64,000 bases of DNA from positions 124,001 to 188,000 of the forward strand of contig CAJXSL010000002.1 of NCBI GenBank assembly GCA_913060875.1, in the 5' to 3' direction. The position numbers and the translations under genes were made by a program. The number at the start of each line of letters is the position of its first letter. Within the stretch, counting starts at the first letter, position 1. The notes beneath the pieces were generated by a model that was given only the letters and a program-made list of their open reading frames with translations, had not been told where the DNA came from and did no database searches. Below, one piece after another: positions 1 through 64,000 of the stretch. The DNA comes from an uncultured Desulfobacteraceae bacterium (GTDB lineage Bacteria; Desulfobacterota; Desulfobacteria; Desulfobacterales; UBA5852).

Positions 1-475
1 CCACACGCTCGGCATCCGCCACGGTGGTGACAATTTCGCTGGCCGCCATCTCGATCCCCAGACGATCCATGGTTTCTTTGAAAACCAGACGATCTTCCCC
101 CCGCTCGATGGTGTCCACGTTGACGCCGATGAGGCTTACCCCATACTGGTCGAGCACCCCGAGCTGATGCAGTTCCGAGGACAGATTCAATCCGCTCTGC
201 CCGCCCAGATTCGGCAACAGGGCATCCGGCCGCTCTTTGGCAATGATTTCGGTCAGCACTTTGGCATTGAGCGGCTCGATATAGGTCGCATCCGCTGTTC
301 CCGGGTCCGTCATGATGGTGGCCGGATTGGAGTTGACCAGAACAACCTCGTAACCCAGGGATCGCAAGGCCTTGCAGGCCTGGGTCCCGGAATAGTCGAA
401 TTCGCAGGCCTGGCCGATGACAATGGGGCCGGATCCGATGATGAGTACCTTGTGAATGTCGTCACGTCTGGGCAT
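1..475 (-). CDS. carB: Carbamoyl-phosphate synthase large subunit, N-terminal part (cut by window edge)
   Basis: This is the first 158 codons of the large subunit that makes carbamoyl phosphate from bicarbonate, ammonia and ATP for pyrimidine and arginine synthesis. The translation starts [20 protein letters not shown] and continues with the family hallmarks [29 protein letters not shown] and [13 protein letters not shown], which form the N-terminal pre-ATP-grasp domain. The ATG at 475 is preceded by GGAGGAG (complement of 481-487) at 5 nt spacing. The rest of the roughly 1070-residue protein lies left of the window. It is divergent from the PurF-like gene at 797. Confidence 0.95.
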
Positions 476-796
476 GCGTGCTCCTCCATATGGGCTTGGG
501 TGGGTGTGGTCGGCCAAAGGCCGCATGAGGGTATTCGAAATTGAGGGATATTAGACCCACTTAAAAAAAATGTAAATAGGGCCGTGTGCCCGTGGTGATT
601 TCTCGATATTGAGCGATTCCCGTCCTTAAAAACGAACGGCTGTTGACATGCTGATTCCGGGCTGGTTGAATAAACGGCCTGTCGCACCAATGGAAGTGGT
701 CCGTCCTGCCGGGAAGCATTAAGCCGAACTAATTCGGACGGCAAGTTGGTCGGGCCATCTTGAACCGCATCGGCATCCATCGGAGAGGGGAATCTT
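476..796. other. Divergent intergenic region, carB / PurF-like gene
   Basis: This 321 bp gap lies between two divergently transcribed nucleotide-metabolism genes, so it must carry both promoters. The carB Shine-Dalgarno lies at its left end. An A/T-rich stretch (about 546-590) is the most promoter-like part, but no convincing -35/-10 pair was identified. No PurR-type palindrome or RNA element was recognised. Confidence 0.5.
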
Positions 797-2209
797 ATGG
801 GCGGGGTATTCGGAACGGTTTCGCGAAACGACTGCGTCAAGGACCTGTTTTACGGCATTGACTATCATTTCCACCTGGGAACCAAACGCGGCGGCATGGC
901 CGTTTGGAACGGCAATCAGTTCGTCCGGACCATCCACAGCATCGAAAGCGATTACTTCCGCTCCAAGTTCGAGCCCGATCTCGAAAAATTCCAGGGCAGG
1001 TTGGGCATCGGGGTCATCAGCGACAACGATTCCCAACCCCTGGTGATCGGCAGCCATCTGGGTACTTTTGCCATTGTCACCGTGGCCCGCATCACCAATA
1101 TGGCGGATCTGACCCGACGCGCTTATGGCCGACACCAGCAGTTTTCCGAATCCACCAGCGGCGCCATCAACCCCACGGAACTGGTGGCGGCCCTGATCAA
1201 CCAGGCGGATACCTTTGAAGACGGCATCCGGCAGGCCCAGGAACAAATCCAGGGTTCCTGCACCCTGCTGCTCCTGACCGCAGATGGCATTTATGCGGCC
1301 CGGGATCGGCGCGGGCGCACCCCCCTTACCATCGGACAAAAAGCGGACGGATTCGCCGTGGCCTCGGAATCCTGTGCCTTTCCCAACCTGGATTTTGAAG
1401 CCAGGCAGGAAGTCGGTCCCGGCGAGATCGTGTTCATGGCGCCGGACGGCATCGAACAACGGCTACCGCCGCTGGATAACCAGCAGGTGTGCAGTTTTCT
1501 ATGGATCTATTACGGGTATCCCGCCTCCAGCTACGAAGGCATCAATGTCGAAACGGTGCGCTATCGCTGCGGTTGCGCACTGGCCCACAACGATGATGTC
1601 ACGCCGGATTACGTAGCCGGCATTCCGGATTCGGGCATCGGACATGCCCTGGGATATGCCCACTGCAAACAGATTCCCTACAAACGCCCCTATGTCAAAT
1701 ACACGCCTACCTGGCCACGCAGTTTCATGCCCCAAAATCAGAAAATGCGGGACCTGGTGGCCAATATGAAGTTGATCCCGCTTAAAAGCCTCATCAAGGA
1801 TCAGCGCATTCTCTTTTGTGATGACAGCATCGTGCGCGGCACCCAACTCAAAGACAATGTGGAAGACCTTTTTGCCGGCGGCGCAGCCGAAGTCCACATG
1901 CGCATTGCCTGTCCGACCCTGATCTTTCCCTGCGATTTTCTCAATTTTTCGACATCCCGTTCCACCCTCGATCTCGCCGGCCGGCGGGCCATCACCGCCC
2001 TGGAGGGCATCGAAGAGCCGTCTCCGGATGTCTTACGCGAATATGCCACCACCGGGACAGCGCGCCATCAAGCCATGGTCGACCATATTCGCGAGCATCT
2101 GCATTTGACCTCCCTGAAATACCAGGCCATGGACGATCTTGTCGAAGCCATCGGTCTGCCCAAGGAAAAACTCTGCACCCACTGCTGGGATGGCAGCAGT
2201 TATTTCTAA
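797..2209 (+). CDS. Amidophosphoribosyltransferase-like protein lacking the N-terminal catalytic Cys
   Basis: The 470-residue protein has the PurF layout: an N-terminal Ntn-type glutaminase domain (about 1-230) and a C-terminal phosphoribosyltransferase domain (about 250-440). The PRPP-binding loop is ILFCDDSIVRGTQ (about residues 335-347). True PurF proteins start, after Met removal, with the nucleophile Cys (MCG). Here the start reads MGGVFGTVSRNDC, so the Cys is Gly. The rest of the fold is kept (LGTKRGGMAVWNG, SHLGTFAIVTVARITN). It ends with a Cys pair, CTHCWDGSSYF. The start is supported by GAGAGGGG 6-8 nt upstream. It may use free ammonia, bind glutamine without hydrolysis, or have another role. 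PurF-superfamily membership is firm; function is not. Confidence 0.85.
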   Translation: MGGVFGTVSRNDCVKDLFYGIDYHFHLGTKRGGMAVWNGNQFVRTIHSIESDYFRSKFEPDLEKFQGRLGIGVISDNDSQPLVIGSHLGTFAIVTVARITNMADLTRRAYGRHQQFSESTSGAINPTELVAALINQADTFEDGIRQAQEQIQGSCTLLLLTADGIYAARDRRGRTPLTIGQKADGFAVASESCAFPNLDFEARQEVGPGEIVFMAPDGIEQRLPPLDNQQVCSFLWIYYGYPASSYEGINVETVRYRCGCALAHNDDVTPDYVAGIPDSGIGHALGYAHCKQIPYKRPYVKYTPTWPRSFMPQNQKMRDLVANMKLIPLKSLIKDQRILFCDDSIVRGTQLKDNVEDLFAGGAAEVHMRIACPTLIFPCDFLNFSTSRSTLDLAGRRAITALEGIEEPSPDVLREYATTGTARHQAMVDHIREHLHLTSLKYQAMDDLVEAIGLPKEKLCTHCWDGSSYF

Positions 2210-2463
2210 TATCCCAAAGCGCGTGCGGACATGAGGCTTCCCGCCATTTCTGGTATTCGATGCGATCGATGCTTATGATGGATAGAGAAACCATCGACAA
2301 CCCTGCATCGTCCCATTCACGCCACCGTCATGATTGAATCGAGGCTTTTCTTTAAATACGCAACGCCACATGACTTTCCGCTGATCCTCTGATTGCCTGA
2401 TTGCCGATCTTTCCCGAGACCCCTTTTGGGAATGGGTTGATCATGGTGCCGACAGGAGGATCT

Positions 2464-3993
2464 ATGCCCGACAAGAATCCGCATTCACGTTTCCGCGCCC
2501 CCGAAACCGCAGCCCGCGCAAATCGTCCGGAGGGCAATCATATCCTTATGGAGACCATTCTGGATACCATTCCCAATCCGGTCTTCTACAAGGATCGGGC
2601 AGGACGGTATCAGGGCTGTAACGCGGCGTTCGCCCGACAGATTCTCGGTCTTCCCAAAGAAGCGATAATCGGCCGGACCCTCTTCGAGCTGCCGCAGGTA
2701 ATCCCCGGGCATCTCGCCGAAGTTTATGCCCGGCAGGATGCGGTGCTGTTACGCGAATCCGGCACCCAATTCTACGAATCAGAGGTCCAATGCGCGGATG
2801 GGGTCCGCCGTCATTTTTTTTTCAACAAAGCGACCTTTATGGATACCAAAGGCCATCCGGCCGGCATTGTCGGCGTCATGCTGAACATCACCGAGCGCAA
2901 ACAGGCTGAAGAAGCGCTGCGTAAAAGCGAAGAGCGCTTCCGCCGTTTTTTCGAGGATGTCGATCTGGGGATCTTCCAGTCCACCGAAGAAGGCGTCATA
3001 CTGAACGTCAATCCGGCTTTCGCCCGCATGTTCGGGTATGCCACACCGTCAGAGCTGCTGGCCGCCGCAGGACACGACGCCACCGTGCTTTATGTCAATA
3101 CGGCAGACAGGGCCCGCAATCTCCGACGGATCGCAGCCAGCTCAGGCCCCGTCAAAATCGAAACCCTTTTTCGTCGTCGGGACGGCGCGCCTTTCGCCGG
3201 TGAATTTCATGCCTGGAACGTGAAGGATCATGAAGGGCGTTTTCTCTACCTGGAGGGATTTATCGATGATATTACCGAACGCAAACACTTTGAAGAATCA
3301 TTGCGTGAATCCGAAACCCGTCTGCATTTTCTCTCCTCCAAACTGCTGGTCACCCAGGAAGAAGAGCGCCGGCGCATCTCCATGGAACTCCATGACGACT
3401 TCGGGCAGAATCTGGCGGCCCTGAAACTGCAAATGTTGTCCATGGCCAGGCAACTGTCGGCGCGACAAACGCACCTCAAGGAGGAATGTCATAACGCTCT
3501 GGCATTTATCGACCGCATCATTGCCGGCATCCGACGCCTATCCCGGGCGTTGAGCCCTTCGGTCATCCAGGATCTGAAACTCTGCGGTACGATTCAGTGG
3601 ATGCTGCGGGATTTTCAGAAATATGCCGCGATTGAAACGCACCTGAAAATGGATGATGTCGATCCGCTGTTCTCGTCTGATCAGCAAATCACAATCTATC
3701 GCATCCTCCAGGAGGCGCTTCACAATATCCACAAACATGCCGGGGCCCGGTCGGTGGCGCTCACCATCAAACGCAGCGCGCGCCATGTCCGCATCCAAAT
3801 CCGTGACGACGGCCGGGGCTTCGATGTCGATCGCGCCCTGAACCGGCACGTCGCCGACCGTGGTCTCGGTTTGGCCGCGCTGGAAGAACGCAGCCATATG
3901 CTGGGAGGTGAGCTTGCCATCATCTCGACAGAAGGAAACGGGACATGCGTCGACCTGACCATTCCCATTAGCGGACAGGAAGGTGTCCTTTGA
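2464..3993 (+). CDS. Sensor histidine kinase, PAS-PAS-HisKA_3-HATPase (NarX/DegS type)
   Basis: A soluble 509-residue kinase with no membrane segment. PAS 1 lies at about 20-140 (IPNPVFYKDRAGRYQGCN is typical) and PAS 2 at about 150-285. The HisKA_3 dimerisation domain has the phospho-acceptor in RISMELHDDFGQNLAALKL (His310). The HATPase_c domain has ILQEALHNIHKHA (N box) and DDGRGFD (G box). It is followed without a gap by its response regulator: the stop codon overlaps the regulator's TTG start (TTGA at 3990-3993), so translation is coupled. The start ATG at 2464 is chosen because AGGAGGA lies just upstream. An in-frame ATG at 2401 has no such site. The signal sensed is unknown. Confidence 0.9.
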   Translation: MPDKNPHSRFRAPETAARANRPEGNHILMETILDTIPNPVFYKDRAGRYQGCNAAFARQILGLPKEAIIGRTLFELPQVIPGHLAEVYARQDAVLLRESGTQFYESEVQCADGVRRHFFFNKATFMDTKGHPAGIVGVMLNITERKQAEEALRKSEERFRRFFEDVDLGIFQSTEEGVILNVNPAFARMFGYATPSELLAAAGHDATVLYVNTADRARNLRRIAASSGPVKIETLFRRRDGAPFAGEFHAWNVKDHEGRFLYLEGFIDDITERKHFEESLRESETRLHFLSSKLLVTQEEERRRISMELHDDFGQNLAALKLQMLSMARQLSARQTHLKEECHNALAFIDRIIAGIRRLSRALSPSVIQDLKLCGTIQWMLRDFQKYAAIETHLKMDDVDPLFSSDQQITIYRILQEALHNIHKHAGARSVALTIKRSARHVRIQIRDDGRGFDVDRALNRHVADRGLGLAALEERSHMLGGELAIISTEGNGTCVDLTIPISGQEGVL

Positions 3994-4637
3994 AGACCTA
4001 CAGAATCATTCTGGCGGACGACCATGTGATCCTCCGGGAAGGGATCAAAAAAATCATCAACGACACCGCGACATTGGAAGTTGTCGGTGAAGCCTCCAAT
4101 GGAATGGCCCTTCTGGCATTGGTGCAACGTGCGGCACCGGACATGGTGATTTTAGACGTGGCCATGCCGAAGCTCAGGGGGATTGAAGCCGCCCTGGAAA
4201 TTCAAAGGCAATATCCCCACGTGGCCATCCTCTTCCTCAGCATGCATAAAAGCCGCGAATACCTTGAAAAGGCGCTTGCCTCCGGGGCCAAAGGCTACGT
4301 GGTCAAAGAAGATTCAGGCCACGAACTCATCCATGCCATCCAAACCATTCAGCGGGGCGGCAGCTACCTTTCACCCATGATGATGAAAGAGCTTTCCGAT
4401 GATCCGATCGGGATCTGCCGCGGCCGAAGCCGCGGGACCCAGGACCCCCTGACGCCCCGGGAGCGGCAGGTTCTTCAGTTGATTGCCGACGGCAAAACCA
4501 GTAAGGAAATCGCCCAACTCCTTTTCATCAGCATCCACACCGTCCACAACCACCGTAAAAACATCAAACACAAACTGGCCGTCCGAAAAAACACCGAACT
4601 GGTCAAATACGCCCTGAAACATGGCTATGCCGTTTGA
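3990..4637 (+). CDS. NarL/FixJ-family response regulator (REC-LuxR HTH)
   Basis: A 215-residue cognate regulator of the upstream kinase. The receiver domain (about 1-120) carries the acidic pair in LADDH, the phospho-acceptor Asp56 in MVILDVAMPKLRG, and Lys in VVKEDSG. The C-terminal LuxR-type helix-turn-helix spans about 150-212 (LTPRERQVLQLIADGKTSKE, then IHTVHNHRKNIKHKL). The start is TTG at 3990, read through the kinase stop, with GGAAGG upstream. Targets cannot be told from the sequence; no obvious paired repeat is next to it. Confidence 0.9.
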   Translation: MKTYRIILADDHVILREGIKKIINDTATLEVVGEASNGMALLALVQRAAPDMVILDVAMPKLRGIEAALEIQRQYPHVAILFLSMHKSREYLEKALASGAKGYVVKEDSGHELIHAIQTIQRGGSYLSPMMMKELSDDPIGICRGRSRGTQDPLTPRERQVLQLIADGKTSKEIAQLLFISIHTVHNHRKNIKHKLAVRKNTELVKYALKHGYAV

Positions 4638-4872
4638 CTTTCCGGACGGTCAAGCCCCTCTTTCGGGATAGCCCAAAGTGGCTATTTAGCCGTACTAAAA
4701 TAACTACTTCGGGCGATTGTTCGGCGACGCGGTCTGCGGTAAAAATGCCCTAACGATCGCGACATCCCCTCAAGGCTCTCCGTCTTTCCCCTGATCACCG
4801 ACTTCTCAAGGGCGATCGCAGACCAGCAACCATGTCATCGACAGGCAACACACCCCGCTGGAGGGCACTATC

Positions 4873-5166
4873 ATGGCATCCAATTTTTCGATTCGACACC
4901 GTCGAGGAAAAGACGGCCTTTTTCTGAAGCTCAGCGGTGATTTTGACGGTTCATCCGCTTTTGAACTGCATCACTGTCTGCAGGCGGTATTGACAGAGAA
5001 TCGGCGGGTCATCATCGACACGGAAAGCGTGTCGAGCCTGCCGGCTTTCGGCCGGGACGTCTTCCAAAAGCAATTCGGCACACAAAAGCGCACCGCCAAA
5101 CGGGTGGTGTTCACCGGTGCACGGGCCACCGACCTAGCACCGGAAGGATGTCGAACGCAGGGGTGA
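4873..5166 (+). CDS. Small STAS-like protein
   Basis: A 97-residue protein resembling the N-terminal two thirds of a STAS (anti-sigma factor antagonist) domain: a beta strand (LFLKLSGDFDGSSAFELHHC), a helix, then RRVIIDTESVSSLPAFGRDVF, where STAS proteins usually have a D-S(T)-xx-G loop carrying the phosphorylated Ser. The loop here is divergent (SVSSLPAFG), so classical phospho-control is uncertain. It precedes a PilZ gene by 46 bp in the same direction, so both may be one small operon. Family assignment is by pattern only. Confidence 0.6.
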   Translation: MASNFSIRHRRGKDGLFLKLSGDFDGSSAFELHHCLQAVLTENRRVIIDTESVSSLPAFGRDVFQKQFGTQKRTAKRVVFTGARATDLAPEGCRTQG

Positions 5167-5212
5167 GGGACACCCTTTGCTGAAAACCAGGCTATACCTC
5201 CAAGGAGAAACC

Positions 5213-5518
5213 ATGGAAAAAAGATCCCAACTCCGATTTACCGACCCGGGATCGGTAATCTGCAACCATTTCAATGTCAAAGAAACCTGTGACGGCTTGA
5301 TATTGAACTTCAGCCAGAACGGCATGTGTATTCGCACCCCACAATATTACAAGCCTGGCACGGCCGTACAGATCCGGCTCCGCCAATGCCCCCGAAACAA
5401 AGCGGTCCGGCAGGAAGACGGCGGTATCCGTACGGTTACGTTGGCCAAAGTTCAATGGAGTCGGGACAACAAAGATCTTCCAGGCCCACGGTATACCAGC
5501 GGCCTGCAATATTTCTAA
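5213..5518 (+). CDS. PilZ-domain protein
   Basis: A 101-residue single-domain PilZ protein, predicted to bind c-di-GMP. The RxxxR-like N-terminal segment (KRSQLRF) and the (D/N)xSxxG motif (NFSQNG) are both present, followed by strands ending in PRYTSGLQYF. The start ATG at 5213 has AAGGAGA 5 nt upstream. An upstream in-frame ATG at 5177 lacks a ribosome site. Together with the GGDEF and HD-GYP genes and two more PilZ genes in this window it points to active c-di-GMP signalling. Confidence 0.8.
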   Translation: MEKRSQLRFTDPGSVICNHFNVKETCDGLILNFSQNGMCIRTPQYYKPGTAVQIRLRQCPRNKAVRQEDGGIRTVTLAKVQWSRDNKDLPGPRYTSGLQYF

Positions 5519-5529
5519 AAGGAGATCCT

Positions 5530-5784
5530 ATGGCCGTTCTCATCAACGAACATCGTGTTATCCAGCCATTCGCTTCAGCAGATTTTCCATGGGGTCACAC
5601 CGCCCACAGCCGAGGCGCGGCCAAACCCCGCCTACGACCGCTGCCATCACCCAACGACCAGGGCGGCCGTCAATCCCTTGCAATGCCATCACGACTGTTG
5701 GGCCTACCCTTTTTCTTCGGGTTGGCGATCCGACGCCGGCTAGCGGCACTTGTTGACCGGTATTTGGCTTTCCCTGTTTTTTGA
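5530..5784 (+). CDS. Small hypothetical protein, doubtful
   Basis: An 84-codon frame that begins 12 bp after the PilZ stop with a strong AAGGAGA site 5 nt before the ATG. The product is rich in Pro and Arg, shows no family signature, and ends FFFGLAIRRRLAALVDRYLA. The strong ribosome site argues for translation; the composition argues against a folded product. It could be the remnant of a larger gene. Confidence 0.3.
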   Translation: MAVLINEHRVIQPFASADFPWGHTAHSRGAAKPRLRPLPSPNDQGGRQSLAMPSRLLGLPFFFGLAIRRRLAALVDRYLAFPVF

Positions 5785-6106
5785 CATCCGGATCGCCCCC
5801 AGCGAACCATGGCAGGTAACATCGATGCCACGGTCCTTTGCTCCAGGAGCCGTCCGCCCATGATTCAGATCCGTAGGCGTGCATGGATGCGCTGAAGCGA
5901 AATCCCTCCCATACGGCAGCTTCGCGCTTTTCGCTATCCGGTCAAAAGACTTCCCGGCCAGCCCGCCATACCCTCGCTCTGGTTTTATCACCGCAAGCGC
6001 TCATTTTGTCAGCTTGAGCGCTAATCAACGACTGGAAACCATGAGAACCGAAATCATCTTTTCGCATGGCCATTGAAATACGCCGAAACGATTTTATGGT
6101 AGTTCC
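5785..6106. other. Intergenic region with no recognised element
   Basis: 322 bp before the lipoprotein gene at 6107. Nothing coding-like, no hairpin followed by T residues and no clear promoter box was seen. Confidence 0.4.
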
Positions 6107-6970
6107 ATGCGAAACGCCATCTTGATCATGTTCATTTTTCTGACCGTCACGGCCTGCGGACCGCGCTGGTACTACCCCCATCTCGACTGGCTGTTGCCGT
6201 GGTACGTGAAGGACTACATTTCACTCAATACGCGCCAGAGGGGCGAACTCGCAACCCGTCTGGCCCGTCATCTGCTTTGGCACTGCCAGACGCAGGTTCC
6301 CACCTATGCCGCCTTTCTGAGGGGAATCAAATCGGATCTCCAAAATCCGCCGGGCACGCTTACAAGTGATCATATCTGGGGTTATGCCGCAGCCCTAAAG
6401 GCCTACTGGAAGGATCTCATGCGGCGTATTGGCCCCGATGTCGCCGCAATTCTGGCTACCGCCAGCGACGATCAGATCGCTGAACTTTACAAAAATATCG
6501 AGCAGGATAACCGCGAACTCGAGTACACGTATGTCGATCCCCCCGTGGAAGAAATTTTTAAAAACCGCACCGCACGCATGGCTGATCGCCTGGAGCACTG
6601 GATTGGCACACTGGGAGACGATCAGATGAAGGCCGTTCAGCGGTGGAGTTATCAGCTGGGGAACACCGCGGACCAGTGGATAGCCAATCGACGGCGGGTT
6701 CAACAGGCCTTTGGGGAAATCCTGGCCAGACGCCATGAAGATCCAGCATACCGACAGGGGTTCATCCGCCTGCTGACATGGCCCGAAACCCGACGCACCG
6801 AACGTTATCAGCGCCTCCACGACCGGCGCACGCACTTGACCGTCGCGTTGCTGGCTGAGATCGGAGCGATGCTGACCCCCGCTCAGCGCGCCCATTTTTT
6901 GGATGAGCTCGAGGCGCTGGCTGAAGATTTTGATGCGCTGACGTGCCGCCCCCCCAATCGGGCCCTCTAA
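6107..6970 (+). CDS. DUF6279-like lipoprotein
   Basis: A 287-residue secreted lipoprotein of unknown function. The N-terminus is a type II signal peptide with lipobox TVTAC (Cys17). It is followed by the family-type opening of a tyrosine/tryptophan-rich patch (GPRWYYPHLDWLLPWYVKDY) and a long helical region typical of DUF6279, with LNTRQRGELATRLARHLLWH and, near the end, LTPAQRAHFLDELEALAEDF. It is probably anchored in the outer membrane. No neighbour suggests a pathway. Family assignment is from the opening pattern and length. Confidence 0.7.
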   Translation: MRNAILIMFIFLTVTACGPRWYYPHLDWLLPWYVKDYISLNTRQRGELATRLARHLLWHCQTQVPTYAAFLRGIKSDLQNPPGTLTSDHIWGYAAALKAYWKDLMRRIGPDVAAILATASDDQIAELYKNIEQDNRELEYTYVDPPVEEIFKNRTARMADRLEHWIGTLGDDQMKAVQRWSYQLGNTADQWIANRRRVQQAFGEILARRHEDPAYRQGFIRLLTWPETRRTERYQRLHDRRTHLTVALLAEIGAMLTPAQRAHFLDELEALAEDFDALTCRPPNRAL

Positions 6971-7562
6971 AACAGCTGGACAACGGCCACGAGGAGGAGC
7001 CTGATCTAAGGCTTGTCAACACGCCGCTACCCATCGATCGTTTCTACCGAATACCCAAATTGTCCACCCCGAAAGGGCTAAAATACGAAAAGGTTAGATT
7101 TTGAATGATTTTGGCCATTATTGAGAGAATGCACAAAAGCGGTTGCAATGGTCCCTAGCCTGTTTTTGCCAGGCCTGCCCGGGTGAATACGGACCGGACA
7201 CAAAACCCTTTGTCAGCGTCCGTCATGACCCAAAATCATTGAAATTTAAGCAGTCACCAATAAAAACCCTTTGCCACTCCCAGTCGGAATACGCAACATA
7301 TCTCTTTATCATCTCACCATCTGCGCGCACAAGGCATGTTCACCGTTCGAAACGGCCTAAATCACAGGCGGCCACAGGAACCTCCCGCATTGCTCTGCCG
7401 ATGGCGAAACTGCGTCTAATCCCAGAGATTCCGGCTTGGTTTAGCGCCATCCCGTTTGACGCTGGAACGGATATCCAATAGCTAATCTTTTTTTGTTTCG
7501 GCAGTGGTGATCTCTATATTTTACTTATTGATGCGAAGACTTAGAACGAGGAGGAATTGAAA
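6971..7562. other. Long intergenic region upstream of the DUF169 gene
   Basis: 592 bp with no credible gene; a 112-codon frame at 7143 has no ribosome site and an unstructured product. Two promoter-like pairs precede the DUF169 gene: TTGACG (7456-7461) with TAGCTA 17 nt on, and TTGTTT (7493-7498) with TATATT (7515-7520) 16 nt on. The second has the better -10. Confidence 0.4.
7493..7520 (+). promoter_or_regulatory. Candidate sigma-70 promoter for the DUF169 gene
   Basis: TTGTTT and TATATT are separated by 16 nt and lie 43 nt before the start codon at 7563. The -10 matches TATAAT at 5 of 6 positions. This is a pattern match only. Confidence 0.35.
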
Positions 7563-8387
7563 ATGGCCTACGTTGATCCGACGACTGAAAACGTGGAAGA
7601 CTTGAAAATTACGTATGAGGAGATCCGCAACCTGTGGATCATGAACCTGCGCCTGGATTTCGACCCGGTGGGCATTCGCTTTATTTTCGACGAAGCGGAA
7701 ATCGACAAACTGCCGGTCACCCATACGCCCAACGCCAAAATCACCTATTGCCAGTTTCTGGCGGCTGCTCGCCAGGAGCGCTACGCCCTGTTCATGAAAC
7801 CGGAAAAACTGCTTTGCCAGAATGCCTACCCGGTATTCGGCTTCCGGGAACTGGAGAAAGAAGCGGATACCAAACGGCATACCAAATATCTGGTGGATGA
7901 AGAGGTGGCCTGGCTGGCACCCCAGCAGAAAGCCCGTCTGGAAGTGGGTGCCTGCAAAGGGATCTACATGGCGCCGCTGGACACGTTCGACAAGCTTGAC
8001 GTCGAACCAAGTGTGGCCTTCATGGTCTGCGTTCCCTACCAGGCCTATCATTTGCTCAATGACTACATGGGGGCCACGAAACGGGCCAACCTGAACTTCT
8101 TTCACACCCCCAATTCAGCGGTCTGCTCCGGCAGTGTGTGGGCCTACAACAACAAAACCGCCAACATGACCACCATGTGCGCCGGATCGAAAACATCCGG
8201 GAAAACCGAAATGAGCTACGTAAACGTATTCATTCCCGGACAGCACATCAAACCCATGGCCTCGCAACTGGCCATGCGGGTGGAAAAAGGCGGATCTTCG
8301 GTGCTGGGCAAGGGTTACAAACCTTGGCCGGGCATGGACGCCTGCAAGGGCTGCCCGCTGTTCAAGTTCAAAGAAGTCACCGACTAA
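7563..8387 (+). CDS. DUF169 family protein
   Basis: A 274-residue protein of the DUF169 family, whose role is not established; members are widespread in anaerobes. Visible hallmarks are the N-terminal LDFDPVGIRFIFDEAEIDKL, the central YCQFLAAARQERYALFMKPEK and the Gly-rich PNSAVCSGSVWAYNN. Cysteines in AACKG-like contexts (GACKGIYMAPLD) and a terminal CKGCPLF could bind metal or a cofactor. The ATG at 7563 is chosen because AGGAGG lies about 8 nt upstream; a TTG two codons earlier would spoil this spacing. It is monocistronic, with a strong promoter-like region before it and a terminator-like hairpin after it. Confidence 0.85.
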   Translation: MAYVDPTTENVEDLKITYEEIRNLWIMNLRLDFDPVGIRFIFDEAEIDKLPVTHTPNAKITYCQFLAAARQERYALFMKPEKLLCQNAYPVFGFRELEKEADTKRHTKYLVDEEVAWLAPQQKARLEVGACKGIYMAPLDTFDKLDVEPSVAFMVCVPYQAYHLLNDYMGATKRANLNFFHTPNSAVCSGSVWAYNNKTANMTTMCAGSKTSGKTEMSYVNVFIPGQHIKPMASQLAMRVEKGGSSVLGKGYKPWPGMDACKGCPLFKFKEVTD

Positions 8388-8437
8388 CACGGTTGATGCC
8401 CCTTACCGTCAGCCGATGGTAATCATCCCGTGACATT

Positions 8438-8479
8438 CTCCATTGGCGGGTTCTCAGCAAAAGGAATCCGCCAATGGAG
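8438..8479. terminator. Hairpin between convergent genes, likely bidirectional terminator
   Basis: A perfect 12-bp inverted repeat, CTCCATTGGCGG (8438-8449) and CCGCCAATGGAG (8468-8479), with an 18-nt loop, lies in the 106 bp between the DUF169 stop and the leuB stop. No long T run follows on either strand, so termination is inferred from position. Confidence 0.55.
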
Positions 8480-8493
8480 TGGGACGCTTCCGA

Positions 8494-9603
<1,110 letters not shown>

Positions 9604-9775
9604 CTAACATCACCCATTCAGTTGATCGTATGCAAACGACGCCTTACCCCAGCACATGTACCCGGATGGGGTTGCACAACCTTTCCAGGCAGCATCCACC
9701 AGGTTTCAGGCAGTGGGTCCTACTATAATCGCCCTGGGAAATCAAAGCGTTTCGCCTGACAAGCCCCAGGACCCT

Positions 9776-11317
9776 TCATTCCGGATCCCCGGACGCGCCT
9801 CTCTGCGGCAACCGCCAGCACAGAAAAAAACAAAGGACCGCCGCGGCCAGAACGGTCCAAAATACGGCTGTGACCCCCTCTCCGACGCATTCCTGAACCA
9901 CCGCCCGTATCTCCGGCGGCAGCGCCGTCAAAACGTCGGGGCGCAGCAACTCCCCGAGTTGATGCGGTCCTTGCGCCGTAACCCCGACGGGCAGTTGCGC
10001 CCAAAATCCCTGATCACGGATGGCATCCTCCAGCGCGCTGAAACGGGCAACGATCAGACTGCCCCCGACGCCGACCCCCACCGTGCCGCCCAGGGTTCGG
10101 GCAAACTGGTTCGATCCCGTGGCAACACCGAGCGCATGCGCCGGCACGGCCGACTGTACCGCCAGCAGCGTGGCCAGGGCAACGAAGCCCATGCCGATGC
10201 CGATGACAAAAAAACTGGTGAAACTGTATAATGTGCCCGTTTCCGGAGAAAAGGCCAATGTCATGGCACTTCCGGCAACAAGGCACACGGCACCGCCAAG
10301 GGCGGCCGACTTGCGCCCCATCCGGTCGATGAACTGCCCCAGGCCGATCGATCCCAGGGACCAGCCCAGGCTTAGGGACAGCATGGCAACACCAACCTCC
10401 ATGGGGGACTTGCCCTGGACCCCCTGGATGAACAGCGGCGCATAGGCGAACATGGAAAAAATGGCAAAACTGCTGAGAAAGACAGCCGCATTGCCGGTGC
10501 TGAATCCCCGATCGCGGAAGAACCCCATCGGCAGGATGGGATCCCGGGCGCGCTTTTCCACCATAATAAAAACGATGGTGCCGATCCCAAACAGGGCCAG
10601 CAGACCCAAGATGGGGAGTGAATCCCATGGGTAGGTCCGCCCCCCCAGAAGAAAAGCGAATAAAAAGGCCAGGATTGACGTCGACAGGGTGGCAACCCCC
10701 AGAAAATCCAGCGACACCTCCGCCTTTTTCGATCGAAGTTCGACAAGATAGGTGCCGATGCCCCACAGAGAAAGGGCCCCTAACGGCAGGTTGACGAAAA
10801 AAATCCACCGCCACGAAAAATAGGTCACGATGAATCCCCCCAGCGTCGGCCCGAGCACACTGGCAATGCCCCAGATGGAGCTTGCCAGGGAAAGGGTGCG
10901 TCCCCGCTTTTCCGGTGGGGCCACATCCGCCAGGACGATATAGACCAGTGCGAAGATCCCGCCGGCACCGACGCCCTGAACCACCCGGGCCATAATCAGA
11001 AACACCATGTTCACGGCGCAGCCTGCGGCCGCCGAGGACAGGCTGAACAAGACGATGGCCCCCATGAAAAGACGGCGATTGTTGTAGAGGTCCGCCAGTT
11101 TCCCGAATATGGGTAACGAAACCGCCCGGGCCAGGAAATAAGCCGAATAAACCCAGCTGTATAGCTGCAGGCCACCCAGCTCGGCGACAATCGTCGGCAT
11201 GGCGGCCGACATGACCAGCGCGTCCAGGGCCCCCAAAAAGAGCGCCAGAAGAGCCGCCCCGGTAATGGTCATCCGTTGTGCCGGTGTAATCGTCAACGCA
11301 GGGCGTCCCTTTCTCAT
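9776..11317 (-). CDS. MFS transporter, DHA2/EmrB drug:proton type, 14 TM
   Basis: A 513-residue inner-membrane transporter of the 14-segment DHA2 family. Diagnostic parts are the TM1 LDALVMSAAMPTIVAELGG, the A-like motif FGKLADLYNNRRLF, the motif-C region (WGIASVLGPTLGGFIV) and FSWRWIFFVNLPLG. Substrates are likely toxic organics, but specificity cannot be read. The ATG at 11317 is preferred over a TTG one codon earlier. The gene stands alone; no regulator or membrane-fusion partner is adjacent. Confidence 0.9.
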   Translation of the reverse strand: MRKGRPALTITPAQRMTITGAALLALFLGALDALVMSAAMPTIVAELGGLQLYSWVYSAYFLARAVSLPIFGKLADLYNNRRLFMGAIVLFSLSSAAAGCAVNMVFLIMARVVQGVGAGGIFALVYIVLADVAPPEKRGRTLSLASSIWGIASVLGPTLGGFIVTYFSWRWIFFVNLPLGALSLWGIGTYLVELRSKKAEVSLDFLGVATLSTSILAFLFAFLLGGRTYPWDSLPILGLLALFGIGTIVFIMVEKRARDPILPMGFFRDRGFSTGNAAVFLSSFAIFSMFAYAPLFIQGVQGKSPMEVGVAMLSLSLGWSLGSIGLGQFIDRMGRKSAALGGAVCLVAGSAMTLAFSPETGTLYSFTSFFVIGIGMGFVALATLLAVQSAVPAHALGVATGSNQFARTLGGTVGVGVGGSLIVARFSALEDAIRDQGFWAQLPVGVTAQGPHQLGELLRPDVLTALPPEIRAVVQECVGEGVTAVFWTVLAAAVLCFFLCWRLPQRGASGDPE

Positions 11318-11493
11318 CAAGATTCAATTCATGGTTTGCCGGTGTCTGGCGATCCACGGCCAAACGGGCCCGGCTTCGTTCTTAGCATTTCTATCAGAAC
11401 CCGCACCAACTGCCAATCCGTCTCTTTCCCTGACGGTCGCACAATGCTATGGTGAGCGCAGGTTGCCCCATTGGAGGGTGTGGTCCGGAGCTA

Positions 11494-11625
11494 TCCCGGA
11501 TATTTCATGAAAATATTCATAGATATAAGATCTATGCAGAGTTTGATTATCAGGTAGCACTTTGCAATCTGCGCCGATTTTCAAGAACGCAGAAAAAATG
11601 TCACCCTACGGGCCCGCCCAGGAGC
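11494..11625. repeat. Decayed part of the 262-bp TAACCCGAA repeat
   Basis: Begins CCCGGATATTTCATGAAA and then runs parallel to the copy at 48278-48540: both contain TTTGCAA(T/C)CTGCG(C/T)CGATTT and ACGCAGAAAAAAT followed by CCACCCT-like sequence. The outer terminal bases are altered. It fills most of the region upstream of the TPR gene at 11634, so that gene's leader and ribosome site may come from the repeat. The rest of this intergenic region (11318-11493) shows nothing recognisable. Confidence 0.6.
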
Positions 11626-11633
11626 ACGTTGTC

Positions 11634-12893
11634 ATGTCACTGATGAAACTATTTTCCGGCCCGTCAGCGGAAAAACTCGAAGCACGGGGCGATATCCTTA
11701 TGGCATCCGGTCAATGGGGGCAGGCGCAACTGGTTTATGAACGTGCGCTCCACAAACGTGAAAAAAACACCCCGCCCGATGGTCATCGATGCCGGTCCCT
11801 CCAGGCAAAGCTCCAAAAGGCAAGGGAGGCCCTGGCCCGGGAGCATTACCAAACGGCCCGGGACTACCACGACGGCGGTTATGACGACGAAGCCCGCGAA
11901 GCCCTGCATCTGGCCATGGACATGAGCCGCGACCCGGCTTTCCTGGAAACGTTGGCCCGGGAAATAGCCGACCTGGACAGCCAGCCCGGATCAAACGCCG
12001 CTGCGGCCCCGGCCAGCACGGCGCCCCCCATTCCCCATGAGGTGGAAACGCCCCCATCGGCTCACACCGTTTCCGAAGAAGAATATTTCCGGGCCCTCTG
12101 TCATACGCTGCCCGAGGATGTGGGGCGCGTCTATCAAAACTATGGCAAGGACTTCGTCACCGGCTATGTGGCCTTGAACACGGGGCAGTTCCCCATCGCC
12201 ATCACGCACCTGGAACGCGCCCTGGCAGCCGCCTCCCGGCCGGACAGTTATATTCCCCTGGAGCTGGCCACCGCCTATGCCAACAGCGGCCGCATGAAAG
12301 ATGCCCGAGAGCTTCTGGAGCCGTTTCTGGTCCACCACCCGGATGCCCTCCCCGCCTATCAACTCCTGTGCGAGATTTATTGGGCCGAGGGGAACTTTTC
12401 CCGGGTGGATACACTGCTGGCCTCACTGCCCCCGGAGTTGGCGGCCTCCCGGGCCGGTATGCAGTTGCGGGGGGAAACCCTCTACCGTGCCGGTCATTTC
12501 AACCAGGCCCGTGATTTCTATCGCCGCGTCCTCGCAACCTATGGCTGGCATGACGCCATGGCGATGCAACTTGCCAAAACGCTGGAAGCTCTGAACGCGT
12601 TTTCCGAAGCCCGATCCGTATACGCAGACATCATGGAACGCTGCCGCGGCTGCCGCACCCGGATCGATCCCCAGATCAAGCACCAATATGCCGAACTCTC
12701 TTTCGCCGAGGGCCATCGGGGGGCAAACCTCCTGGAGCTTTATCTGGCCCTGGCCCGGGAACGCCCGGATGCTGCCGCACTCTATTTCGACCGTGTCAGT
12801 CAGATATATTTTTCCCAGGGTAATGACCATGAGGGAGAACGCTTCCGTGCGTTTGCCTCACGGGCGCGTTCCGAACACAACCCATCCCCATGA
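11634..12893 (+). CDS. Tetratricopeptide-repeat protein
   Basis: A 419-residue soluble protein with helical TPR-like repeats from residue 14 (GDILMASGQWGQAQLVYERAL) through about 400, for example LAVALNTGQFPIAITHLERAL-like and AYANSGRMKDARELLEPFLV units. A CxxC pair occurs in MERCRGCRTRIDP. It is coupled by an ATGA overlap (12890-12893) to the next gene, also TPR-containing. The ATG at 11634 is chosen for AGGAG upstream; an earlier in-frame ATG lies inside a repeat. A scaffold or assembly role is the usual function; the partner is unknown. Confidence 0.8.
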   Translation: MSLMKLFSGPSAEKLEARGDILMASGQWGQAQLVYERALHKREKNTPPDGHRCRSLQAKLQKAREALAREHYQTARDYHDGGYDDEAREALHLAMDMSRDPAFLETLAREIADLDSQPGSNAAAAPASTAPPIPHEVETPPSAHTVSEEEYFRALCHTLPEDVGRVYQNYGKDFVTGYVALNTGQFPIAITHLERALAAASRPDSYIPLELATAYANSGRMKDARELLEPFLVHHPDALPAYQLLCEIYWAEGNFSRVDTLLASLPPELAASRAGMQLRGETLYRAGHFNQARDFYRRVLATYGWHDAMAMQLAKTLEALNAFSEARSVYADIMERCRGCRTRIDPQIKHQYAELSFAEGHRGANLLELYLALARERPDAAALYFDRVSQIYFSQGNDHEGERFRAFASRARSEHNPSP

Positions 12894-13573
12894 CGAGAGA
12901 CCTTTTGGTAATGACAACGGCCGCCCCCCCAAACCGCTGGAAAAAATGGATCGCCATCCTTTTAATCGTATTGGTTGCCCTTATCGGGGCCAGCTATCTG
13001 GTCTACACGCAACTCGAGAGCGGACGGGTGCCGCCTCTGGCCCTGTTGATCCTGGCGGCGGTCATCTCCCTGGCAATCCCCATGGTCCGCTCTAATTTTT
13101 TTCCCAGTGTACGGGATTGCGAAACGGAATATGCCTTTCATGAGCAGCGCCTGGAAAGAGAAATATCCGACTGCATCAACGACGCGCTGGGGCCGGAACC
13201 CCTCCAGGGGCTTTTTTCCGGATCCGCAGACCAGAGGGCTTCAACCAGCGCCCACGTGAATCAATTGCTGGCACAGGAACAATGCCGCCAAAGCCCTGAC
13301 CTGCATTTTGCGCTGCTGTTTTCCATGGCCCGGTTCCATGAAAAAGCCGGTGACCCTGTCGCCAGTATTGCCTATCTAAAGCAGGCGTTGGATATCCGGC
13401 CGGAGCATTTCATCGCCCGAATGCACCTGGCCGGAAATCTTGAATGGACGGGGGACACGGCCGCGGCCCATCGGCACTACCAGAAGCTTCTGGAAAACAG
13501 GGATAATCTATCCAGGGCCATGGTAAAGCTGGCCACCGCCAAAATAAATGCCGTTGCCGGTGGGCCAAAGTGA
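12890..13573 (+). CDS. Membrane-anchored TPR protein
   Basis: A 227-residue protein with two close hydrophobic segments (about 21-42, WIAILLIVLVALIGASYLVY, and about 50-66, ALLILAAVISLAIP) and a C-terminal domain with TPR features (SIAYLKQALDIRPEHFIARM, NLEWTGDTAAAHRHYQKLLE). Its start overlaps the preceding stop (ATGA), so the two TPR proteins are probably made together and act as a pair at the membrane. Function unknown. Confidence 0.75.
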   Translation: MTRDLLVMTTAAPPNRWKKWIAILLIVLVALIGASYLVYTQLESGRVPPLALLILAAVISLAIPMVRSNFFPSVRDCETEYAFHEQRLEREISDCINDALGPEPLQGLFSGSADQRASTSAHVNQLLAQEQCRQSPDLHFALLFSMARFHEKAGDPVASIAYLKQALDIRPEHFIARMHLAGNLEWTGDTAAAHRHYQKLLENRDNLSRAMVKLATAKINAVAGGPK

Positions 13574-13681
13574 TAACATCTTTGCATTCGCTCTAATCCG
13601 GCCTTAACTTATTCAACATGAATGCCAAACCAACCCATGATAGGGTTGCCGACCAGTCAAACCAGTGAACGGGGTAAACCC

Positions 13682-14056
13682 ATGAATCATTTTTGCCGGC
13701 TCATGCAAATACCGAAATGGTTGCGCTTATTCCTGGCCTGGATCCTGATCGGCATCGGTCTGCCCCTTTTCCTGACACCCATACCCGGCGGCTTTTTAAT
13801 TGCTGCGGCAGGCGGCATGCTGCTTTTCTGTGCATCCCCTGCCCTGCGAAACCGGTTGCAGAACGCGGTCGAGCGTTTTCCGAAACTGGCGCGCCGCTTA
13901 GCCCCCATGTTCCGCACCTGCGATTCCTGCCCCAACGTTTGCCGGGACCTCCCCCCCCCAATTGGGGTCACCCCCATCACCATTCCGGGTGAAAGATCCC
14001 GCAGCCAGGTTTCATCCACCCTGCCGCCCCCATCGGACACCACCAGGCCATTGTGA
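13682..14056 (+). CDS. Small two-TM membrane protein, PGPGW-like
   Basis: A 124-residue protein with one long or two short hydrophobic stretches near the N-terminus (LRLFLAWILIGIGLPLFLTP, then GGFLIAAAGGMLLFCAS) joined by PIPGG, reminiscent of small PGPGW-type inner-membrane proteins. The rest is basic, then Pro/Ser-rich and probably unstructured. An upstream in-frame ATG (13622) would add 20 residues; neither start has a strong ribosome site. The conserved-looking part ends near residue 85. Confidence 0.55.
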   Translation: MNHFCRLMQIPKWLRLFLAWILIGIGLPLFLTPIPGGFLIAAAGGMLLFCASPALRNRLQNAVERFPKLARRLAPMFRTCDSCPNVCRDLPPPIGVTPITIPGERSRSQVSSTLPPPSDTTRPL

Positions 14057-14390
14057 TATGCGGTTATCCGAAAAAGCCACGTTTGGCTAAGTGCAACCGC
14101 TTGAACCACGAAGGTTATGAAGGACACGAAGGGATTCATCTGCTCTGGCCGGTTTTTCTTCGTGCTCTTCGTGCTCTTCGTGGTAAATTCTTGTTGACGG
14201 GAGCTTGGCAGAGAACCGTTTTGTGATCACAGCCCTTAAGCGGCAGCCATAAGGACCGGCCGTTCAGAGCCACCCCGGGTCCTCCCCCGTTTTGAAATTC
14301 GCCTTAAAGTCTGTCGGGAAAATGCCGATAATCTATTTCCTGGGACAATCCTTTTTTTGAAACTGCGTCCTATAGTTGAGCCCGAACACC
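14057..14390. other. Intergenic region carrying a CACGAAG inverted repeat
   Basis: 334 bp before the HD-GYP gene. It contains the repeat listed at 14104-14183. The C-rich part at 14270-14290 was checked for a c-di-GMP riboswitch and lacks its conserved bases. Confidence 0.4.
14104..14183. repeat. CACGAAG inverted-repeat element
   Basis: The left arm AACCACGAAG (14104) with a further ACACGAAG faces a right arm with three TTCGTG units (CTTCGTGCTCTTCGTG then CTTCGTGGT). This is an intergenic hairpin-forming repeat, not coding. Confidence 0.6.
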
Positions 14391-15308
14391 ATGGATAAAG
14401 AATATATTCCCGTCAGAAACTCCCATTTGCATTACTACCGGGCGGTTCCCCTTTACTACCAGAATAAAGACCACACTTTCGGCCTGTACAAACCTCCGGG
14501 GAAAACGTTGGATGACATGCGTCTTGAAAAAGCGCATCACCCCCGGCGGCTTTTTATCAAGCACCTTGATAAGATTAAGAGCATCAACGAAGTTCAACGC
14601 GCCTTCAACCGACAACTGGAAGACCATATCAAATCCGGAGACCCGGAAGGCGTCAAAAATATTCTGGTCGATATTGTCGAAGAAACGTTTACGGAACCCC
14701 GAAGCGGTAGTGTGGAAGGCCTTTCGGAAACGGTCAACATTATTGTCAGTGATTGCACGAACGAATCCGACATCCTCAATCGGATTTTAGGATTGTCTCG
14801 AAACGACTACACGTCCGCCTTGCATTCGGTCAACGTCATGGCGCTGGCGATCAGCTATGCCGCGCACACCGACATGAGCCTGCAGGACAAAAAACGCCTG
14901 GGGTTGAGTGCACTCTTGCACGATATCGGCAAAACACGGATCAATGCCGATATCTTATCGGCCCCGCGGAAATTATCCAACGAGGAATTCAACCGCATCA
15001 AGGCGCATACGACCATTGGCTACAACATTCTGGACACCTGCCGATTCCCCCAAGCCGAGATCAAACTCTGCGCCCTTCAACATCACGAAAAAGCCGATGG
15101 AAGCGGCTATCCCCGGGGACTGACGCGCATCAACCCCGTGGCCGAAATCATCGGCCTGATCGACTGTTACGAGGCGCTTACCAATGACGACCGCCCCTAT
15201 CGGAACGCCATGGATCCGCTCAAGGCACTTACGATTATCAAGGACGATGTGGTGGCCGGCAAATTCAACCGGAAGATCTTCGAGCAGTTCGCCTACAGTC
15301 TGCTCTAA
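14391..15308 (+). CDS. HD-GYP domain protein, probable c-di-GMP phosphodiesterase
   Basis: A 305-residue protein. The first 130 residues are an uncharacterised region. Residues about 140-300 are an HD-GYP domain with the metal-binding HD in LSALLHDIGKTRINADIL, the downstream His in HTTIGYNIL, and the signature HHEKADGSGYPRGL. All expected metal ligands are visible, so hydrolysis of c-di-GMP is likely. No receiver or membrane segment is attached. An in-frame TTG at 14376 is an alternative start. Confidence 0.88.
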   Translation: MDKEYIPVRNSHLHYYRAVPLYYQNKDHTFGLYKPPGKTLDDMRLEKAHHPRRLFIKHLDKIKSINEVQRAFNRQLEDHIKSGDPEGVKNILVDIVEETFTEPRSGSVEGLSETVNIIVSDCTNESDILNRILGLSRNDYTSALHSVNVMALAISYAAHTDMSLQDKKRLGLSALLHDIGKTRINADILSAPRKLSNEEFNRIKAHTTIGYNILDTCRFPQAEIKLCALQHHEKADGSGYPRGLTRINPVAEIIGLIDCYEALTNDDRPYRNAMDPLKALTIIKDDVVAGKFNRKIFEQFAYSLL

Positions 15309-15332
15309 GCATTTGAAAATGAAATATTCGGT

Positions 15333-15827
15333 CTAGGCGGCAAACAAATAAAAGCCGATGGCCTTGGCATTGGGATCAGCCGGGTCCGTCGGGGAAAATT
15401 CCGCCCCCAGATCAGCGCCATCAATCCTCCGGACCACGCTCTCCTGCCGTATTCGGGATTGTTTGCGGTCGTTCAGGCGGAACTCGACCACGAGCTTATC
15501 CCCGATGCGCATGGGCGTGCTTTCTTTAAGACGCAGTCTCACCCCGGTCCGGGACAAATCGAGGATGGCCATATCCCCTCTGCCCACATGACGGCCACCG
15601 GGAACCTGGGAATAGAACCCTTCAAAATTGACAGTCTTGCGGAAATGACGCCGCCGCTCCAGCTGCGCCGGGTATTGATGACCGCAGGGGCACTTGATCC
15701 TGATTTTAACGATCTGCTTCAGGGCCATATACGGCGAGGCATCAATGCACTTGCTCCGTTCACATGCCGGACAGGCCAACGTGGCTTTGTTATCACGGGT
15801 TATGAATATCTTATGCATGGCGTTCAC
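15333..15827 (-). CDS. PilZ protein with an N-terminal zinc-ribbon-like region
   Basis: A 164-residue protein. Residues 18-55 hold four Cys in two pairs (LACPACERSKC and KCPCGHQYPAQ), compatible with a zinc ribbon. Residues about 57-150 are a PilZ domain with ERRRHFRKTVNF (RxxxR) and ILDLSRTGVRLRL (DxSxxG), so c-di-GMP binding is expected. It faces the HD-GYP gene convergently with only 24 bp between them. Confidence 0.8.
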   Translation of the reverse strand: MNAMHKIFITRDNKATLACPACERSKCIDASPYMALKQIVKIRIKCPCGHQYPAQLERRRHFRKTVNFEGFYSQVPGGRHVGRGDMAILDLSRTGVRLRLKESTPMRIGDKLVVEFRLNDRKQSRIRQESVVRRIDGADLGAEFSPTDPADPNAKAIGFYLFAA

Positions 15828-16145
15828 TTTGCTCTTTTATCGGTTGAAGCGACCCATCATCGGCGCGATAACGGAAAAGAGTAAGGCGCATCCTGACCAA
15901 TGAGGGCTTCGCATCCACTCCGTCAACCGTTTCGGGCCGCATCGGCGTGAAATGTGTTAAATTCAATTATCGACCGCTGGAAAAAATTCTTAAGCAGAGA
16001 AATGCGGGAGGGGGGGAAACAGTTCGGATTGACGCTTCCGATCGCGCCTGGGTTATTGGCCACCATACAACCACCCGCGAGAGCAGGTCATGCCGACGGG
16101 TCAAGGCCTGGTGGTGTCATTCTAATGTTTCTAAACGGGGGAAGT
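15828..16145. other. Intergenic region with no recognised element
   Basis: 318 bp between two minus-strand signalling genes. It should hold the promoter of the PilZ gene; no box, hairpin or repeat stands out. Confidence 0.35.
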
Positions 16146-18440
16146 CTATTCCTGCACCACACGGTTGCGGCCGGTGCGTTTGGCCGTATAAAGGGCATTA
16201 TCGGCGCGCCGGATCATGGTTTCGAGGGCAACATCCTCATCATGAAGACCGGTTAACCCGATACTCACGGTAAAGCGGATGAGGTCCTTGCCGGGACGGG
16301 CTTCGACATGGCTGTTCATCACCCGATCCCTCAACCGCTCAGCCACAAGAACGGCCTTGGCCGCATCGGTTTCCGGCAAAACAGCAGAAAACTCTTCGCC
16401 CCCGGTTCGTCCGAAAACATCGGTAACGCGAAAGACACTCTGGCATGTCTCCACAAATGTCTTCAGAACGGCATCACCGACGGGATGGCCATGGGTATCG
16501 TTGATTTTCTTGAAGTGGTCCATATCCATCAGCAGCACACTGAAGGGGTGACCGTAGCGGTGGTGCCGCAAAAATTCCTGCCGCGCTTTTTGGAAGAAAC
16601 GGCGACGGTTGAATGCTCCGGTAAGGGGATCGGTGGTTGCCAGGCGCCTCAGTTCCGCCTCCATATGACGTCGCCCGGTAATGTCGTTGCCAACGCTGAG
16701 GATCTCCACAATGCGGCCGTCATTGTCCGTAATGGCACGGTTGGTCCAATAAATCCACACCCGCTTGCCTTCCCGGGTAATGTTTTCGTTCTCATTCTTG
16801 CGAAAACGATCCGGGTCATTCTGGACTTCGAGCATTAAATCGGTAAGATTGCGTTTGGAGATACTCTCACGCTCCGGAACGATGGTGCCGATGACGCTTT
16901 GCCCAATGAGGTCCTGAGCGTCGTATCCGAAAAACTTCAGTCCGTAGGGATTCATAAAAATGATGCGGCCCTCGGCATCCCAGCGCAGGATGATGCTGTT
17001 CACGCTTTCCACGAGATCCCGGTAGTTCTTCTCACTGGATCGGAGCGCCACCTCCACCTCCCGGCGTTCGGTGATTTCGGTTTGCAGGCGGCGATTGGTG
17101 GCAATTAGTTCGGCGGTCCGCTCACGCACACGCGAATCCAGTTCATCCCGTGCTTTTTTAACCGCTTTTTCCGCTTTGTCTTTTTCATTCAGCAGATCGT
17201 CCATCTCGGACTTGATCACCTTGATGGCGTCGTAAATCGGGGACAGGGGGCTGGATATCATATCCTGTTGGGTGGGATTGCTGACGCCGTCCCTCTCCCA
17301 ATCGATGCTGCCGATGAATTCCAGCAAGTGTTCCACCGCCCCGGAGGACAGCGCCTCCTGTTCCGACGGTTGAACCCGATGGTTCTTGTCTCGGGTGGCC
17401 AGGTCTTTCTCTCGGGCCAGGATCAGTGCGCTGTCCAGATCTTTCGCCACCGCGACCGGAAAGGGCAGGACAAACCGTGAAAAATTGACCACGGCCTCCA
17501 TAAACGGGTCCAGACCATAAACAATATAGCGCTTCAGGGGGGCTTTGCGATGCCAGGCCGTGATCGCATCCAGATAGTATTTGCGCGCCCGGCGATCCAC
17601 ACCATGTAAATCCTCAAACCCGCCAACGATGGTGCTGGGGCCCGCCACACTGGCCAATGAACGAGAGATGCGATCCCTTAGGGAGATCAATGGCGCCAGG
17701 TGGATGTCCCGGAAATGCCCTTCCGATATCGAATGCAGGATATGCCCATCGATGACCTCAAACCGGACACGGAAACCCTCCATGTCAAGCTCCCAGTCAT
17801 CACGACGCAGGATCGTATGCGACACACCGTCCGGGGACCGGTAATGGTCTGCCGGATGGCTTGTCGGCAACCCCGCAGCGGAGCCGTCTTGGGCGTAGGC
17901 TGCTTTGAGAAGCGCCATCGACATGGTCACGGCATCCTCGTAACCATCGGCGATATGGACGTTGAAAGGGACCATATTGAGCCGCTTGCCCAGTTTGGTG
18001 CTCATGCGCAGCAAGGGAGACAGGCCGTAGAATATGACCCCAACAAGATGACGGCGCTGAAGCATGCGTCGGATAAAAAACCGGCGCCCTTCCAGACTGG
18101 TGCCCTCCAGGTTGGAATAATCCAGGATATGGATGTAGGGATGCCCGGAAAGATGGTCTGCGATAATGGCTTCCGTAAAATCAAAGGCTTTGTGGACACC
18201 TTCGACCGATGCCCGCCCGTGGTTGTGAGTGATCAGGACAGACCCACCAATGATTTCGGCGGTAATTTTGAACCCTGGTTCAAACGTTATGCCGGTCCAT
18301 TCCGGGCGTCTCTGGACCCCCCAGCCGGAAATCGGGCAAATGCGGTCGGGTTCTCCGGTTGAAAAGCCGTCGTTGGTCTTGGTGCCTTTGGCGCCTTCAT
18401 CCGGCCCTTTCGGATCGGCTTCTGTCGGTGCATCACACAT
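16146..18440 (-). CDS. Diguanylate cyclase with tandem N-terminal sensor-like repeats, PAS and GGDEF
   Basis: A 764-residue soluble protein. Residues about 55-190 and about 225-370 look like two divergent copies of one domain: each has a helix, then VGVIFYGLSPLLRMSTKLGK or KRYIVYGLDPFMEAVVNFSR, then a strand and a further helix. A coiled coil (about 400-450, NEKDKAEKAVKKARDELDSR) leads to a PAS domain and a GGDEF domain. The active site is GGEEF (about 678-682), and RVTD stands exactly five residues before it, which is the product-inhibition I-site. It should make c-di-GMP and be feedback-controlled. No membrane segment was seen. Confidence 0.88.
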   Translation of the reverse strand: MCDAPTEADPKGPDEGAKGTKTNDGFSTGEPDRICPISGWGVQRRPEWTGITFEPGFKITAEIIGGSVLITHNHGRASVEGVHKAFDFTEAIIADHLSGHPYIHILDYSNLEGTSLEGRRFFIRRMLQRRHLVGVIFYGLSPLLRMSTKLGKRLNMVPFNVHIADGYEDAVTMSMALLKAAYAQDGSAAGLPTSHPADHYRSPDGVSHTILRRDDWELDMEGFRVRFEVIDGHILHSISEGHFRDIHLAPLISLRDRISRSLASVAGPSTIVGGFEDLHGVDRRARKYYLDAITAWHRKAPLKRYIVYGLDPFMEAVVNFSRFVLPFPVAVAKDLDSALILAREKDLATRDKNHRVQPSEQEALSSGAVEHLLEFIGSIDWERDGVSNPTQQDMISSPLSPIYDAIKVIKSEMDDLLNEKDKAEKAVKKARDELDSRVRERTAELIATNRRLQTEITERREVEVALRSSEKNYRDLVESVNSIILRWDAEGRIIFMNPYGLKFFGYDAQDLIGQSVIGTIVPERESISKRNLTDLMLEVQNDPDRFRKNENENITREGKRVWIYWTNRAITDNDGRIVEILSVGNDITGRRHMEAELRRLATTDPLTGAFNRRRFFQKARQEFLRHHRYGHPFSVLLMDMDHFKKINDTHGHPVGDAVLKTFVETCQSVFRVTDVFGRTGGEEFSAVLPETDAAKAVLVAERLRDRVMNSHVEARPGKDLIRFTVSIGLTGLHDEDVALETMIRRADNALYTAKRTGRNRVVQE

Positions 18441-18519
18441 ATGGTATGGCTTTGCGCTCTCTGGTATGGATCCGATCTATCTCAGGCGGATCCACAGCAA
18501 CCAGACGTGATTCGAAACA

Positions 18520-18540
18520 TTATGGATGGACACTACTTAG
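18520..18540. repeat. Fragment of the TGGATGGGCACTA repeat
   Basis: TTATGGATGGACACTACTTA matches the right end of the element at 27761-27915 with one change. It is only the terminal 20 bp. Confidence 0.4.
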
Positions 18541-18659
18541 CACAATTCCGATGTCACCTCCAGTCAGGCTTGGCGACTTAAAATCCCGCTTGACCCGTCT
18601 ACGGGTTAACAGTGTACGCCATCAGCATCACTTTTTAACGGACGGAAAAGGAGAGCATC

Positions 18660-19172
18660 ATGGAAAACTTTCAATCAAAACGCAGTACGCAGACGGGTAT
18701 GATGAACTTGGAGGCTTCCCCGCGCGACGTTTTTCCCCTGCTCTGCCCCCGCAGGGAGTACGAATGGATACCGATCTGGCAATGCCGCATGATCTACTCG
18801 GAATCAGGTTACGCCGAAGACAACGGCATTTTCTACACCGATTTTCGCCAGGACCGGGGGCCGGAATGGTGGGTTGTCACACGCTACGAACCCTGCCGCG
18901 CCATCGCTTTCGTACGCCTGGCCCCGAATATCCGTATAACCCGGCTGGACATCCATCTGGCCGCCGACGGCCCCAAACGGACCATCGCCACCTGGACCCA
19001 AACCATGACGGCCCTCAGCCCGGAGGGCAATGCTTATATTGAACGTTACCCGGAATCGGCCTATGCTGAAGAAATTGGCCATCTCGAGAGAATGCTCAAT
19101 CATTTCCTGAAGACCGGCACCATGCTTGAAAATCCCGGGCATATGCCCAAGCCATCCGTTCAACAGGAGTGA
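18660..19172 (+). CDS. SRPBCC-fold protein
   Basis: A 170-residue protein with the START/SRPBCC layout: an N-terminal strand with the early helix SPRDVFPLLCPRREYEWIPI, the central GIFYTDF and WWVVTRYEPCRAIAFVRL strands, and a long C-terminal helix (EEIGHLERMLNHFLKTG). Such proteins bind hydrophobic ligands or act in polyketide/lipid chemistry, but no catalytic residue can be named. AAGGAGAG stands upstream of the ATG. A MerR-type gene follows 63 bp later in the same direction. Confidence 0.7.
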   Translation: MENFQSKRSTQTGMMNLEASPRDVFPLLCPRREYEWIPIWQCRMIYSESGYAEDNGIFYTDFRQDRGPEWWVVTRYEPCRAIAFVRLAPNIRITRLDIHLAADGPKRTIATWTQTMTALSPEGNAYIERYPESAYAEEIGHLERMLNHFLKTGTMLENPGHMPKPSVQQE

Positions 19173-19235
19173 GCCTCCCTCCTCAAAGCGGGCGGCTTCA
19201 GGCTGCTACCTTAAACAGATAGAAGGCAGAGGATC

Positions 19236-19766
19236 ATGATCACCGTTAGCCGACTGGCCGGGCAATTTGACCTGTCCCGCAGCACCTTGCTTTATTATGA
19301 CCGCATCGGCCTTTTGAGACCCTCGGGCCGCAGCCCGTCCAACTATCGGCTTTACACGGCAGCCGATCAACAACGGCTGGAAAAAATCTGCCACTACCGG
19401 GGAATGGGGCTGTCCCTCAAAGCGATTCAACGCATTCTCGATGCTTCGGATGAGACGACCGGTGCCGCCCTGGAACAGCGCCTGCTGGAAATCGAGGGGC
19501 AAATCGAGGTTCTTCGCCGCCAGCAGGACGTCATCCGCAGCGTTTTGGGCAGCCCGGCCCTGACTAACTTGCCTGCGGGGATGAATCGCAAGAAATGGAC
19601 CGCCCTGCTGCGGGCCGCCGGTATGAGCGACCAGGATATGCTCCAGTGGCACATCGAATTCGAGCGCCTGTTTCCGGAAGACCATCACACATTTCTGGAA
19701 TCCCTGGGCATTCCGCCCCGGGAAATCGATGCCATCCGCGCTTTTTCGCGACAGGATAAGGATTGA
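19236..19766 (+). CDS. MerR-family transcriptional regulator
   Basis: A 176-residue regulator. Residues 1-70 are the winged helix MITVSRLAGQFDLSRSTLLY, YYDRIGLLRPSGRSPSNYRL, and the wing and dimer helix LSLKAIQRIL. Residues about 80-115 form the dimerisation coiled coil. The C-terminal part contains no Cys cluster, so it is not a metal sensor of the classic type and may sense an organic ligand. Direct neighbours are the SRPBCC gene upstream and a flavodoxin remnant downstream. Confidence 0.85.
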   Translation: MITVSRLAGQFDLSRSTLLYYDRIGLLRPSGRSPSNYRLYTAADQQRLEKICHYRGMGLSLKAIQRILDASDETTGAALEQRLLEIEGQIEVLRRQQDVIRSVLGSPALTNLPAGMNRKKWTALLRAAGMSDQDMLQWHIEFERLFPEDHHTFLESLGIPPREIDAIRAFSRQDKD

Positions 19767-19845
19767 GGGATGCGGCCCTAGCCGATTTATCGGATATCGG
19801 CGCGCCTAACATCTCAGCACGCCATGCACGCTGCCCGGTCCCCTA

Positions 19846-20061
19846 TCAGCCATCTGTTTCCCGGGTTTTATCATCCGGGGCGCCGACATATGCCGTGCCG
19901 TAGTGCCCGGTGGCTTCCATGGGGTCGCCGACGAGGATCATCCCCTAAATCATCAGGGCCTGGATGATGGAGAACATGGTGGTATCCTTGCCGCCGGCGG
20001 CATCCCCCGCCGTGGCAAAAACCCCTCCGGCCTTGTTTTCCATTCCCGTCCTAATGCTTCC
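19846..20061 (-). pseudogene. Flavodoxin-family remnant with in-frame TAG
   Basis: On the minus strand the frame reads MENKAGGVFATAGDAAGGKD, TTMFSIIQALMI, stop (TAG, complement of 19945-19947), GMILVGDPMEATGHYGTAYV, GAPDDKTRETDG, stop at 19846. This matches the C-terminal half of flavodoxin/WrbA-like proteins, where the stop position is normally Tyr (MIYGM). The N-terminal FMN-binding half is not present; the sequence to the right belongs to the start of the next plus-strand gene. It is a decayed fragment. Confidence 0.7.
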
Positions 20062-20116
20062 GACAAAACCGCCGATAAAAATTTCAGGAAGAATTCCTAA
20101 TACAATGGAGGTCAGA

Positions 20117-20992
20117 ATGACTGCTGCGATTGCACCACCCCATACCCTTGAGTCTTATCCGTCCCCCCCCACCCGCCTTGCGGGCCGGGAAATCGAAGCT
20201 ACCCATAGCCTGCACCTGGCAGCCGTTTCGGAATCCCGCCAGGATATTGTCTTGCACACCAGGGAGGGCGATACCGTCACACTTTCAATGGACAGGGAAA
20301 CCGTGGCCGTCTATGGCCGCGACGCCCGCCTGGCCATCAGCCAGCGGTATTTGGCCAATGCCGAAGTGGATCTTTTGGCCGAAAAGCATCTGGCCGGTGA
20401 GCATCAGGAATGGTTCGGCCTGGAAACAAACCGGGAGATAAGCCTATCCATTGAAGGAGACCTCAGCGAGGATGAGATGCGGGATATCCGCAAAGCCCTG
20501 CACCGCATCGACCGGTTGATCGGACGATCGTTCGGGGCCGCTTCCGGTGCTTCCGGTCATGGTATGGCGAACCGCCAGGCCGGCCTGGCCGGGTTGAACA
20601 CCCTATCCGGTATCGAAGTGGATATCCAGCATTCCCGAACGATTGTGGCGTCCCGTGCCACGAGCATTTCCAGTACGACCTACGGCGCTGACGGGCGGTC
20701 GGTCGCCGTCCCCGGGCAGCCGTCTGAGAGTACGGCGCCGCTATGGCAGGCGGCCGCTGATGAAGCCACCGGCATTGTAGAAGAAACCGGTATCGACCCG
20801 GACCATTTTATCGATCCATTAGGCGACCTGTTCGATCACTGGCGCCAGAACATGCCGCAAAAAGCTGAGGGTTCCCGGACACTTTTAGAGATGATGGCAG
20901 CGACTGTCATGGATCGGCTGGAAACGATGCACGCAACGCATCGCCACATGGACCATCAGGTCAATCTTCCGAGGCCTGATGAATGTCGATGA
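20117..20992 (+). CDS. Hypothetical protein
   Basis: A 291-residue protein not assigned to a family. It has beta-rich N-terminal sequence (SRQDIVLHTREGDTVTLSMD), then an acidic helix-loop SIEGDLSEDEMRDIRKALHR and a Ser/Thr/Gly-rich middle, and ends in a helical segment (LLEMMAATVMDRLETMHATH). No signal peptide or membrane segment. The ATG at 20117 has GGAGGT close upstream. Its last 32 bp overlap the 3' end of the convergent kinase-like gene. Confidence 0.6.
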   Translation: MTAAIAPPHTLESYPSPPTRLAGREIEATHSLHLAAVSESRQDIVLHTREGDTVTLSMDRETVAVYGRDARLAISQRYLANAEVDLLAEKHLAGEHQEWFGLETNREISLSIEGDLSEDEMRDIRKALHRIDRLIGRSFGAASGASGHGMANRQAGLAGLNTLSGIEVDIQHSRTIVASRATSISSTTYGADGRSVAVPGQPSESTAPLWQAAADEATGIVEETGIDPDHFIDPLGDLFDHWRQNMPQKAEGSRTLLEMMAATVMDRLETMHATHRHMDHQVNLPRPDECR

Positions 20993-21818
20993 TCTTGGCA
21001 TGCCGTCCGTAGTCCACCGTTTTGTAGCGGGTGATTTTCTGTAGTTTGCCGGTGATGTCGGCGATGCGTTCCACCTGCTCGAGGACCTGCTCAGCGAGCT
21101 TATGGTGGGCATCGCCTTCATTCAGCTCGACCATCATGAGCTCGGCATAGCCCGAAATCACCTGGAGGGGCTGGTTCAACTCGTGGCACACCGCACCGGC
21201 GGTCTCCAGGACACCCTGGAATTTTTCCTTCTGGGCCCTGTCCCGAGCCGCGTGATTTTTCTCGGTGAGATCCTGCATCATACCAACGCTGCCGCCATTT
21301 TCCTTTCCGTCGCCGGCCACCCTGGCAATCGTGAAAAGGAAATCGCGGCGGCGGCCGTCCGCACATGGAATTTCCGCCTCAAAGGCGCGGGCGTTCACGC
21401 CGCTGCGCTTCAGGCAGGCCACCAGATCATCCGGTACTTCCGGGCTCAGTTCCTCAGCCTGGCGCCCAATGATATGATCTCTTGTCAGGCCCAGGATGTT
21501 TTGGGCAAAAGCCTGGTTGCAGCCCCGGAAAGTGCCGCCGGCGTCCTTGAAAAAAATGGGACTGGGGATGGTGTTGATGAGGGTATCCATCAGGCGCAAA
21601 TAGCCCCGCAGGTTCTCTTCGGTACGCTGCCGAAGATCGGACTCGTCTTTATGGTGACACTCAAGGTTTTGATAATATTTGTGTTTGGATTGAGCGGTAT
21701 GGCTCAATCGCTTAAGTCTCGCCTGCAGACGAAGCGTCTGCTGAAACAACAACAAGGCAACGGCTGTCAGCAAAAGAACCAGCAAGCCTAGCACCCAGGC
21801 ATTCATCGTCATACCCAT
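20961..21818 (-). CDS. Membrane-anchored PAS-HisKA protein without an ATPase domain
   Basis: A 285-residue protein: one N-terminal membrane segment (NAWVLGLLVLLLTAVALLLF), a coiled linker, a PAS domain (IPSPIFFKDAGGTFRGCNQA to VGMMQDLTEKN), and a HisKA-type helix pair with GAVCHELNQPLQVISGYAEL. It then ends in KIIDIHQASED with no N, G1 or G2 box, so it cannot phosphorylate itself. It may be phosphorylated by another kinase or act as a scaffold or phosphatase. The ATG at 21818 puts the membrane anchor at the N-terminus; an ATG at 21902 is possible. Confidence 0.75.
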   Translation of the reverse strand: MGMTMNAWVLGLLVLLLTAVALLLFQQTLRLQARLKRLSHTAQSKHKYYQNLECHHKDESDLRQRTEENLRGYLRLMDTLINTIPSPIFFKDAGGTFRGCNQAFAQNILGLTRDHIIGRQAEELSPEVPDDLVACLKRSGVNARAFEAEIPCADGRRRDFLFTIARVAGDGKENGGSVGMMQDLTEKNHAARDRAQKEKFQGVLETAGAVCHELNQPLQVISGYAELMMVELNEGDAHHKLAEQVLEQVERIADITGKLQKITRYKTVDYGRHAKIIDIHQASED

Positions 21819-22015
21819 TTCACATCGGTTGTTGTTGGTAACCATAGGCGGCCGGTTTGCATGTGCCGCGAAGGTCCGGAAATGTCGCACCATGGCTATC
21901 AAAACGCAGCCGCCTTGTAAACCAAATGAAATTTCAATGCCAAGGCGGGACGACCCGGCGTCGCTCCCGCCTGGGCCGTTTGCGGCGGACGTTCATCTGG
22001 GGTTTGAGGGGCGGG

Positions 22016-24526
22016 TCAGCGGGGCCGCACCCGCGCCGTCGGCGTGGCCTGCAGGGGGTCGTCCGGCCAGTAATGTTTGGGATAACGCCCCTTCAATTCT
22101 TTTTTGACGGCGGCATAGCTGTTGTCCCAAAACCCGGCCAGATCCTGCGTAATCTGGGCCGGACGCCCGGCCGGGGACAGCAGATGGAGCCGCAGGGGCT
22201 GACGTCCTCCGGCAATGGCCGGCGTATCGCGGGCGCCGAACATCTCCTGGATGCGCACCGCCAGAACCGGGATTTCACCACGATAATCGATGGGACGCCG
22301 GGATCCGCTCGGAACCACCAGGTGAGTAGGGGCCAGTTCGTCCATCCGCTGCCGCTGGGGCCAGGGCAGCAGGGTGTTCAAAGCCGCGGACAAATCCACC
22401 CGACGCAGCTCCTTGAGGCGGATGCAGCCTTCAACAAACGGCCCCAGCCAAGATTCCAGATTGTCCATCAAGCCGTCGTCGGAAACATCCGGCCACATGT
22501 CATCGTCTTTCATGACCCGGCGCAAGAACATGATCCGTGCCTGCCAGGTCCGCAATCCCTTGGTCCATGGCAGGCAGTCCAGTCCGGCCATTCGTATGCC
22601 TTTCAACAGGGCGTGCGTCAGGCTTGCCCCCACCACACGGTCCAGCGGCTCGGTTTTGAGACACAGGACGCCCAGCATCAGTTGCCGTTGCACCTGAACC
22701 GCCTCCCGGCCGACGTCCCACGCCACCCGTTCGATCCATTGCATCCGGGATGCAAAGTGGGTGTAAAGATCGGCAACATCAATTGCCGCCCCCTGGAAAA
22801 TCCGCGCTTCCCGGCGTTCGCCGTCCAGGGTCGCCGCCACCAGGTAATCGACGGCCGCCAGCGGCTCCAACGGATCCAAAAAAGCCCCGCGGCCGCCGGA
22901 TAAACGGAAACGCCCCTGACCGCCCGGTCTCCTCTGGGCAATACGGTCAGGAAAAGCCCATGCCAGTAAAATGCCTGCCATCCGGCGGTCGTCGCAATGG
23001 TCATGGCAGTCCAGGCGCCGGCCTAAATCGTGCGCCACCCGCAAAACCCTGCGGCAGGCCGCACGATCCAATGGCCCGGCCGGGCCCGGGGGATATCCAT
23101 CCTGGCGGCAAGCGGCCATTATCTCCAGACGGGTATGCAAGTCGGCATCGCGTTCCTCCCGGCCGGGCCACAAAATGTCCCGCTCGCTCAGCAGGGCAGC
23201 CAGATCACAGGCCAGAGCGCCGACCCCTTCCGCCATGGCCAAAAGGACCATGTGGGCCAGACGGGGATGCAGAGGCAACGCCGCCATTTGCCGGCCATGG
23301 GGTGTGATGCGGCCTCCGGGATCGAACGCCGCCAGGTCCGTCAGGAGACGATGGGCCTGTTGCAGGGCCGCTTCCGGGGGCGGATCGAGCCATTGAAGCT
23401 GTCGGGCATCCCGGACGCCCCATATGGCCAGCTCCAGCACCAAGGGCGCCAAATCGGCCTCCAAAATGGCAGGCCGCGCATGGGCGCTCAGTCCGTTGTG
23501 ATGTTCGCGGGACCACAGTCGATAACAGCGCCCCGGCCCCAGACGACCGGCCCGTCCCCGCCGTTGATCAGCCGAGGCCCGCGTCACGGGCAGGGTCACG
23601 AGTCGGCTCATCCCGCTGCCGGCATCAAATCGGGGGGTCCGGCTCAGGCCGCTGTCCACGACAACGCGAATGCCTTCGATGGTCAGACTGGTTTCGGCAA
23701 TGGACGTGGCCAGAACGATTTTGGACCGACCGGGCCCGGTCGGTGCGATGGCTTGCTGCTGCTGCTCACGGGACAGGTTTCCGTACAACGGGGCGACACG
23801 CCAATCCGGTCCGAGCCCGGCCATTTCCAGTTGGCGGGCCACCCGCCGGATTTCTGAAGCCCCGGGCAGAAAGACGAGTATGCTGCCCTCACCCTGTGCG
23901 GCCGTCTCTATAATGGTTGCCGTAACCGCCTTCAACACGGGTTGGTTCGGTTGTCGCGAACGATAAATGGTTTCCACCGGAAAAGATCGCCCGGAGCAGG
24001 TCAAAACCGGCGCCCGGCCCAGCAACCGTGCCACCGGGGCCGCATCGAGGGTGGCCGACATGACCAAAAGCCGCAGGTCCTCGTTAAGGGCACCCCGGAT
24101 GTCGAGGCAGAGGGCCAGGGCCAGATCCGCCTCGAGGCTGCGCTCGTGGTATTCGTCCAGAATGACCAGGCCCACACCGTCAAGGGTCGGATCTTTTTGC
24201 AGACGGCGTGTCAGCACCCCTTCGGTCACCACTTCGATTCGGCTGTGGGGCCCCACCCGGCTGTCCATGCGCATCCGGTATCCCACCGTCCGGCCCACCG
24301 GCTCTTTCAGCATGTCGGCCATGCGATAGGCGGCCGCACGGGTGGCCAGCCGGCGCGGCTCGAGCATCATTATTTTGCGATCTTGCAACCAAGGGGCATC
24401 CATCAGGGCCAGGGGCACACCGGTGGTTTTCCCGGCCCCCGGGGGGGCCTGGAGAACAGCAGCCGTATTCTGGTGGAGGGTTTCGCGCAGGGAATCGATG
24501 ATTGCGTCAATCGGCAGGGCGTCCAT
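22016..24526 (-). CDS. hrpB: ATP-dependent helicase HrpB
   Basis: An 836-residue DEAH-type helicase. Motif I is APPGAGKTTGVPLALM, motif II is the family variant DEYH in ILDEYHERSLEADLALALCL, motif III is VMSATLDAAPV and motif VI is QRRGRAGRLGPGRCYRLW. The long C-terminal region typical of HrpB is complete. Its biochemical role in bacteria is poorly defined. Monocistronic on the minus strand. Confidence 0.94.
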   Translation of the reverse strand: MDALPIDAIIDSLRETLHQNTAAVLQAPPGAGKTTGVPLALMDAPWLQDRKIMMLEPRRLATRAAAYRMADMLKEPVGRTVGYRMRMDSRVGPHSRIEVVTEGVLTRRLQKDPTLDGVGLVILDEYHERSLEADLALALCLDIRGALNEDLRLLVMSATLDAAPVARLLGRAPVLTCSGRSFPVETIYRSRQPNQPVLKAVTATIIETAAQGEGSILVFLPGASEIRRVARQLEMAGLGPDWRVAPLYGNLSREQQQQAIAPTGPGRSKIVLATSIAETSLTIEGIRVVVDSGLSRTPRFDAGSGMSRLVTLPVTRASADQRRGRAGRLGPGRCYRLWSREHHNGLSAHARPAILEADLAPLVLELAIWGVRDARQLQWLDPPPEAALQQAHRLLTDLAAFDPGGRITPHGRQMAALPLHPRLAHMVLLAMAEGVGALACDLAALLSERDILWPGREERDADLHTRLEIMAACRQDGYPPGPAGPLDRAACRRVLRVAHDLGRRLDCHDHCDDRRMAGILLAWAFPDRIAQRRPGGQGRFRLSGGRGAFLDPLEPLAAVDYLVAATLDGERREARIFQGAAIDVADLYTHFASRMQWIERVAWDVGREAVQVQRQLMLGVLCLKTEPLDRVVGASLTHALLKGIRMAGLDCLPWTKGLRTWQARIMFLRRVMKDDDMWPDVSDDGLMDNLESWLGPFVEGCIRLKELRRVDLSAALNTLLPWPQRQRMDELAPTHLVVPSGSRRPIDYRGEIPVLAVRIQEMFGARDTPAIAGGRQPLRLHLLSPAGRPAQITQDLAGFWDNSYAAVKKELKGRYPKHYWPDDPLQATPTARVRPR

Positions 24527-24629
24527 CAGATTCTATCTCACCGGCGCGGTTGGGCATGGAGAATTGAACATAACCGGGGTATCCGGACCAAAACCGTTTT
24601 CGAAGGCATGATCGCAAAAAGAAATATTG

Positions 24630-25229
24630 TCACGGGGCAAGTTTTTCCAGTTCGATGACGCACCATTCCAGATCCGGTCGCACATTGATGTCGGCCACAT
24701 GGATGGCCCGCAAGATCCCCGCCTTGTCGATGACAAAGAGCGCGCGTTCCGAAACGCCATCGGAACGAAGGACACCATAGCGATCGGCCACTTTCCCATG
24801 GGGCCAGAAATCCGAAAGCACAGGGAACCACAGGTCGCCCATCTGTCGGGTCCAGGCGTACAAGGTGGGAATATTGTCCACCGTTATCCCGAGCAGGATG
24901 GCCTCGTTGTCTTCAAACAGGCTCTGGACAATATTGTACCCCGGCCACTGATCGGAGCAAACCGGTGTCCAGGCCGCCGGCACGAAGGAAATAACGACAT
25001 TTTTCCGGCCCCTAAACTGCCGGAGGGTAACTGTCTCGCCGGTTACCGACGGCAGGGAAAAATCCGGAGCGTTCTCCCCCACCTTGACTTTCAGGGTGCT
25101 GTCAATCGGTTTGAGTTGTCCGGGATCGAAAATGTCCGCCTTGACTGGTTCGGAGAAACCCCATGCCGTCCCACAGCCCCCGAGACAAAGGAGTAAGCTG
25201 ATCCAGAGCACACGCCTAACCGTTCGCAT
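24630..25229 (-). CDS. Exported AhpC/TSA-type peroxiredoxin
   Basis: A 199-residue thioredoxin-fold protein with an N-terminal signal sequence that contains a lipobox-like LLCLGGCG. The peroxidatic site follows the P-x3-T-x2-C rule in SFVPAAWTPVCSDQWPG. The mature domain begins with VGENAPDFSLPSVTGETVTL. No resolving Cys in the usual C-terminal place is obvious, which suggests a 1-Cys or atypical type. The ATG at 25229 has CAGGAGA upstream; a longer frame lacks a site. It likely reduces peroxides outside the cytoplasm. Confidence 0.85.
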   Translation of the reverse strand: MRTVRRVLWISLLLCLGGCGTAWGFSEPVKADIFDPGQLKPIDSTLKVKVGENAPDFSLPSVTGETVTLRQFRGRKNVVISFVPAAWTPVCSDQWPGYNIVQSLFEDNEAILLGITVDNIPTLYAWTRQMGDLWFPVLSDFWPHGKVADRYGVLRSDGVSERALFVIDKAGILRAIHVADINVRPDLEWCVIELEKLAP

Positions 25230-25533
25230 GAAGATCTCCTGTCGTATTAGCCCGGATATATACATTATTGATATATTAACATAAATTTTATTTTAAAAAA
25301 TTTCATGAAATATTCGGGTTAGGTCACCGGGGTCTGTTGGCCTGTATGGCAAAAAATATCAGGAAGAATTTGGCCCTCCGTTTTGGGTAGTCCATGACAC
25401 GATCTTTTGCAATCCCGCAACGCTTGGAAGCGCAACCCCGGCGTGTCAGCCGGACGACGGGGGATTTGCCCGCCATGATGATATCTGTTAAAAGGCACCA
25501 ACATCCCCCAGACCGAACCGAAAGTGATCGCCC
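25230..25533. other. Intergenic region with a TAACCCGAA repeat end
   Basis: 304 bp between divergent genes. An A/T-rich stretch (25240-25300) is followed by TTTCATGAAATATTCGGGTTA at 25301-25321, the terminal sequence of the 262-bp repeat family. Nothing else was recognised. Confidence 0.5.
25301..25321. repeat. Terminal end of the TAACCCGAA repeat family
   Basis: TTTCATGAAATATTCGGGTTA is the same as the outer end of the copies at 28071-28102 and 63068-63328. Only this end is recognisable here. Confidence 0.6.
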
Positions 25534-26022
25534 ATGAAGGAAGAATATCATACGCTGACCATGCTGGTGGAAAACGAACCAGGGGTGACCGCCCGGGTTT
25601 CAGGCCTCTTTGCCAGCCGGAATTACAACATTGAAACCATTTGCGGGGCCCCCACGGCCAATCCCCGCATGTCCCGCATCACGATCACCACCCGGACAAA
25701 CCCGGATCAGCTGGAACAGATCATGAAACAATTGCGTCGCCTGGTCAATGTCATCAAGGTGCGCGACATGACCGGAGAGGCATCCGTGCGGCGGGAAATG
25801 GCCCTTATCTGCGTCAAGGCCGATCCCGCGGAGCGACCCGAAATCCGCAGCATCGTGGAAACCTTTCGCGCTCGCATCGTCGATACCGGCAAAACCCACT
25901 ATATTATTGAAGCCACGGGGGGCCAGGAAAAAATCAATGCGCTGACCCGCCTGCTGGAACCCATGGGCATCAAAAAACTGGCCCGCTCCGGCATCCTGGC
26001 CTTATACCGCGAAACCGAGTAA
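25534..26022 (+). CDS. ilvN: Acetolactate synthase small (regulatory) subunit
   Basis: A 162-residue regulatory subunit for the first step of branched-chain amino acid synthesis. The N-terminal ACT domain reads YHTLTMLVENEPGVTARVSG and LFASRNYNIETICGAP, the usual valine-binding fold. The C-terminal domain (ALICVKADPAERPEIRSIVE to ILALYRETE) is complete. No large-subunit gene is next to it. A rho-independent-type hairpin follows at 26056. Confidence 0.94.
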   Translation: MKEEYHTLTMLVENEPGVTARVSGLFASRNYNIETICGAPTANPRMSRITITTRTNPDQLEQIMKQLRRLVNVIKVRDMTGEASVRREMALICVKADPAERPEIRSIVETFRARIVDTGKTHYIIEATGGQEKINALTRLLEPMGIKKLARSGILALYRETE

Positions 26023-26352
26023 AGCAGATCCCGCAGAGCGGGAGGTTTCAGGTAGCCCCCTCGAAGGGGGTTTGAAATGGTTTGCGGTTTTTGGTTTTCC
26101 CATTGTCCCGCGCCGAGCATCGGCGGGGCGGACGGATTAAAGCGCGCGGCCTGTTTATCCGCCGAAGGTTGACCGCAGGCGGGTCTGAACCCGCCATCCA
26201 AGCCGCGCGGCGCCTGCCCCCCATGTCCGATGTCCCCGGATCAAGCCACCCCGTCCGTGTAAAACAATTGTAAAATGCCAGTTGGCCATTTCCCCAATGG
26301 ATGATTTCGCATAGAACGGCACCACCTTAGACCGCATACAAAGGGGAATACC
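26023..26352. other. Intergenic region after ilvN
   Basis: 330 bp. It contains the terminator at 26056-26073 and otherwise no repeat or recognised gene. Confidence 0.4.
26056..26073 (+). terminator. Intrinsic terminator after ilvN
   Basis: CCCCCT-CGA-AGGGGG is a perfect 6-bp GC hairpin with a 3-nt loop, followed by TTT. It lies 33 bp after the ilvN stop. Confidence 0.65.
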
Positions 26353-26964
26353 ATGACCATACATGAAACCATCATCATTCGAACCTTCATGCGCGGACTG
26401 GCCTGGCTCATCTTGAAAGGAACCGGGTGGAAGGCGGAAGGCGCCCGACCGGAAGCGGACCGCTACGTTATCATCGCAGCCCCGCACACATCCAACTGGG
26501 ATTTCATTTATACCCTCTGTTTTGCCTTTATTTACCGGATTCGCCCCCAGATCATGATGAAAGATGCCTGGTTCCGCTGGCCGTTAGGGCCCTTGTTCCG
26601 CTGGCTGGGGGCCCTGCCCATCGACCGGAGCCGCTCCCGCAACGTGGTGGCCCAATCCATCGAGGCGTTTCAGAACCATGAGCGCATGGTGCTGGTGGTG
26701 CCGCCCTCGGGCACGCGCCGGCGGGTCCAGTACTGGAAGACCGGATTCTATCACATCGCCAACGGCGCCGGTGTCCCGATTGCGCTGGGTTTTCTGGACT
26801 ACGAGCGCAAAGTCGGCGGTTTCGGTCCGCTGTTTCATCCCACCGGTGATATTGAAAGCGATATGGTGACCATTCGGGAATTCTACGCCCCCATCAGCGG
26901 CAAATATCCCAAGCAGGAGAGCCACGTTCTGGTGCGCCCCGAGTTGAAGCCGCCCTGCGGATAG
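26353..26964 (+). CDS. Lysophospholipid acyltransferase-family protein
   Basis: A 203-residue acyltransferase of the PlsC fold. The HxxxxD catalytic motif is in APHTSNWDFI and the second block is VPPSGTRRRVQYWKTGFYHI, which replaces the usual FPEGTRS with PPSGTR. Further conserved stretches are LFRWLGALPIDRSRSRNVV and GVPIALGFLDY. There is an N-terminal hydrophobic segment (LAWLILK). Substrate unknown. It is convergent with the lactonase-like gene (7 bp apart). Confidence 0.85.
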   Translation: MTIHETIIIRTFMRGLAWLILKGTGWKAEGARPEADRYVIIAAPHTSNWDFIYTLCFAFIYRIRPQIMMKDAWFRWPLGPLFRWLGALPIDRSRSRNVVAQSIEAFQNHERMVLVVPPSGTRRRVQYWKTGFYHIANGAGVPIALGFLDYERKVGGFGPLFHPTGDIESDMVTIREFYAPISGKYPKQESHVLVRPELKPPCG

Positions 26965-26971
26965 AGGCGCT

Positions 26972-27724
26972 TCAGGCCGGAATCGTATCCATGGCAGCAA
27001 ATTTAGGCTCATGCAGCGGGATCAGGATGTCGGCCATGTCTTTCACCTTCCGCATGATATCGTAGGCCCGATAGACATTGACCGGTGTTCCCGGGGGAAT
27101 CACGTCCATCTCCATGGCGCGGATTTCCTTGGGCGGGAAAAAATTCTCTTCGATGACGCAAAACCCGGTAATCACAGCCCGTCCACCCTCTGTGTCGACA
27201 ATGACGCTGAGCCCGCCCTCGGTGTGCACCGGCGTGTGCATCACACGGATTCCCGGCAGCACTTCGCCATCCTCGGCAATGATCCGGACCTGTCCGGCGT
27301 CTTCCACATCTTCGATATAGTCCTCCAGATAACGAAAATCGAGGGGATGGGGATCGTGAATGTGTTCCAGCTCACGCGGATGAACATAGAAAACGGCATT
27401 CCGGCATTTATAGTCGTTTTCACAGTGGTCGTTGTGCAAGTGGGTATGAATCACCACGTCGATATCGTCCGGAGCAAGTCCCCACTTGGCCAAACCTTCC
27501 TCAAACGTGTAAATCCGGCCGCCGATGGCGGCTTCCCGATCCGAGGACCGGATCGGGCTCATCTCCCCGGTGTCCACCAGGACTTTTTTATCGCCCCCCT
27601 CGAGGTACCAGGCATAAATGGGAATGACGTATTCCTTCCCGTATTCATGCTGATATGTCATCATGCCCTTGTCGAACACCTTGGTACCCAATACAATGGG
27701 ATGGATCTTATAGTGCGTTGGCAT
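26972..27724 (-). CDS. Metallo-beta-lactamase-fold hydrolase, AHL-lactonase-like
   Basis: A 250-residue hydrolase with the two-metal motif HxHxDH in VIHTHLHNDHCENDYK, a downstream metal His in VMHTPVHTEGGLSVIV, an Asp-bearing AVITGFCVIEENFF and a terminal His in ILIPLHEPKF. The N-terminal DTGEMSP is also typical of N-acyl homoserine lactonases of the AiiA kind. Quorum-quenching activity is the closest known function, but other lactone substrates are equally possible. The gene stands alone. Confidence 0.8.
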   Translation of the reverse strand: MPTHYKIHPIVLGTKVFDKGMMTYQHEYGKEYVIPIYAWYLEGGDKKVLVDTGEMSPIRSSDREAAIGGRIYTFEEGLAKWGLAPDDIDVVIHTHLHNDHCENDYKCRNAVFYVHPRELEHIHDPHPLDFRYLEDYIEDVEDAGQVRIIAEDGEVLPGIRVMHTPVHTEGGLSVIVDTEGGRAVITGFCVIEENFFPPKEIRAMEMDVIPPGTPVNVYRAYDIMRKVKDMADILIPLHEPKFAAMDTIPA

Positions 27725-27760
27725 AAGCTTTTCACTCCTTTTATCCTAAACCCCTCAGAC

Positions 27761-27915
27761 AACTTAGTGTCCGTCCATAAAGGGTAGATTTTGGTTCCTG
27801 GCAAGGCCCGAGCGCGTTTGCAACCGGAGGAATAGTCCGCTATTGCGAGGATTGAAAACGAGCGAGAACGCCGCCAGGGGCCTAAAGATGCCTTTTATGG
27901 ATGGGCACTACTTAA
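27761..27915. repeat. About 155-bp MITE-like element with imperfect inverted ends
   Basis: The left end AGTGTCCGTCCATAAAGG (27766) faces the right end CCTTTTATGGATGGGCACT (27891-27909), 14 of 18 pairs matching. Parts recur at 63025-63070 (the sequence GCCATTTATGGATGGGCACT and its flank, including AGGGGCC and AAAGATGCC) and at 18520. The body holds no gene. Confidence 0.6.
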
Positions 27916-28070
27916 AACAATTGAAAATCCTCGTCAAACAATCGCGGTCAAGGTCTTTTGTCAGAAGGCTGTAAGGCGGCGCGCTATTGACCCGCCCCGC
28001 GTCCACAGCACGGGGGATTCCCTTGGCATGTATCTGAAGGATTGCCAAATATGAGCAAAAATGCAATTCT

Positions 28071-28102
28071 TAACCCGAACATTTCATGAAACATTCGGGT
28101 TA
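28071..28102. repeat. Solo palindrome of the TAACCCGAA repeat family
   Basis: A 32-bp near-perfect palindrome: TAACCCGAACATTTC faces ATGAAACATTCGGGTTA with a TTTCATGAAA centre. It equals two outer ends of the 262-bp element joined with no body. It lies just before the start of the kinase gene at 28140. Confidence 0.65.
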
Positions 28103-28139
28103 ACCGGAACCAACCCCAACTGAAGAGGAAGGTCCTGTC

Positions 28140-29687
28140 ATGTCGGATAACGATGGATGGCGCATCGTACTGATCGATGATGAGGAAGGGATTCGCCGTG
28201 TAACCCGCATCACGCTTGAAGATGCCGGCTATTCCGTGCACACCGCCGACAACGGCCGAAGCGGTTTGGACCTTTGCGCCAAGGTGGTTCCGCAAATCGT
28301 GATCACCGATGTTCGTATGCCGATCATGGACGGCATTTCGGTTCTGGCAAAACTCAAACAGACGCATCCTGAAATCGAAGTCATCGTGGCCACTGCGTTT
28401 GGCGAAATGGACCTGGCCATTCGGGCCCTGCAACTGGACGCATCGGATTTCATCACCAAGCCCCTGCATAGCGAGGCCCTGTCGGTAGCCCTGGAAAGGG
28501 CCAAAACCCGCTACACCGACCGCAAACAGCTGAAAGATTACACCACTTTCCTGGAGGAGGGGTGGAACGAAACCACGCGGGAACTCATCGCGTCCTTCAC
28601 GTTTCAAAACAACCTCATTGAAAGCTCCATGGACGGCATTATCGGCTGCAACGCCGACGATGTCGTCGTGACGTTCAATCAAAGCGCCCAGGCCATGCTG
28701 GGATTTGACAAAGCCGATGTCATCCACCGGGAGCGCCTGGGACGCTTTCTGCTGCCCGAAGAAGCAGAGCGTATAAAAACTGCCCTGCGATGCAATGACA
28801 ATGGAAACGACGGCTGTCTGCCCCTGTTGGAAACCACGTTGTGCGGCAAGAACGGCCTGCGCGTTCCGGTGCAGATGACGGTATCCCCTGTGGCCATCCC
28901 GGACGAAGCCCCCGGGACGGTCTGTTTTGTCAGGGACCTGCGTGAAATCCGGCGCCTGGAAAGGGAAGTGGAAGACCAGGCTCGTATTCTGCACCAGGAC
29001 AAGATGATGTCCCTGGGCCGCCTGGCCGCCAGTGTCGTTCACGAAATCAACAACCCTCTGGCGGGCATTTTGAATTACAGCCGTCTGATGTTGCGCATCC
29101 TCCAGCGCGGCGAGGCGTCCGCCAGCCAGATGGAAAAATTCACGCGTTATCTCGATCTGGTGGAAAAAGAGACCAGCCGGTGTTCCCAGATCGTATCCAG
29201 CCTGTTGACCTTTTCACGCAAATCACCCGCCGAGTTCGGTGCTGTGTCCGTGGCTGACCTGATCGACCGCAGCAGTCTGCTCTGCCAGCACAAACTAACG
29301 TTGAGCAACATCCGCCTCGAGATCCGCATGGATGAAGATCTTCCTGATATCAAAGGTGATTTTAATCAATTACAGCAGTGCATCATCAATCTCGTCTTCA
29401 ATGCCGCCGATGCCATGCCCGATGGGGGCACGCTCACCCTGTCCGCCACACGCCGCCATCCGTCAACTGAGGTTTGCCTGCAGGTGGCGGATACCGGCAC
29501 CGGCATCGCGGAAAGCGACCTGCCCCACATTTTCGAACCCTTTTTCACCACCAAAGACGAGGGCTATGGCGTAGGACTGGGCCTGTCGACCGTTTACGGC
29601 ATTATCCAAAACCATCAGGGCAATGTTCAGGTGGAAAGCCAAAAGGGCCAGGGGACCACCTTTACACTGTGCCTGCCCGCGGCCTGA
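28140..29687 (+). CDS. REC-PAS-HisKA-HATPase hybrid kinase
   Basis: A 515-residue soluble protein. The receiver (about 5-120) has acidic DDEE and the phospho-Asp in QIVITDVRMPIMDGISVLAK. A PAS domain (about 155-275) precedes HisKA with SLGRLAASVVHEINNPLAGI and HATPase with an N box in INLVFNAADAMPDG and G boxes DTGTGIAESDL and GYGVGLGLSTVYG. Placed 5' of the hdr block and closely similar in layout to the kinase at 46644, it probably belongs to the same regulatory circuit, although a separate promoter follows it. GGAAGG lies 8 nt before the ATG. Confidence 0.9.
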   Translation: MSDNDGWRIVLIDDEEGIRRVTRITLEDAGYSVHTADNGRSGLDLCAKVVPQIVITDVRMPIMDGISVLAKLKQTHPEIEVIVATAFGEMDLAIRALQLDASDFITKPLHSEALSVALERAKTRYTDRKQLKDYTTFLEEGWNETTRELIASFTFQNNLIESSMDGIIGCNADDVVVTFNQSAQAMLGFDKADVIHRERLGRFLLPEEAERIKTALRCNDNGNDGCLPLLETTLCGKNGLRVPVQMTVSPVAIPDEAPGTVCFVRDLREIRRLEREVEDQARILHQDKMMSLGRLAASVVHEINNPLAGILNYSRLMLRILQRGEASASQMEKFTRYLDLVEKETSRCSQIVSSLLTFSRKSPAEFGAVSVADLIDRSSLLCQHKLTLSNIRLEIRMDEDLPDIKGDFNQLQQCIINLVFNAADAMPDGGTLTLSATRRHPSTEVCLQVADTGTGIAESDLPHIFEPFFTTKDEGYGVGLGLSTVYGIIQNHQGNVQVESQKGQGTTFTLCLPAA

Positions 29688-29695
29688 TGCCGCGG
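29677..29695 (+). terminator. Hairpin at the end of the kinase gene
   Basis: CCGCGGC-CTGAT-GCCGCGG forms a perfect 7-bp stem over the stop codon (29685-29687) and is followed by a CCTTCTC run. It may separate the kinase from the hdr operon. Confidence 0.4.
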
Positions 29696-29755
29696 CCTTC
29701 TCATCAGACGCTTTCCGTACGCCCGCAACAGTACCCTTTCCCACTAAAACCAATT

Positions 29756-29800
29756 GTTGCATTGCAACGCTATGTTGCGCAACACTTGCTACATTGCAAC
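29756..29800. promoter_or_regulatory. Cluster of TTGC/GCAA palindromes, likely activator-binding sites
   Basis: Site 1 is GTTGCATTGCAAC (29756-29768, perfect about a central T). Site 2 is TGTTGCGCAACA (29773-29784, perfect 12-bp palindrome). Site 3 is TTGCTACATTGCAA (29786-29799, TTGC/GCAA with N6 between). They lie 140 to 185 bp upstream of the sigma-54 promoter, the usual position of enhancer sites. The sigma-54 activator at 44882 is the obvious candidate binder; this is inference. Confidence 0.55.
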
Positions 29801-29940
29801 ATTTTGGTTTCATCGTGATTGCCTTTAGCATCAATACATTGCATGTGATTGTTTCACCAAATCACCATTTCTTTCGACGCCTCCTCTGTTTTTGATATAA
29901 CCCTTTATTATTTTTACGCTTTCTAACTTTTTTACGGTTT

Positions 29941-29956
29941 TGGCATGTTTTATGCT
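29941..29956 (+). promoter_or_regulatory. Sigma-54-type promoter of the hdr operon
   Basis: TGGCATGTTTTATGCT matches the -24/-12 consensus TGGCAYR-N4-TTGCW with the first T of TTGC as A; GG and GC are exactly 12 bp apart. A start near 29967 would give a leader of about 170 nt to the receiver-like gene, or about 73 nt to its alternative TTG start. Confidence 0.6.
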
Positions 29957-30138
29957 GGAGCTAATCGTTGATGAACCGGCTATTGCCATGAGCGCATTCT
30001 GCAACTTGATCGCCACACGATAGCACCTCGTTTTCGAATTTGAGCAACTGCCGGAAACAGATTCAACAGTATGGGTTGCAGGTCGTTAACTTATTTGATG
30101 ATCCAACAATAGATCAGACTTGTTCAGAGGGATTCGCT

Positions 30139-30639
30139 TTGTCCACCAGCCGCGCCAAAAAACGGGTTTTAATTGTCGATGATGACAAAAACCAGGCGCT
30201 GCTGCTGCGATCCCTCATGCAGGCCAATGGGTTCAAGCCTTTGCTGGCCGGCAGCAAACCGGAAGGCGTCCGCATGGCCGAACGGGAAAATCCCAGCTGC
30301 ATCATCCTCAACTGCATGATGTGCGGCGAAGAAGGCTTTTGCCTCTATCGGCACTTCAAATCCGAGGCGGCCTTTCGGGATGTGCCGGTTATCATGCTCT
30401 CCTCGGTGAGCCGGGACCTTCTTTTTGGCTACCGCACCCTGGCCGGTGCCTTCGGCGGCGGCCAGGCGCCCGAACCGGAAGCTTTTCTCAAAAGTCCGAT
30501 GGACGTGGACGAACTGGTGGACACGGTGGAACGTTTAACCGGATCCGAGCAACGACCCCGGGTAAAAGGGGCGGACGGCGAACAGGGCGCGTCATCAACG
30601 TCACCCTCGCCGACGGATCCATCAACGTCTTCGTTCTGA
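30139..30639 (+). CDS. Receiver-like protein lacking the phospho-acceptor Asp
   Basis: A 166-residue protein with one receiver-type domain (RVLIVDDDKNQALLLRSLMQ), in which the position of the phospho-Asp is Asn58 (SCIILNCMMCGEEGF). The acidic DDD and a Lys near the end (FLKSPMD) remain. It may be locked in one state or bind partners without phosphorylation. The TTG at 30139 has AGAGGGA about 7 nt upstream; TTG at 30040 would add 33 residues of poorly structured sequence. It is the first gene after the sigma-54 promoter and precedes the first HdrA by 64 bp. Confidence 0.75.
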   Translation: MSTSRAKKRVLIVDDDKNQALLLRSLMQANGFKPLLAGSKPEGVRMAERENPSCIILNCMMCGEEGFCLYRHFKSEAAFRDVPVIMLSSVSRDLLFGYRTLAGAFGGGQAPEPEAFLKSPMDVDELVDTVERLTGSEQRPRVKGADGEQGASSTSPSPTDPSTSSF

Positions 30640-30703
30640 TGCCGATAGCACAGCGTTAGAACACAGGCGATACAACGCGACGATTAGGAACGGAGAGACG
30701 TCT

Positions 30704-33700
30704 ATGGCACTTCGAATCGGATTTTACATTTGCCATTGCGGCATCAACATCGCCTACAAGGTTCGTGTTGAAGAAGTTGCGGACTTTGTCCGCCAGCTTC
30801 CCGACGTGGCGGTATCCCGGGACTACAAATTCATGTGTTCGGATCCGGGTCAGGAGATGATTGAAAAGGACATTGCCGCCTTCAATCTCAACCGGGTGGT
30901 GGTGGCCTCCTGTTCACCGCGCATGCATGAAAAAACCTTCCAGGGCGCCTGTCAGCGGGCGGGCATCAACCCGTATCTTTTCCAGATGGCGTCGGTGCGC
31001 GAGCAGGTCTCCTGGGTGACCCTGGACGAGGATGAGGCCACCCTGAAAGCCAAAACCCTGGCAGCGGCGGCGGTCAACCGGGTGCGCTACCATCACGAAC
31101 TGGAAAGCCGCGAGGTTTCGGTCCATCCCGACATCATGGTGGTGGGGGGCGGTATTGCCGGCATGCAAGCCGCCCTGGATATCGGCGCATCCGGGCACCA
31201 GGCCTATCTCGTGGAGAAAAGCACCACCATCGGCGGCCATATGCTCCAGTTTGACAAGACCTTTCCCACCCTGGACTGCGCGGCCTGTATCGGCACCCCC
31301 AAAATGGTGGATGTGGCCCAGAACCCCAACATCCATCTGCTCTCCTACAGCGAAGTCAAGGAGGTCTCCGGCTATATCGGCAACTATACCGTCAAGATCG
31401 AACGCAAGCCCCGCTACATCAAAGAAGGCGTCTGCACGGGTTGCGGCGAGTGCACCAAGGTGTGCCCGGTATCGATGCCCAGTGAGTGGGACGAGGGCTT
31501 GGGGGATCGCAAGGCCATCTACCGCGCTTTTCCCCAGGCGGTGCCCATCACCTTCTGCATCGACAAGCTGGACCGCGCGCCCTGCGTGTCCGCCTGCCCG
31601 GCCCACGCCAATGTTCAAGGCTACGTCCAGCTCATTAAAATGGGCAAATACAAGGAAGCCCTGCAGCTCATCATGGAAAAAATCCCCCTGCCCGGGGTCC
31701 TCGGGCGGGTCTGCCCCCACCCTTGCGAAAGCCAGTGCCGGCGCCAGGACGTTGACGCCGCCATCGCCATCCGCGACCTGAAACGTTTTGCCGCCGACCA
31801 GGTGGACTTTGCGACATTGGAGCTGCCCCCCATCGAGGAAAAAGACAAGAAGGTGGCCGTCATCGGGTCCGGACCGGCCGGCTTGACCGCAGCCTTCGAC
31901 CTGCGCAAAGCCGGCTACCAGGTGACGATCTTCGAAGCCCAGGAGCAGCTGGGCGGCATGCTGCGGGTGGGAATACCCGACTACCGGCTGCCGCCGGAGG
32001 TGCTGGACCGCGAAATCGGCTATATCCTGCGCATGGGGGTTGAAACACGTACCGGGGTGAATTTCGGCACCGACATCACGCTGGAATCCCTTCAGTCCGA
32101 CGGCTATGACGCCGTCTTTCTGGGCATCGGGGCCCAGGAATGCATGAAACTCAACATCCCGGGAGAAAACGAGGCCGAACAGGTGGTGGATGCCGTGTGT
32201 TTTCTGCGGGAAGCCAATCTCTCCCGCACCCCCAGCCCGGGCCGCAACGTGGTGGTGATCGGCGGCGGCAACGTTGCCATCGATGCCGTGCGGGTGGCCA
32301 AACGCCTGGGGGCCGAAAAGGTCACCCTGGTCTACCGCCGGACCGAGGCCGAAATGCCCGCCGAAGAAGAGGAAATCAAAGGTGCCCGGGAAGAAGGCAT
32401 CGCGTTTCATTTTCTCACCTCGCCTGTGGAAGTCATCCAGGAAAACGGCCGTGTCACCGGTATCCGCTGTATCGTCAACGAACTGGGCGAACCCGATGCC
32501 AGCGGCCGCCGCCGTCCCGTGCCCGTGGACGGCAGCGAGTTTGTGCTGGAATGCGATGCCGTCATCCCGGCCATCGGCCAGCGTGTGGACCTTTCCTGGC
32601 AGGATCCGGTCTGCAGCCTGGAATGCACGCCGCGCAACCTGATCGTGGCGGACCCGGCAACCCTGCAGACCAGCCAGCCGCATATTTTCGCCGCCGGCGA
32701 CGCGGTCAGCGGACCGGCCACCGTGGTGGAAGCCATCGGTGCCACCCATCGGGCCGTGGAGAGCATGGTCCGGGATCTGGAGGGGCGCCTGGAGGCTGAT
32801 GCGAATCGTCCTGGCCCGGAGCCGGCCGCCGCGCCGGTTGGCGGCGCCAAACCGGCCGGCGAATGCACGTGGAACGATATACCGACGGAATGCGATCCCC
32901 AGCCGCGGGAAACCATCACCCACCTGGACTGGGCCGTGCGGGTGGCCGGTTTCGAGGAAGAATCCATCGGGCTGACCGAAGACCAGGCCCGGCGTGAAGC
33001 CGAACGCTGTCTGAACTGCGGGGTCTGTTCGGAGTGCATGGAGTGCGTCAAAGTCTGTGAAGCCAAAGCCATCGACCACACCCAGAAACCTGAAGAAATC
33101 GAAGTCAAAGTGGGCAGCATCATCCTGGCCACGGGCTACGATCTGCTTGATCCCAGCCCCATGAAGCAGTACGGCTACGGCCGCCTGCCCAACGTCTTCA
33201 CCAGTCTCGAGTTCGAACGTCTGAGCAACGCCACCGGCCCCACCGGCGGCAAAATCATGATGCGGGACGAGAATGGGGATTTCAGCCGCCCGCCCGAGAG
33301 TGTGGCTCTGGTTCACTGCGTCGGCAGCCGGGATGTCAACTACCATGAATACTGTTCCCGGGTCTGCTGCATGTACGCCCTGAAATACTCCCATCTGATC
33401 AAGGAAAAAGTGGGCCACCATACCAAGGTTTACGACTTCTACATCGACATGCGCTGTTTCGGTGAAGGCTACGAAGAATTTTACCGGCGCTGTCAGGAAG
33501 AGGGCACCACCTTCATCCGGGGCAAAGTGGCTGAAATCAGCGACCAGCCCCAGTCGCCCGAGGAGGAAGGCAAACTGGTGGCCATTGCCGAAGACACCCT
33601 GCTGGGCAAGCGGCTGCGGCTGCCGGTGGACATGGTCGTGCTGTGTTCGGCCATTCAGGCCCGCAGCGATGCCGTCGATGTGGGACGCATTTTTGGCGTG

Positions 33701-34141
33701 AATATCGGATCGGACGGTTTCTTTCTGGAAGAGCACCCCAAGCTGGGCCCCCTCAACACGGCCACCGACGGGGTGTTTCTGGCCGGGGTCTGCCAGTCCC
33801 CCAAGGATATTCCGGACACGGTGTCCCAAGCCTCCGGCGCTGCGGCCAAAGCGCTCTCCCTGGCAACAAAGGGCGAGGTGGCCGTTCCGTCGACCATCTC
33901 CTGGATCGACCCCGACATTTGCGCCGGCTGCCAGACCTGTATCGGACTGTGCCCCTACGGCGCCATCGAATTCGACGAACGGCGCGGTGTATCCGTGGTG
34001 AACGAGGCCGTCTGCAAAGGGTGCGGGAGTTGTTCGGGCTTCTGCCCCAGCGGTGCGGCGCAGGTCGCCCATTTCAATAAAGAAGAAATTTTTGCTGAAT
34101 TCGAGGGGCTGATGGATGCACTGCAAACCGTCGGTCAATAG
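30704..34141 (+). CDS. hdrA: HdrA-type flavoprotein with an inserted GltD-like module
   Basis: A 1145-residue redox flavoprotein. The N-terminal HdrA region (FYICHCGINIAYKV, CSPRMHEKTFQGAC) leads to a first FAD site GGGIAGMQAALDIG (about residue 148). Next comes a ferredoxin-type cluster CTGCGECTKVCP (about 244-255). Residues about 285-700 are a GltD/NfnB-like unit with its own dinucleotide sites GSGPAGLTAAFDL (about 386) and VVVIGGGNVAIDAV (about 516), and a CPHPCESQC cluster. HdrA sequence then resumes with CLNCGVCSECMECVKVC (about 768) and CVGSRDVNYHEYCSRVCCMY. It ends in two 4Fe-4S motifs (CAGCQTCIGLCP, CKGCGSCSGFCP). It probably takes electrons from NAD(P)H and splits or passes them to MvhD, FrhB-like and HdrBC partners. 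Confidence 0.88.
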   Translation: MALRIGFYICHCGINIAYKVRVEEVADFVRQLPDVAVSRDYKFMCSDPGQEMIEKDIAAFNLNRVVVASCSPRMHEKTFQGACQRAGINPYLFQMASVREQVSWVTLDEDEATLKAKTLAAAAVNRVRYHHELESREVSVHPDIMVVGGGIAGMQAALDIGASGHQAYLVEKSTTIGGHMLQFDKTFPTLDCAACIGTPKMVDVAQNPNIHLLSYSEVKEVSGYIGNYTVKIERKPRYIKEGVCTGCGECTKVCPVSMPSEWDEGLGDRKAIYRAFPQAVPITFCIDKLDRAPCVSACPAHANVQGYVQLIKMGKYKEALQLIMEKIPLPGVLGRVCPHPCESQCRRQDVDAAIAIRDLKRFAADQVDFATLELPPIEEKDKKVAVIGSGPAGLTAAFDLRKAGYQVTIFEAQEQLGGMLRVGIPDYRLPPEVLDREIGYILRMGVETRTGVNFGTDITLESLQSDGYDAVFLGIGAQECMKLNIPGENEAEQVVDAVCFLREANLSRTPSPGRNVVVIGGGNVAIDAVRVAKRLGAEKVTLVYRRTEAEMPAEEEEIKGAREEGIAFHFLTSPVEVIQENGRVTGIRCIVNELGEPDASGRRRPVPVDGSEFVLECDAVIPAIGQRVDLSWQDPVCSLECTPRNLIVADPATLQTSQPHIFAAGDAVSGPATVVEAIGATHRAVESMVRDLEGRLEADANRPGPEPAAAPVGGAKPAGECTWNDIPTECDPQPRETITHLDWAVRVAGFEEESIGLTEDQARREAERCLNCGVCSECMECVKVCEAKAIDHTQKPEEIEVKVGSIILATGYDLLDPSPMKQYGYGRLPNVFTSLEFERLSNATGPTGGKIMMRDENGDFSRPPESVALVHCVGSRDVNYHEYCSRVCCMYALKYSHLIKEKVGHHTKVYDFYIDMRCFGEGYEEFYRRCQEEGTTFIRGKVAEISDQPQSPEEEGKLVAIAEDTLLGKRLRLPVDMVVLCSAIQARSDAVDVGRIFGVNIGSDGFFLEEHPKLGPLNTATDGVFLAGVCQSPKDIPDTVSQASGAAAKALSLATKGEVAVPSTISWIDPDICAGCQTCIGLCPYGAIEFDERRGVSVVNEAVCKGCGSCSGFCPSGAAQVAHFNKEEIFAEFEGLMDALQTVGQ

Positions 34142-34187
34142 GCTGCGCATCCGAATTCCCGGAGAAATTATTTAATTGGAGGAACGC

Positions 34188-34610
34188 ATGGAAAATTTTG
34201 AGCCCGTACTCGTCGCGTTTGTCTGCAACTGGTGCACTTACACGGCGGCCGATCTCGCCGGCACCTCACGGCTGAGCTATCCCAAAAACGTGCGGCTGAT
34301 CCGGGTCATGTGTACCGGGATGGTCGACCCACAGTATGTGATCAAAGCCCTGCTGGAGGGTGCCGACGGCGTTTTGGTCAGCGGCTGCCATCCGGGCGAC
34401 TGCCACTACATCAACGGCAATTACAAGGCCAGACGGCGCATCAAGCTGCTCAAAGAAATCCTGCCCCAGTTCGGTTTCGAGCCGGAACGCCTGCGGCTGA
34501 CCTGGATCGGTGCCAGCGATGGTATCGAATTTGCCGAAATCATGCAGGAACTTGTCAAGGAGCTCAAAGCCCTGGGACCGAGCCAGGCCAAAATGAAAAT
34601 GGTGGTTTAA
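34188..34610 (+). CDS. mvhD: MvhD-type hydrogenase/heterodisulfide reductase iron-sulfur subunit
   Basis: A 140-residue MvhD/FlpD-family protein that carries a 2Fe-2S cluster and links an electron donor to HdrA. The four Cys are visible in VAFVCNWCTYTAADLAGTSR, IRVMCTGMVDP and VSGCHPGDCHYINGN. The ATG at 34188 has TTGGAGGAA upstream. It is 46 bp after hdrA in the same operon. All key positions are Cys; none is replaced by TGA. Confidence 0.92.
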   Translation: MENFEPVLVAFVCNWCTYTAADLAGTSRLSYPKNVRLIRVMCTGMVDPQYVIKALLEGADGVLVSGCHPGDCHYINGNYKARRRIKLLKEILPQFGFEPERLRLTWIGASDGIEFAEIMQELVKELKALGPSQAKMKMVV

Positions 34611-34672
34611 ACCGGCGGGTTCCATGGGCGGCGCAACCGTTCGCCCCCCCGCAACGCGAGCATGGAGGAGCC

Positions 34673-35812
34673 ATGGCGATCACGGCAACCATTGAAGTTA
34701 ACCAACAGGACTTATTGACAAGTTTGAAGGCCTTCTGCACCAAGCTGCTCGAGCAGGACGCCATCAGCGCCATTCTGGTGCCCCAGCGGCTACCCATGAA
34801 AAGCATGGTGATGCCCACCCTGGTGACCGAAGCCGATCATTTGGATGGGGTCGATCCGCTGTCCCCCGCCTTTCCCATGAACGGCGCCAAGGTGCTGGCC
34901 AAGCTCACCCGCCGGCCTTCCGGCGGCAAGATTGCGGCCATCATGCGCCCCTGTGAAATTCGGGCTTTCATTGAACTCGTCAAGCTCAAGCAGGCCCGCA
35001 CCGAAGATGTGGTGCTGATCGGCATGGACTGTCTGGGGGCCTACGGCAACACCGACTATTTTCGGTTTGCCGGAGAGGATGCCGAAGCGGCCACCCGCCG
35101 GTTTTATGAATCCGTACTCGCCGGAAAAGGTGCGGCCCTGGACGGTGTGGACTTGACCACCGCCTGCCAGGCCTGCGAAGCCCCCTTCCCCACCAGCGCG
35201 GACATCGCCATCGGCCTGCATGGGGTCGATACCGGCCGCCATCTCCTGGTTCTGGGCCAAACCCCCGCCGGAGATGACCTGCTCCAGCAAATGGGGCTGC
35301 CCTCGAGCGAGGTACCGACGGAGCGCCAGGCCATCATGGACCAGCTGCGCACATCACGGGAAAAGTACCGGGACGACATGTTTGCCGCCACGGCCGCCGC
35401 TACCGACAACATCGACAAACTGAACACGTATCTGGCCAACTGCGTCAACTGCTACAACTGCCGGGTGGCCTGTCCGGTCTGCTACTGCAAGGAATGCGTT
35501 TTCGTGACGGACGTTTTCAATCACGACCCCTCCCAGTACCTGCGCTGGGCCAAACGCAAAGGGGCTGTAAAAATGCCCACGGACACGGTCTTCTATCACC
35601 TGACCCGACTGACCCATATGAGCACGGCCTGTGTGGGATGCGGTCAGTGCAGCAATGCCTGCCCCAACGATATCCCGGTCATGGAACTCTTCCGGATGGT
35701 GGCGCACAACACCCAGCGGGCCTTTGCTTATGAAGCCGGAAATAGCGTCGACGAGAAACCACCGCTGTCCGAATTCAAGGAAGACGAGTTCCAGGAAGTG
35801 GTCGGACTATAA
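34673..35812 (+). CDS. FrhB/FdhB-like electron-input subunit with 4Fe-4S clusters
   Basis: A 379-residue protein of the coenzyme F420 hydrogenase/dehydrogenase beta-subunit family. The N-terminal domain shows KIAAIMRPCEIRAFIELVKL and DVVLIGMDCLGAYGNTDYF. Two ferredoxin-type clusters follow (CVNCYNCRVACPVCYCKECV at about 256-275 and CVGCGQCSNACPND at about 322). This type feeds electrons from a flavin or formate/F420-like donor into HdrA complexes. The donor here is not known. Start: GGAGGAGCC before the ATG. Confidence 0.8.
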   Translation: MAITATIEVNQQDLLTSLKAFCTKLLEQDAISAILVPQRLPMKSMVMPTLVTEADHLDGVDPLSPAFPMNGAKVLAKLTRRPSGGKIAAIMRPCEIRAFIELVKLKQARTEDVVLIGMDCLGAYGNTDYFRFAGEDAEAATRRFYESVLAGKGAALDGVDLTTACQACEAPFPTSADIAIGLHGVDTGRHLLVLGQTPAGDDLLQQMGLPSSEVPTERQAIMDQLRTSREKYRDDMFAATAAATDNIDKLNTYLANCVNCYNCRVACPVCYCKECVFVTDVFNHDPSQYLRWAKRKGAVKMPTDTVFYHLTRLTHMSTACVGCGQCSNACPNDIPVMELFRMVAHNTQRAFAYEAGNSVDEKPPLSEFKEDEFQEVVGL

Positions 35813-35959
35813 AAGAAAGCGCCCCCGGATGTGTCCGGGACGCGCCGCCGACGGCTTTCCTGGAGGAACCGGCGGGGGCCAGGTGCAGCAACCGCTCACC
35901 TGGCGTGAACACCGGCACCACCCGCGCCGGAACAGCAACAACCGGTTGAGAGGTCATCT

Positions 35960-38900
35960 ATGCAGACGAAAATCGGCAAGGCACTCGTGATTGGCGCCGG
36001 CATCAGCGGTATTCGTGCCGCCTTGGACCTTGCGGAATTCGGATATGGGGTCACCCTCATCGAGCGCTCACCGCATATTGGCGGCATCCTGAGTCAACTG
36101 GATTACCAGTTCCCCACCGATCGCTGCGGCATGTGTAAAATGCTGCCCCTTGTGGAACGGGACGCCGGCTCGCAATTCTGTCTGCGCAAGGGTCTGTTCC
36201 ACGACAATATCGACATCAAACTTTCCACGGAACTGGCTTCCGTGGAGGGCGAACCCGGCGATTTCAAAGTGACCCTGCGCCAGGAGCCCAATCCCGTGGA
36301 TGCCGCCCGCTGCATCGGCTGCGGCAAATGTGTCGATGTATGTCCGGTCACTGTGGCCGATGAATTCAATGCCGGCCTTACCACACGCAAGGCCATCTAT
36401 CTGCCGGTGCCCCACACCATCCCCAATCCCTATCGTATCGACACCGCCGCCTGCACCCAGTGCGGGGCCTGTCAGGAGGTTTGCCCCACGGAGGCCATTC
36501 GCCTGGTGGACGAGGGGCGCAAGGATTTCAATATCCTGGTGGTGGATGACGAGCTGATTGTGCGGGACTCCCTCAAGGAATGGCTGGAGGAGGAGGGCGG
36601 CTTCCACGTGTCCATGGCGGAAAGCGGCCAGGAGGCCCTGCAGCACCTTAAAACCGAAACCTGCCACCTCATGCTGCTGGATATCAAGATGCCCGGCATG
36701 GACGGGGTGGAGGTGCTCGAAAAAGCCAAGGAACTCTTTCCCGATCTCCCGGTGGTCATGATGACCGCCTATGCCACCGTGGAAACCGCGGTGGAAGCCA
36801 TGAAGATCGGCGCCCGGGACTATCTGATCAAGCCTTTTGACACCGATGCCCTGATTCCCAAGGTCATCCAGATATACCAGACCCTGAGCACGCCGCCCGG
36901 CCCCGAACTGGAAGTCGGCGCGATTGTAATGAGTGGCGGTACCAGCTACTACAACCCCGCCGATGGAAAGGACACTTACAGCTATGGCAGCCTGCCGGAC
37001 GTGGTCACCAGCCTGGAGTTCGAACGCCTGTTCAGCGGCACCGGCCCCAACGGCGGCCAACTTCTGCGACCATCCGACGGGCGCCCCATTCGCCGCATCG
37101 CCTGGCTCCAGTGCGTCGGGTCCCGGGACATGCAGAGCAACGCGGATTTCTGTTCGAACATCTGCTGCATGTATGCCATCAAAGAGGCCAATGTGGCCCG
37201 GGAGCGCGCCGCGCGGGCGGGCACCGAACTGGAAACATCCATCTATTATATGGACATGCGCACCTTCGGCAAAAGCTTTCAACGCTACCGGGACCGCTCG
37301 GAGGCCTCCGGGGTGGCTTTCAAACGCGGCCGCGTCCATTCGGTGGAGCCCGACCTGCAGGCCAACGATCTCCAGCTCCGATGGGCGGATATTGACGGCA
37401 ACGTTGCGGTCGACCACGTGGATCTGGTGGTACTGAGCGTGGGCCAGCGCCCGGCCGAGGGGACCCAGGCGCTCACCGAAACCCTGGGCATCGGTCTGAA
37501 TCCGTGGGGGTTCCCCCAAACGGAGCCGTTTTCCCTGACCCGCACGGAACGCGACGGCATCGTGGCGGCCGGCTCCTTCGCCGGTCTCAAAGACATCAGT
37601 GAATCGGTTACCCAGGCCAGCGCGGCGGCATTGGCCGCCTCCACGACCATCCACAACGCCGGCGGCAGTATCGGTCTTAAGGACCAGCCGGAAGCAATCT
37701 ACGCGGATGTCTCCCGCGAGACGCCCCGTATCCTGGTGACCGTCTGCACCTGCAGCGAGGCCGTTACCCAGGGGGTGGACCAGAAGGCCCTCACCCACCA
37801 CCTCAAAAGCGATCCGGCCGTCGACCGGGTGGAATTTCTTGACGGCACCTGCACGGCCGAAGGGTGGGACAAACTCGTTGCCCTGGTCAAACAGCACCGG
37901 CCCAACCGCCTGCTGATCGGCGCCTGCCTGCCGTATGTCTACGCCCGGAAATTGAAAGCCCTGGGGACCGAAGTGGGACTGGACCCGCGCCTGATGGAGG
38001 TGGTGGATATCCGCACACCTGTTTTCCAGGCGGCGCGTGAGGATGCCCCGGAAGGTACCGAGCCATCGGCCGTAACGGTCCAGCGGCTTTTGGCCATGGC
38101 GGTGGCCCGGTTGCGCCGCATCAGCCCTGCCCCTGTGGCCACCGTCCCGGTCTTTCAGCAGACCCTGGTGGTCGGCGGCGGCATCGCCGGCATGACGGCC
38201 GCCCTGGCGATCGCCGATCATGGCTTCACCGTGGACCTTGTGGAAAAAGACAAAGCGCTCGGCGGCAATCTGCAATGGCTGAGCAAAACCATCGACGGCC
38301 AGGACATCCGTGCGTTTTTGGAAGACACCCGCAATCGCGTGACCGGCCATCCGCAGATCAATCTCCATCTCGACACCCGGGTGATCGCCGCCTTCGGACA
38401 GGCCGGGACGTTCTACAGCACCCTCGAGGACGGCGACGGCAATGCCGTGCAGGTCAATCATGGGGCCACCATCCTGGCCACCGGCGGCCACGAAGCCGCC
38501 ACAACGGCTTACGGGTTTGGCACCAGCCCCCGGATCGTCACCCAGCAGAATCTCGAAGCTCAACTCCATGACGGCACCCTCGATCCGACACAATTGCATA
38601 CGGTGGCCATGATTCAGTGCGTGGACTCCCGCGAGGAGCCCCGCAACTACTGCAGTCGCGTCTGCTGCAGCACATCGCTGAAACATGCCCAGGCCCTGAA
38701 AGCCGCCAATCCATCCCTGCGCATCGTGGTCTTCTACCGGGACATGATGAGCTACGGCTTTATGGAGTCCTATTTTACCGAGGCCCGCAAATCCGGCATC
38801 ACCTTCATCCCCTACACGCTTGACCGCCGTCCTGCCGTGGCCGCCGATGGAACCGACGGCGATCGGGTCACGGTTTCGGGTTATGAACCCATCATCGGAC

Positions 38901-39409
38901 AGCCGGTTGAAATGACCGCCGACCTGGTGGTTCTGGCCACGGGCATCGTACCCGAGCTACCCGGGGAACTGGCCGACGCCTACGGTGTCGCGCGGGATGA
39001 GGACAACTTTTTCCAGGAAGCCGAGTCCAAGTGGCGACCGGTGGACGCCCTCAAGGAAGGCGTCTTCGCCTGCGGCATCTGCCAGGCACCACGCAACATT
39101 CATGAATCCATCGCCACCGCCGAAGCGGCGGCCGAGCGGGCGCTGCGGATCCTTGGCCGCGAGCGTCTGCCGTCCGGTACCATCGTGGCCCGCATCCATG
39201 AAAGCCTGTGTTCCCTGTGCGAACGCTGCGTCGAGGCCTGCCCTTATGGCGCCCGCAGCCTTGACCCTGAGAATGAACGCATTGTCGTCAATCCGGCCAT
39301 GTGCCAGGGATGCGGCGCCTGCGCGGCGACCTGCCCCAACAACGCGGCCTATATCGAGGGTTTCGATGCGGAACAGTTGATGGACGTCATCGACGCCGCC
39401 TTGAACTAG
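35960..39409 (+). CDS. hdrA: Double HdrA-type flavoprotein with an inserted CheY-like receiver domain
   Basis: A 1149-residue fusion. HdrA unit 1 has the FAD site VIGAGISGIRAALDLAEFG (about 9) and two clusters CIGCGKCVDVCP (about 117) and CTQCGACQEVCP (about 165). A complete receiver is inserted at about 190-312: acidic Asp196/Asp197, phospho-Asp241 in LMLLDIKMPGMDG, Thr269 and Lys291. HdrA sequence then continues (LEFERLFSGTGPNGGQ, CVGSRDMQSNADFCSNICCM). Unit 2 starts near residue 620 with a second FAD site VVGGGIAGMTAALAI (about 736), CVDSREEPRNYCSRVCC and a terminal pair CSLCERCVEACP / CQGCGACAATCP. The frame has no stop or shift, so the receiver is truly in line. Phosphorylation could gate electron flow; this is inference. 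Confidence 0.88.
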   Translation: MQTKIGKALVIGAGISGIRAALDLAEFGYGVTLIERSPHIGGILSQLDYQFPTDRCGMCKMLPLVERDAGSQFCLRKGLFHDNIDIKLSTELASVEGEPGDFKVTLRQEPNPVDAARCIGCGKCVDVCPVTVADEFNAGLTTRKAIYLPVPHTIPNPYRIDTAACTQCGACQEVCPTEAIRLVDEGRKDFNILVVDDELIVRDSLKEWLEEEGGFHVSMAESGQEALQHLKTETCHLMLLDIKMPGMDGVEVLEKAKELFPDLPVVMMTAYATVETAVEAMKIGARDYLIKPFDTDALIPKVIQIYQTLSTPPGPELEVGAIVMSGGTSYYNPADGKDTYSYGSLPDVVTSLEFERLFSGTGPNGGQLLRPSDGRPIRRIAWLQCVGSRDMQSNADFCSNICCMYAIKEANVARERAARAGTELETSIYYMDMRTFGKSFQRYRDRSEASGVAFKRGRVHSVEPDLQANDLQLRWADIDGNVAVDHVDLVVLSVGQRPAEGTQALTETLGIGLNPWGFPQTEPFSLTRTERDGIVAAGSFAGLKDISESVTQASAAALAASTTIHNAGGSIGLKDQPEAIYADVSRETPRILVTVCTCSEAVTQGVDQKALTHHLKSDPAVDRVEFLDGTCTAEGWDKLVALVKQHRPNRLLIGACLPYVYARKLKALGTEVGLDPRLMEVVDIRTPVFQAAREDAPEGTEPSAVTVQRLLAMAVARLRRISPAPVATVPVFQQTLVVGGGIAGMTAALAIADHGFTVDLVEKDKALGGNLQWLSKTIDGQDIRAFLEDTRNRVTGHPQINLHLDTRVIAAFGQAGTFYSTLEDGDGNAVQVNHGATILATGGHEAATTAYGFGTSPRIVTQQNLEAQLHDGTLDPTQLHTVAMIQCVDSREEPRNYCSRVCCSTSLKHAQALKAANPSLRIVVFYRDMMSYGFMESYFTEARKSGITFIPYTLDRRPAVAADGTDGDRVTVSGYEPIIGQPVEMTADLVVLATGIVPELPGELADAYGVARDEDNFFQEAESKWRPVDALKEGVFACGICQAPRNIHESIATAEAAAERALRILGRERLPSGTIVARIHESLCSLCERCVEACPYGARSLDPENERIVVNPAMCQGCGACAATCPNNAAYIEGFDAEQLMDVIDAALN

Positions 39410-39483
39410 GGCGGCCCAAAGCGCGAGATCAATTATCGCAGTTATTTTTAACGGCCGGCACGGCCTTGTGAAAAGGAGTTCCC

Positions 39484-40071
39484 ATGACCGCGGTTGCGAC
39501 CCAAAACCGACCGGGTACGGAATCGGCCCCCGGGCCGGATGCCCTGAAGGCCATCCAGGACAAAATCAAGTCCTGCATTCAGTGCGGCACCTGTACCGCT
39601 TCCTGTCCCAATGAATTCGCCATGGACCTCACCCCGCGCCACCTCTGGCGCATGGTCCTGATGGGGGATACCGAAGACATCTTCGCCAGCCAAACCTTCA
39701 CCCTCTGCTCGGCGTGCTACACGTGCAGCCTGCGCTGTCCGCGCGGGCTGCCGCTCACCGAAGCCATGCACGACCTCAAACAGCTTGCGGCCAAGCACAA
39801 GCTTCCCCGCTACAAGGCCAGCACCGCATTTTACGGGCATTTCATGGACACGGTGCGGCGGCATGGGCGCATCCGTGAAACCGAGTTCATCTCCCGTTAT
39901 TTTATGACGATGACCCCCAGCAAACCCTTGATGCCGTTGAAATACACCAGTATGGGCCTCAAGTTGCTCCGCAAGGGCAAACTGCACATCGAAAATCCCT
40001 TTGCGGCACCCGGCAAGCAATCGCTGGAGGCCATCTTCCAAAAAGTGGAATCCATGGAGGAACGGGCATGA
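39484..40071 (+). CDS. hdrC: HdrC-type 4Fe-4S subunit
   Basis: A 195-residue ferredoxin-like subunit with two 4Fe-4S motifs, CIQCGTCTASCP and CSACYTCSLRCP, that passes electrons from HdrA to HdrB. It carries a basic helical C-terminal region (TSMGLKLLRKGKLHIENP) in place of the membrane part found in DsrM/HdrE types. AAAAGGAG stands before the ATG. It overlaps hdrB by 4 bp (ATGA), indicating tight coupling. Confidence 0.9.
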   Translation: MTAVATQNRPGTESAPGPDALKAIQDKIKSCIQCGTCTASCPNEFAMDLTPRHLWRMVLMGDTEDIFASQTFTLCSACYTCSLRCPRGLPLTEAMHDLKQLAAKHKLPRYKASTAFYGHFMDTVRRHGRIRETEFISRYFMTMTPSKPLMPLKYTSMGLKLLRKGKLHIENPFAAPGKQSLEAIFQKVESMEERA

Positions 40072-40946
40072 AATATCTTTACTACCCCGGCTGTTCGCTT
40101 CAGGGCACGGCGCAGGAGTACAACCAGTCCACCCGTGCCATGATGGCGGCACTGGACATTGAGCTGACAGAAATTGATGATTGGACCTGTTGCGGCGCCA
40201 GCGCGGCCGAATCGGTGAGCGAATTGCTGGCTTTGGCGCTGCCGGCCATCAACCTGGCCATTGCCGAGGCTATGGACGCCGATCAGGATATTCTCGTGCC
40301 CTGCAGCGCCTGTTACCTGAACCTTCGCAAGGTGGTTGAAACGGTTCGCCAGGACGAGACCGCCCTTGCGCGTGTCAACGAAGTCCTGGCGGAGAAGGAA
40401 CTTCATCTGAAAGGGGGGGCGAAGGTGCGCCACCTTCTGGATGTCATGGCCACGGACCTCGACCCGGAGGCCCTCCGCCAGCGTGTTCAGGTGGACCTGT
40501 CGCATCTGACGATTGCCCCCTATTACGGCTGCCAATGCCTGCGCCCCTACCCGGTATTCGACGACCCCGAGGAACCCCGCAGTATGGAGCCGCTGATCAG
40601 GGCGACCGGCGCTGCCGTACACCCCTGGAGCATGGGATCCAAATGTTGCGGCGCCTCCCACATGAACACCAAAATGGAGGTTGCATTGGAACTCGTCCAT
40701 GGTATTCTAAAAGGTGCCCAGGGGGCCGATGCCATCGTGACGGTTTGCCCCATGTGTCAGATGAACCTGGAAGCCTACCAGGATAAAATCGTTCAGCACT
40801 ACCGCGATGTCCAACCTGTCACGATATTGTATCTGCCCCAGCTTATCGGCATGGCCTTCGGTCTTCCGGACGACCAGCTGGGTTTGAACCTGAACCTGGA
40901 AATCCGTAGCGATTTCCGCAACAAACGAACCGCCGTGCCCGCTTGA
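40068..40946 (+). CDS. hdrB: HdrB-type subunit with two CCG domains
   Basis: A 292-residue subunit with two cysteine-rich CCG domains that in known HdrB enzymes bind noncubane 4Fe-4S clusters and carry out disulfide reduction. Visible motifs: YYPGCSLQGTAQEY and CCGASAAESVSELLALAL with VPCSACYLNLRK, then APYYGCQCLRPYPVF and SKCCGASHMNTKMEV with VCPMCQMNLEAYQ. The native substrate need not be CoM-S-S-CoB; a thiol such as DsrC is conceivable in a sulfate reducer. Confidence 0.92.
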   Translation: MKYLYYPGCSLQGTAQEYNQSTRAMMAALDIELTEIDDWTCCGASAAESVSELLALALPAINLAIAEAMDADQDILVPCSACYLNLRKVVETVRQDETALARVNEVLAEKELHLKGGAKVRHLLDVMATDLDPEALRQRVQVDLSHLTIAPYYGCQCLRPYPVFDDPEEPRSMEPLIRATGAAVHPWSMGSKCCGASHMNTKMEVALELVHGILKGAQGADAIVTVCPMCQMNLEAYQDKIVQHYRDVQPVTILYLPQLIGMAFGLPDDQLGLNLNLEIRSDFRNKRTAVPA

Positions 40947-40997
40947 TAACCGGCCCGACGGGTGTCGTTAACCCTGTAATCATTAAAGGAGAGCACC

Positions 40998-42296
40998 ATG
41001 GGTGAAGCCGCTATAGATCTTGGGGAGGAACGCCCCAGCGTCTTCATGGAAAAAGTTAAGGAGATTCTACCGGATGGCGGCAATCTGGACCTCTGCCTGA
41101 CCTGCGGCGCCTGCGCCTCGGGTTGCCCGGCCAGTGGCCTGCACGGTATGGACCCACGCAAATTCCTGCGCATGGCCGCATTGGGACTGGATGAAGAAGT
41201 GACCAGTACCCCCTGGGTCTGGTTGTGCAGCATGTGTCAGCGCTGCATCTATGTCTGCCCGATGCAGATCGATATCCCGGCCCTGGTTTATCAGGCCCGC
41301 TCCATGTGGCCCCGGGAAGAACGACCCAAGGGCATTCTGGGCTCCTGCGACATGGCCCTGCGCAATGACAGTTGCAGCGCCATGGGCGCCTCACCGGAAG
41401 ATTTCCAGTTTGTGGTGGAAGACGTTCTGGAAGAAGTCCGCGAAAGCCAGCCCGGTTTCGAAGACCTGCAAGCCCCCATCGATAAACAGGGCGCTCACTT
41501 CTTCCTGAACCAGAACTCCCGGGAACCGGTCACCGAGCCGGATGAAATGATCCCCCTCTGGAAAATTCTCCACCACGTGGGGGCCGATTGGACTTACGGC
41601 AGCAAGGGCTGGGGCGGTGAAAACTACTGCATGTTCCTGGCGGATGACGACAGCTGGAAAAAAACGGTGGCCACCAGTATTGGCCATGCCCATGAGTTGG
41701 GCTGCAAGGTCTATCTCAACACCGAATGAGGTCACGTGACCTACGCAGTCCGGGCCGGACTGCAAAAATTCGACATCGCCACGGATCTCGAAATCGCCAG
41801 CATCTATCAATACTATGCCCGCTGGATCCGGGAAGGCAAACTCAAAGTCAGCAGCGACTGGAACAAGGATCTTAAGATCAAGTTTACGGCACAGGATCCC
41901 TGCCAGATCGTCCGCAAGAGCTACGGCGATGCGGTGGCCGATGACCTGCGTTACGTCGTCAAAGCCGTGGTGGGGGAAGAAAATTTTGTCGACATGTACC
42001 CCAACAAGTCCAACAATTACTGCTGCGGCGGCGGGGGCGGCTTCCTGCAATCGGGGTACAACGACGAGCGGCGCGAATACGGCCGCCTTAAACTGGATCA
42101 AATCCTGGCCACCGGCGCCGATTATTGCATCGCCGCCTGCCACAACTGCCATGCCCAAATTCATGACCTGGCCGAGCACTACGAGGCCCCCTATCATACC
42201 GTTCATTTGTGGACCCTCATTTGCCTCTCCATGGGCATTCTGGGCGAAAACGAACGGGAATACCTGGGACCGGACCTGGCTGAAGTGGGCCTTTAA
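40998..42296 (+). CDS. HdrC/HdrD-like iron-sulfur protein, probable selenoprotein (TGA at 41727 as Sec)
   Basis: Reading through the in-frame TGA at 41727-41729 gives a 432-residue protein. Residues 1-100 are an HdrC-like pair of 4Fe-4S motifs (CLTCGACASGCP, CSMCQRCIYVCP). The rest has CCG-type domains: before the TGA GCKVYLNTE, after it GHVTYAVRAGLQKF. In this family the place is Cys, as in TECGH, so Sec244 replaces it. The second part has NNYCCGGGGGFLQSGYNDER and CIAACHNCHAQIHDL. Both halves share one frame, the downstream ATG-less segment has no ribosome site, and a hairpin follows the TGA (41745-41763). Operon: 51 bp after hdrB. Alternative reading: a nonsense mutation giving a dead protein. 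Confidence 0.85.
41745..41763 (+). promoter_or_regulatory. Bacterial SECIS-like hairpin after the TGA codon
   Basis: GCAGTCCG (41745-41752) pairs perfectly with CGGACTGC (41756-41763) over a GGC loop (41753-41755). The loop is about 24 nt past the TGA and starts with G, both as in the bacterial SECIS model (a 3-14 nt loop, G in one of the first two loop bases, 16-37 nt from the UGA). A further palindrome GGTCACGTGACC lies between TGA and the hairpin. Confidence 0.7.
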
Positions 42297-42522
42297 ACAA
42301 CTCCAGGGCCATGCCATAGAAAGGGAAAGGACGTACGCCGTGTCGTCATCTCACATTGACGAACCTTAAACGCCACACCTTTAAAGCAGTTCCTTAGATG
42401 TCGCTCCAGGCCCGGTTGTCGCGTGAAGATGACAACGGCGCGTTTTTCCAGCGCCTTAAAGCGCACAACCGGGTTTGTTTTGCCAATGCCGGGGGCAGCT
42501 TGCAACCGGACGGGAGAGGGTC

Positions 42523-44877
42523 ATGCTGGATCGAGTCCACAAACTTCGCAACATGCTTGTGGTCAAGCTCATCGTTGCCGTGGGATTGACCTTCCTGGTA
42601 AGCATCGCGGTCTGGGCCTATTTCAACATCCGCTACCAGAACAACAGACTCACCCAGCATATTCTCAACGAAACCGCCCGCTTCGGCAACACCATCAAGC
42701 TGGGCACCCACTACGCCATGATGAGCAACTCCCGGGACGATATCAATCAAATCATCCTGAATATCGCCCGCCAGAAAGATATCGAAACCATCCGCATCTA
42801 CAACAAAGCCGGCCAGATCAAATTCTCCAACTTGGCGGACGAAGTCGATCAGATCACCAATATCAAAGCGGAAGCCTGCGATGTCTGCCACCACTGGGAT
42901 CCCCCCCTGGTAACCCTCGAACCCGAGCAAGGCACACGCTTTTTCACCGATTCCTCCGGCCAGCGGGTCATCGGGGTCATCACACCGATCCTCAACGAGC
43001 CGGGCTGTGCGGAAGCCTGCCACTTCCATCCGGTGGACAAGAAAGTGCTCGGAGCGCTCGACGTGGTCTTTTCTCTGGAGAGGGTCCAGGCGGAAATGCA
43101 GCACTTCAAACGCGGCATCCTGATGCTGGCGGCATTTGTCTTTCTGGTCACGTCGGCCATTATCATGGCGGTCATGCTGCGTTTTGTAAATCGCCCCATT
43201 CGAGGCCTGATCAACAGGACTCAGCAAATCGCCAAGGGAGACTACAGTTCCAAGGTTCCGGTGGACGGCGAGGATGAAATCAACCAACTGGCCGTGGCCG
43301 TCAACCGCATGGGCGACGAAATCGCCCGCAGTCAGACCGATTTGCAGCGCCAACGCAATGAATACCAGAATCTCTTTGAAAATGTTCCCTGCGAAATCGC
43401 CGTTCTCGACAGGGATTACCGTCTGGTCAACTTCAACCAAAGGTATTTGAACAAATTCAACCCGGTCATGGGAGACTTTTGCTATAAAGCCTACAAAGGC
43501 CGGGATTCCAAATGCCGGGATTGCCTGGTGGAAAAAACTTTCGAGGGTGCCGGCCCGCAGTTGGGCGAAGAAACCGGATACGACAAAAACGGCCAGCCGG
43601 CCCATTGGCTGGTGGTCACGTCTCCGCTGGCGGACGACACCGGCCAGATCACCGGCGCCATGGAAATGAATCTGGACCTCACGGACATGAAGGTCCTGGA
43701 AGACAAACTGCGCCAATCCGAAAAAAAATACCATGCTTTTTTCAACAACATCCCCAACCCGGTATTCGTGCTGGATGCCGACAGTCTCGACATCCTGGAT
43801 TGCAACGCCAGTGTCAAGGCGGTTTACGGTTATGAAAAATTTGAATTGTTGGGGATGTCTTTTCTGAATTTTTTCGTGGACGAGGAGAAAGAGGCCTACG
43901 CCGAAGCAATTTCGAGTGTATCGGTCATGAACCGGGTCAAGCATGTCAAGAAATCGGGGATACCGCTCTTCGTCAACATTCGTATTTCCCCTTCCAACGA
44001 TGAAGGTCATAAGGTTTTTCTCGTCACCACCAGCGATATCACCAAGCGGCTCGAAGTCGAACAGCAGTTGATTCAGGCCAGCAAAATGGCCACCTTGGGC
44101 GAGATGGCCACCGGTGTGGCCCATGAATTGAACCAACCGTTGTCCGTCATCAAAACCGCCAGCAGCTTCCTGCTCAAAAAAGTCCGCAACCAGGAACCCA
44201 TTGCCGACGATATCATGCAGACCATGACCGAAGAAATCGGCAGCCACATCAACCGCGCCACCAAAATTATCACGCATATGCGCGAGTTTGGACGCAAATC
44301 GGACATGGATATCGTGGCCGTGCCGCTCAATGACATCATCGAGCGGGCCTTTGAAATTTTCAGCCAGCAGTTGAAAGTGCGCGGGATCGATGTCCATTGG
44401 GACCTGGCAAAGGATCTGCCGCCCATCGAAGCCGATCCCAGTTGCCTGGAACAGGTGTTTATCAACCTGCTGGTCAATGCACGTGATGCCATTGAATCCG
44501 TCTGGGAGGCGGTTCCCGCCACCTCCCTGGAAGCGCCTTCCGATCCGCCGGTCAAACAGATCATCATCCGCACCCGCTGTCAGGACGATCGTGTCATCGC
44601 CGAAGTGGAAGACAGTGGCAGTGGCATTCCCGAGGCCATTCGGGAAAAAATCTTCGAACCTTTTTTCACCACCAAAGAGGTGGGCAAGGGAACCGGATTG
44701 GGGCTTTCCATCAGCTATGGCATTGTCAAAGATTGCCGGGGAACCATCCGGGCGGATACGATTCCGGGCAAGGGCGCACGGTTCACGGTATCCTTCCCTG
44801 CGGCCTGCCCCGGCGAAAACGGCGGCCTTTTCCTGGCACCTGACACGCATGCCGATGGAAACGCTAACTGGGGATAA
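42523..44877 (+). CDS. Membrane sensor kinase with periplasmic heme-type motifs
   Basis: A 784-residue kinase. TM1 (about 14-34) and TM2 (about 197-222) bracket a periplasmic domain of about 160 residues that carries C119-D-V-C122-H123 and C162-A-E-A-C166-H167, a classic CxxCH and a CxxxCH, so one or two c-type hemes are likely. Then HAMP, a Cys-bearing PAS ([16 protein letters not shown], about 320-340), a second PAS ([20 protein letters not shown]), HisKA ([20 protein letters not shown]) and HATPase with DSGSGIPE. The ATG at 42523 has GGGAGAGGG upstream. Its neighbours and promoter context imply that it senses redox state or an electron acceptor for the hdr system. Confidence 0.88.
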
Positions 44878-44881
44878 AACC

Positions 44882-46597
44882 ATGTTATTGCGCTATGAAC
44901 AGATTGGCGAAATTTTTGACCTCCTGTCTCTTGGCGTTATTGTGCTGTCGCCGGAACGCCGGATCGTGTCATTGAACCATGCCGCTGAAGCCCTGACCGG
45001 GAAAAAAGCCAGTGAGGTGCTGGGGAAAAACTGCTACGAAATCTTTCTGGATTATCTGTGCGCCGGCAAATGCAAATACCTCGATGACCCTGATGCGGAA
45101 ATCGAAACCCATGTCAATGAAATCGACTTCGTCGACCACAACCAGCGTCAGTGCAGCCTGACCAAAATCGAAACCCCGGTTTTCGATGCCAATCACCGTT
45201 TGATAGGCTGCATCGAGGTTTTTCAGGACCATTCGGCCTTCCGGGACCTGATCAAACGCATCCGCTTCGAAGATCTGCGGCTTAAGATCATTCTGGACAA
45301 TCTCGACATAGGCGTGCTGACCGTCGATCGCGGCAATCATATTTCTTTTTTCAATACCATGGCCGAAAAGATTACCGGATATTCCCGGAGCGAACTTCTG
45401 GGAAAATCCTGTGGCAGGGTTTTCGGCCCCCGTTTCGGCAATGATTTTCAAAATGACCCCCATTCTCTGGAGGACGACAACGGCCACATCCGGGTTGAAA
45501 CCGATCTGGCCACCCGCGAAGGCCAACGCATTCCCGTCAAGGCCAACTATGTCCCTTTGAAAAATGAAGAGGGCTCTGTTGTCGGGGGGCTCACCACCAT
45601 TTCCGATCTCTCCCTCCATTACCATTACAAAAGCGCCATCCAGGGGCAGTACACGTATTACGATATGGTGGGCCGCCACCCCGAGATGCAGAAAATATTC
45701 GAGATTCTGCCGGTCATCGCTTCCAGTGATGCCACCGTTCTCATCGAGGGACCCACCGGCACCGGCAAGGATCTTCTGGCGAAAATCATTCACAACACCA
45801 GTGAGCGTGCGGATCGCAAGCTGATCAAGGTGAATTGTGCCTCGCTGCCCGACAACCTGTTGGAATCGGAAATGTTCGGTTATGTCAAAGGCGCCTTCAC
45901 CGGTGCGGATCGCGATAAACCCGGACGATTTCAACTGGCGGACGGCGGCACCATTTTTCTGGATGAGATCGGCGACTTGCCGCTGCCCCTGCAGGCCAAA
46001 CTGCTGCGCGTCATCGAAGACCGCGAATTTTATGCCCTGGGCAGCCGCCAGACCACCCAAGTCGATGTACGCATCATCTCCGCCACCAATCAAAATCTGA
46101 AACACATGGTGGACGAAAAAAAATTCCGTGAAGACCTCTACTATCGTCTCAACGTGATGCGGCTGGAGATACCGGCATTGAAAGACCGCAAAAGCGACCT
46201 GCCGCTGCTGATCGAGCATATTCTCAAACGCATCTGTACGACGAAGCATACCGACATCAGCCGCATCGACGAATCCGCCATGGAAGTTCTGCTCAATTAC
46301 GACTATCCCGGAAACGTCCGCGAGCTTGAAAACATCCTCGAGCATGCCCTCATCATTTGCCGCGGCGATGTCATCGAAAGAAACCATTTTCCGTTGTGGC
46401 TGCTCAAAAATGTAACCGACGAGGCCTCGGACGAAGGGAACGCCCGATCGGCACGGCGCGTGTGGGACGAAAAGGAACGCATCATCGACACCCTCCGACG
46501 CTATCGCTGGAACAAAAGCCATACGGCCCGCGCCCTGAACATGGACCGGACCACGTTATGGCGCAAAATGAAAAAATACCAGATCGGACAAAACTGA
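44882..46597 (+). CDS. Sigma-54-dependent activator with two PAS domains
   Basis: A 571-residue NtrC-class activator without a receiver. PAS 1 (about 10-125) has a Cys cluster (NCYEIFLDYLCAGKCKYLDD). PAS 2 (about 140-245) follows. The AAA+ domain has GPTGTGKD (Walker A), GAFTGA at 337-342 (sigma-54 contact), GGTIFLDEIGDLPL (Walker B) and the R finger in ISATNQNLKH. A Fis-type HTH ends the protein (NKSHTARALNMDRTTLWRKM). It lies 4 bp after the kinase stop and probably drives the promoter at 29941. Confidence 0.93.
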   Translation: MLLRYEQIGEIFDLLSLGVIVLSPERRIVSLNHAAEALTGKKASEVLGKNCYEIFLDYLCAGKCKYLDDPDAEIETHVNEIDFVDHNQRQCSLTKIETPVFDANHRLIGCIEVFQDHSAFRDLIKRIRFEDLRLKIILDNLDIGVLTVDRGNHISFFNTMAEKITGYSRSELLGKSCGRVFGPRFGNDFQNDPHSLEDDNGHIRVETDLATREGQRIPVKANYVPLKNEEGSVVGGLTTISDLSLHYHYKSAIQGQYTYYDMVGRHPEMQKIFEILPVIASSDATVLIEGPTGTGKDLLAKIIHNTSERADRKLIKVNCASLPDNLLESEMFGYVKGAFTGADRDKPGRFQLADGGTIFLDEIGDLPLPLQAKLLRVIEDREFYALGSRQTTQVDVRIISATNQNLKHMVDEKKFREDLYYRLNVMRLEIPALKDRKSDLPLLIEHILKRICTTKHTDISRIDESAMEVLLNYDYPGNVRELENILEHALIICRGDVIERNHFPLWLLKNVTDEASDEGNARSARRVWDEKERIIDTLRRYRWNKSHTARALNMDRTTLWRKMKKYQIGQN

Positions 46598-46643
46598 TGC
46601 CACGGCCGCCCGGATTCGGAAAGCACGGCGAAGGACATCGGAT

Positions 46644-48158
46644 ATGACAAAAGAAACCATACTCATCGTCGACGATGAAGAAGGGATCCGCAAGGTCCTG
46701 GGCATTTCCCTGGCAGATCGCGGCTATACGGTCCTGACGGCGGCGGATGCCTCGGATGCTTTGACGATCTTTTCCCGGGAACATCCGGAAATTGTTCTGA
46801 CGGACATCAAGATGCCGGGAATGGACGGCATCGAACTGCTGCGACGCCTGAAGCAGGCCGATCCCGATACCGAAGTGGTGGTCATCACCGGTCACGGCGA
46901 CATGGATCTGGCCATCAAAAGTCTCAAATACGAAGCCACGGACTTTATTACCAAACCCATCGATGACACCGATCTGGACCGGGCCTTGCAGAAATCCAGG
47001 GAGCGTATCGCCCTGCGCTCTCAGTTGCGGCAATATACGGAAAACCTCGAAGATCTTCTGCTGCAAAAGACAGAAAGCCTGGCCGTGCAAACACCGGAGG
47101 AGGTGCAGCAAAATCTTTTTGAATCCCTGCCCGGTTATGTCACCGTCCACAATGCCGATTGGCGGATTACATCGGCCAATCGACGCTTTAAGAACGACTT
47201 CGCTTTCGACCCGCAAACCGGTGCAACCTGCTACGAACTGGTCCGTGGGCGGCGTGCCCCCTGCGAAGACTGCCCGGTGGCCCAAACCTTCAGCGACGGC
47301 AAATCCCATCAGTGCGAGTTGAGCTACAAAACAAAGGCCGGCGACGATTGCCACCTCTTTGCATGGACCACCCCCCTGCGGGAAAGCAGCGGCAATGTGG
47401 GCGCCGTCATGCTGATGGCCACCGACATTTCACCCATCCTGGACATGCGTGATCACCTGTCATCTTTAGGACTGATGATCGGTTCCGTCTCCCACAGCAT
47501 CAAGGGACTACTGACCGGGCTGGACGGTGGCGTCTACATGCTGGACAAAGGCTTTGCCAAGGAAGACACCAACCAGATCGGAGAGGGGCTGGACATCGTC
47601 AAAATGATGGTGGGGCGCATCAAAAACATGGTTCTGGATGTGCTTTACTATGCCAAGGAACGCGAACTGACCCTCACCGCCTGCAACGTCAAAGCCTTTG
47701 CCGAGGAAACCGCCGCCGTCATTCAACCGCGGCTGGCGTCCCCACCCATCGAAATGGTCTGCGATTTCTCGCCCGCATTGGCCGACCAGCTTTTCCCAAT
47801 CGATCCCGACCAGTTGCGCTCCGCCCTGGTCAACGTCCTTGAAAATGCCGTGGATGCCTGCCGCGAGAACCCCGATGCCGACCTGCGACGCATCGATTTC
47901 CACGTCTACCCCGAAGACGATGCCATCGTGTTCGAAATCAAGGACACCGGCATCGGCATGAACGATGACGTTCAATCGCAAATCTTTACCCTCTTTTTTT
48001 CCTCCAAAGCCACCCAGGGAACCGGTATCGGGCTTTTCATCACACGCAAAATCATTCACCAGCACGGGGGCACCATCGAGGTCGCGTCTCGGCCCGGTGA
48101 CGGCACCCTTTTCACAGTGCGCATCCCTGCGCCGCCTTCCCCCGTCCCGGCCGCCTGA
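46644..48158 (+). CDS. REC-PAS-histidine kinase, Cys-rich PAS
   Basis: A 504-residue soluble protein. The receiver (about 1-120) has phospho-Asp in EIVLTDIKMPGMDGIELLRR. The PAS has a Cys motif, TCYELVRGRRAPCEDCPVAQ. The His box is divergent (MIGSVSHSIKGLLTGLDGG) and the HATPase is complete (NVLENAVDACREN, DTGIGMND, GTGIGLFITRKI). It follows the sigma-54 activator by 46 bp in the same direction and is likely part of the same operon. Confidence 0.88.
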   Translation: MTKETILIVDDEEGIRKVLGISLADRGYTVLTAADASDALTIFSREHPEIVLTDIKMPGMDGIELLRRLKQADPDTEVVVITGHGDMDLAIKSLKYEATDFITKPIDDTDLDRALQKSRERIALRSQLRQYTENLEDLLLQKTESLAVQTPEEVQQNLFESLPGYVTVHNADWRITSANRRFKNDFAFDPQTGATCYELVRGRRAPCEDCPVAQTFSDGKSHQCELSYKTKAGDDCHLFAWTTPLRESSGNVGAVMLMATDISPILDMRDHLSSLGLMIGSVSHSIKGLLTGLDGGVYMLDKGFAKEDTNQIGEGLDIVKMMVGRIKNMVLDVLYYAKERELTLTACNVKAFAEETAAVIQPRLASPPIEMVCDFSPALADQLFPIDPDQLRSALVNVLENAVDACRENPDADLRRIDFHVYPEDDAIVFEIKDTGIGMNDDVQSQIFTLFFSSKATQGTGIGLFITRKIIHQHGGTIEVASRPGDGTLFTVRIPAPPSPVPAA

Positions 48159-48277
48159 TCTCACCGGTCAGGCGAACGCCACAGCCACCGATGCATCTCC
48201 GGACGGAACCGTAAGAACCACATCACGATCACCCTACGAACGCGCCTTAGACATCCCCTGCATGCATTATCGCGAAC

Positions 48278-48540
48278 TAACCCGAATATTTCGTGAAATT
48301 TTTTCTACACAATAAATTTTATCCAACGAATCAAATTGATAAGTGTTATTCGGGGGTATGATTTCCTGGTGACAGTTTGCAACCTGCGTCGATTTGCAGA
48401 AACGCAGAAAAAATTCCACCCTGCGGACGCGTCCGAGATGTCCATTGGCGGCGTTATCAGGGGCTTGCGGTAGCATTCGTACAGCGGCGCCCCTGATGCC
48501 TTACCAATGCACATCTCGAACACGTGAAATATCCGGGTTA
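48278..48540. repeat. Full 263-bp TAACCCGAA repeat (MITE-like)
   Basis: It starts TAACCCGAATATTTCGTGAAA and ends GAAATATCCGGGTTA, giving imperfect inverted ends. Body landmarks are ACACAATAA, CGATTTGCAGAAACGCAG and CGCCCCTGATGCC. The copy at 63068-63328 is the same element in the opposite direction. No gene is inside. Confidence 0.7.
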
Positions 48541-48615
48541 GTCGAAGCATGCGACCGGCGGCGTTTCTGAATGCCTTGTCAATGGATGCCTCAAGCGCTT
48601 GAAATATCCGGGTTA
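48541..48615. repeat. Partial direct copy of the repeat's right end
   Basis: The sequence runs CTGAATGCCTTGTCAATGGATGCCTC... and ends GAAATATCCGGGTTA, a second right end directly after the full copy. Confidence 0.55.
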
Positions 48616-48666
48616 GCGGCGATGTTATGAATATTATTCATTTATTAAATTCTTATCGATTTTATA

Positions 48667-48693
48667 TTGACAACTTATGCTACTTTCTATACC
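48667..48693 (+). promoter_or_regulatory. Candidate sigma-70 promoter for livM
   Basis: TTGACA (48667-48672) and TATACC (48688-48693) are 15 nt apart, 79 bp before livM. The -35 is perfect; the spacing is short. Confidence 0.35.
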
Positions 48694-48771
48694 CTGCCTA
48701 GCGACGTTCATCATTCAGCCGGCAAACAAACCATATCATCACCCGTACTTGGCTTTCCGGAAATCACCACC

Positions 48772-49821
48772 ATGGATATGAAACGGGATTATTACGAGGA
48801 CGTCCAGCTCTTCACCTCGGGTGTCGTCGTCTTCTGGATGGCCATCATGCTGGCCGCACTGGCGATTTTTCCTTTCCTGGCGACATCGTATTACATTTAC
48901 ATGGCCAACTTCCTGGCCATCAACGTCATCGTCGTCATCGGGCTCAATATCCTGGTAGGCTACGCCGGCCAGGTTTCCCTGGGGCATGCCGGTTTTTTCG
49001 CCATCGGGGCCTATGGCACCGTCATCCTCATGACCGAAGTTCACCTGCCATTTTTGGTGGCGTTGCCCCTGGCGGGCCTGATCGCCGCCGGCTTCGGTTT
49101 CCTCCTGGGCCTGCCGTCCCTGCGCCTGGAAGGTCCCTACCTGGCCATCGCCACCCTCGGCTTCGGCCTGACCATCACCCAGATCATCGGGCGCATCGAG
49201 CTTTTCGGCGGCCGCCAGGGGCTGCACACGCCCGAACTGTTCATCGGCCCCTGGCATCTGGAAAGCGATCGGGACTTCTATTTTCTTCTGATCCCCCTCA
49301 CCATCCTGCTGGCCCTGACCGCCCGCAACCTGATCAAAACCAAGGTCGGGCGGGCGCTGATCGCGATCCGTGATGCCGAAATCGCCGCCGAAACCCTGGG
49401 GGTCAACCTGATGGGCTACAAAACCCTGGCCTTTGCCATCAGCGCTTTCTATGCCGGTGTCGGCGGTGGGCTGTACGCGTTTGTATTGCGCTTTATCGAA
49501 CCGGAAATATTTACCCTGCTCATGTCCATCATGTTTTTGGCCATGGTGGTGGTGGGCGGCCTGGGCTCCATCATGGGGTCCATCACCGGGGCCTGTCTGC
49601 TCAGCTGGCTGGATCTCCAGTTGCGCAACATCCTTAGCATCCCCTACCTGGGAAAATGGCTGGAGGCACTCTCCCAGGAATGGTTTTCCATCACCGGGGT
49701 ATCCAATATCCAATTGATCGTTTTCGGCGCCATCCTGGTGCTCATCATGCTCTTCGAGCCCCTGGGCATTTTCGGATTCTGGATCCGCGCTAAAAAATAC
49801 TGGAAAACCTGGCCGTTCTGA
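48772..49821 (+). CDS. livM: Branched-chain amino acid-type ABC transporter permease
   Basis: A 349-residue inner-membrane permease of the LivM type. The family segment LGLPSLRLEGPYLAIATLGF is present, with further motifs GYAGQVSLGHAGFFAIGAYG and AIRDAEIAAETLGVNLMGYK, the loop that contacts the ATPase. Eight or so hydrophobic segments are visible. The ATG at 48772 is chosen over an upstream frame start for the family-type beginning. Together with livH, livG, livF and the binding protein it forms a full importer. Confidence 0.9.
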   Translation: MDMKRDYYEDVQLFTSGVVVFWMAIMLAALAIFPFLATSYYIYMANFLAINVIVVIGLNILVGYAGQVSLGHAGFFAIGAYGTVILMTEVHLPFLVALPLAGLIAAGFGFLLGLPSLRLEGPYLAIATLGFGLTITQIIGRIELFGGRQGLHTPELFIGPWHLESDRDFYFLLIPLTILLALTARNLIKTKVGRALIAIRDAEIAAETLGVNLMGYKTLAFAISAFYAGVGGGLYAFVLRFIEPEIFTLLMSIMFLAMVVVGGLGSIMGSITGACLLSWLDLQLRNILSIPYLGKWLEALSQEWFSITGVSNIQLIVFGAILVLIMLFEPLGIFGFWIRAKKYWKTWPF

Positions 49822-50016
49822 GGGGGAGAGCGACCCCTAACGCGCTGGGGCACAGGCCCCACGGTAAACCGCAACAGGCGGAAAAATGATCGCAATCGGG
49901 ATCGCTATCGTAGTCGTCTTTTGTCGTTTTCAAGGGAATTACCGATGGGCCTATCCGATTTCGATCCCGATGGCGATTTCGATGAAAACCCATTAGGTTA
50001 AGGAATTTTGGCCGAT

Positions 50017-50892
50017 ATGATCGACTTCATCCAGATGCTGATCAACGGAATCGCCGCCGGCAGTTCCTATGCCCTCATCGGTCTCGCCATGGTCATCATC
50101 TACAAAACCTCGGAGGTACCCAATTTTGCCCAAGGCGAAATGGCGCTGATTTCAACCTACGTGGCCTATATGCTGCTGGAACAGCATCAATTCCCGAGCT
50201 ACCTGGCCTTCCCCCTTTCCCTCGTGTTTGCGGTAGTGCTGGGTTGTATCCTCGAATTTACCATCCTGCGACGGGCCAAGGAGCCCAATGTATTGGGCAT
50301 GATCATCATCACCATCGGGATCGAAATGATCCTGATGGGACTGGTGTCCTGGAAGTTCGGCGCCGAGCAAAAGAGCATGCCTTTTCCCATTTCGCCTTAC
50401 GACAGCGTGATGATCGGCGACTTTTTCGTGAGCACCCTGGAAGTGCTGACCTTGGTGGTGGCCCTCTGTACCATGATCGTTCTCTTCCTGTTCTTCCGCT
50501 ACTCGCGATTGGGCATGGCCATGAAAGCCACCCAGCAGAACCCCATGGCCGCCCGTATCATGGGCATCCGCACCCGGCGTATCCTGATGGCCACATGGGG
50601 CATCTCCTCGCTGGTGGGTGCTTCCGCCGGGTTACTGCTCTCACCGGTCATCATGCAGCCCTACATGATGTGGGATCCCATGTTGAAAGGATTTGCCGCC
50701 GCCGTCATGGGCGGTATGACCTCCCTGCCGGGAGCTGTTTTCGGAGCGTATCTTTTGGGAATCATCGAAAACCTTTTCGGCGGCTATATTTCGATTGAAT
50801 TCAAATCGGTGGTGGCCTTTGCCGTGATCGTCCTGATGCTCTGCATCCGGCCGAGCGGGTTGTTTGCCCGCCACTACGTGAAGAAAGTGTAA
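50017..50892 (+). CDS. livH: Branched-chain amino acid-type ABC transporter permease
   Basis: A 291-residue LivH-type permease. The opening MIDFIQMLINGIAAGSSYAL and motif PNFAQGEMALISTYVAYMLL are standard, as is the ATPase-contact loop GMAMKATQQNPMAARIMGIR. The ATG at 50017 is preferred; a TTG at 50008 is only 3 nt from AAGGA. The gap after livM is 195 bp, larger than usual for this operon. Confidence 0.9.
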   Translation: MIDFIQMLINGIAAGSSYALIGLAMVIIYKTSEVPNFAQGEMALISTYVAYMLLEQHQFPSYLAFPLSLVFAVVLGCILEFTILRRAKEPNVLGMIIITIGIEMILMGLVSWKFGAEQKSMPFPISPYDSVMIGDFFVSTLEVLTLVVALCTMIVLFLFFRYSRLGMAMKATQQNPMAARIMGIRTRRILMATWGISSLVGASAGLLLSPVIMQPYMMWDPMLKGFAAAVMGGMTSLPGAVFGAYLLGIIENLFGGYISIEFKSVVAFAVIVLMLCIRPSGLFARHYVKKV

Positions 50893-50899
50893 TTATAAA

Positions 50900-51033
50900 A
50901 TCAGTATTCAGAATTCAGGAGTCAGAATTCAGGAGATAAGAGACAGGATTCAGGAGTCAGAAGTTATAAAATGGCGCGCCTTCAGCGCATCCGCTTTTAT
51001 TCTGGTTCCTGTCTCCTGACTCCTGAATTCTGA
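50900..51033. repeat. TCAGGAG inverted-repeat element, copy 1
   Basis: The left arm with repeated TCAGAATTCAGGAG (50910-50957) faces the right arm TCTCCTGACTCCTGAATTCTGA (51011-51032). The spacer carries GGCGCGCC and a GCGC hairpin. It lies between livH and the binding-protein gene. Confidence 0.6.
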
Positions 51034-51106
51034 TCCTTTGCAATTTTTTGTCAACAACCCCGATGGGCGGATTTTCCCCCATCGCAGTCAGACAAAGGAG
51101 GCGACC

Positions 51107-52300
51107 ATGAAACGGCAAGGATGGGTGCTTTTACTGGCAGGCGTCATGCTCCTGATAGGTCTCGTGGCCGGAGTCGGCGCGGAAGAGGGTGTCACGGCAA
51201 CGGAAATTCACATCGGCCAATGGGGCCCCCAGACCGGACCGGCGGCCGCCTGGGGCTCTGTTGCCCGGGGCACGGACGCCTACTTCAAAATGATCAATGA
51301 ACGGGGCGGCATCAACGGTCGCAAATTGATCCATCACATGTTCGACGATGCCTACAACCCGGCCAAAACCAAGGCCGGCGTCAAGGAACTGCAGGAAGGC
51401 ACCGGCATGTTTGCCTGGGTTTCCGGCGTGGGTACGGCCCCCGGCCTGGCGGTGCGGGACTATCTGATGGAACGCGGCGTGCCTTGGGTGGGGCCCTCGG
51501 CCGGCTCCCTCCACTGGGTCGACCCGCCCCATAAATACCTTTTTGCGGTCTACCCCCTCTACGCCCTGGAAGCCCGGGCCCTGTGCCGCTACGCTGTCGC
51601 CAATATGGGCAAACAAAAAATCGCCATTATCTACCAGAACGACGACTACGGGAAAAATGGCCTGAAAGGCGCCCGGGAGGAACTGGCCCGCCACGGCATT
51701 GAGCTGGTGGCCGAGGTGCCGGTGAATGTCACGGACAGCGATCTCAAACCCCATGTGATGAAACTGAAAAAATCCAATGCGGAAGTCGTGCTGCTCTGGA
51801 CCACGGTAAGGCATGCCGTCATGACAGTGGGCATCAGCAAGGCCATGCGATTCCAGACCCAGTTCATGAGCACCAGCACCTGCTCCGACTTCCCCCTCAT
51901 GATGCACATCAGCAAAGGGGCCTGGGAGGGCGTCATCGCCGCCACCTTTGCCGAACTTCCGGATTCCGGCTATCCGCTGCTGCAGACCTACAAGCAGGAA
52001 GCCTTCGACCAGTACGCCGCCAAGGGTGAACGCTGGGGCCTGTTCTATTATGCCGGCATTGTCTTTGCCGAACCCCTGGTGGAAGCCATTCGCCGTTGCG
52101 GCGACGACGTCACGCGGGAACGCCTCGTCCAAGAACTGGAGAGCCTCAAGGATTTCAAGGGCATCAGCGGCAAAATCAGCTACAAGCCCTTCGATCCCAA
52201 CGATCCCAGCTGCCGCCAGGGCCAGAGCCAGACTTTCCTGGTGCAGTGCATGGCCGGCGGCAAGGCCAAGCAGCTGACGGACTGGGCGACAATAGATTGA
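51107..52300 (+). CDS. livK: Liv-type substrate-binding protein
   Basis: A 397-residue periplasmic binding protein. A signal peptide (about 1-25, GWVLLLAGVMLLIGLVAGVG) ends at AEEGVTATEI. The mature protein has the standard WGPQTGPAAAWGSVARGTDA and YKQEAFDQYAAK-like segments of the LivK/AmiC fold, and IAIIYQNDDYGKNGL. AAAGGAGG stands before the ATG. It sits between repeat elements, separate from livG/livF by 264 bp. The ligand may be a branched amino acid or an aromatic or short carboxylate; this cannot be told. Confidence 0.88.
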   Translation: MKRQGWVLLLAGVMLLIGLVAGVGAEEGVTATEIHIGQWGPQTGPAAAWGSVARGTDAYFKMINERGGINGRKLIHHMFDDAYNPAKTKAGVKELQEGTGMFAWVSGVGTAPGLAVRDYLMERGVPWVGPSAGSLHWVDPPHKYLFAVYPLYALEARALCRYAVANMGKQKIAIIYQNDDYGKNGLKGAREELARHGIELVAEVPVNVTDSDLKPHVMKLKKSNAEVVLLWTTVRHAVMTVGISKAMRFQTQFMSTSTCSDFPLMMHISKGAWEGVIAATFAELPDSGYPLLQTYKQEAFDQYAAKGERWGLFYYAGIVFAEPLVEAIRRCGDDVTRERLVQELESLKDFKGISGKISYKPFDPNDPSCRQGQSQTFLVQCMAGGKAKQLTDWATID

Positions 52301-52304
52301 AAGA

Positions 52305-52487
<183 letters not shown>

Positions 52488-52564
52488 TCTTCATCGATCA
52501 ACGGTCGTCACGTTCCAAAACGCGGTCTCTTTAAAAGAAACGTATAGCAACGGTTTATTTCCCC

Positions 52565-53339
52565 ATGACCTTTTTTTCTATCGACAATCTCGCCATTGCC
52601 TTCGGGGGCCTGCAGGCTCTTCAGGATATCCGCTTCGACGTGCAGGCCGGGGAAGTCTTCGCCATCATCGGCCCTAATGGAGCCGGCAAGACCACCCTCT
52701 TCAACTGCATCAACGGCATTTACCGTCCGGACGCGGGTAACATCCGCTTCGACGGCCGCAACATCCAGGGCCTGCGGCCCGACCAGGTTGCCCGGCTCGG
52801 GATCGCCCGCACCTTTCAGAATATCGAGCTCTTCGCCAACATGACCACCATGGAAAACATCATGCTGGGGCGCCACGTATTCATGCGCACCGGCCTGTTC
52901 CGGGGTGCGGCCATGTGGGGTCCCCGATCTTTTGCCGGGCGGGAAGAACGGGATCACCGCCGGCAGGTAGAAAAGATCATCGATCTCCTGCGGCTGCAGG
53001 CAGTCCGCGGCAAACTGGTGGGTGCCCTTCCCTACGGCACCCAAAAGATGGTGGAACTGGCCCGGGCCCTGGCCCTGGAACCGAAACTGCTGCTGCTGGA
53101 CGAACCCTGCGCCGGCATGACGGCCGAAGAAAAACAGGACATGATTTTCTGGATCAAGGACATCCAGAACGATCTCGGCATCACGATCCTGTTGATCGAA
53201 CACGATATGCGCATGGTCATGGATATTTCCGACCGCATCCTGGCCATCAATTTCGGCCAGCCCATCACCATCGGCACGGCCGACGAGGTTCGCCGGCATC
53301 CCGAAGTTCTCAAGGCCTATCTTGGAGAAGAAGACCATC

Positions 53340-53356
<17 letters not shown>
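52565..53356 (+). CDS. livG: Branched-chain amino acid-type ABC transporter ATP-binding protein
   Basis: A 263-residue ATPase: Walker A GPNGAGKTTLFNCI, the Liv-type signature variant LPYGTQKMVELARALALEPK, Walker B LLLLDEPCAGM and a switch His in ILLIEHDMRMVM. The start is ATG at 52565. Its end overlaps the start of livF by 17 bp, so the two are translationally coupled. Confidence 0.93.
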
Positions 53357-54116
<760 letters not shown>

Positions 54117-54117
54117 C

Positions 54118-55920
54118 ATGACGGCGGTCGAAACGACCCCCCAAGTTTTTCAACAGACCGTGGAACGGTATCGGGAGCGGGTGGCTCTGCGCCAGAAAAC
54201 CCTCGGCCTCTGGCATGATATCTCCTGGCGGACTTACTTCGAACGTGTTCAGCAGCTGGGGGCAGCCCTGATCGCCATGGGGCTCGAGCCCGGCCAGTGT
54301 GTGGGCATCATCGGTGACAACTGCCCCGAGTGGGTTTTGGCCGACATGGCGGTGCAGTGCGCCGGCGGCGTGTCGGTGGGTATTTACGCCACCAATGCCT
54401 GGGAGCAGGTACAGTATATCGTCAACCATGCCGATACGGCTTTTCTTTTCGTGGAAAACGAAGAACAACTGGACAAATGGCTCATGTTCCGGGATGCGGC
54501 CCCATCCCTGCGCAGGGTCATCGTCTGGGATCTGGAGGGGTTGCAGCGGTTTGAAGATCCCATGGTGTCGACCTTCGCGGCCCTCCTGGAAGAAGGCCGG
54601 CAGACCACCCCGCAGCTGCGGGAGGACCTCCTCCGGCGCATGCAACAGGTGCAACCCGACGACCTGGCCGTTCTTATCTACACCTCGGGCACCACGGGCC
54701 CGCCCAAGGGCGCCATGTTGACCCACCGCAACGTGACCTGGATGGCCCGGGCCGTTACCCAGGACAACCCGATCGGGCTCGAAGACGAGGTTCTCTCCTT
54801 CCTGCCCCTGTGCCATATCTTCGAACGCCTCTTCTCGGTATTCGTGCATATCACCCAGGGCTACGTGGTCAACTTCGTGGAAAAGCCCGACACCGTGGGA
54901 GACAACATGATCGAGGTGTCCCCCACCGTGGGCTATGCCGTGCCGCGGGTCTGGGAAAAATACGCCTCGGCGGCCACCATCCGCATGTCGGACGCCACCT
55001 GGTTCAAACGCCTGGCCTATCATTTGGCCCTGACCGTGGGCAAAAAACGGGCCGACGGCATTATGCATTTCAAACCTCTGCCCGCCCACCTGCGTTTCCT
55101 GTTCGGCCTGGCCCATTTTGCCGTGCTGCGCAAGCTCAAAAAACGCATGGGGTTGGACCGCATCCGGATCGCCTATTCCGGGGCCGCCCCCATCGCCCCT
55201 GACGTCCTGCACTTTTTCCAGTCCATCGGGGTCAATCTGGTGGAGGGCTACGGCCAGACCGAAGGCACGGGGGTCACCTGCATCTCCAAGGCCGAAAAGG
55301 TCAAATTCGGCATGGTGGGCCCGCCTCTGCCCGGCGCCGAGGTGCGCATCGCCGAGGACGGCGAAATCCTGGTCAAATCCCCAGGGGTGTTCAAGGGCTA
55401 TTACAAGAATGAGGCCGCCACTGCGGAAGCCCTGCAGGACGGCTGGCTCTACTCCGGAGACGTAGGGGAACTGGACGAAGACGGCTACCTGCGCATCACC
55501 GATCGGAAAAAGGACATCATCGTCACGGCCGGTGGCAAGAATATCACCCCCCAGTACATCGAGAACAAGCTCAAGGCCAGCCCCTATATCAACGATGCCG
55601 TGGTGATCGGTGACCGTCGCAAATACCTCACCGCCCTCATCATGATCGACGAAGACAACGTGGTCAAATTCGCCCAGGACCACAAAATCCAGTTTGCCAC
55701 TTACAAGGATCTGACCCTGGATGCGGAAATCCGCAAACTGATCCAGACCGAGGTGGACCAGGTCAATACCCAGGTGGCCCGGGTCGAAAATGTGCGCAAG
55801 TTTACCATCCTGCCCAAAAAACTCTACGAAGAAGACGGGGAAGTCACCCCCACCATGAAAGTCAAACGCAAATACGTCCACAAAGCTTTCCAAGATCTTA
55901 TCGAGGCGATGTATACCTAA
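54118..55920 (+). CDS. Long-chain-type acyl-CoA synthetase (AMP-binding)
   Basis: A 600-residue adenylate-forming enzyme. The P-loop-like motif YTSGTTGPPKGAMLTHRN, the A5 motif GYGQTEGTGV, the A7 segment YSGDVGELDEDGYLRITDRK and the A10 Lys in KLYEEDGEVTPTMKVKRK are all visible. GGAGGTGAC precedes the ATG at 54118, and it follows livF by one base. Coupling to a Liv transporter suggests that the transported ligand is a carboxylate that is turned into its CoA thioester on entry. Confidence 0.93.
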   Translation: MTAVETTPQVFQQTVERYRERVALRQKTLGLWHDISWRTYFERVQQLGAALIAMGLEPGQCVGIIGDNCPEWVLADMAVQCAGGVSVGIYATNAWEQVQYIVNHADTAFLFVENEEQLDKWLMFRDAAPSLRRVIVWDLEGLQRFEDPMVSTFAALLEEGRQTTPQLREDLLRRMQQVQPDDLAVLIYTSGTTGPPKGAMLTHRNVTWMARAVTQDNPIGLEDEVLSFLPLCHIFERLFSVFVHITQGYVVNFVEKPDTVGDNMIEVSPTVGYAVPRVWEKYASAATIRMSDATWFKRLAYHLALTVGKKRADGIMHFKPLPAHLRFLFGLAHFAVLRKLKKRMGLDRIRIAYSGAAPIAPDVLHFFQSIGVNLVEGYGQTEGTGVTCISKAEKVKFGMVGPPLPGAEVRIAEDGEILVKSPGVFKGYYKNEAATAEALQDGWLYSGDVGELDEDGYLRITDRKKDIIVTAGGKNITPQYIENKLKASPYINDAVVIGDRRKYLTALIMIDEDNVVKFAQDHKIQFATYKDLTLDAEIRKLIQTEVDQVNTQVARVENVRKFTILPKKLYEEDGEVTPTMKVKRKYVHKAFQDLIEAMYT

Positions 55921-56447
55921 GGGGCCTCCACCCGAGGCGGAAAATGGGGATCACCACCATTTGTCCACCATACCATAGCCTTCGCACCAATCGTGATTAT
56001 CATGATAGTATGCCGCCATCCTTCAACACCCGAAGGCAGGCCAACGGACGGTGCAAGCCTCCACCGGTCATTTTTAGTGTAAGGAAGGGAATGGCGGCAT
56101 TTCCATGGGGTTGGGAGAACCGAACCCCGGCCGCGGAAGCCCTCAAACCCCGGGCTTGCGTTGCGGCGGTCCCCTCTGCCGGACGCGCCCCCATTGGTGA
56201 ACGCCGCGTCGCTTTCGGCATTGCAAAATATCGTGGTCTGTGGCTTGATGATGCTGTGAAAGGTCAAACTCTGGACCGGTTTACAGCGCACGCGTGATCA
56301 TCGCCAGCATCCGCCCCTGGCCGGCCCCTTCAGCTGGTTATCGAACGCCATTCTGCCGCGCCCTTCTGGAGCTGACACAGCATTTCCGAGCCATTATCGT
56401 AAAACGGTCCTCAGCCGCTAGATCAGGCCCCAGGGGAGTACCCGGAT
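55921..56447. other. Long intergenic region between acyl-CoA synthetase and hybrid kinase
   Basis: 527 bp. A 117-codon frame at 55944 lacks a ribosome site and family signature. A weak 5-bp hairpin (GCCTC/GAGGC) follows the synthetase stop. Nothing else was recognised. Confidence 0.4.
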
Positions 56448-59339
56448 ATGGACATCCAAACCCTCGTGACGGGATTGGCCGTCAATATTGCCCTGCTGAT
56501 TTCCCTGACACTGCTGTGCAACCTGGTCCGAACCAATTTGCCCAGAATCCGTCCATTCTACATGCGGCTTGCTTACGGGGTCGTCTTTGGCGGCATCGCC
56601 GTCCTGGGCATGATGATGCGCCTGACAATCCTGCCCGGCATCATCATCGACGGCCGGGTCGTCATAGCTGGCCTTGCCGGGGCTTTTGCCGGTCCCTTGG
56701 CGGGCGTAACCACCGGTGTGATCATTGCCGGCTACCGTCTCGCTATCGGTGGTATCGGCACCATGGCCGGGATCGGCGCCATTCTGACCGCTACCGGTTT
56801 CGGCATCCTCCTTTTTTACCGGTTGCGTGCCTCCCGTCGCGCCTATCACCCCCTGGCATTGCTGGGATTCGGTCTTGCCCTGGCACTGCAGGGGCTGTTA
56901 TGGACCGTGGCCTTACCGGTCGATGTCGCCTGGCGTGCCTTCAAGATCTACGCCTTTCCCGTTATGCTTTTCTACCCTCTGGGAACCCTTCTTATCGGTT
57001 CCCTGCTGGCCAGTGATCATCGCCATCACCAGACCCGCAAGGCGCTGGAAGCCAGCGAAGAGCGGCTGCGCAACGTCTACAACACAGCCCCCCTGGCGTT
57101 TATGGTGTGGGATGTCGAAACTCGCCTTCTGGACTGGAATCAAAAAGCAGAAGACATTTTCGGCTGGTCTAAGGAAGACGTCATCGGTCATCGTTTTTAT
57201 AACGTCATCGTGCCGGAAAAGGCACGCTCCCAGGCGTCCGAGGCCCGGGCGCTTCTCAAGAATGGCACGTTTGTGAACCATACCATCGATGAAAATATCA
57301 CCAAGGACGGCCGCACCATCATCTGCGAATGGAACCACTCCCTGTTCCGGGACAATGCGGGCCGGATCAGCGGAGGGCTTTCCATCGGGCTTGATATCAC
57401 GGATAAGCTGCACGCCGACGCCGCTCTGCATAAAAGTGAACAGCAGGTGCGTGAAGCCTTCGAATTATCCCGCGACGCACTGTATAAACGCGACCTCGCA
57501 ACACAGGCCTTTATCTGGGTGAGTCCGGCCATCGAAAACCTAACCGGCCTTCCGGTTGAGCAGTGGCTGCATACCGACGGAAAACAACTGGCTGGGATAA
57601 TCCATCCCGGCGACCGGCAAAAAACAGCGGACCACATCCAACATCTGGTCGATACGACCATCACCGAGGCCCAGGAATTCTCCATCGAATACCGGCTTCT
57701 CAAGCCGGATCAAACCTACACCTGGGTGCTGGATCGCCACATTGTCCTCTTTGACCGGCGAGGCAAAGCCCAGTTTGTGGTCGGCAACGCCCAGGATATC
57801 ACCCACCGCAAGGAAGCCCAGAAAATGCTGGAAAATTACAAACACATCATTTCCAGCACCAAAGATCTGATGGCCCTGGTCAGCCGGGACGCAATCTACC
57901 AGGCGGTCAACACGCCCTATGCGGCCGCCTTTCATACCGCCCCGGAACACCTGGTGGGCAAACACGTGGACGATGTCTTGGGAGAGGATATCCTGGGATT
58001 TTCCAAACCCCTGACCGAACGCTGCCTGGCCGGAGAAGAAGTCCATGGCCGCTCATGGGTGACTTATCCCGGCGGCGAGAAGCGCTTTGCCGATGCAAGC
58101 TATTACCCGCACTACGAGAAAGGAACCGGGAAGGTGGCAGGCTACGTGGTCAGCGTCAAGGACATGACCGACTACAAGCAGTTGGAAGGCAAACTGCTGC
58201 AATCCTACAAGATGGAGGCCATCGGCACCCTGGCCGGCGGCATCGCCCATGATTTCAACAATATTCTGGCCGCTGTGATGGGGTATGCCGATCTGGCTAT
58301 GACCATGACGGAGAACACGCATGTTCGCAGCAACCTGCTCAAACTGCGCACGGCCGGGGAGCGGGCCACCGAACTGGTCAAACAAATCCTGACCTTCAGC
58401 CGTCAGGGGGAACAGGAAGCCAAACCGCTCCTGATCAAACTGGTGGTCAAAGAGGCCCTGAAACTGCTCCGGGCCTCCCTGCCCTCCTCCATCCGCATCG
58501 CGCAGACCCTCACCGCCTCGAGCTATGTCATGGCCGACCCCACCCAGATTCACCAGATCGTCATGAACCTGTGCACCAATGCCAGCTATGCCATGAAAGC
58601 GGACGGCGGCGTTCTGGAGGTCACTCTGACCGACGTGGACATCGATGCCGACGCCATGTCCGAATTTTCCGGATTCAGCCATCCGGGCCGCTATGTGCGT
58701 CTCAGCGTTTCCGACACCGGCACCGGTATTCCCCCGGAGATCCTTGGCCGGATCTTCGACCCCTTCTTTACCACCAAACCCGAGGGCGAAGGCACGGGCA
58801 TGGGGCTTTCGACGATTCACGGCATTATCAAAAGCAGCAAAGGGGATATATCGGTTTACAGCCGGGTAGGTCAGGGCACGGCCGTCCGGGTGTTCCTCCC
58901 CGCCATCGACCGTCCCGGCCAGGACGAAAAGCCGGCGGATATGCGGCCCATTCCCACCGGAACGGAAAGGATCCTTTTTGTCGACGATGAAAACGCACTG
59001 GTGGAAATCGGCGAACGGATGCTCACCCGATTAGGCTATCGGGTGACGGGCCGGACCAGCAGCGTCGATGCGTTAAAACTGTTCGGTGAAACCCCTCACG
59101 GGTTCGATCTCGTCATCACCGACCTCACCATGCCCAATCTTACCGGCGACAAACTGGCACGGGAACTCCTGTCCCTGCGTGCGGATATTCCCATCATCAT
59201 CGTGACCGGATTCAGTGAACAGATGCAGGAGGAGGAAATGAAACGCATGGGCATCAAAAAGGTGATCCTGAAACCCATTATAACCCGGGACATTGCCCGG
59301 GCCATTCGCGAAATCCTGGACCACCGCCCGATCGGCTAA
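56448..59339 (+). CDS. Hybrid histidine kinase with 5TM-LYT membrane sensor
   Basis: A 963-residue protein. Five to six membrane segments (about 1-190) form a 5TMR-LYT sensor; its core includes ILPGIIIDGRVVIAGLAGAF and IIAGYRLAIGGIGTMAGIGA. Three PAS domains follow (about 205-325, 330-460, 460-575), then HisKA (IGTLAGGIAHDFNNILAAVM), HATPase (NLCTNASYAMKADGGVLEV, DTGTGIPPEI) and a C-terminal receiver (FVDDENALVEIGERM, DLVITDLTMPNLTGDKLARE). It stands alone with a terminator after it. The partner response regulator is not nearby. Confidence 0.9.
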   Translation: MDIQTLVTGLAVNIALLISLTLLCNLVRTNLPRIRPFYMRLAYGVVFGGIAVLGMMMRLTILPGIIIDGRVVIAGLAGAFAGPLAGVTTGVIIAGYRLAIGGIGTMAGIGAILTATGFGILLFYRLRASRRAYHPLALLGFGLALALQGLLWTVALPVDVAWRAFKIYAFPVMLFYPLGTLLIGSLLASDHRHHQTRKALEASEERLRNVYNTAPLAFMVWDVETRLLDWNQKAEDIFGWSKEDVIGHRFYNVIVPEKARSQASEARALLKNGTFVNHTIDENITKDGRTIICEWNHSLFRDNAGRISGGLSIGLDITDKLHADAALHKSEQQVREAFELSRDALYKRDLATQAFIWVSPAIENLTGLPVEQWLHTDGKQLAGIIHPGDRQKTADHIQHLVDTTITEAQEFSIEYRLLKPDQTYTWVLDRHIVLFDRRGKAQFVVGNAQDITHRKEAQKMLENYKHIISSTKDLMALVSRDAIYQAVNTPYAAAFHTAPEHLVGKHVDDVLGEDILGFSKPLTERCLAGEEVHGRSWVTYPGGEKRFADASYYPHYEKGTGKVAGYVVSVKDMTDYKQLEGKLLQSYKMEAIGTLAGGIAHDFNNILAAVMGYADLAMTMTENTHVRSNLLKLRTAGERATELVKQILTFSRQGEQEAKPLLIKLVVKEALKLLRASLPSSIRIAQTLTASSYVMADPTQIHQIVMNLCTNASYAMKADGGVLEVTLTDVDIDADAMSEFSGFSHPGRYVRLSVSDTGTGIPPEILGRIFDPFFTTKPEGEGTGMGLSTIHGIIKSSKGDISVYSRVGQGTAVRVFLPAIDRPGQDEKPADMRPIPTGTERILFVDDENALVEIGERMLTRLGYRVTGRTSSVDALKLFGETPHGFDLVITDLTMPNLTGDKLARELLSLRADIPIIIVTGFSEQMQEEEMKRMGIKKVILKPIITRDIARAIREILDHRPIG

Positions 59340-59340
59340 T

Positions 59341-59361
59341 GCCGCTACGGCAGTGGCTTTT
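59341..59361 (+). terminator. Intrinsic terminator after the hybrid kinase
   Basis: GCCGCT-ACGGC-AGTGGC forms a 6-bp stem with one G-T pair and is followed by TTTT, directly after the stop codon. Confidence 0.6.
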
Positions 59362-59381
59362 CCGATCGGGGCCCCCGTCGC

Positions 59382-59681
59382 CTACATGGTCAGATAGATG
59401 AAGATGAAGGTGCCGTCGTTGACGTCGATGGTCAGATTGCCGCCCCGGGAATCAGCAAACACCTGCCAGGGCGGGCGATCTCCGGAACCGCAGTCATAGT
59501 CCGGAAACCCTTGTCCGGTCTGACCATTGTACCAGGCCAGTTGCATGGCGTTGCGGTTGACCGCAAGTGCTTCGACCTTGGCCCGGTCCCGGGCCGTGTT
59601 GAAATCCAGGTCGGGTTCATCGATGGTCAGTTTGATGGTCTCGTGGGCGTCCCGGCCCGGCTCGGTATTGATTTGTACCAT
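59382..59681 (-). CDS. Small hypothetical protein
   Basis: A 99-residue protein not assigned to a family. It is acidic at the N-terminus (TEPGRDAHETIKLTIDEPDL) and aromatic at the C-terminus (AWYNGQTGQGFPDYDCGSGD, GNLTIDVNDGTFIFIYLTM), so it looks like a compact alpha/beta protein. AAAGGA stands before the ATG at 59681; a longer frame to 59849 lacks a site. Neighbours give no hint. Confidence 0.55.
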   Translation of the reverse strand: MVQINTEPGRDAHETIKLTIDEPDLDFNTARDRAKVEALAVNRNAMQLAWYNGQTGQGFPDYDCGSGDRPPWQVFADSRGGNLTIDVNDGTFIFIYLTM

Positions 59682-59941
59682 GGGATGCGGTCCTTTCAGA
59701 GGGGGGTTCGTATGGCGTATCTGGATGAGACCGCCGCGCTGGCGCTCATGCCGTGTCGGATAGCATAAGACCACTTCAGGCGAATGGCAAATCCAGTCGA
59801 AGGCGCCATCATGCCTGGTTTGTAAAGACGGCAGAGGGTGTAAGCGCAATGCCTTGGTGAACGTCTTTGATCAACGGCGCTGAGGGATTCGGGTGTTGCG
59901 AGGCTCCAGGGGGTTGGGATGTCGCTCGAACCCCCGGATTT

Positions 59942-60670
59942 TCAGTGCCCGTCAACGTTTTCCGCAATCCGCTGCCGCACCATTTCCGCCGTATCCTCCA
60001 CACTCAGATGGGCAAAAGCATCGTAGGGAATCTCGCCCAGGACTTCGATCCGGATACGGTGTCGGCCGTGGAAATTCACGCTGTGTTTGGGCAGTGCGTT
60101 TTTGGTGCCGTTGATGGCAATGGCCAGAATCGGCAGCTTCATCTGATGCGCCAGAATGAAGGCTCCCGGCTTGAAAGTCCTGAGTTTGCCCGTCTTGGAA
60201 CGGGTCCCTTCAGGGAAGAAAAAAACCGAGCATCCCCGGGCCAGGGCTCTTTCGCAAGCCGCCATCATGTGGCGGATGCTCTCCTTGTCCCCCCGCTTGA
60301 GGCGGATATAGCGGTTTAGGGCCATGTTCCAGCCGATGAGGGGCAGTTTGAAAACCTCGGCTTTGGACACCCACTTGAAAGGGAAAAACAGGCGGAAGGC
60401 CACAAGGATGTCCAGTTGGGATTGATGGTTGGAAACGACGATGCAGTTGGCTCCGAACCTTATCTTTTCGCGGCCGACCGCTGTTACGGACCAGGCCGGC
60501 ATGGCCCACAGATATAAACAGGCCCAGAAAGAGGTAAACATGTGCAGCACCACCAGGCGCCGGTCAAACAGGACGGTCAGCAGCCAGATGGTCAGTGCCA
60601 GGACAAAAAAAAAGTGGAGGTTACCGCGATAAAGGTCAGAAACAGGATGGAAATGAGTCGGTTGGTCATG
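59942..60670 (-). CDS. plsC: 1-acyl-glycerol-3-phosphate acyltransferase with apparent frameshift
   Basis: The intact frame from 60553 gives 203 residues with the catalytic NHQSQLDILVAFRLFFPFKW (HxxxxD) and FPEGTRSKTGKLRTFKPGAF. It makes phosphatidic acid from lysophosphatidic acid. The usual N-terminal membrane helix is missing from that frame, but is found upstream as MTNRLISILFLTFIAVTST in another frame, starting ATG at 60670, then LALTIWLLTVLFDRRLVVLH in the main frame. The two join at a run of nine T (60605-60613): one added T restores one frame. It could be a true frameshift, a sequence error, or slippage. Confidence 0.75.
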   Translation of the reverse strand, partial: HDQPTHFHPVSDLYRGNLHFFFVLALTIWLLTVLFDRRLVVLHMFTSFWACLYLWAMPAWSVTAVGREKIRFGANCIVVSNHQSQLDILVAFRLFFPFKWVSKAEVFKLPLIGWNMALNRYIRLKRGDKESIRHMMAACERALARGCSVFFFPEGTRSKTGKLRTFKPGAFILAHQMKLPILAIAINGTKNALPKHSVNFHGRHRIRIEVLGEIPYDAFAHLSVEDTAEMVRQRIAENVDGH

Positions 60671-60830
60671 GTCGGTCGTTTAGAAATCGGTCCGCTTCAA
60701 TATGCGTGTCTTGATCTGCCGTTTCAAGAGCTACGGCAGAGTCTGTCTCTATTGAATTTGACATACGTTGTCAATCCCTACCAGCGCACTTTCTGTCATC
60801 ACCCGAAGAGATTTGGCCCAGGGTGGAGCT

Positions 60831-61133
60831 TTAAAGATTGAAGCGGACAGCAAACCCCTGGGCATCCAGTCGAACGATTCTGCCGTAGCGTTTGACATCG
60901 CTTCGGTCCTCGGCAAAGGGGCCGGCCACCACCACCTCCTGCCCGATCACGAAACGTCCCTTGCTCTGGATATAGGTTCCCCCGGCGCTCAGGTTTTTGA
61001 TTCGTCCCTCGAAAAGCCTGCGGTTGGCGGCAAAATGGGTATCTTCGGAACACGGGGTGCGGGCATGTTGGCGTACCTGTTTATTTTGTGAGCGACGCAA
61101 GCGTCTGCCATCGCGCGGTTTGACCTGGCGCAT
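60831..61133 (-). CDS. PilZ-domain protein
   Basis: A 100-residue protein with a basic N-terminus (MRQVKPRDGRRLRRSQNKQV) and a PilZ-like domain: NRRLFEGRIKNLSAGGTYIQ holds the NxSxxG motif. The RxxxR Arg residues are partly divergent, so c-di-GMP binding is likely but not certain. The ATG at 61133 has AGGAGG 7 nt upstream; GTG two codons earlier would sit too close. Confidence 0.7.
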   Translation of the reverse strand: MRQVKPRDGRRLRRSQNKQVRQHARTPCSEDTHFAANRRLFEGRIKNLSAGGTYIQSKGRFVIGQEVVVAGPFAEDRSDVKRYGRIVRLDAQGFAVRFNL

Positions 61134-61446
61134 CGTCACGCCTCCTGGCGGTTTGATTAATCTTCAGGATACAATGTCCCATACGGACATTATGGTTTTG
61201 TTAGCAAAACGGCCTTCGGGTCAATAAGGCAGCATACCCTGTTGTACATTCCCTTTTTGGGAAGCAGGTCTCACAGGCGGGAAAACGCAGGAAAGAACGG
61301 AGTGGAGTTTCAACACGATTGTAGCCTGGCTGCCATCGCAGTCAATCCGTCAGGATGGCCTGCACTCTTTTAGTAGCATTAAAGCGTGTTGACAATCAAG
61401 CCCCGAAACAGGCCGCGCCAATACCGTCACAGAGCTTGAATTGTCG
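61134..61446. other. Intergenic region with a short inverted repeat
   Basis: 313 bp. AATGTCC (61173-61179) and GGACATT (61185-61191) form a 7-bp inverted repeat that may be an operator of the PilZ gene. Otherwise nothing was recognised. Confidence 0.4.
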
Positions 61447-61986
61447 CTAGCGGGACCGACGCCGCGCAACCGCCGCCACCCGCTGTTCCTTGAGACTGCC
61501 CCGCATCAGCCTCAGAATAATGACATAAACCAAGCAAGCGCCGATAATGCCGGCATCCTGGATACTCTGGAACAATACCGCGTGGGTCACGGACCCCCAG
61601 TCACTGATCCCGGGTGACCAATAGACGTGCAGGGGCCATAACAAGGAAACCGGCGCCGCAGTGAGAACCATGTCTGCCAGAACATGCGAAAAAACCAGAC
61701 TGAAACAGAGAAGGAAGCTCATCCGGGGCACCCGTGTGGACAAGCGCCAGATATGCGAAGCAAGGGCGCCGGCCAGCAGGGCAAAAAGAAGGCTGTGGGT
61801 CGGACCGCGGTGAAACAGATTGCCGTTGCCCTGGAGCAAAAGCCCCAGGATGACATCCACGTCCGGCAAATTGGCCAGAATGACGATGAAAACAAACATT
61901 CCCCAGCGGGAAGAACTGTGCTCGTTAGCCCCCATGGTCTCGCAAGTTGCCAGACCGATGGCGGCATGTCCTAAAGGCAATGGCAT
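61447..61986 (-). CDS. Inner-membrane DUF457/YdjM-like protein
   Basis: A 179-residue membrane protein of the YdjM-type metal-dependent hydrolase family. PLPLGHAAIGLATCE and HRGPTHSLLFALLAGALASH carry the conserved His residues; ILANLPDVDVILG has the Asp pair. Four hydrophobic segments follow. The ATG at 61986 has AAGGAA upstream and gives the family start; a longer frame to 62151 does not. Confidence 0.8.
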   Translation of the reverse strand: MPLPLGHAAIGLATCETMGANEHSSSRWGMFVFIVILANLPDVDVILGLLLQGNGNLFHRGPTHSLLFALLAGALASHIWRLSTRVPRMSFLLCFSLVFSHVLADMVLTAAPVSLLWPLHVYWSPGISDWGSVTHAVLFQSIQDAGIIGACLVYVIILRLMRGSLKEQRVAAVARRRSR

Positions 61987-62441
61987 GAGGGATTCCTTAG
62001 ATATCGGTGCCAAGCAGCTGCTTGGACACATGTGTTTGAGTAGGAGGCATAACGGTACCTGTCGGCTAAGCACATTGCATGCCATGCACAATGACAAGCC
62101 GGTCAAGGCAATGCCAATGAATCCCGGAAAGCCTGCCAGGCGGGCATCCACAGTTTATGGGCCGTCCATTGGACTCCGGCGCGTCCCGATAAGAAGCCGG
62201 GCCGATGTGTGAATTTTTTTGCCCAATTGAGCACCGCGAGTGGGCAACAGGGGGCTTATATGATGAGAAACCGGTTAAAAATGGAACGCCGGGTTGCCAA
62301 GTGGAAGAAAGGCCTTATGTTTCATTCTTTTTGTGCATTGAGCAAAACCACCGGCTGGGGTGGGTTTGATGTCTTCGTATGAGAGCTTTTTACTGTTTTC
62401 CAAATTTCTATTTTTCTATTTTTGATTTAAGGAGAGCTGTT
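61987..62441. other. Divergent intergenic region with no recognised element
   Basis: 455 bp between the YdjM-like and the SLOG-like genes. An A/T-rich stretch at 62390-62430 may hold the promoter of the latter. No repeat, RNA gene or ORF of merit was found. Confidence 0.35.
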
Positions 62442-62996
62442 ATGACCGACAATTCCAAATTCACTCTTTACAGCGGCGGCCACCGGGGAACCGAAACCGA
62501 GTTCGGTAAGCTGGCCGAACGTTGGGGAATCAACGAGGTTAACTTCGCGTTCGAGGGCCACCCCTCTGAACGCACACGTGGGATTCGGGTGCTCGATGAG
62601 GCTGATCTGGCACGCGGTGATATCAGCATGGAGATCGTATCGTCCCGGATGGGACGCACCTATGCCCGGGCCGAAAAAATCCGCAAAGTCATCCAGTCCA
62701 TCTTCCACATGGTGAACAACGGCTATCACGTCATTGCCGTCGGATGGATCCAGCCGGACGAAACCGTCAAGGGGGGTACCGGTTGGGGGGTCGAGCTGGC
62801 CAAGCTGTTCAACCGCCCGATCAACGTATACGATCAGGACAAAAACCGTTGGTTCGCCTGGAAAAACAAACAATGGGTGGAAGAAACACCCGTCATCACG
62901 GATAAAACGTTTGCCGGCACCGGCACCCGCAATCTTAGCGACCAGGGACGTGCCGCCCTGGAAGAGCTCTTCGAGCGCTCCTTCGGTCCGGCCTGA
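62442..62996 (+). CDS. SLOG-like nucleotide-binding-fold protein
   Basis: A 184-residue protein with the LOG/SLOG opening KFTLYSGGHRGTETEFGKLA and a central GGTGWGVELAKLFNRPINVY stretch, where the Rossmann-like fold binds nucleotides or their derivatives. The C-terminal part with DKNRWFAWKNKQWVEETPVI is a bulky extension. Such proteins occur both as cytokinin-activating-type enzymes and as sensors in defence and stress systems; no partner gene is adjacent here. AAGGAGAG stands before the ATG. Confidence 0.7.
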   Translation: MTDNSKFTLYSGGHRGTETEFGKLAERWGINEVNFAFEGHPSERTRGIRVLDEADLARGDISMEIVSSRMGRTYARAEKIRKVIQSIFHMVNNGYHVIAVGWIQPDETVKGGTGWGVELAKLFNRPINVYDQDKNRWFAWKNKQWVEETPVITDKTFAGTGTRNLSDQGRAALEELFERSFGPA

Positions 62997-63325
62997 AGCT
63001 GAACCGTCGGCAACGATTCAGCAAGAACGCCGATAGGGGCCGAAAGATGCCATTTATGGATGGGCACTAACCCGGATGTTTCACGCGTTCGCGATGTTCA
63101 TTGACAAGGCATCAGGGGCGCCGCTGTACGCCTGTACCACAAGCGCCTGATAACGCAGTCAATGGGCATCTCGGGCGCGCCCGCAGGGTGAAACTTTTTC
63201 TGTGATTCTGGAAATCGGGGATGGGTACAACGTATCACCTGAAAATCATACCCCGAATACCGTTTATACCCTTGAATATTTGCAAAAAAGTTATTGTGTA
63301 GGAAAAATTTCATGAAATGTTCGGG
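62997..63325. other. Intergenic region made of repeats
   Basis: 329 bp, nearly all repetitive: a half-copy of the 155-bp element (63025-63070) joins a full copy of the 262-bp element (63068-63328). Confidence 0.6.
63025..63070. repeat. Half-copy of the TGGATGGGCACTA element
   Basis: GAACGCCGATAGGGGCC, AAAGATGCC and TTATGGATGGGCACTAA follow the right half of the element at 27761-27915. Its last bases merge with the neighbouring repeat. Confidence 0.6.
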
Positions 63326-63328
63326 TTA
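63068..63328. repeat. Full 261-bp TAACCCGAA repeat, reversed
   Basis: It is the same element as 48278-48540 in the opposite direction: starts TAACCCGGATGTTTCACG, contains AAGGCATCAGGGGCGCCGCT and TTATTGTGTAGGAAAAATTT, and ends TTTCATGAAATGTTCGGGTTA. The TTA of that end is the stop codon (TAA) of the gene at 63326. Confidence 0.7.
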
Positions 63329-63982
63329 ATTCACGATGGCGGGCCGCATGATGGTTTCCAGATCGCGCCGCTGGGCCTCGAAAAGGTCCGCGTCAGTGGT
63401 TGGTTCGCATTGGATCATGGTGTCGAAGCGCAGCACGACCTTGGAAAAGGGCTTGGGGAGCATGAACCGGTCCCAGCTGTTGAAATACCAGGCCTTTTCA
63501 GCCAGAACATAAAAGGGGACGATCGCCGCGCCGGTGGCGTGGGCCATGCGGATCACCCCCGCTTTGACCTGACCGGCCGGGCCGCGGGGGCCATCCACGA
63601 TGTGCCCGGCCAGGCGGGCGCTTTGCAGGCCGCCGATGACGTCATGCATGGCTTCGCGCCCGCCGCGCGATGAGGAACCCCGCACCGGGTGCCAGCCGGT
63701 ACGCTGGGCGACACCGGCAATCATCTCCCCGTCTTTGCTGCGGCTGATCATGATATGGGGATTGAAGCGCCGGTATGTCCGGAAATGACGTATGGCCGCA
63801 AAAAACTGCTGGTGCCAGGCGCACAGCAGAACGGAGCCCCCCTTTTCCACGTGCGCAACCCAGTCCTGCTCGTTTTCCACCGTCAGCCGAAACGTTCCGG
63901 CATACAAGCGGATAAATCGATAAAGAAACCCGATGAACCATCGGGACGTCAACAGATCCTTTTTAATTCCCACGAATAGCAT
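63326..63982 (-). CDS. DUF374 lysophospholipid acyltransferase-family protein
   Basis: A 218-residue protein of DUF374, a relative of the lipid A and KDO-linked acyltransferases. Family blocks CAWHQQFFAAIRHFR, ISRSKDGEMIAGVAQRTGWH, VRGSSSRGGREAMHDVIGGL and DGPRGPAGQVKAG are all visible. It probably acylates a cell-envelope lipid. Its stop codon is supplied by the end of the adjacent repeat (TAA at 63326-63328). Confidence 0.85.
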   Translation of the reverse strand: MLFVGIKKDLLTSRWFIGFLYRFIRLYAGTFRLTVENEQDWVAHVEKGGSVLLCAWHQQFFAAIRHFRTYRRFNPHIMISRSKDGEMIAGVAQRTGWHPVRGSSSRGGREAMHDVIGGLQSARLAGHIVDGPRGPAGQVKAGVIRMAHATGAAIVPFYVLAEKAWYFNSWDRFMLPKPFSKVVLRFDTMIQCEPTTDADLFEAQRRDLETIMRPAIVN

Positions 63983-64000
63983 CTCCCGTAAAACAGAGGC

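Follow-up and report, generated by a model that had tools for sequence, protein, structure and literature searches.

The HdrA flavoprotein encoded near the middle of the window (the whole stretch of DNA analysed, 64,000 nucleotides from an uncultured Desulfobacteraceae bacterium) carries a CheY-like receiver domain inserted into its first unit. We propose that this HdrA is a bifurcating (or confurcating) enzyme controlled by phosphorylation: an adjacent kinase would phosphorylate Asp241 of the receiver and so tune bifurcation or the exit of electrons to ferredoxin, a reading to which we assign a probability of roughly 55%. Electron-bifurcating complexes determine how much energy many anaerobes have to spend, and to our knowledge such complexes are controlled through expression and substrate supply. 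If the proposal is true, a receiver in the exit joint of HdrA is a post-translational throttle on bifurcation, and the cell may adjust the enzyme up or down directly, beyond changing its amount.

Enzymes bearing receivers are a known kind. The open-licence literature searched returned no report of a receiver inside HdrA; the locus VIII figure of PMC2702500, which places a CheY-like regulator among the genes nearby, lies outside that search.

A receiver inside a tandem HdrA

The features of the locus, all on the forward strand, are:
28140..29687 (+), REC-PAS-HisKA-HATPase kinase (domain search)
30040..30639 (+), stand-alone receiver gene with Asn at the phosphosite, signature DDNSS (Pfam, alignment)
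30704..34141 (+), HdrL / type III-like HdrA with a GltD-like NAD(P)H domain (Pfam, NCBIfam)
34176..34610 (+), MvhD (FlpD) subunit (PF02662, E 4.1e-55)
34673..35812 (+), FrhB/FdhB-like Fe-S subunit (open reading frame listed from 34232; start inferred, the conserved part beginning at about 34673)
35960..39409 (+), tandem (type II-like) HdrA flavoprotein with inserted receiver, 1149 aa (open reading frame, Pfam, 5odc_A E 5.6e-121)
35975..36274 (+), N-terminal part (residues 6-105) of the first, TrxR-like FAD domain in unit 1 (Pfam, structure alignment)
36275..36508 (+), inserted ferredoxin domain, residues 106-183, directly 5' of the receiver (two 4Fe-4S motifs)
36527..36874 (+), CheY-like receiver, residues 190-305 (D196, D197, D241, T269, K291)
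36680..36682 (+), codon of the predicted phospho-acceptor Asp241 (open reading frame, alignment)
37718..39406 (+), second HdrA unit (residues 587-1149) with N-terminal, FAD and C-terminal ferredoxin domains (structure alignments)
39484..40071 (+), HdrC (Pfam, NCBIfam)
40068..40946 (+), HdrB with two CCG stretches (Pfam, NCBIfam)
40998..41729 (+), HdrC-like/DsrK-like Fe-S subunit, HdrC2 (Pfam, NCBIfam)
41736..42296 (+), CCG subunit like TmcB/HmcF, HdrB2 (NCBIfam)
42523..44877 (+), membrane histidine kinase with HAMP, PAS domains, HisKA and HATPase (listed from 42475; start inferred)
44390..46597 (+), receiver-less sigma-54 activator with PAS domains (real start probably near 44.88 kb)
46644..48158 (+), REC-PAS-HATPase kinase, no HisKA match (domain search)

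An earlier note, made from the letters alone, had described an uninterrupted frame of 1149 residues with two HdrA units and a complete receiver active site between the first FAD/Fe-S region and the rest of HdrA, and each of these points held on analysis. The two units are unequal copies: unit 1 (residues 1-185 and 315-580) comprises an FAD domain and the inserted ferredoxin without an N-terminal domain, and unit 2 comprises an N-terminal domain, an FAD domain and a C-terminal ferredoxin without an inserted one. The receiver follows the two 4Fe-4S motifs of the inserted ferredoxin domain (residues 113-130 and 159-181 by Pfam) and precedes the remainder of unit 1, whose FAD domain resumes at about residue 315 (36902). 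In the numbering of the solved HdrA 5odc_A, the alignment places the insertion between residues ~310 and ~317, the point where the chain leaves the inserted ferredoxin, the presumed exit of electrons, and re-enters the first FAD domain. The structure model keeps the fold of unit 1 around the insert (419 of 428 residues against 8rwn_A, rmsd 2.5) and is of low confidence in the FAD region at residues 43-79 (pLDDT below 50); the VIA rows of its structure comparison cover mainly residues 730-1069, and the 50 structure rows listed include no receiver structure and are uninformative on that domain.

The protein has an FAD domain with inserted ferredoxin and a C-terminal ferredoxin, as befits HdrA. 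It scores below the curated NCBIfam cut-offs (674.8 bits against 1100 for HdrA2, 535.4 against 1400 for HdrA), and we therefore take it to be an HdrA homologue outside the methanogen equivalogs. Its receiver matches Pfam Response_reg (PF00072) over residues 192-301 (E 1.5e-31, 109.3 bits against a cut-off of 30.2), has five strand-helix repeats of a (beta-alpha)5 fold in the model (residues 191-310, block pLDDT 68-89), and possesses all of Asp196, Asp197, Asp241, Thr269 and Lys291.

Conservation of the fusion and loss of receiver chemistry

The same fusion, for which the earlier note had suggested a domain search, is carried by 53 of the 146 genomes in the kinship sample (that of the window is one of the 53), counting matches that span residues ~1-330; one additional match, in genome G007, begins at residue 143 at a contig end and stands outside the 53. 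Its occurrence in many species rules out an assembly artefact or a chance open reading frame. The fusion queries favour recognisable receivers, and strongly decayed ones could escape them.

The five active-site residues are invariant in 50 of 50 sequences, and all five are retained in 57 of 78 distinct fusions. The remaining 21 have a degenerate receiver at the same insertion place and form one clean clade of loss, so the degeneracy that the earlier note had named as evidence against its proposal does occur, confined to this clade. Among intact fusions, receiver conservation roughly equals that of the best-conserved region of the enzyme. Where the flanks are 60-70% identical, receiver identity is 70% for intact fusions and 36% for degenerate ones, which argues that the chemistry, beyond the fold alone, is selected where it is intact. 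HdrA itself remains conserved in the degenerate clade, so phosphorylation is not a requirement of all such enzymes: these 21 evidently function in its absence. A single insertion followed by a single loss of chemistry fits the tree, in which the nesting of the degenerate clade inside the intact group has no starred branch. Separate insertions in the degenerate clade are unneeded: the site, an R-x-x-F receiver start and the tree grouping are shared with the intact fusions.

Neighbouring kinases and regulators

Within the next 4 kb downstream, a histidine kinase is encoded at 30 of 35 loci with an intact receiver, 0 of 18 with a degenerate one and 3 of 21 receiver-less loci; this count excludes loci with a short flank (6 of the 41 intact loci, 3 of the 21 degenerate ones and 12 of the 33 without a receiver) and kinase frames over 4.5 kb, and a 5.7-kb open frame on the opposite strand of L278, if counted, gives the degenerate group 1 of 18. 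NtrC-type regulators are found within 7 kb at 3 of 24 intact, 17 of 18 degenerate and 2 of 16 receiver-less loci (17, 3 and 17 dropped for short flank). DNA-binding receivers are thus rare near intact receivers and near-universal near dead ones. When degenerate and intact fusions are pooled, under labels slightly different from those of the split count, a kinase is present at 30 of 38 versus 3 of 22 receiver-less loci. Corrected for phylogeny, the association comprises 1-2 independent pairs (sign test p 1), with one gain and one loss only. Five intact loci have sufficient flank and no kinase within 4 kb (L127, L128, L141, L208 and L214); their genomes have a haem-sensor kinase match elsewhere, in one case only 38% identical.

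In the window, two REC-kinases (28140-29687 and 46644-48158) and a membrane HAMP kinase (42475-44877) do flank the fusion, as first described, and by position the HAMP kinase is the best phosphodonor candidate of the three. By eye it looks membrane-bound, with a periplasmic CXXCH: the stretch carries CDVCH (at 135) and CAEACH, predicted haem-binding motifs. It also has one PAS domain with three conserved Cys. Adjacent kinases usually carry a periplasmic sensor with two c-haem motifs: in relatives, CXXCH is borne by 25 of the 31 kinase frames scoring at least 300 bits, the other six being one locus-edge fragment and five shorter kinases, and five adjacent kinases lack the haem-sensor stretch and retain the kinase core. 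All 10 of 10 rows match Pfam Mcp40H-20_sensor with E values no worse than 0.1, the window protein falling just under its cut-off (26.1 bits against 27), and the best PDB rows for the sensor are 3b47/3b42 (E 0.02).

The haem-sensor kinase is not exclusive to intact HdrA, since members of its family are present in genomes of the degenerate clade (8 of 21) and in others (13 of 42); it is unmatched in 8 of 42 intact genomes, and no exclusive genome-wide pairing was found among the genomes compared. The best NCBIfam rows for the receiver are AtoC and ZraR, both far under their cut-offs, and the best for the kinase is AtoS, the pair of AtoC; AtoS tops all three window kinases with every row far under cut-off, so this likeness is no sign of specificity. 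REC-kinase co-divergence gives a weak signal (partial r 0.21; permutation p 0.02, without correction for the tree).

The stand-alone receiver at 30040, with Asn at its phosphosite, is unlikely to be a competing phosphate acceptor in the window. Among 17 such receivers just upstream of HdrL (window included), Asn is found in 6 and the full DDDTK in none; the one in L213, with DDDSK, may work. The sigma-54 activator at 44390 has no receiver and is ruled out as a direct partner of the kinase. Between 34000 and 43000, predicted terminators are not above shuffles (8 versus a mean of 8.4), and predicted promoters number 7 versus a mean of 3.1 (sd 1.9); neither is informative for operon limits.

Proposed control of electron flow, alternatives and known systems

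We suggest that the neighbouring membrane kinase would pass phosphate to Asp241 within HdrA unit 1, where the receiver occupies the joint that links the bifurcating FAD domain to the inserted ferredoxin, by which low-potential electrons presumably leave. The phosphate would alter the receiver face and thereby open or close either ferredoxin docking or an electron-gating domain movement; the input would probably be periplasmic redox or gas state sensed via c-type haem, together with the Cys-rich cytoplasmic PAS. According to PMC12350162, the inserted ferredoxin-like domain of HdrA is the anticipated electron exit and docking site, and movement of an arm formed by the N- and C-terminal domains seems to gate bifurcation. 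Insertion at 310/317 counts in favour of gating because it lies at the edge of that exit and docking domain. Direct kinase control of electron flow, which the earlier note had put forward as a possibility, is a well-supported inference from the 57 of 78 intact sites, the receiver conservation and the kinase distribution; that this kinase serves this receiver, and how and in which direction electron flow would respond, are also inferred. A more speculative extension, possible but held tentatively, is a transmembrane redox relay: the c-haem kinase would read the periplasmic electron chain (or a gas, e.g. NO), phosphorylate the exit joint and set the ferredoxin share of electrons in real time, and one lineage would have switched to transcriptional control, leaving a fossil receiver.

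The output could instead be transcription, with the receiver acting as a trigger enzyme that signals the redox state of HdrA to kinases, or as a sink that drains their phosphate. Kinases and receivers are clustered here, the window has a sigma-54 activator, and among the 24 intact loci flanked by 7 kb on each side, an NtrC-type regulator is nearby at 3 and a sigma-54 activator without a receiver at 5. We nevertheless consider this unlikely: 3 of 24 is a low rate for DNA-binding receivers, the window's activator lacks a receiver, and insertion at the electron exit exceeds a sink's needs. That the receiver fold merely shapes or plugs the exit ferredoxin domain, phosphorylation being unimportant, seems to us improbable for the family, given that every catalytic residue (five of five) is kept in the 57 other fusions and that relaxation is confined to the degenerate clade, which has no downstream kinase; it may well be true of that clade, all 21 cases of which keep the domain, the eight that were scanned still matching PF00072 weakly (E 6e-11 to 1e-4).

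Phosphorylation might also govern location or assembly and not catalysis, by deciding whether HdrA binds the membrane kinase or its partners (HdrL, the FrhB-like subunit, ferredoxin). The apparently membrane-bound candidate kinase and an insertion that adjoins the known docking surface are compatible with such a switch, which is inseparable from gating on sequence, context and model data; we give it a small share of the probability. If phosphorylation does tune the enzyme, gating of the low-potential branch, a structural question, becomes addressable by single-residue changes (D241A/E), and sister enzymes with a dead receiver or without one provide natural controls.

Type II HdrA has two thioredoxin-reductase domains, as described in PMC12054007. 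Both it and the solved HdrA structures (5odc/8rvu/7bkb) resemble the window protein in domains and fold, with FAD, inserted and C-terminal ferredoxins in common, but the window protein differs by its receiver between the inserted ferredoxin and the FAD domain. The N-terminal domain is on the second unit here, whereas two fused ANME HdrA show the opposite order (PMC9012536). Type III HdrA/HdrL and ANME-1 HdrA (with a GltD/NfnB-like insert) likewise carry a whole domain in or beside the inserted ferredoxin (PMC12054007 and PMC9012536); theirs is a redox domain with NAD(P)H as its presumed substrate, whereas that of the window HdrA is a signalling domain.

Bacterial and archaeal proteins that join a receiver and a metabolic enzyme in one chain have been noted, and a thioredoxin reductase from unfinished metagenomic sequence is among them (PMC5847659). 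Compared with enzymatic-output response regulators, the window receiver is internal, lies in a multi-cluster flavoprotein and is kept across many families with its operon. The closest non-HdrA receivers in the set belong to Usp-REC-Usp proteins of the same group (71-72% receiver identity; L147, L158 and L159), one of which is encoded at a distance of a few genes from the fusion in each of L147, L043 and L051; their flanks, which by sequence we take to be universal-stress-protein-like, differ from the HdrA flanks of the window receiver. The sensor of the window kinase resembles the c-haem periplasmic sensors of Geobacter (GSU0582/GSU0935, sCache_heme) by its Mcp40H-20_sensor and 3b47/3b42 rows, with two Cys-Cys-His motifs versus one in the GSU0582/GSU0935 type.

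The fusion protein and its insertion site

The fusion gene (35960..39409) is an unbroken open frame encoding 1149 residues, as the earlier note held, and the five active-site residues of its receiver (Asp196, Asp197, Asp241, Thr269 and Lys291) were found at the positions given there. Pfam places Response_reg at residues 192-301 (E 1.5e-31). It also finds 4Fe-4S motifs ahead of the receiver and at the C-terminal end, and unit 1 and unit 2 each show FAD-type domains. The closest solved structures are HdrA chains, with 5odc_A at the top (E 5.6e-121), aligned in four pieces:

Alignment of the fusion protein with HdrA chain 5odc_A
Piece 1: query 7-182, HdrA 145-310
Piece 2: query 315-515, HdrA 317-514
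Piece 3: query 587-757, HdrA 2-168
Piece 4: query 971-1145, HdrA 470-647

The break at query 182/315 agrees with the claim that the receiver lies between the FAD/Fe-S region and the remaining HdrA; at this point (HdrA 310 to 317) the receiver takes the place of some six residues. The four pieces, with FAD-type domains in both halves, likewise bear out the two HdrA units. These are mutually complementary: unit 1 has the FAD and inserted ferredoxin, unit 2 the N-terminal domain and C-terminal ferredoxin.

An AlphaFold2 model built from 15 sequences (mean pLDDT 80.3, pTM 0.80; residues 43-79 below 50) displays the receiver as five strand-helix repeats at residues 191-310. When unit 1 is superposed on 8rwn_A, an HdrA core, 419/428 residues fit at 2.5 Å (model residues 3-568), so the modelled receiver is an added domain which leaves the HdrA core unbroken. 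In solved complexes, according to PMC12350162, the inserted ferredoxin-like domain binds the next electron carrier and is the anticipated exit, and bifurcation seems to be gated by the movement of an arm that includes both terminal domains (N and C) of HdrA. Given its place of insertion and this exit, the receiver would be well sited to control the departure of electrons.

Conservation and loss of the receiver chemistry

The fusion has long been conserved at this exact site with intact receiver chemistry. In a first set of 50 distinct fusions (74 candidates before de-duplication; alignment from residue 20 or earlier to at least residue 290), the five active-site residues are invariant (50/50), and the receivers average 73% identity to that of the window, compared with 71% for residues 1-185, 57% for 315-590 and 52% for 600-1149. 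A more distant query recovered a second group; there are 78 distinct fusions in all. D-D-D-T-K is present in 57 of these; the 21 without it are the whole second group, with varied losses, and PF00072 was still matched by all eight degenerate receivers scanned (E 6e-11 to 1e-4).

In a tree of 95 HdrA proteins with the receiver columns excluded (short search, midpoint root for drawing), a branch with support 91 separates the receiver-less proteins from the rest; the 21 degenerate fusions form a single clade (support 100, starred). The best tree places this clade among the intact fusions, adjoining (support 93, not starred) those of relatives L213-L216, whose signature is intact. Where the HdrA flanks are 60-70% identical, mean receiver identity is 70% in the intact group versus 36% in the degenerate group; to judge from these sequences, the enzyme is maintained in the latter while its receiver drifts. 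Degeneracy across homologues, which the earlier note had set against its own reading, thus holds for one clade, whereas the other 57 fusions remain intact.

The proposed search for the same fusion elsewhere was productive. Using residues 1-330 as query (E 1e-45 or better), 68 of 146 genomes in a kinship sample, mostly of the window's own order, gave some match; by row count, the match spanned the entire fusion in 53, the window's genome among them. An even phylum sample of 395 genomes returned 49 with a match, 15 of them across the fusion, including three of the degenerate group. In a pattern scan of genome contigs, the fusion-covering matches among the 80 loci listed all had Desulfobacter- or Deltaproteobacteria-type titles; beyond these 80 loci, the fusion could also occur in other phyla. 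The window's genome holds 141 receiver matches and three more tandem HdrA-type loci, all without a receiver.

Among other receivers, Usp-REC-Usp-type proteins occur at L043:13169-14500, L147:12968-14290, L051:2831-4033, L158:7449-8846 and L159:597-1958, the stretches on either side of the receiver being ones we take to be Usp-like. In the set, no non-HdrA receivers come closer to the HdrA receiver than those of L147, L158 and L159 (71-72%), and their opening R-x-D/K-F linker is similar too. Just upstream of HdrL, the HdrA-type gene preceding the fusion, the window (30040-30639) and 16 other loci share a stand-alone receiver gene conserved in position; its active site is often degenerate, with Asn at the phosphosite in 6/17.

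Gene neighbourhood and the adjacent kinase

Where the receiver chemistry is lost, the gene context is different. Kinase, receiver and sigma-54 genes were labelled by profiles and BLAST in 98 fetched stretches, and loci with enough flank, window excluded, were counted:

Genes near HdrA by receiver group
Histidine kinase within 4 kb downstream: intact 30/35, degenerate 0/18, receiver-less 3/21
Kinase within 7 kb on either side: intact 22/24, degenerate 13/18, receiver-less 3/16
NtrC-type (receiver-bearing sigma-54) regulator within 7 kb: intact 3/24, degenerate 17/18, receiver-less 2/16

In 27 of the 30 intact loci the downstream kinase is on the same strand. For the 4-kb downstream count, Fisher p is 5e-10 for intact versus degenerate loci and 1e-7 for intact versus receiver-less ones, kinship ignored; a tree-based sign test of the kinase/receiver association yielded 1-2 independent pairs, placing significance out of reach. 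The degenerate group is not kinase-free, since 13 of its 18 loci have one within 7 kb, upstream of HdrA and mostly together with the NtrC-type regulator. In L217 and L219, two of the three exceptions among the receiver-less loci, one-domain receivers stand as genes of their own between Hdr genes and kinase, an arrangement that possibly resembles a pre-fusion state. Their layout, with HdrA lacking a receiver, is:

L217:6715-7590 and L219:6688-7555: two one-domain receivers, then a kinase, after HdrC2-HdrB2

The membrane kinase which the earlier note saw flanking the fusion lies 3 kb downstream of HdrA. This HAMP kinase (42475-44877) carries CDVCH and CAEACH flanked by two hydrophobic stretches. 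Of 31 kinase ORFs that score at least 300 bits against this kinase, 25 carry CxxCH and the same 25 the aligned C-x3/4-CH motif; the other six are one fragment and five shorter kinases. Mcp40H-20_sensor (Pfam) was matched by 10/10 rows, with the window's own scoring below cut-off, and 3b47 and 3b42 match the sensor at E 0.02. A C-[YF]...C..C motif within a PAS domain of the window's kinase is kept in 26/26 other loci checked. The haem-sensor family is matched in 34/42 intact genomes, including all five that lack a kinase within 4 kb of their intact HdrA, and in 8/21 degenerate-clade and 13/42 other genomes, which points to further partners besides intact HdrA. The top NCBIfam rows are AtoC and ZraR for the receiver and AtoS for the HAMP kinase; as AtoS also tops the window's two other kinases, this likeness singles out none of them.

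Other features of the window:
34176-34610: MvhD (FlpD) gene, overlapping the start of listed ORF 34232-35812, a FrhB/FdhB-like gene which therefore probably starts near 34673
42475-44877 and 46644-48158: three-Cys motif (CY/CF...C..C) in PAS regions of the two kinases
48667-55920: branched-chain amino-acid-type ABC transporter and acyl-CoA ligase-like gene after the kinase cluster, possibly a clue to which substrate is sensed or used

Proposed control of electron flow and known systems

We think that the adjacent kinase would phosphorylate Asp241, and that this phosphorylation would alter electron transfer from HdrA to ferredoxin. We infer haem binding by the sensor, the phosphotransfer, the effect on electron flow and its sign. 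The nearest described sensors to the window-type kinases are the Geobacter c-haem sensors, a family recently argued to be haem-bearing Cache domains (PMC12889525). Fused HdrA proteins of ANME archaea likewise have complementary units, but in the opposite order to the window's (PMC9012536). Receiver-bearing enzymes are already a recognised class, according to PMC5847659, and the HdrA-receiver fusion therefore extends a known class rather than founding a new one.
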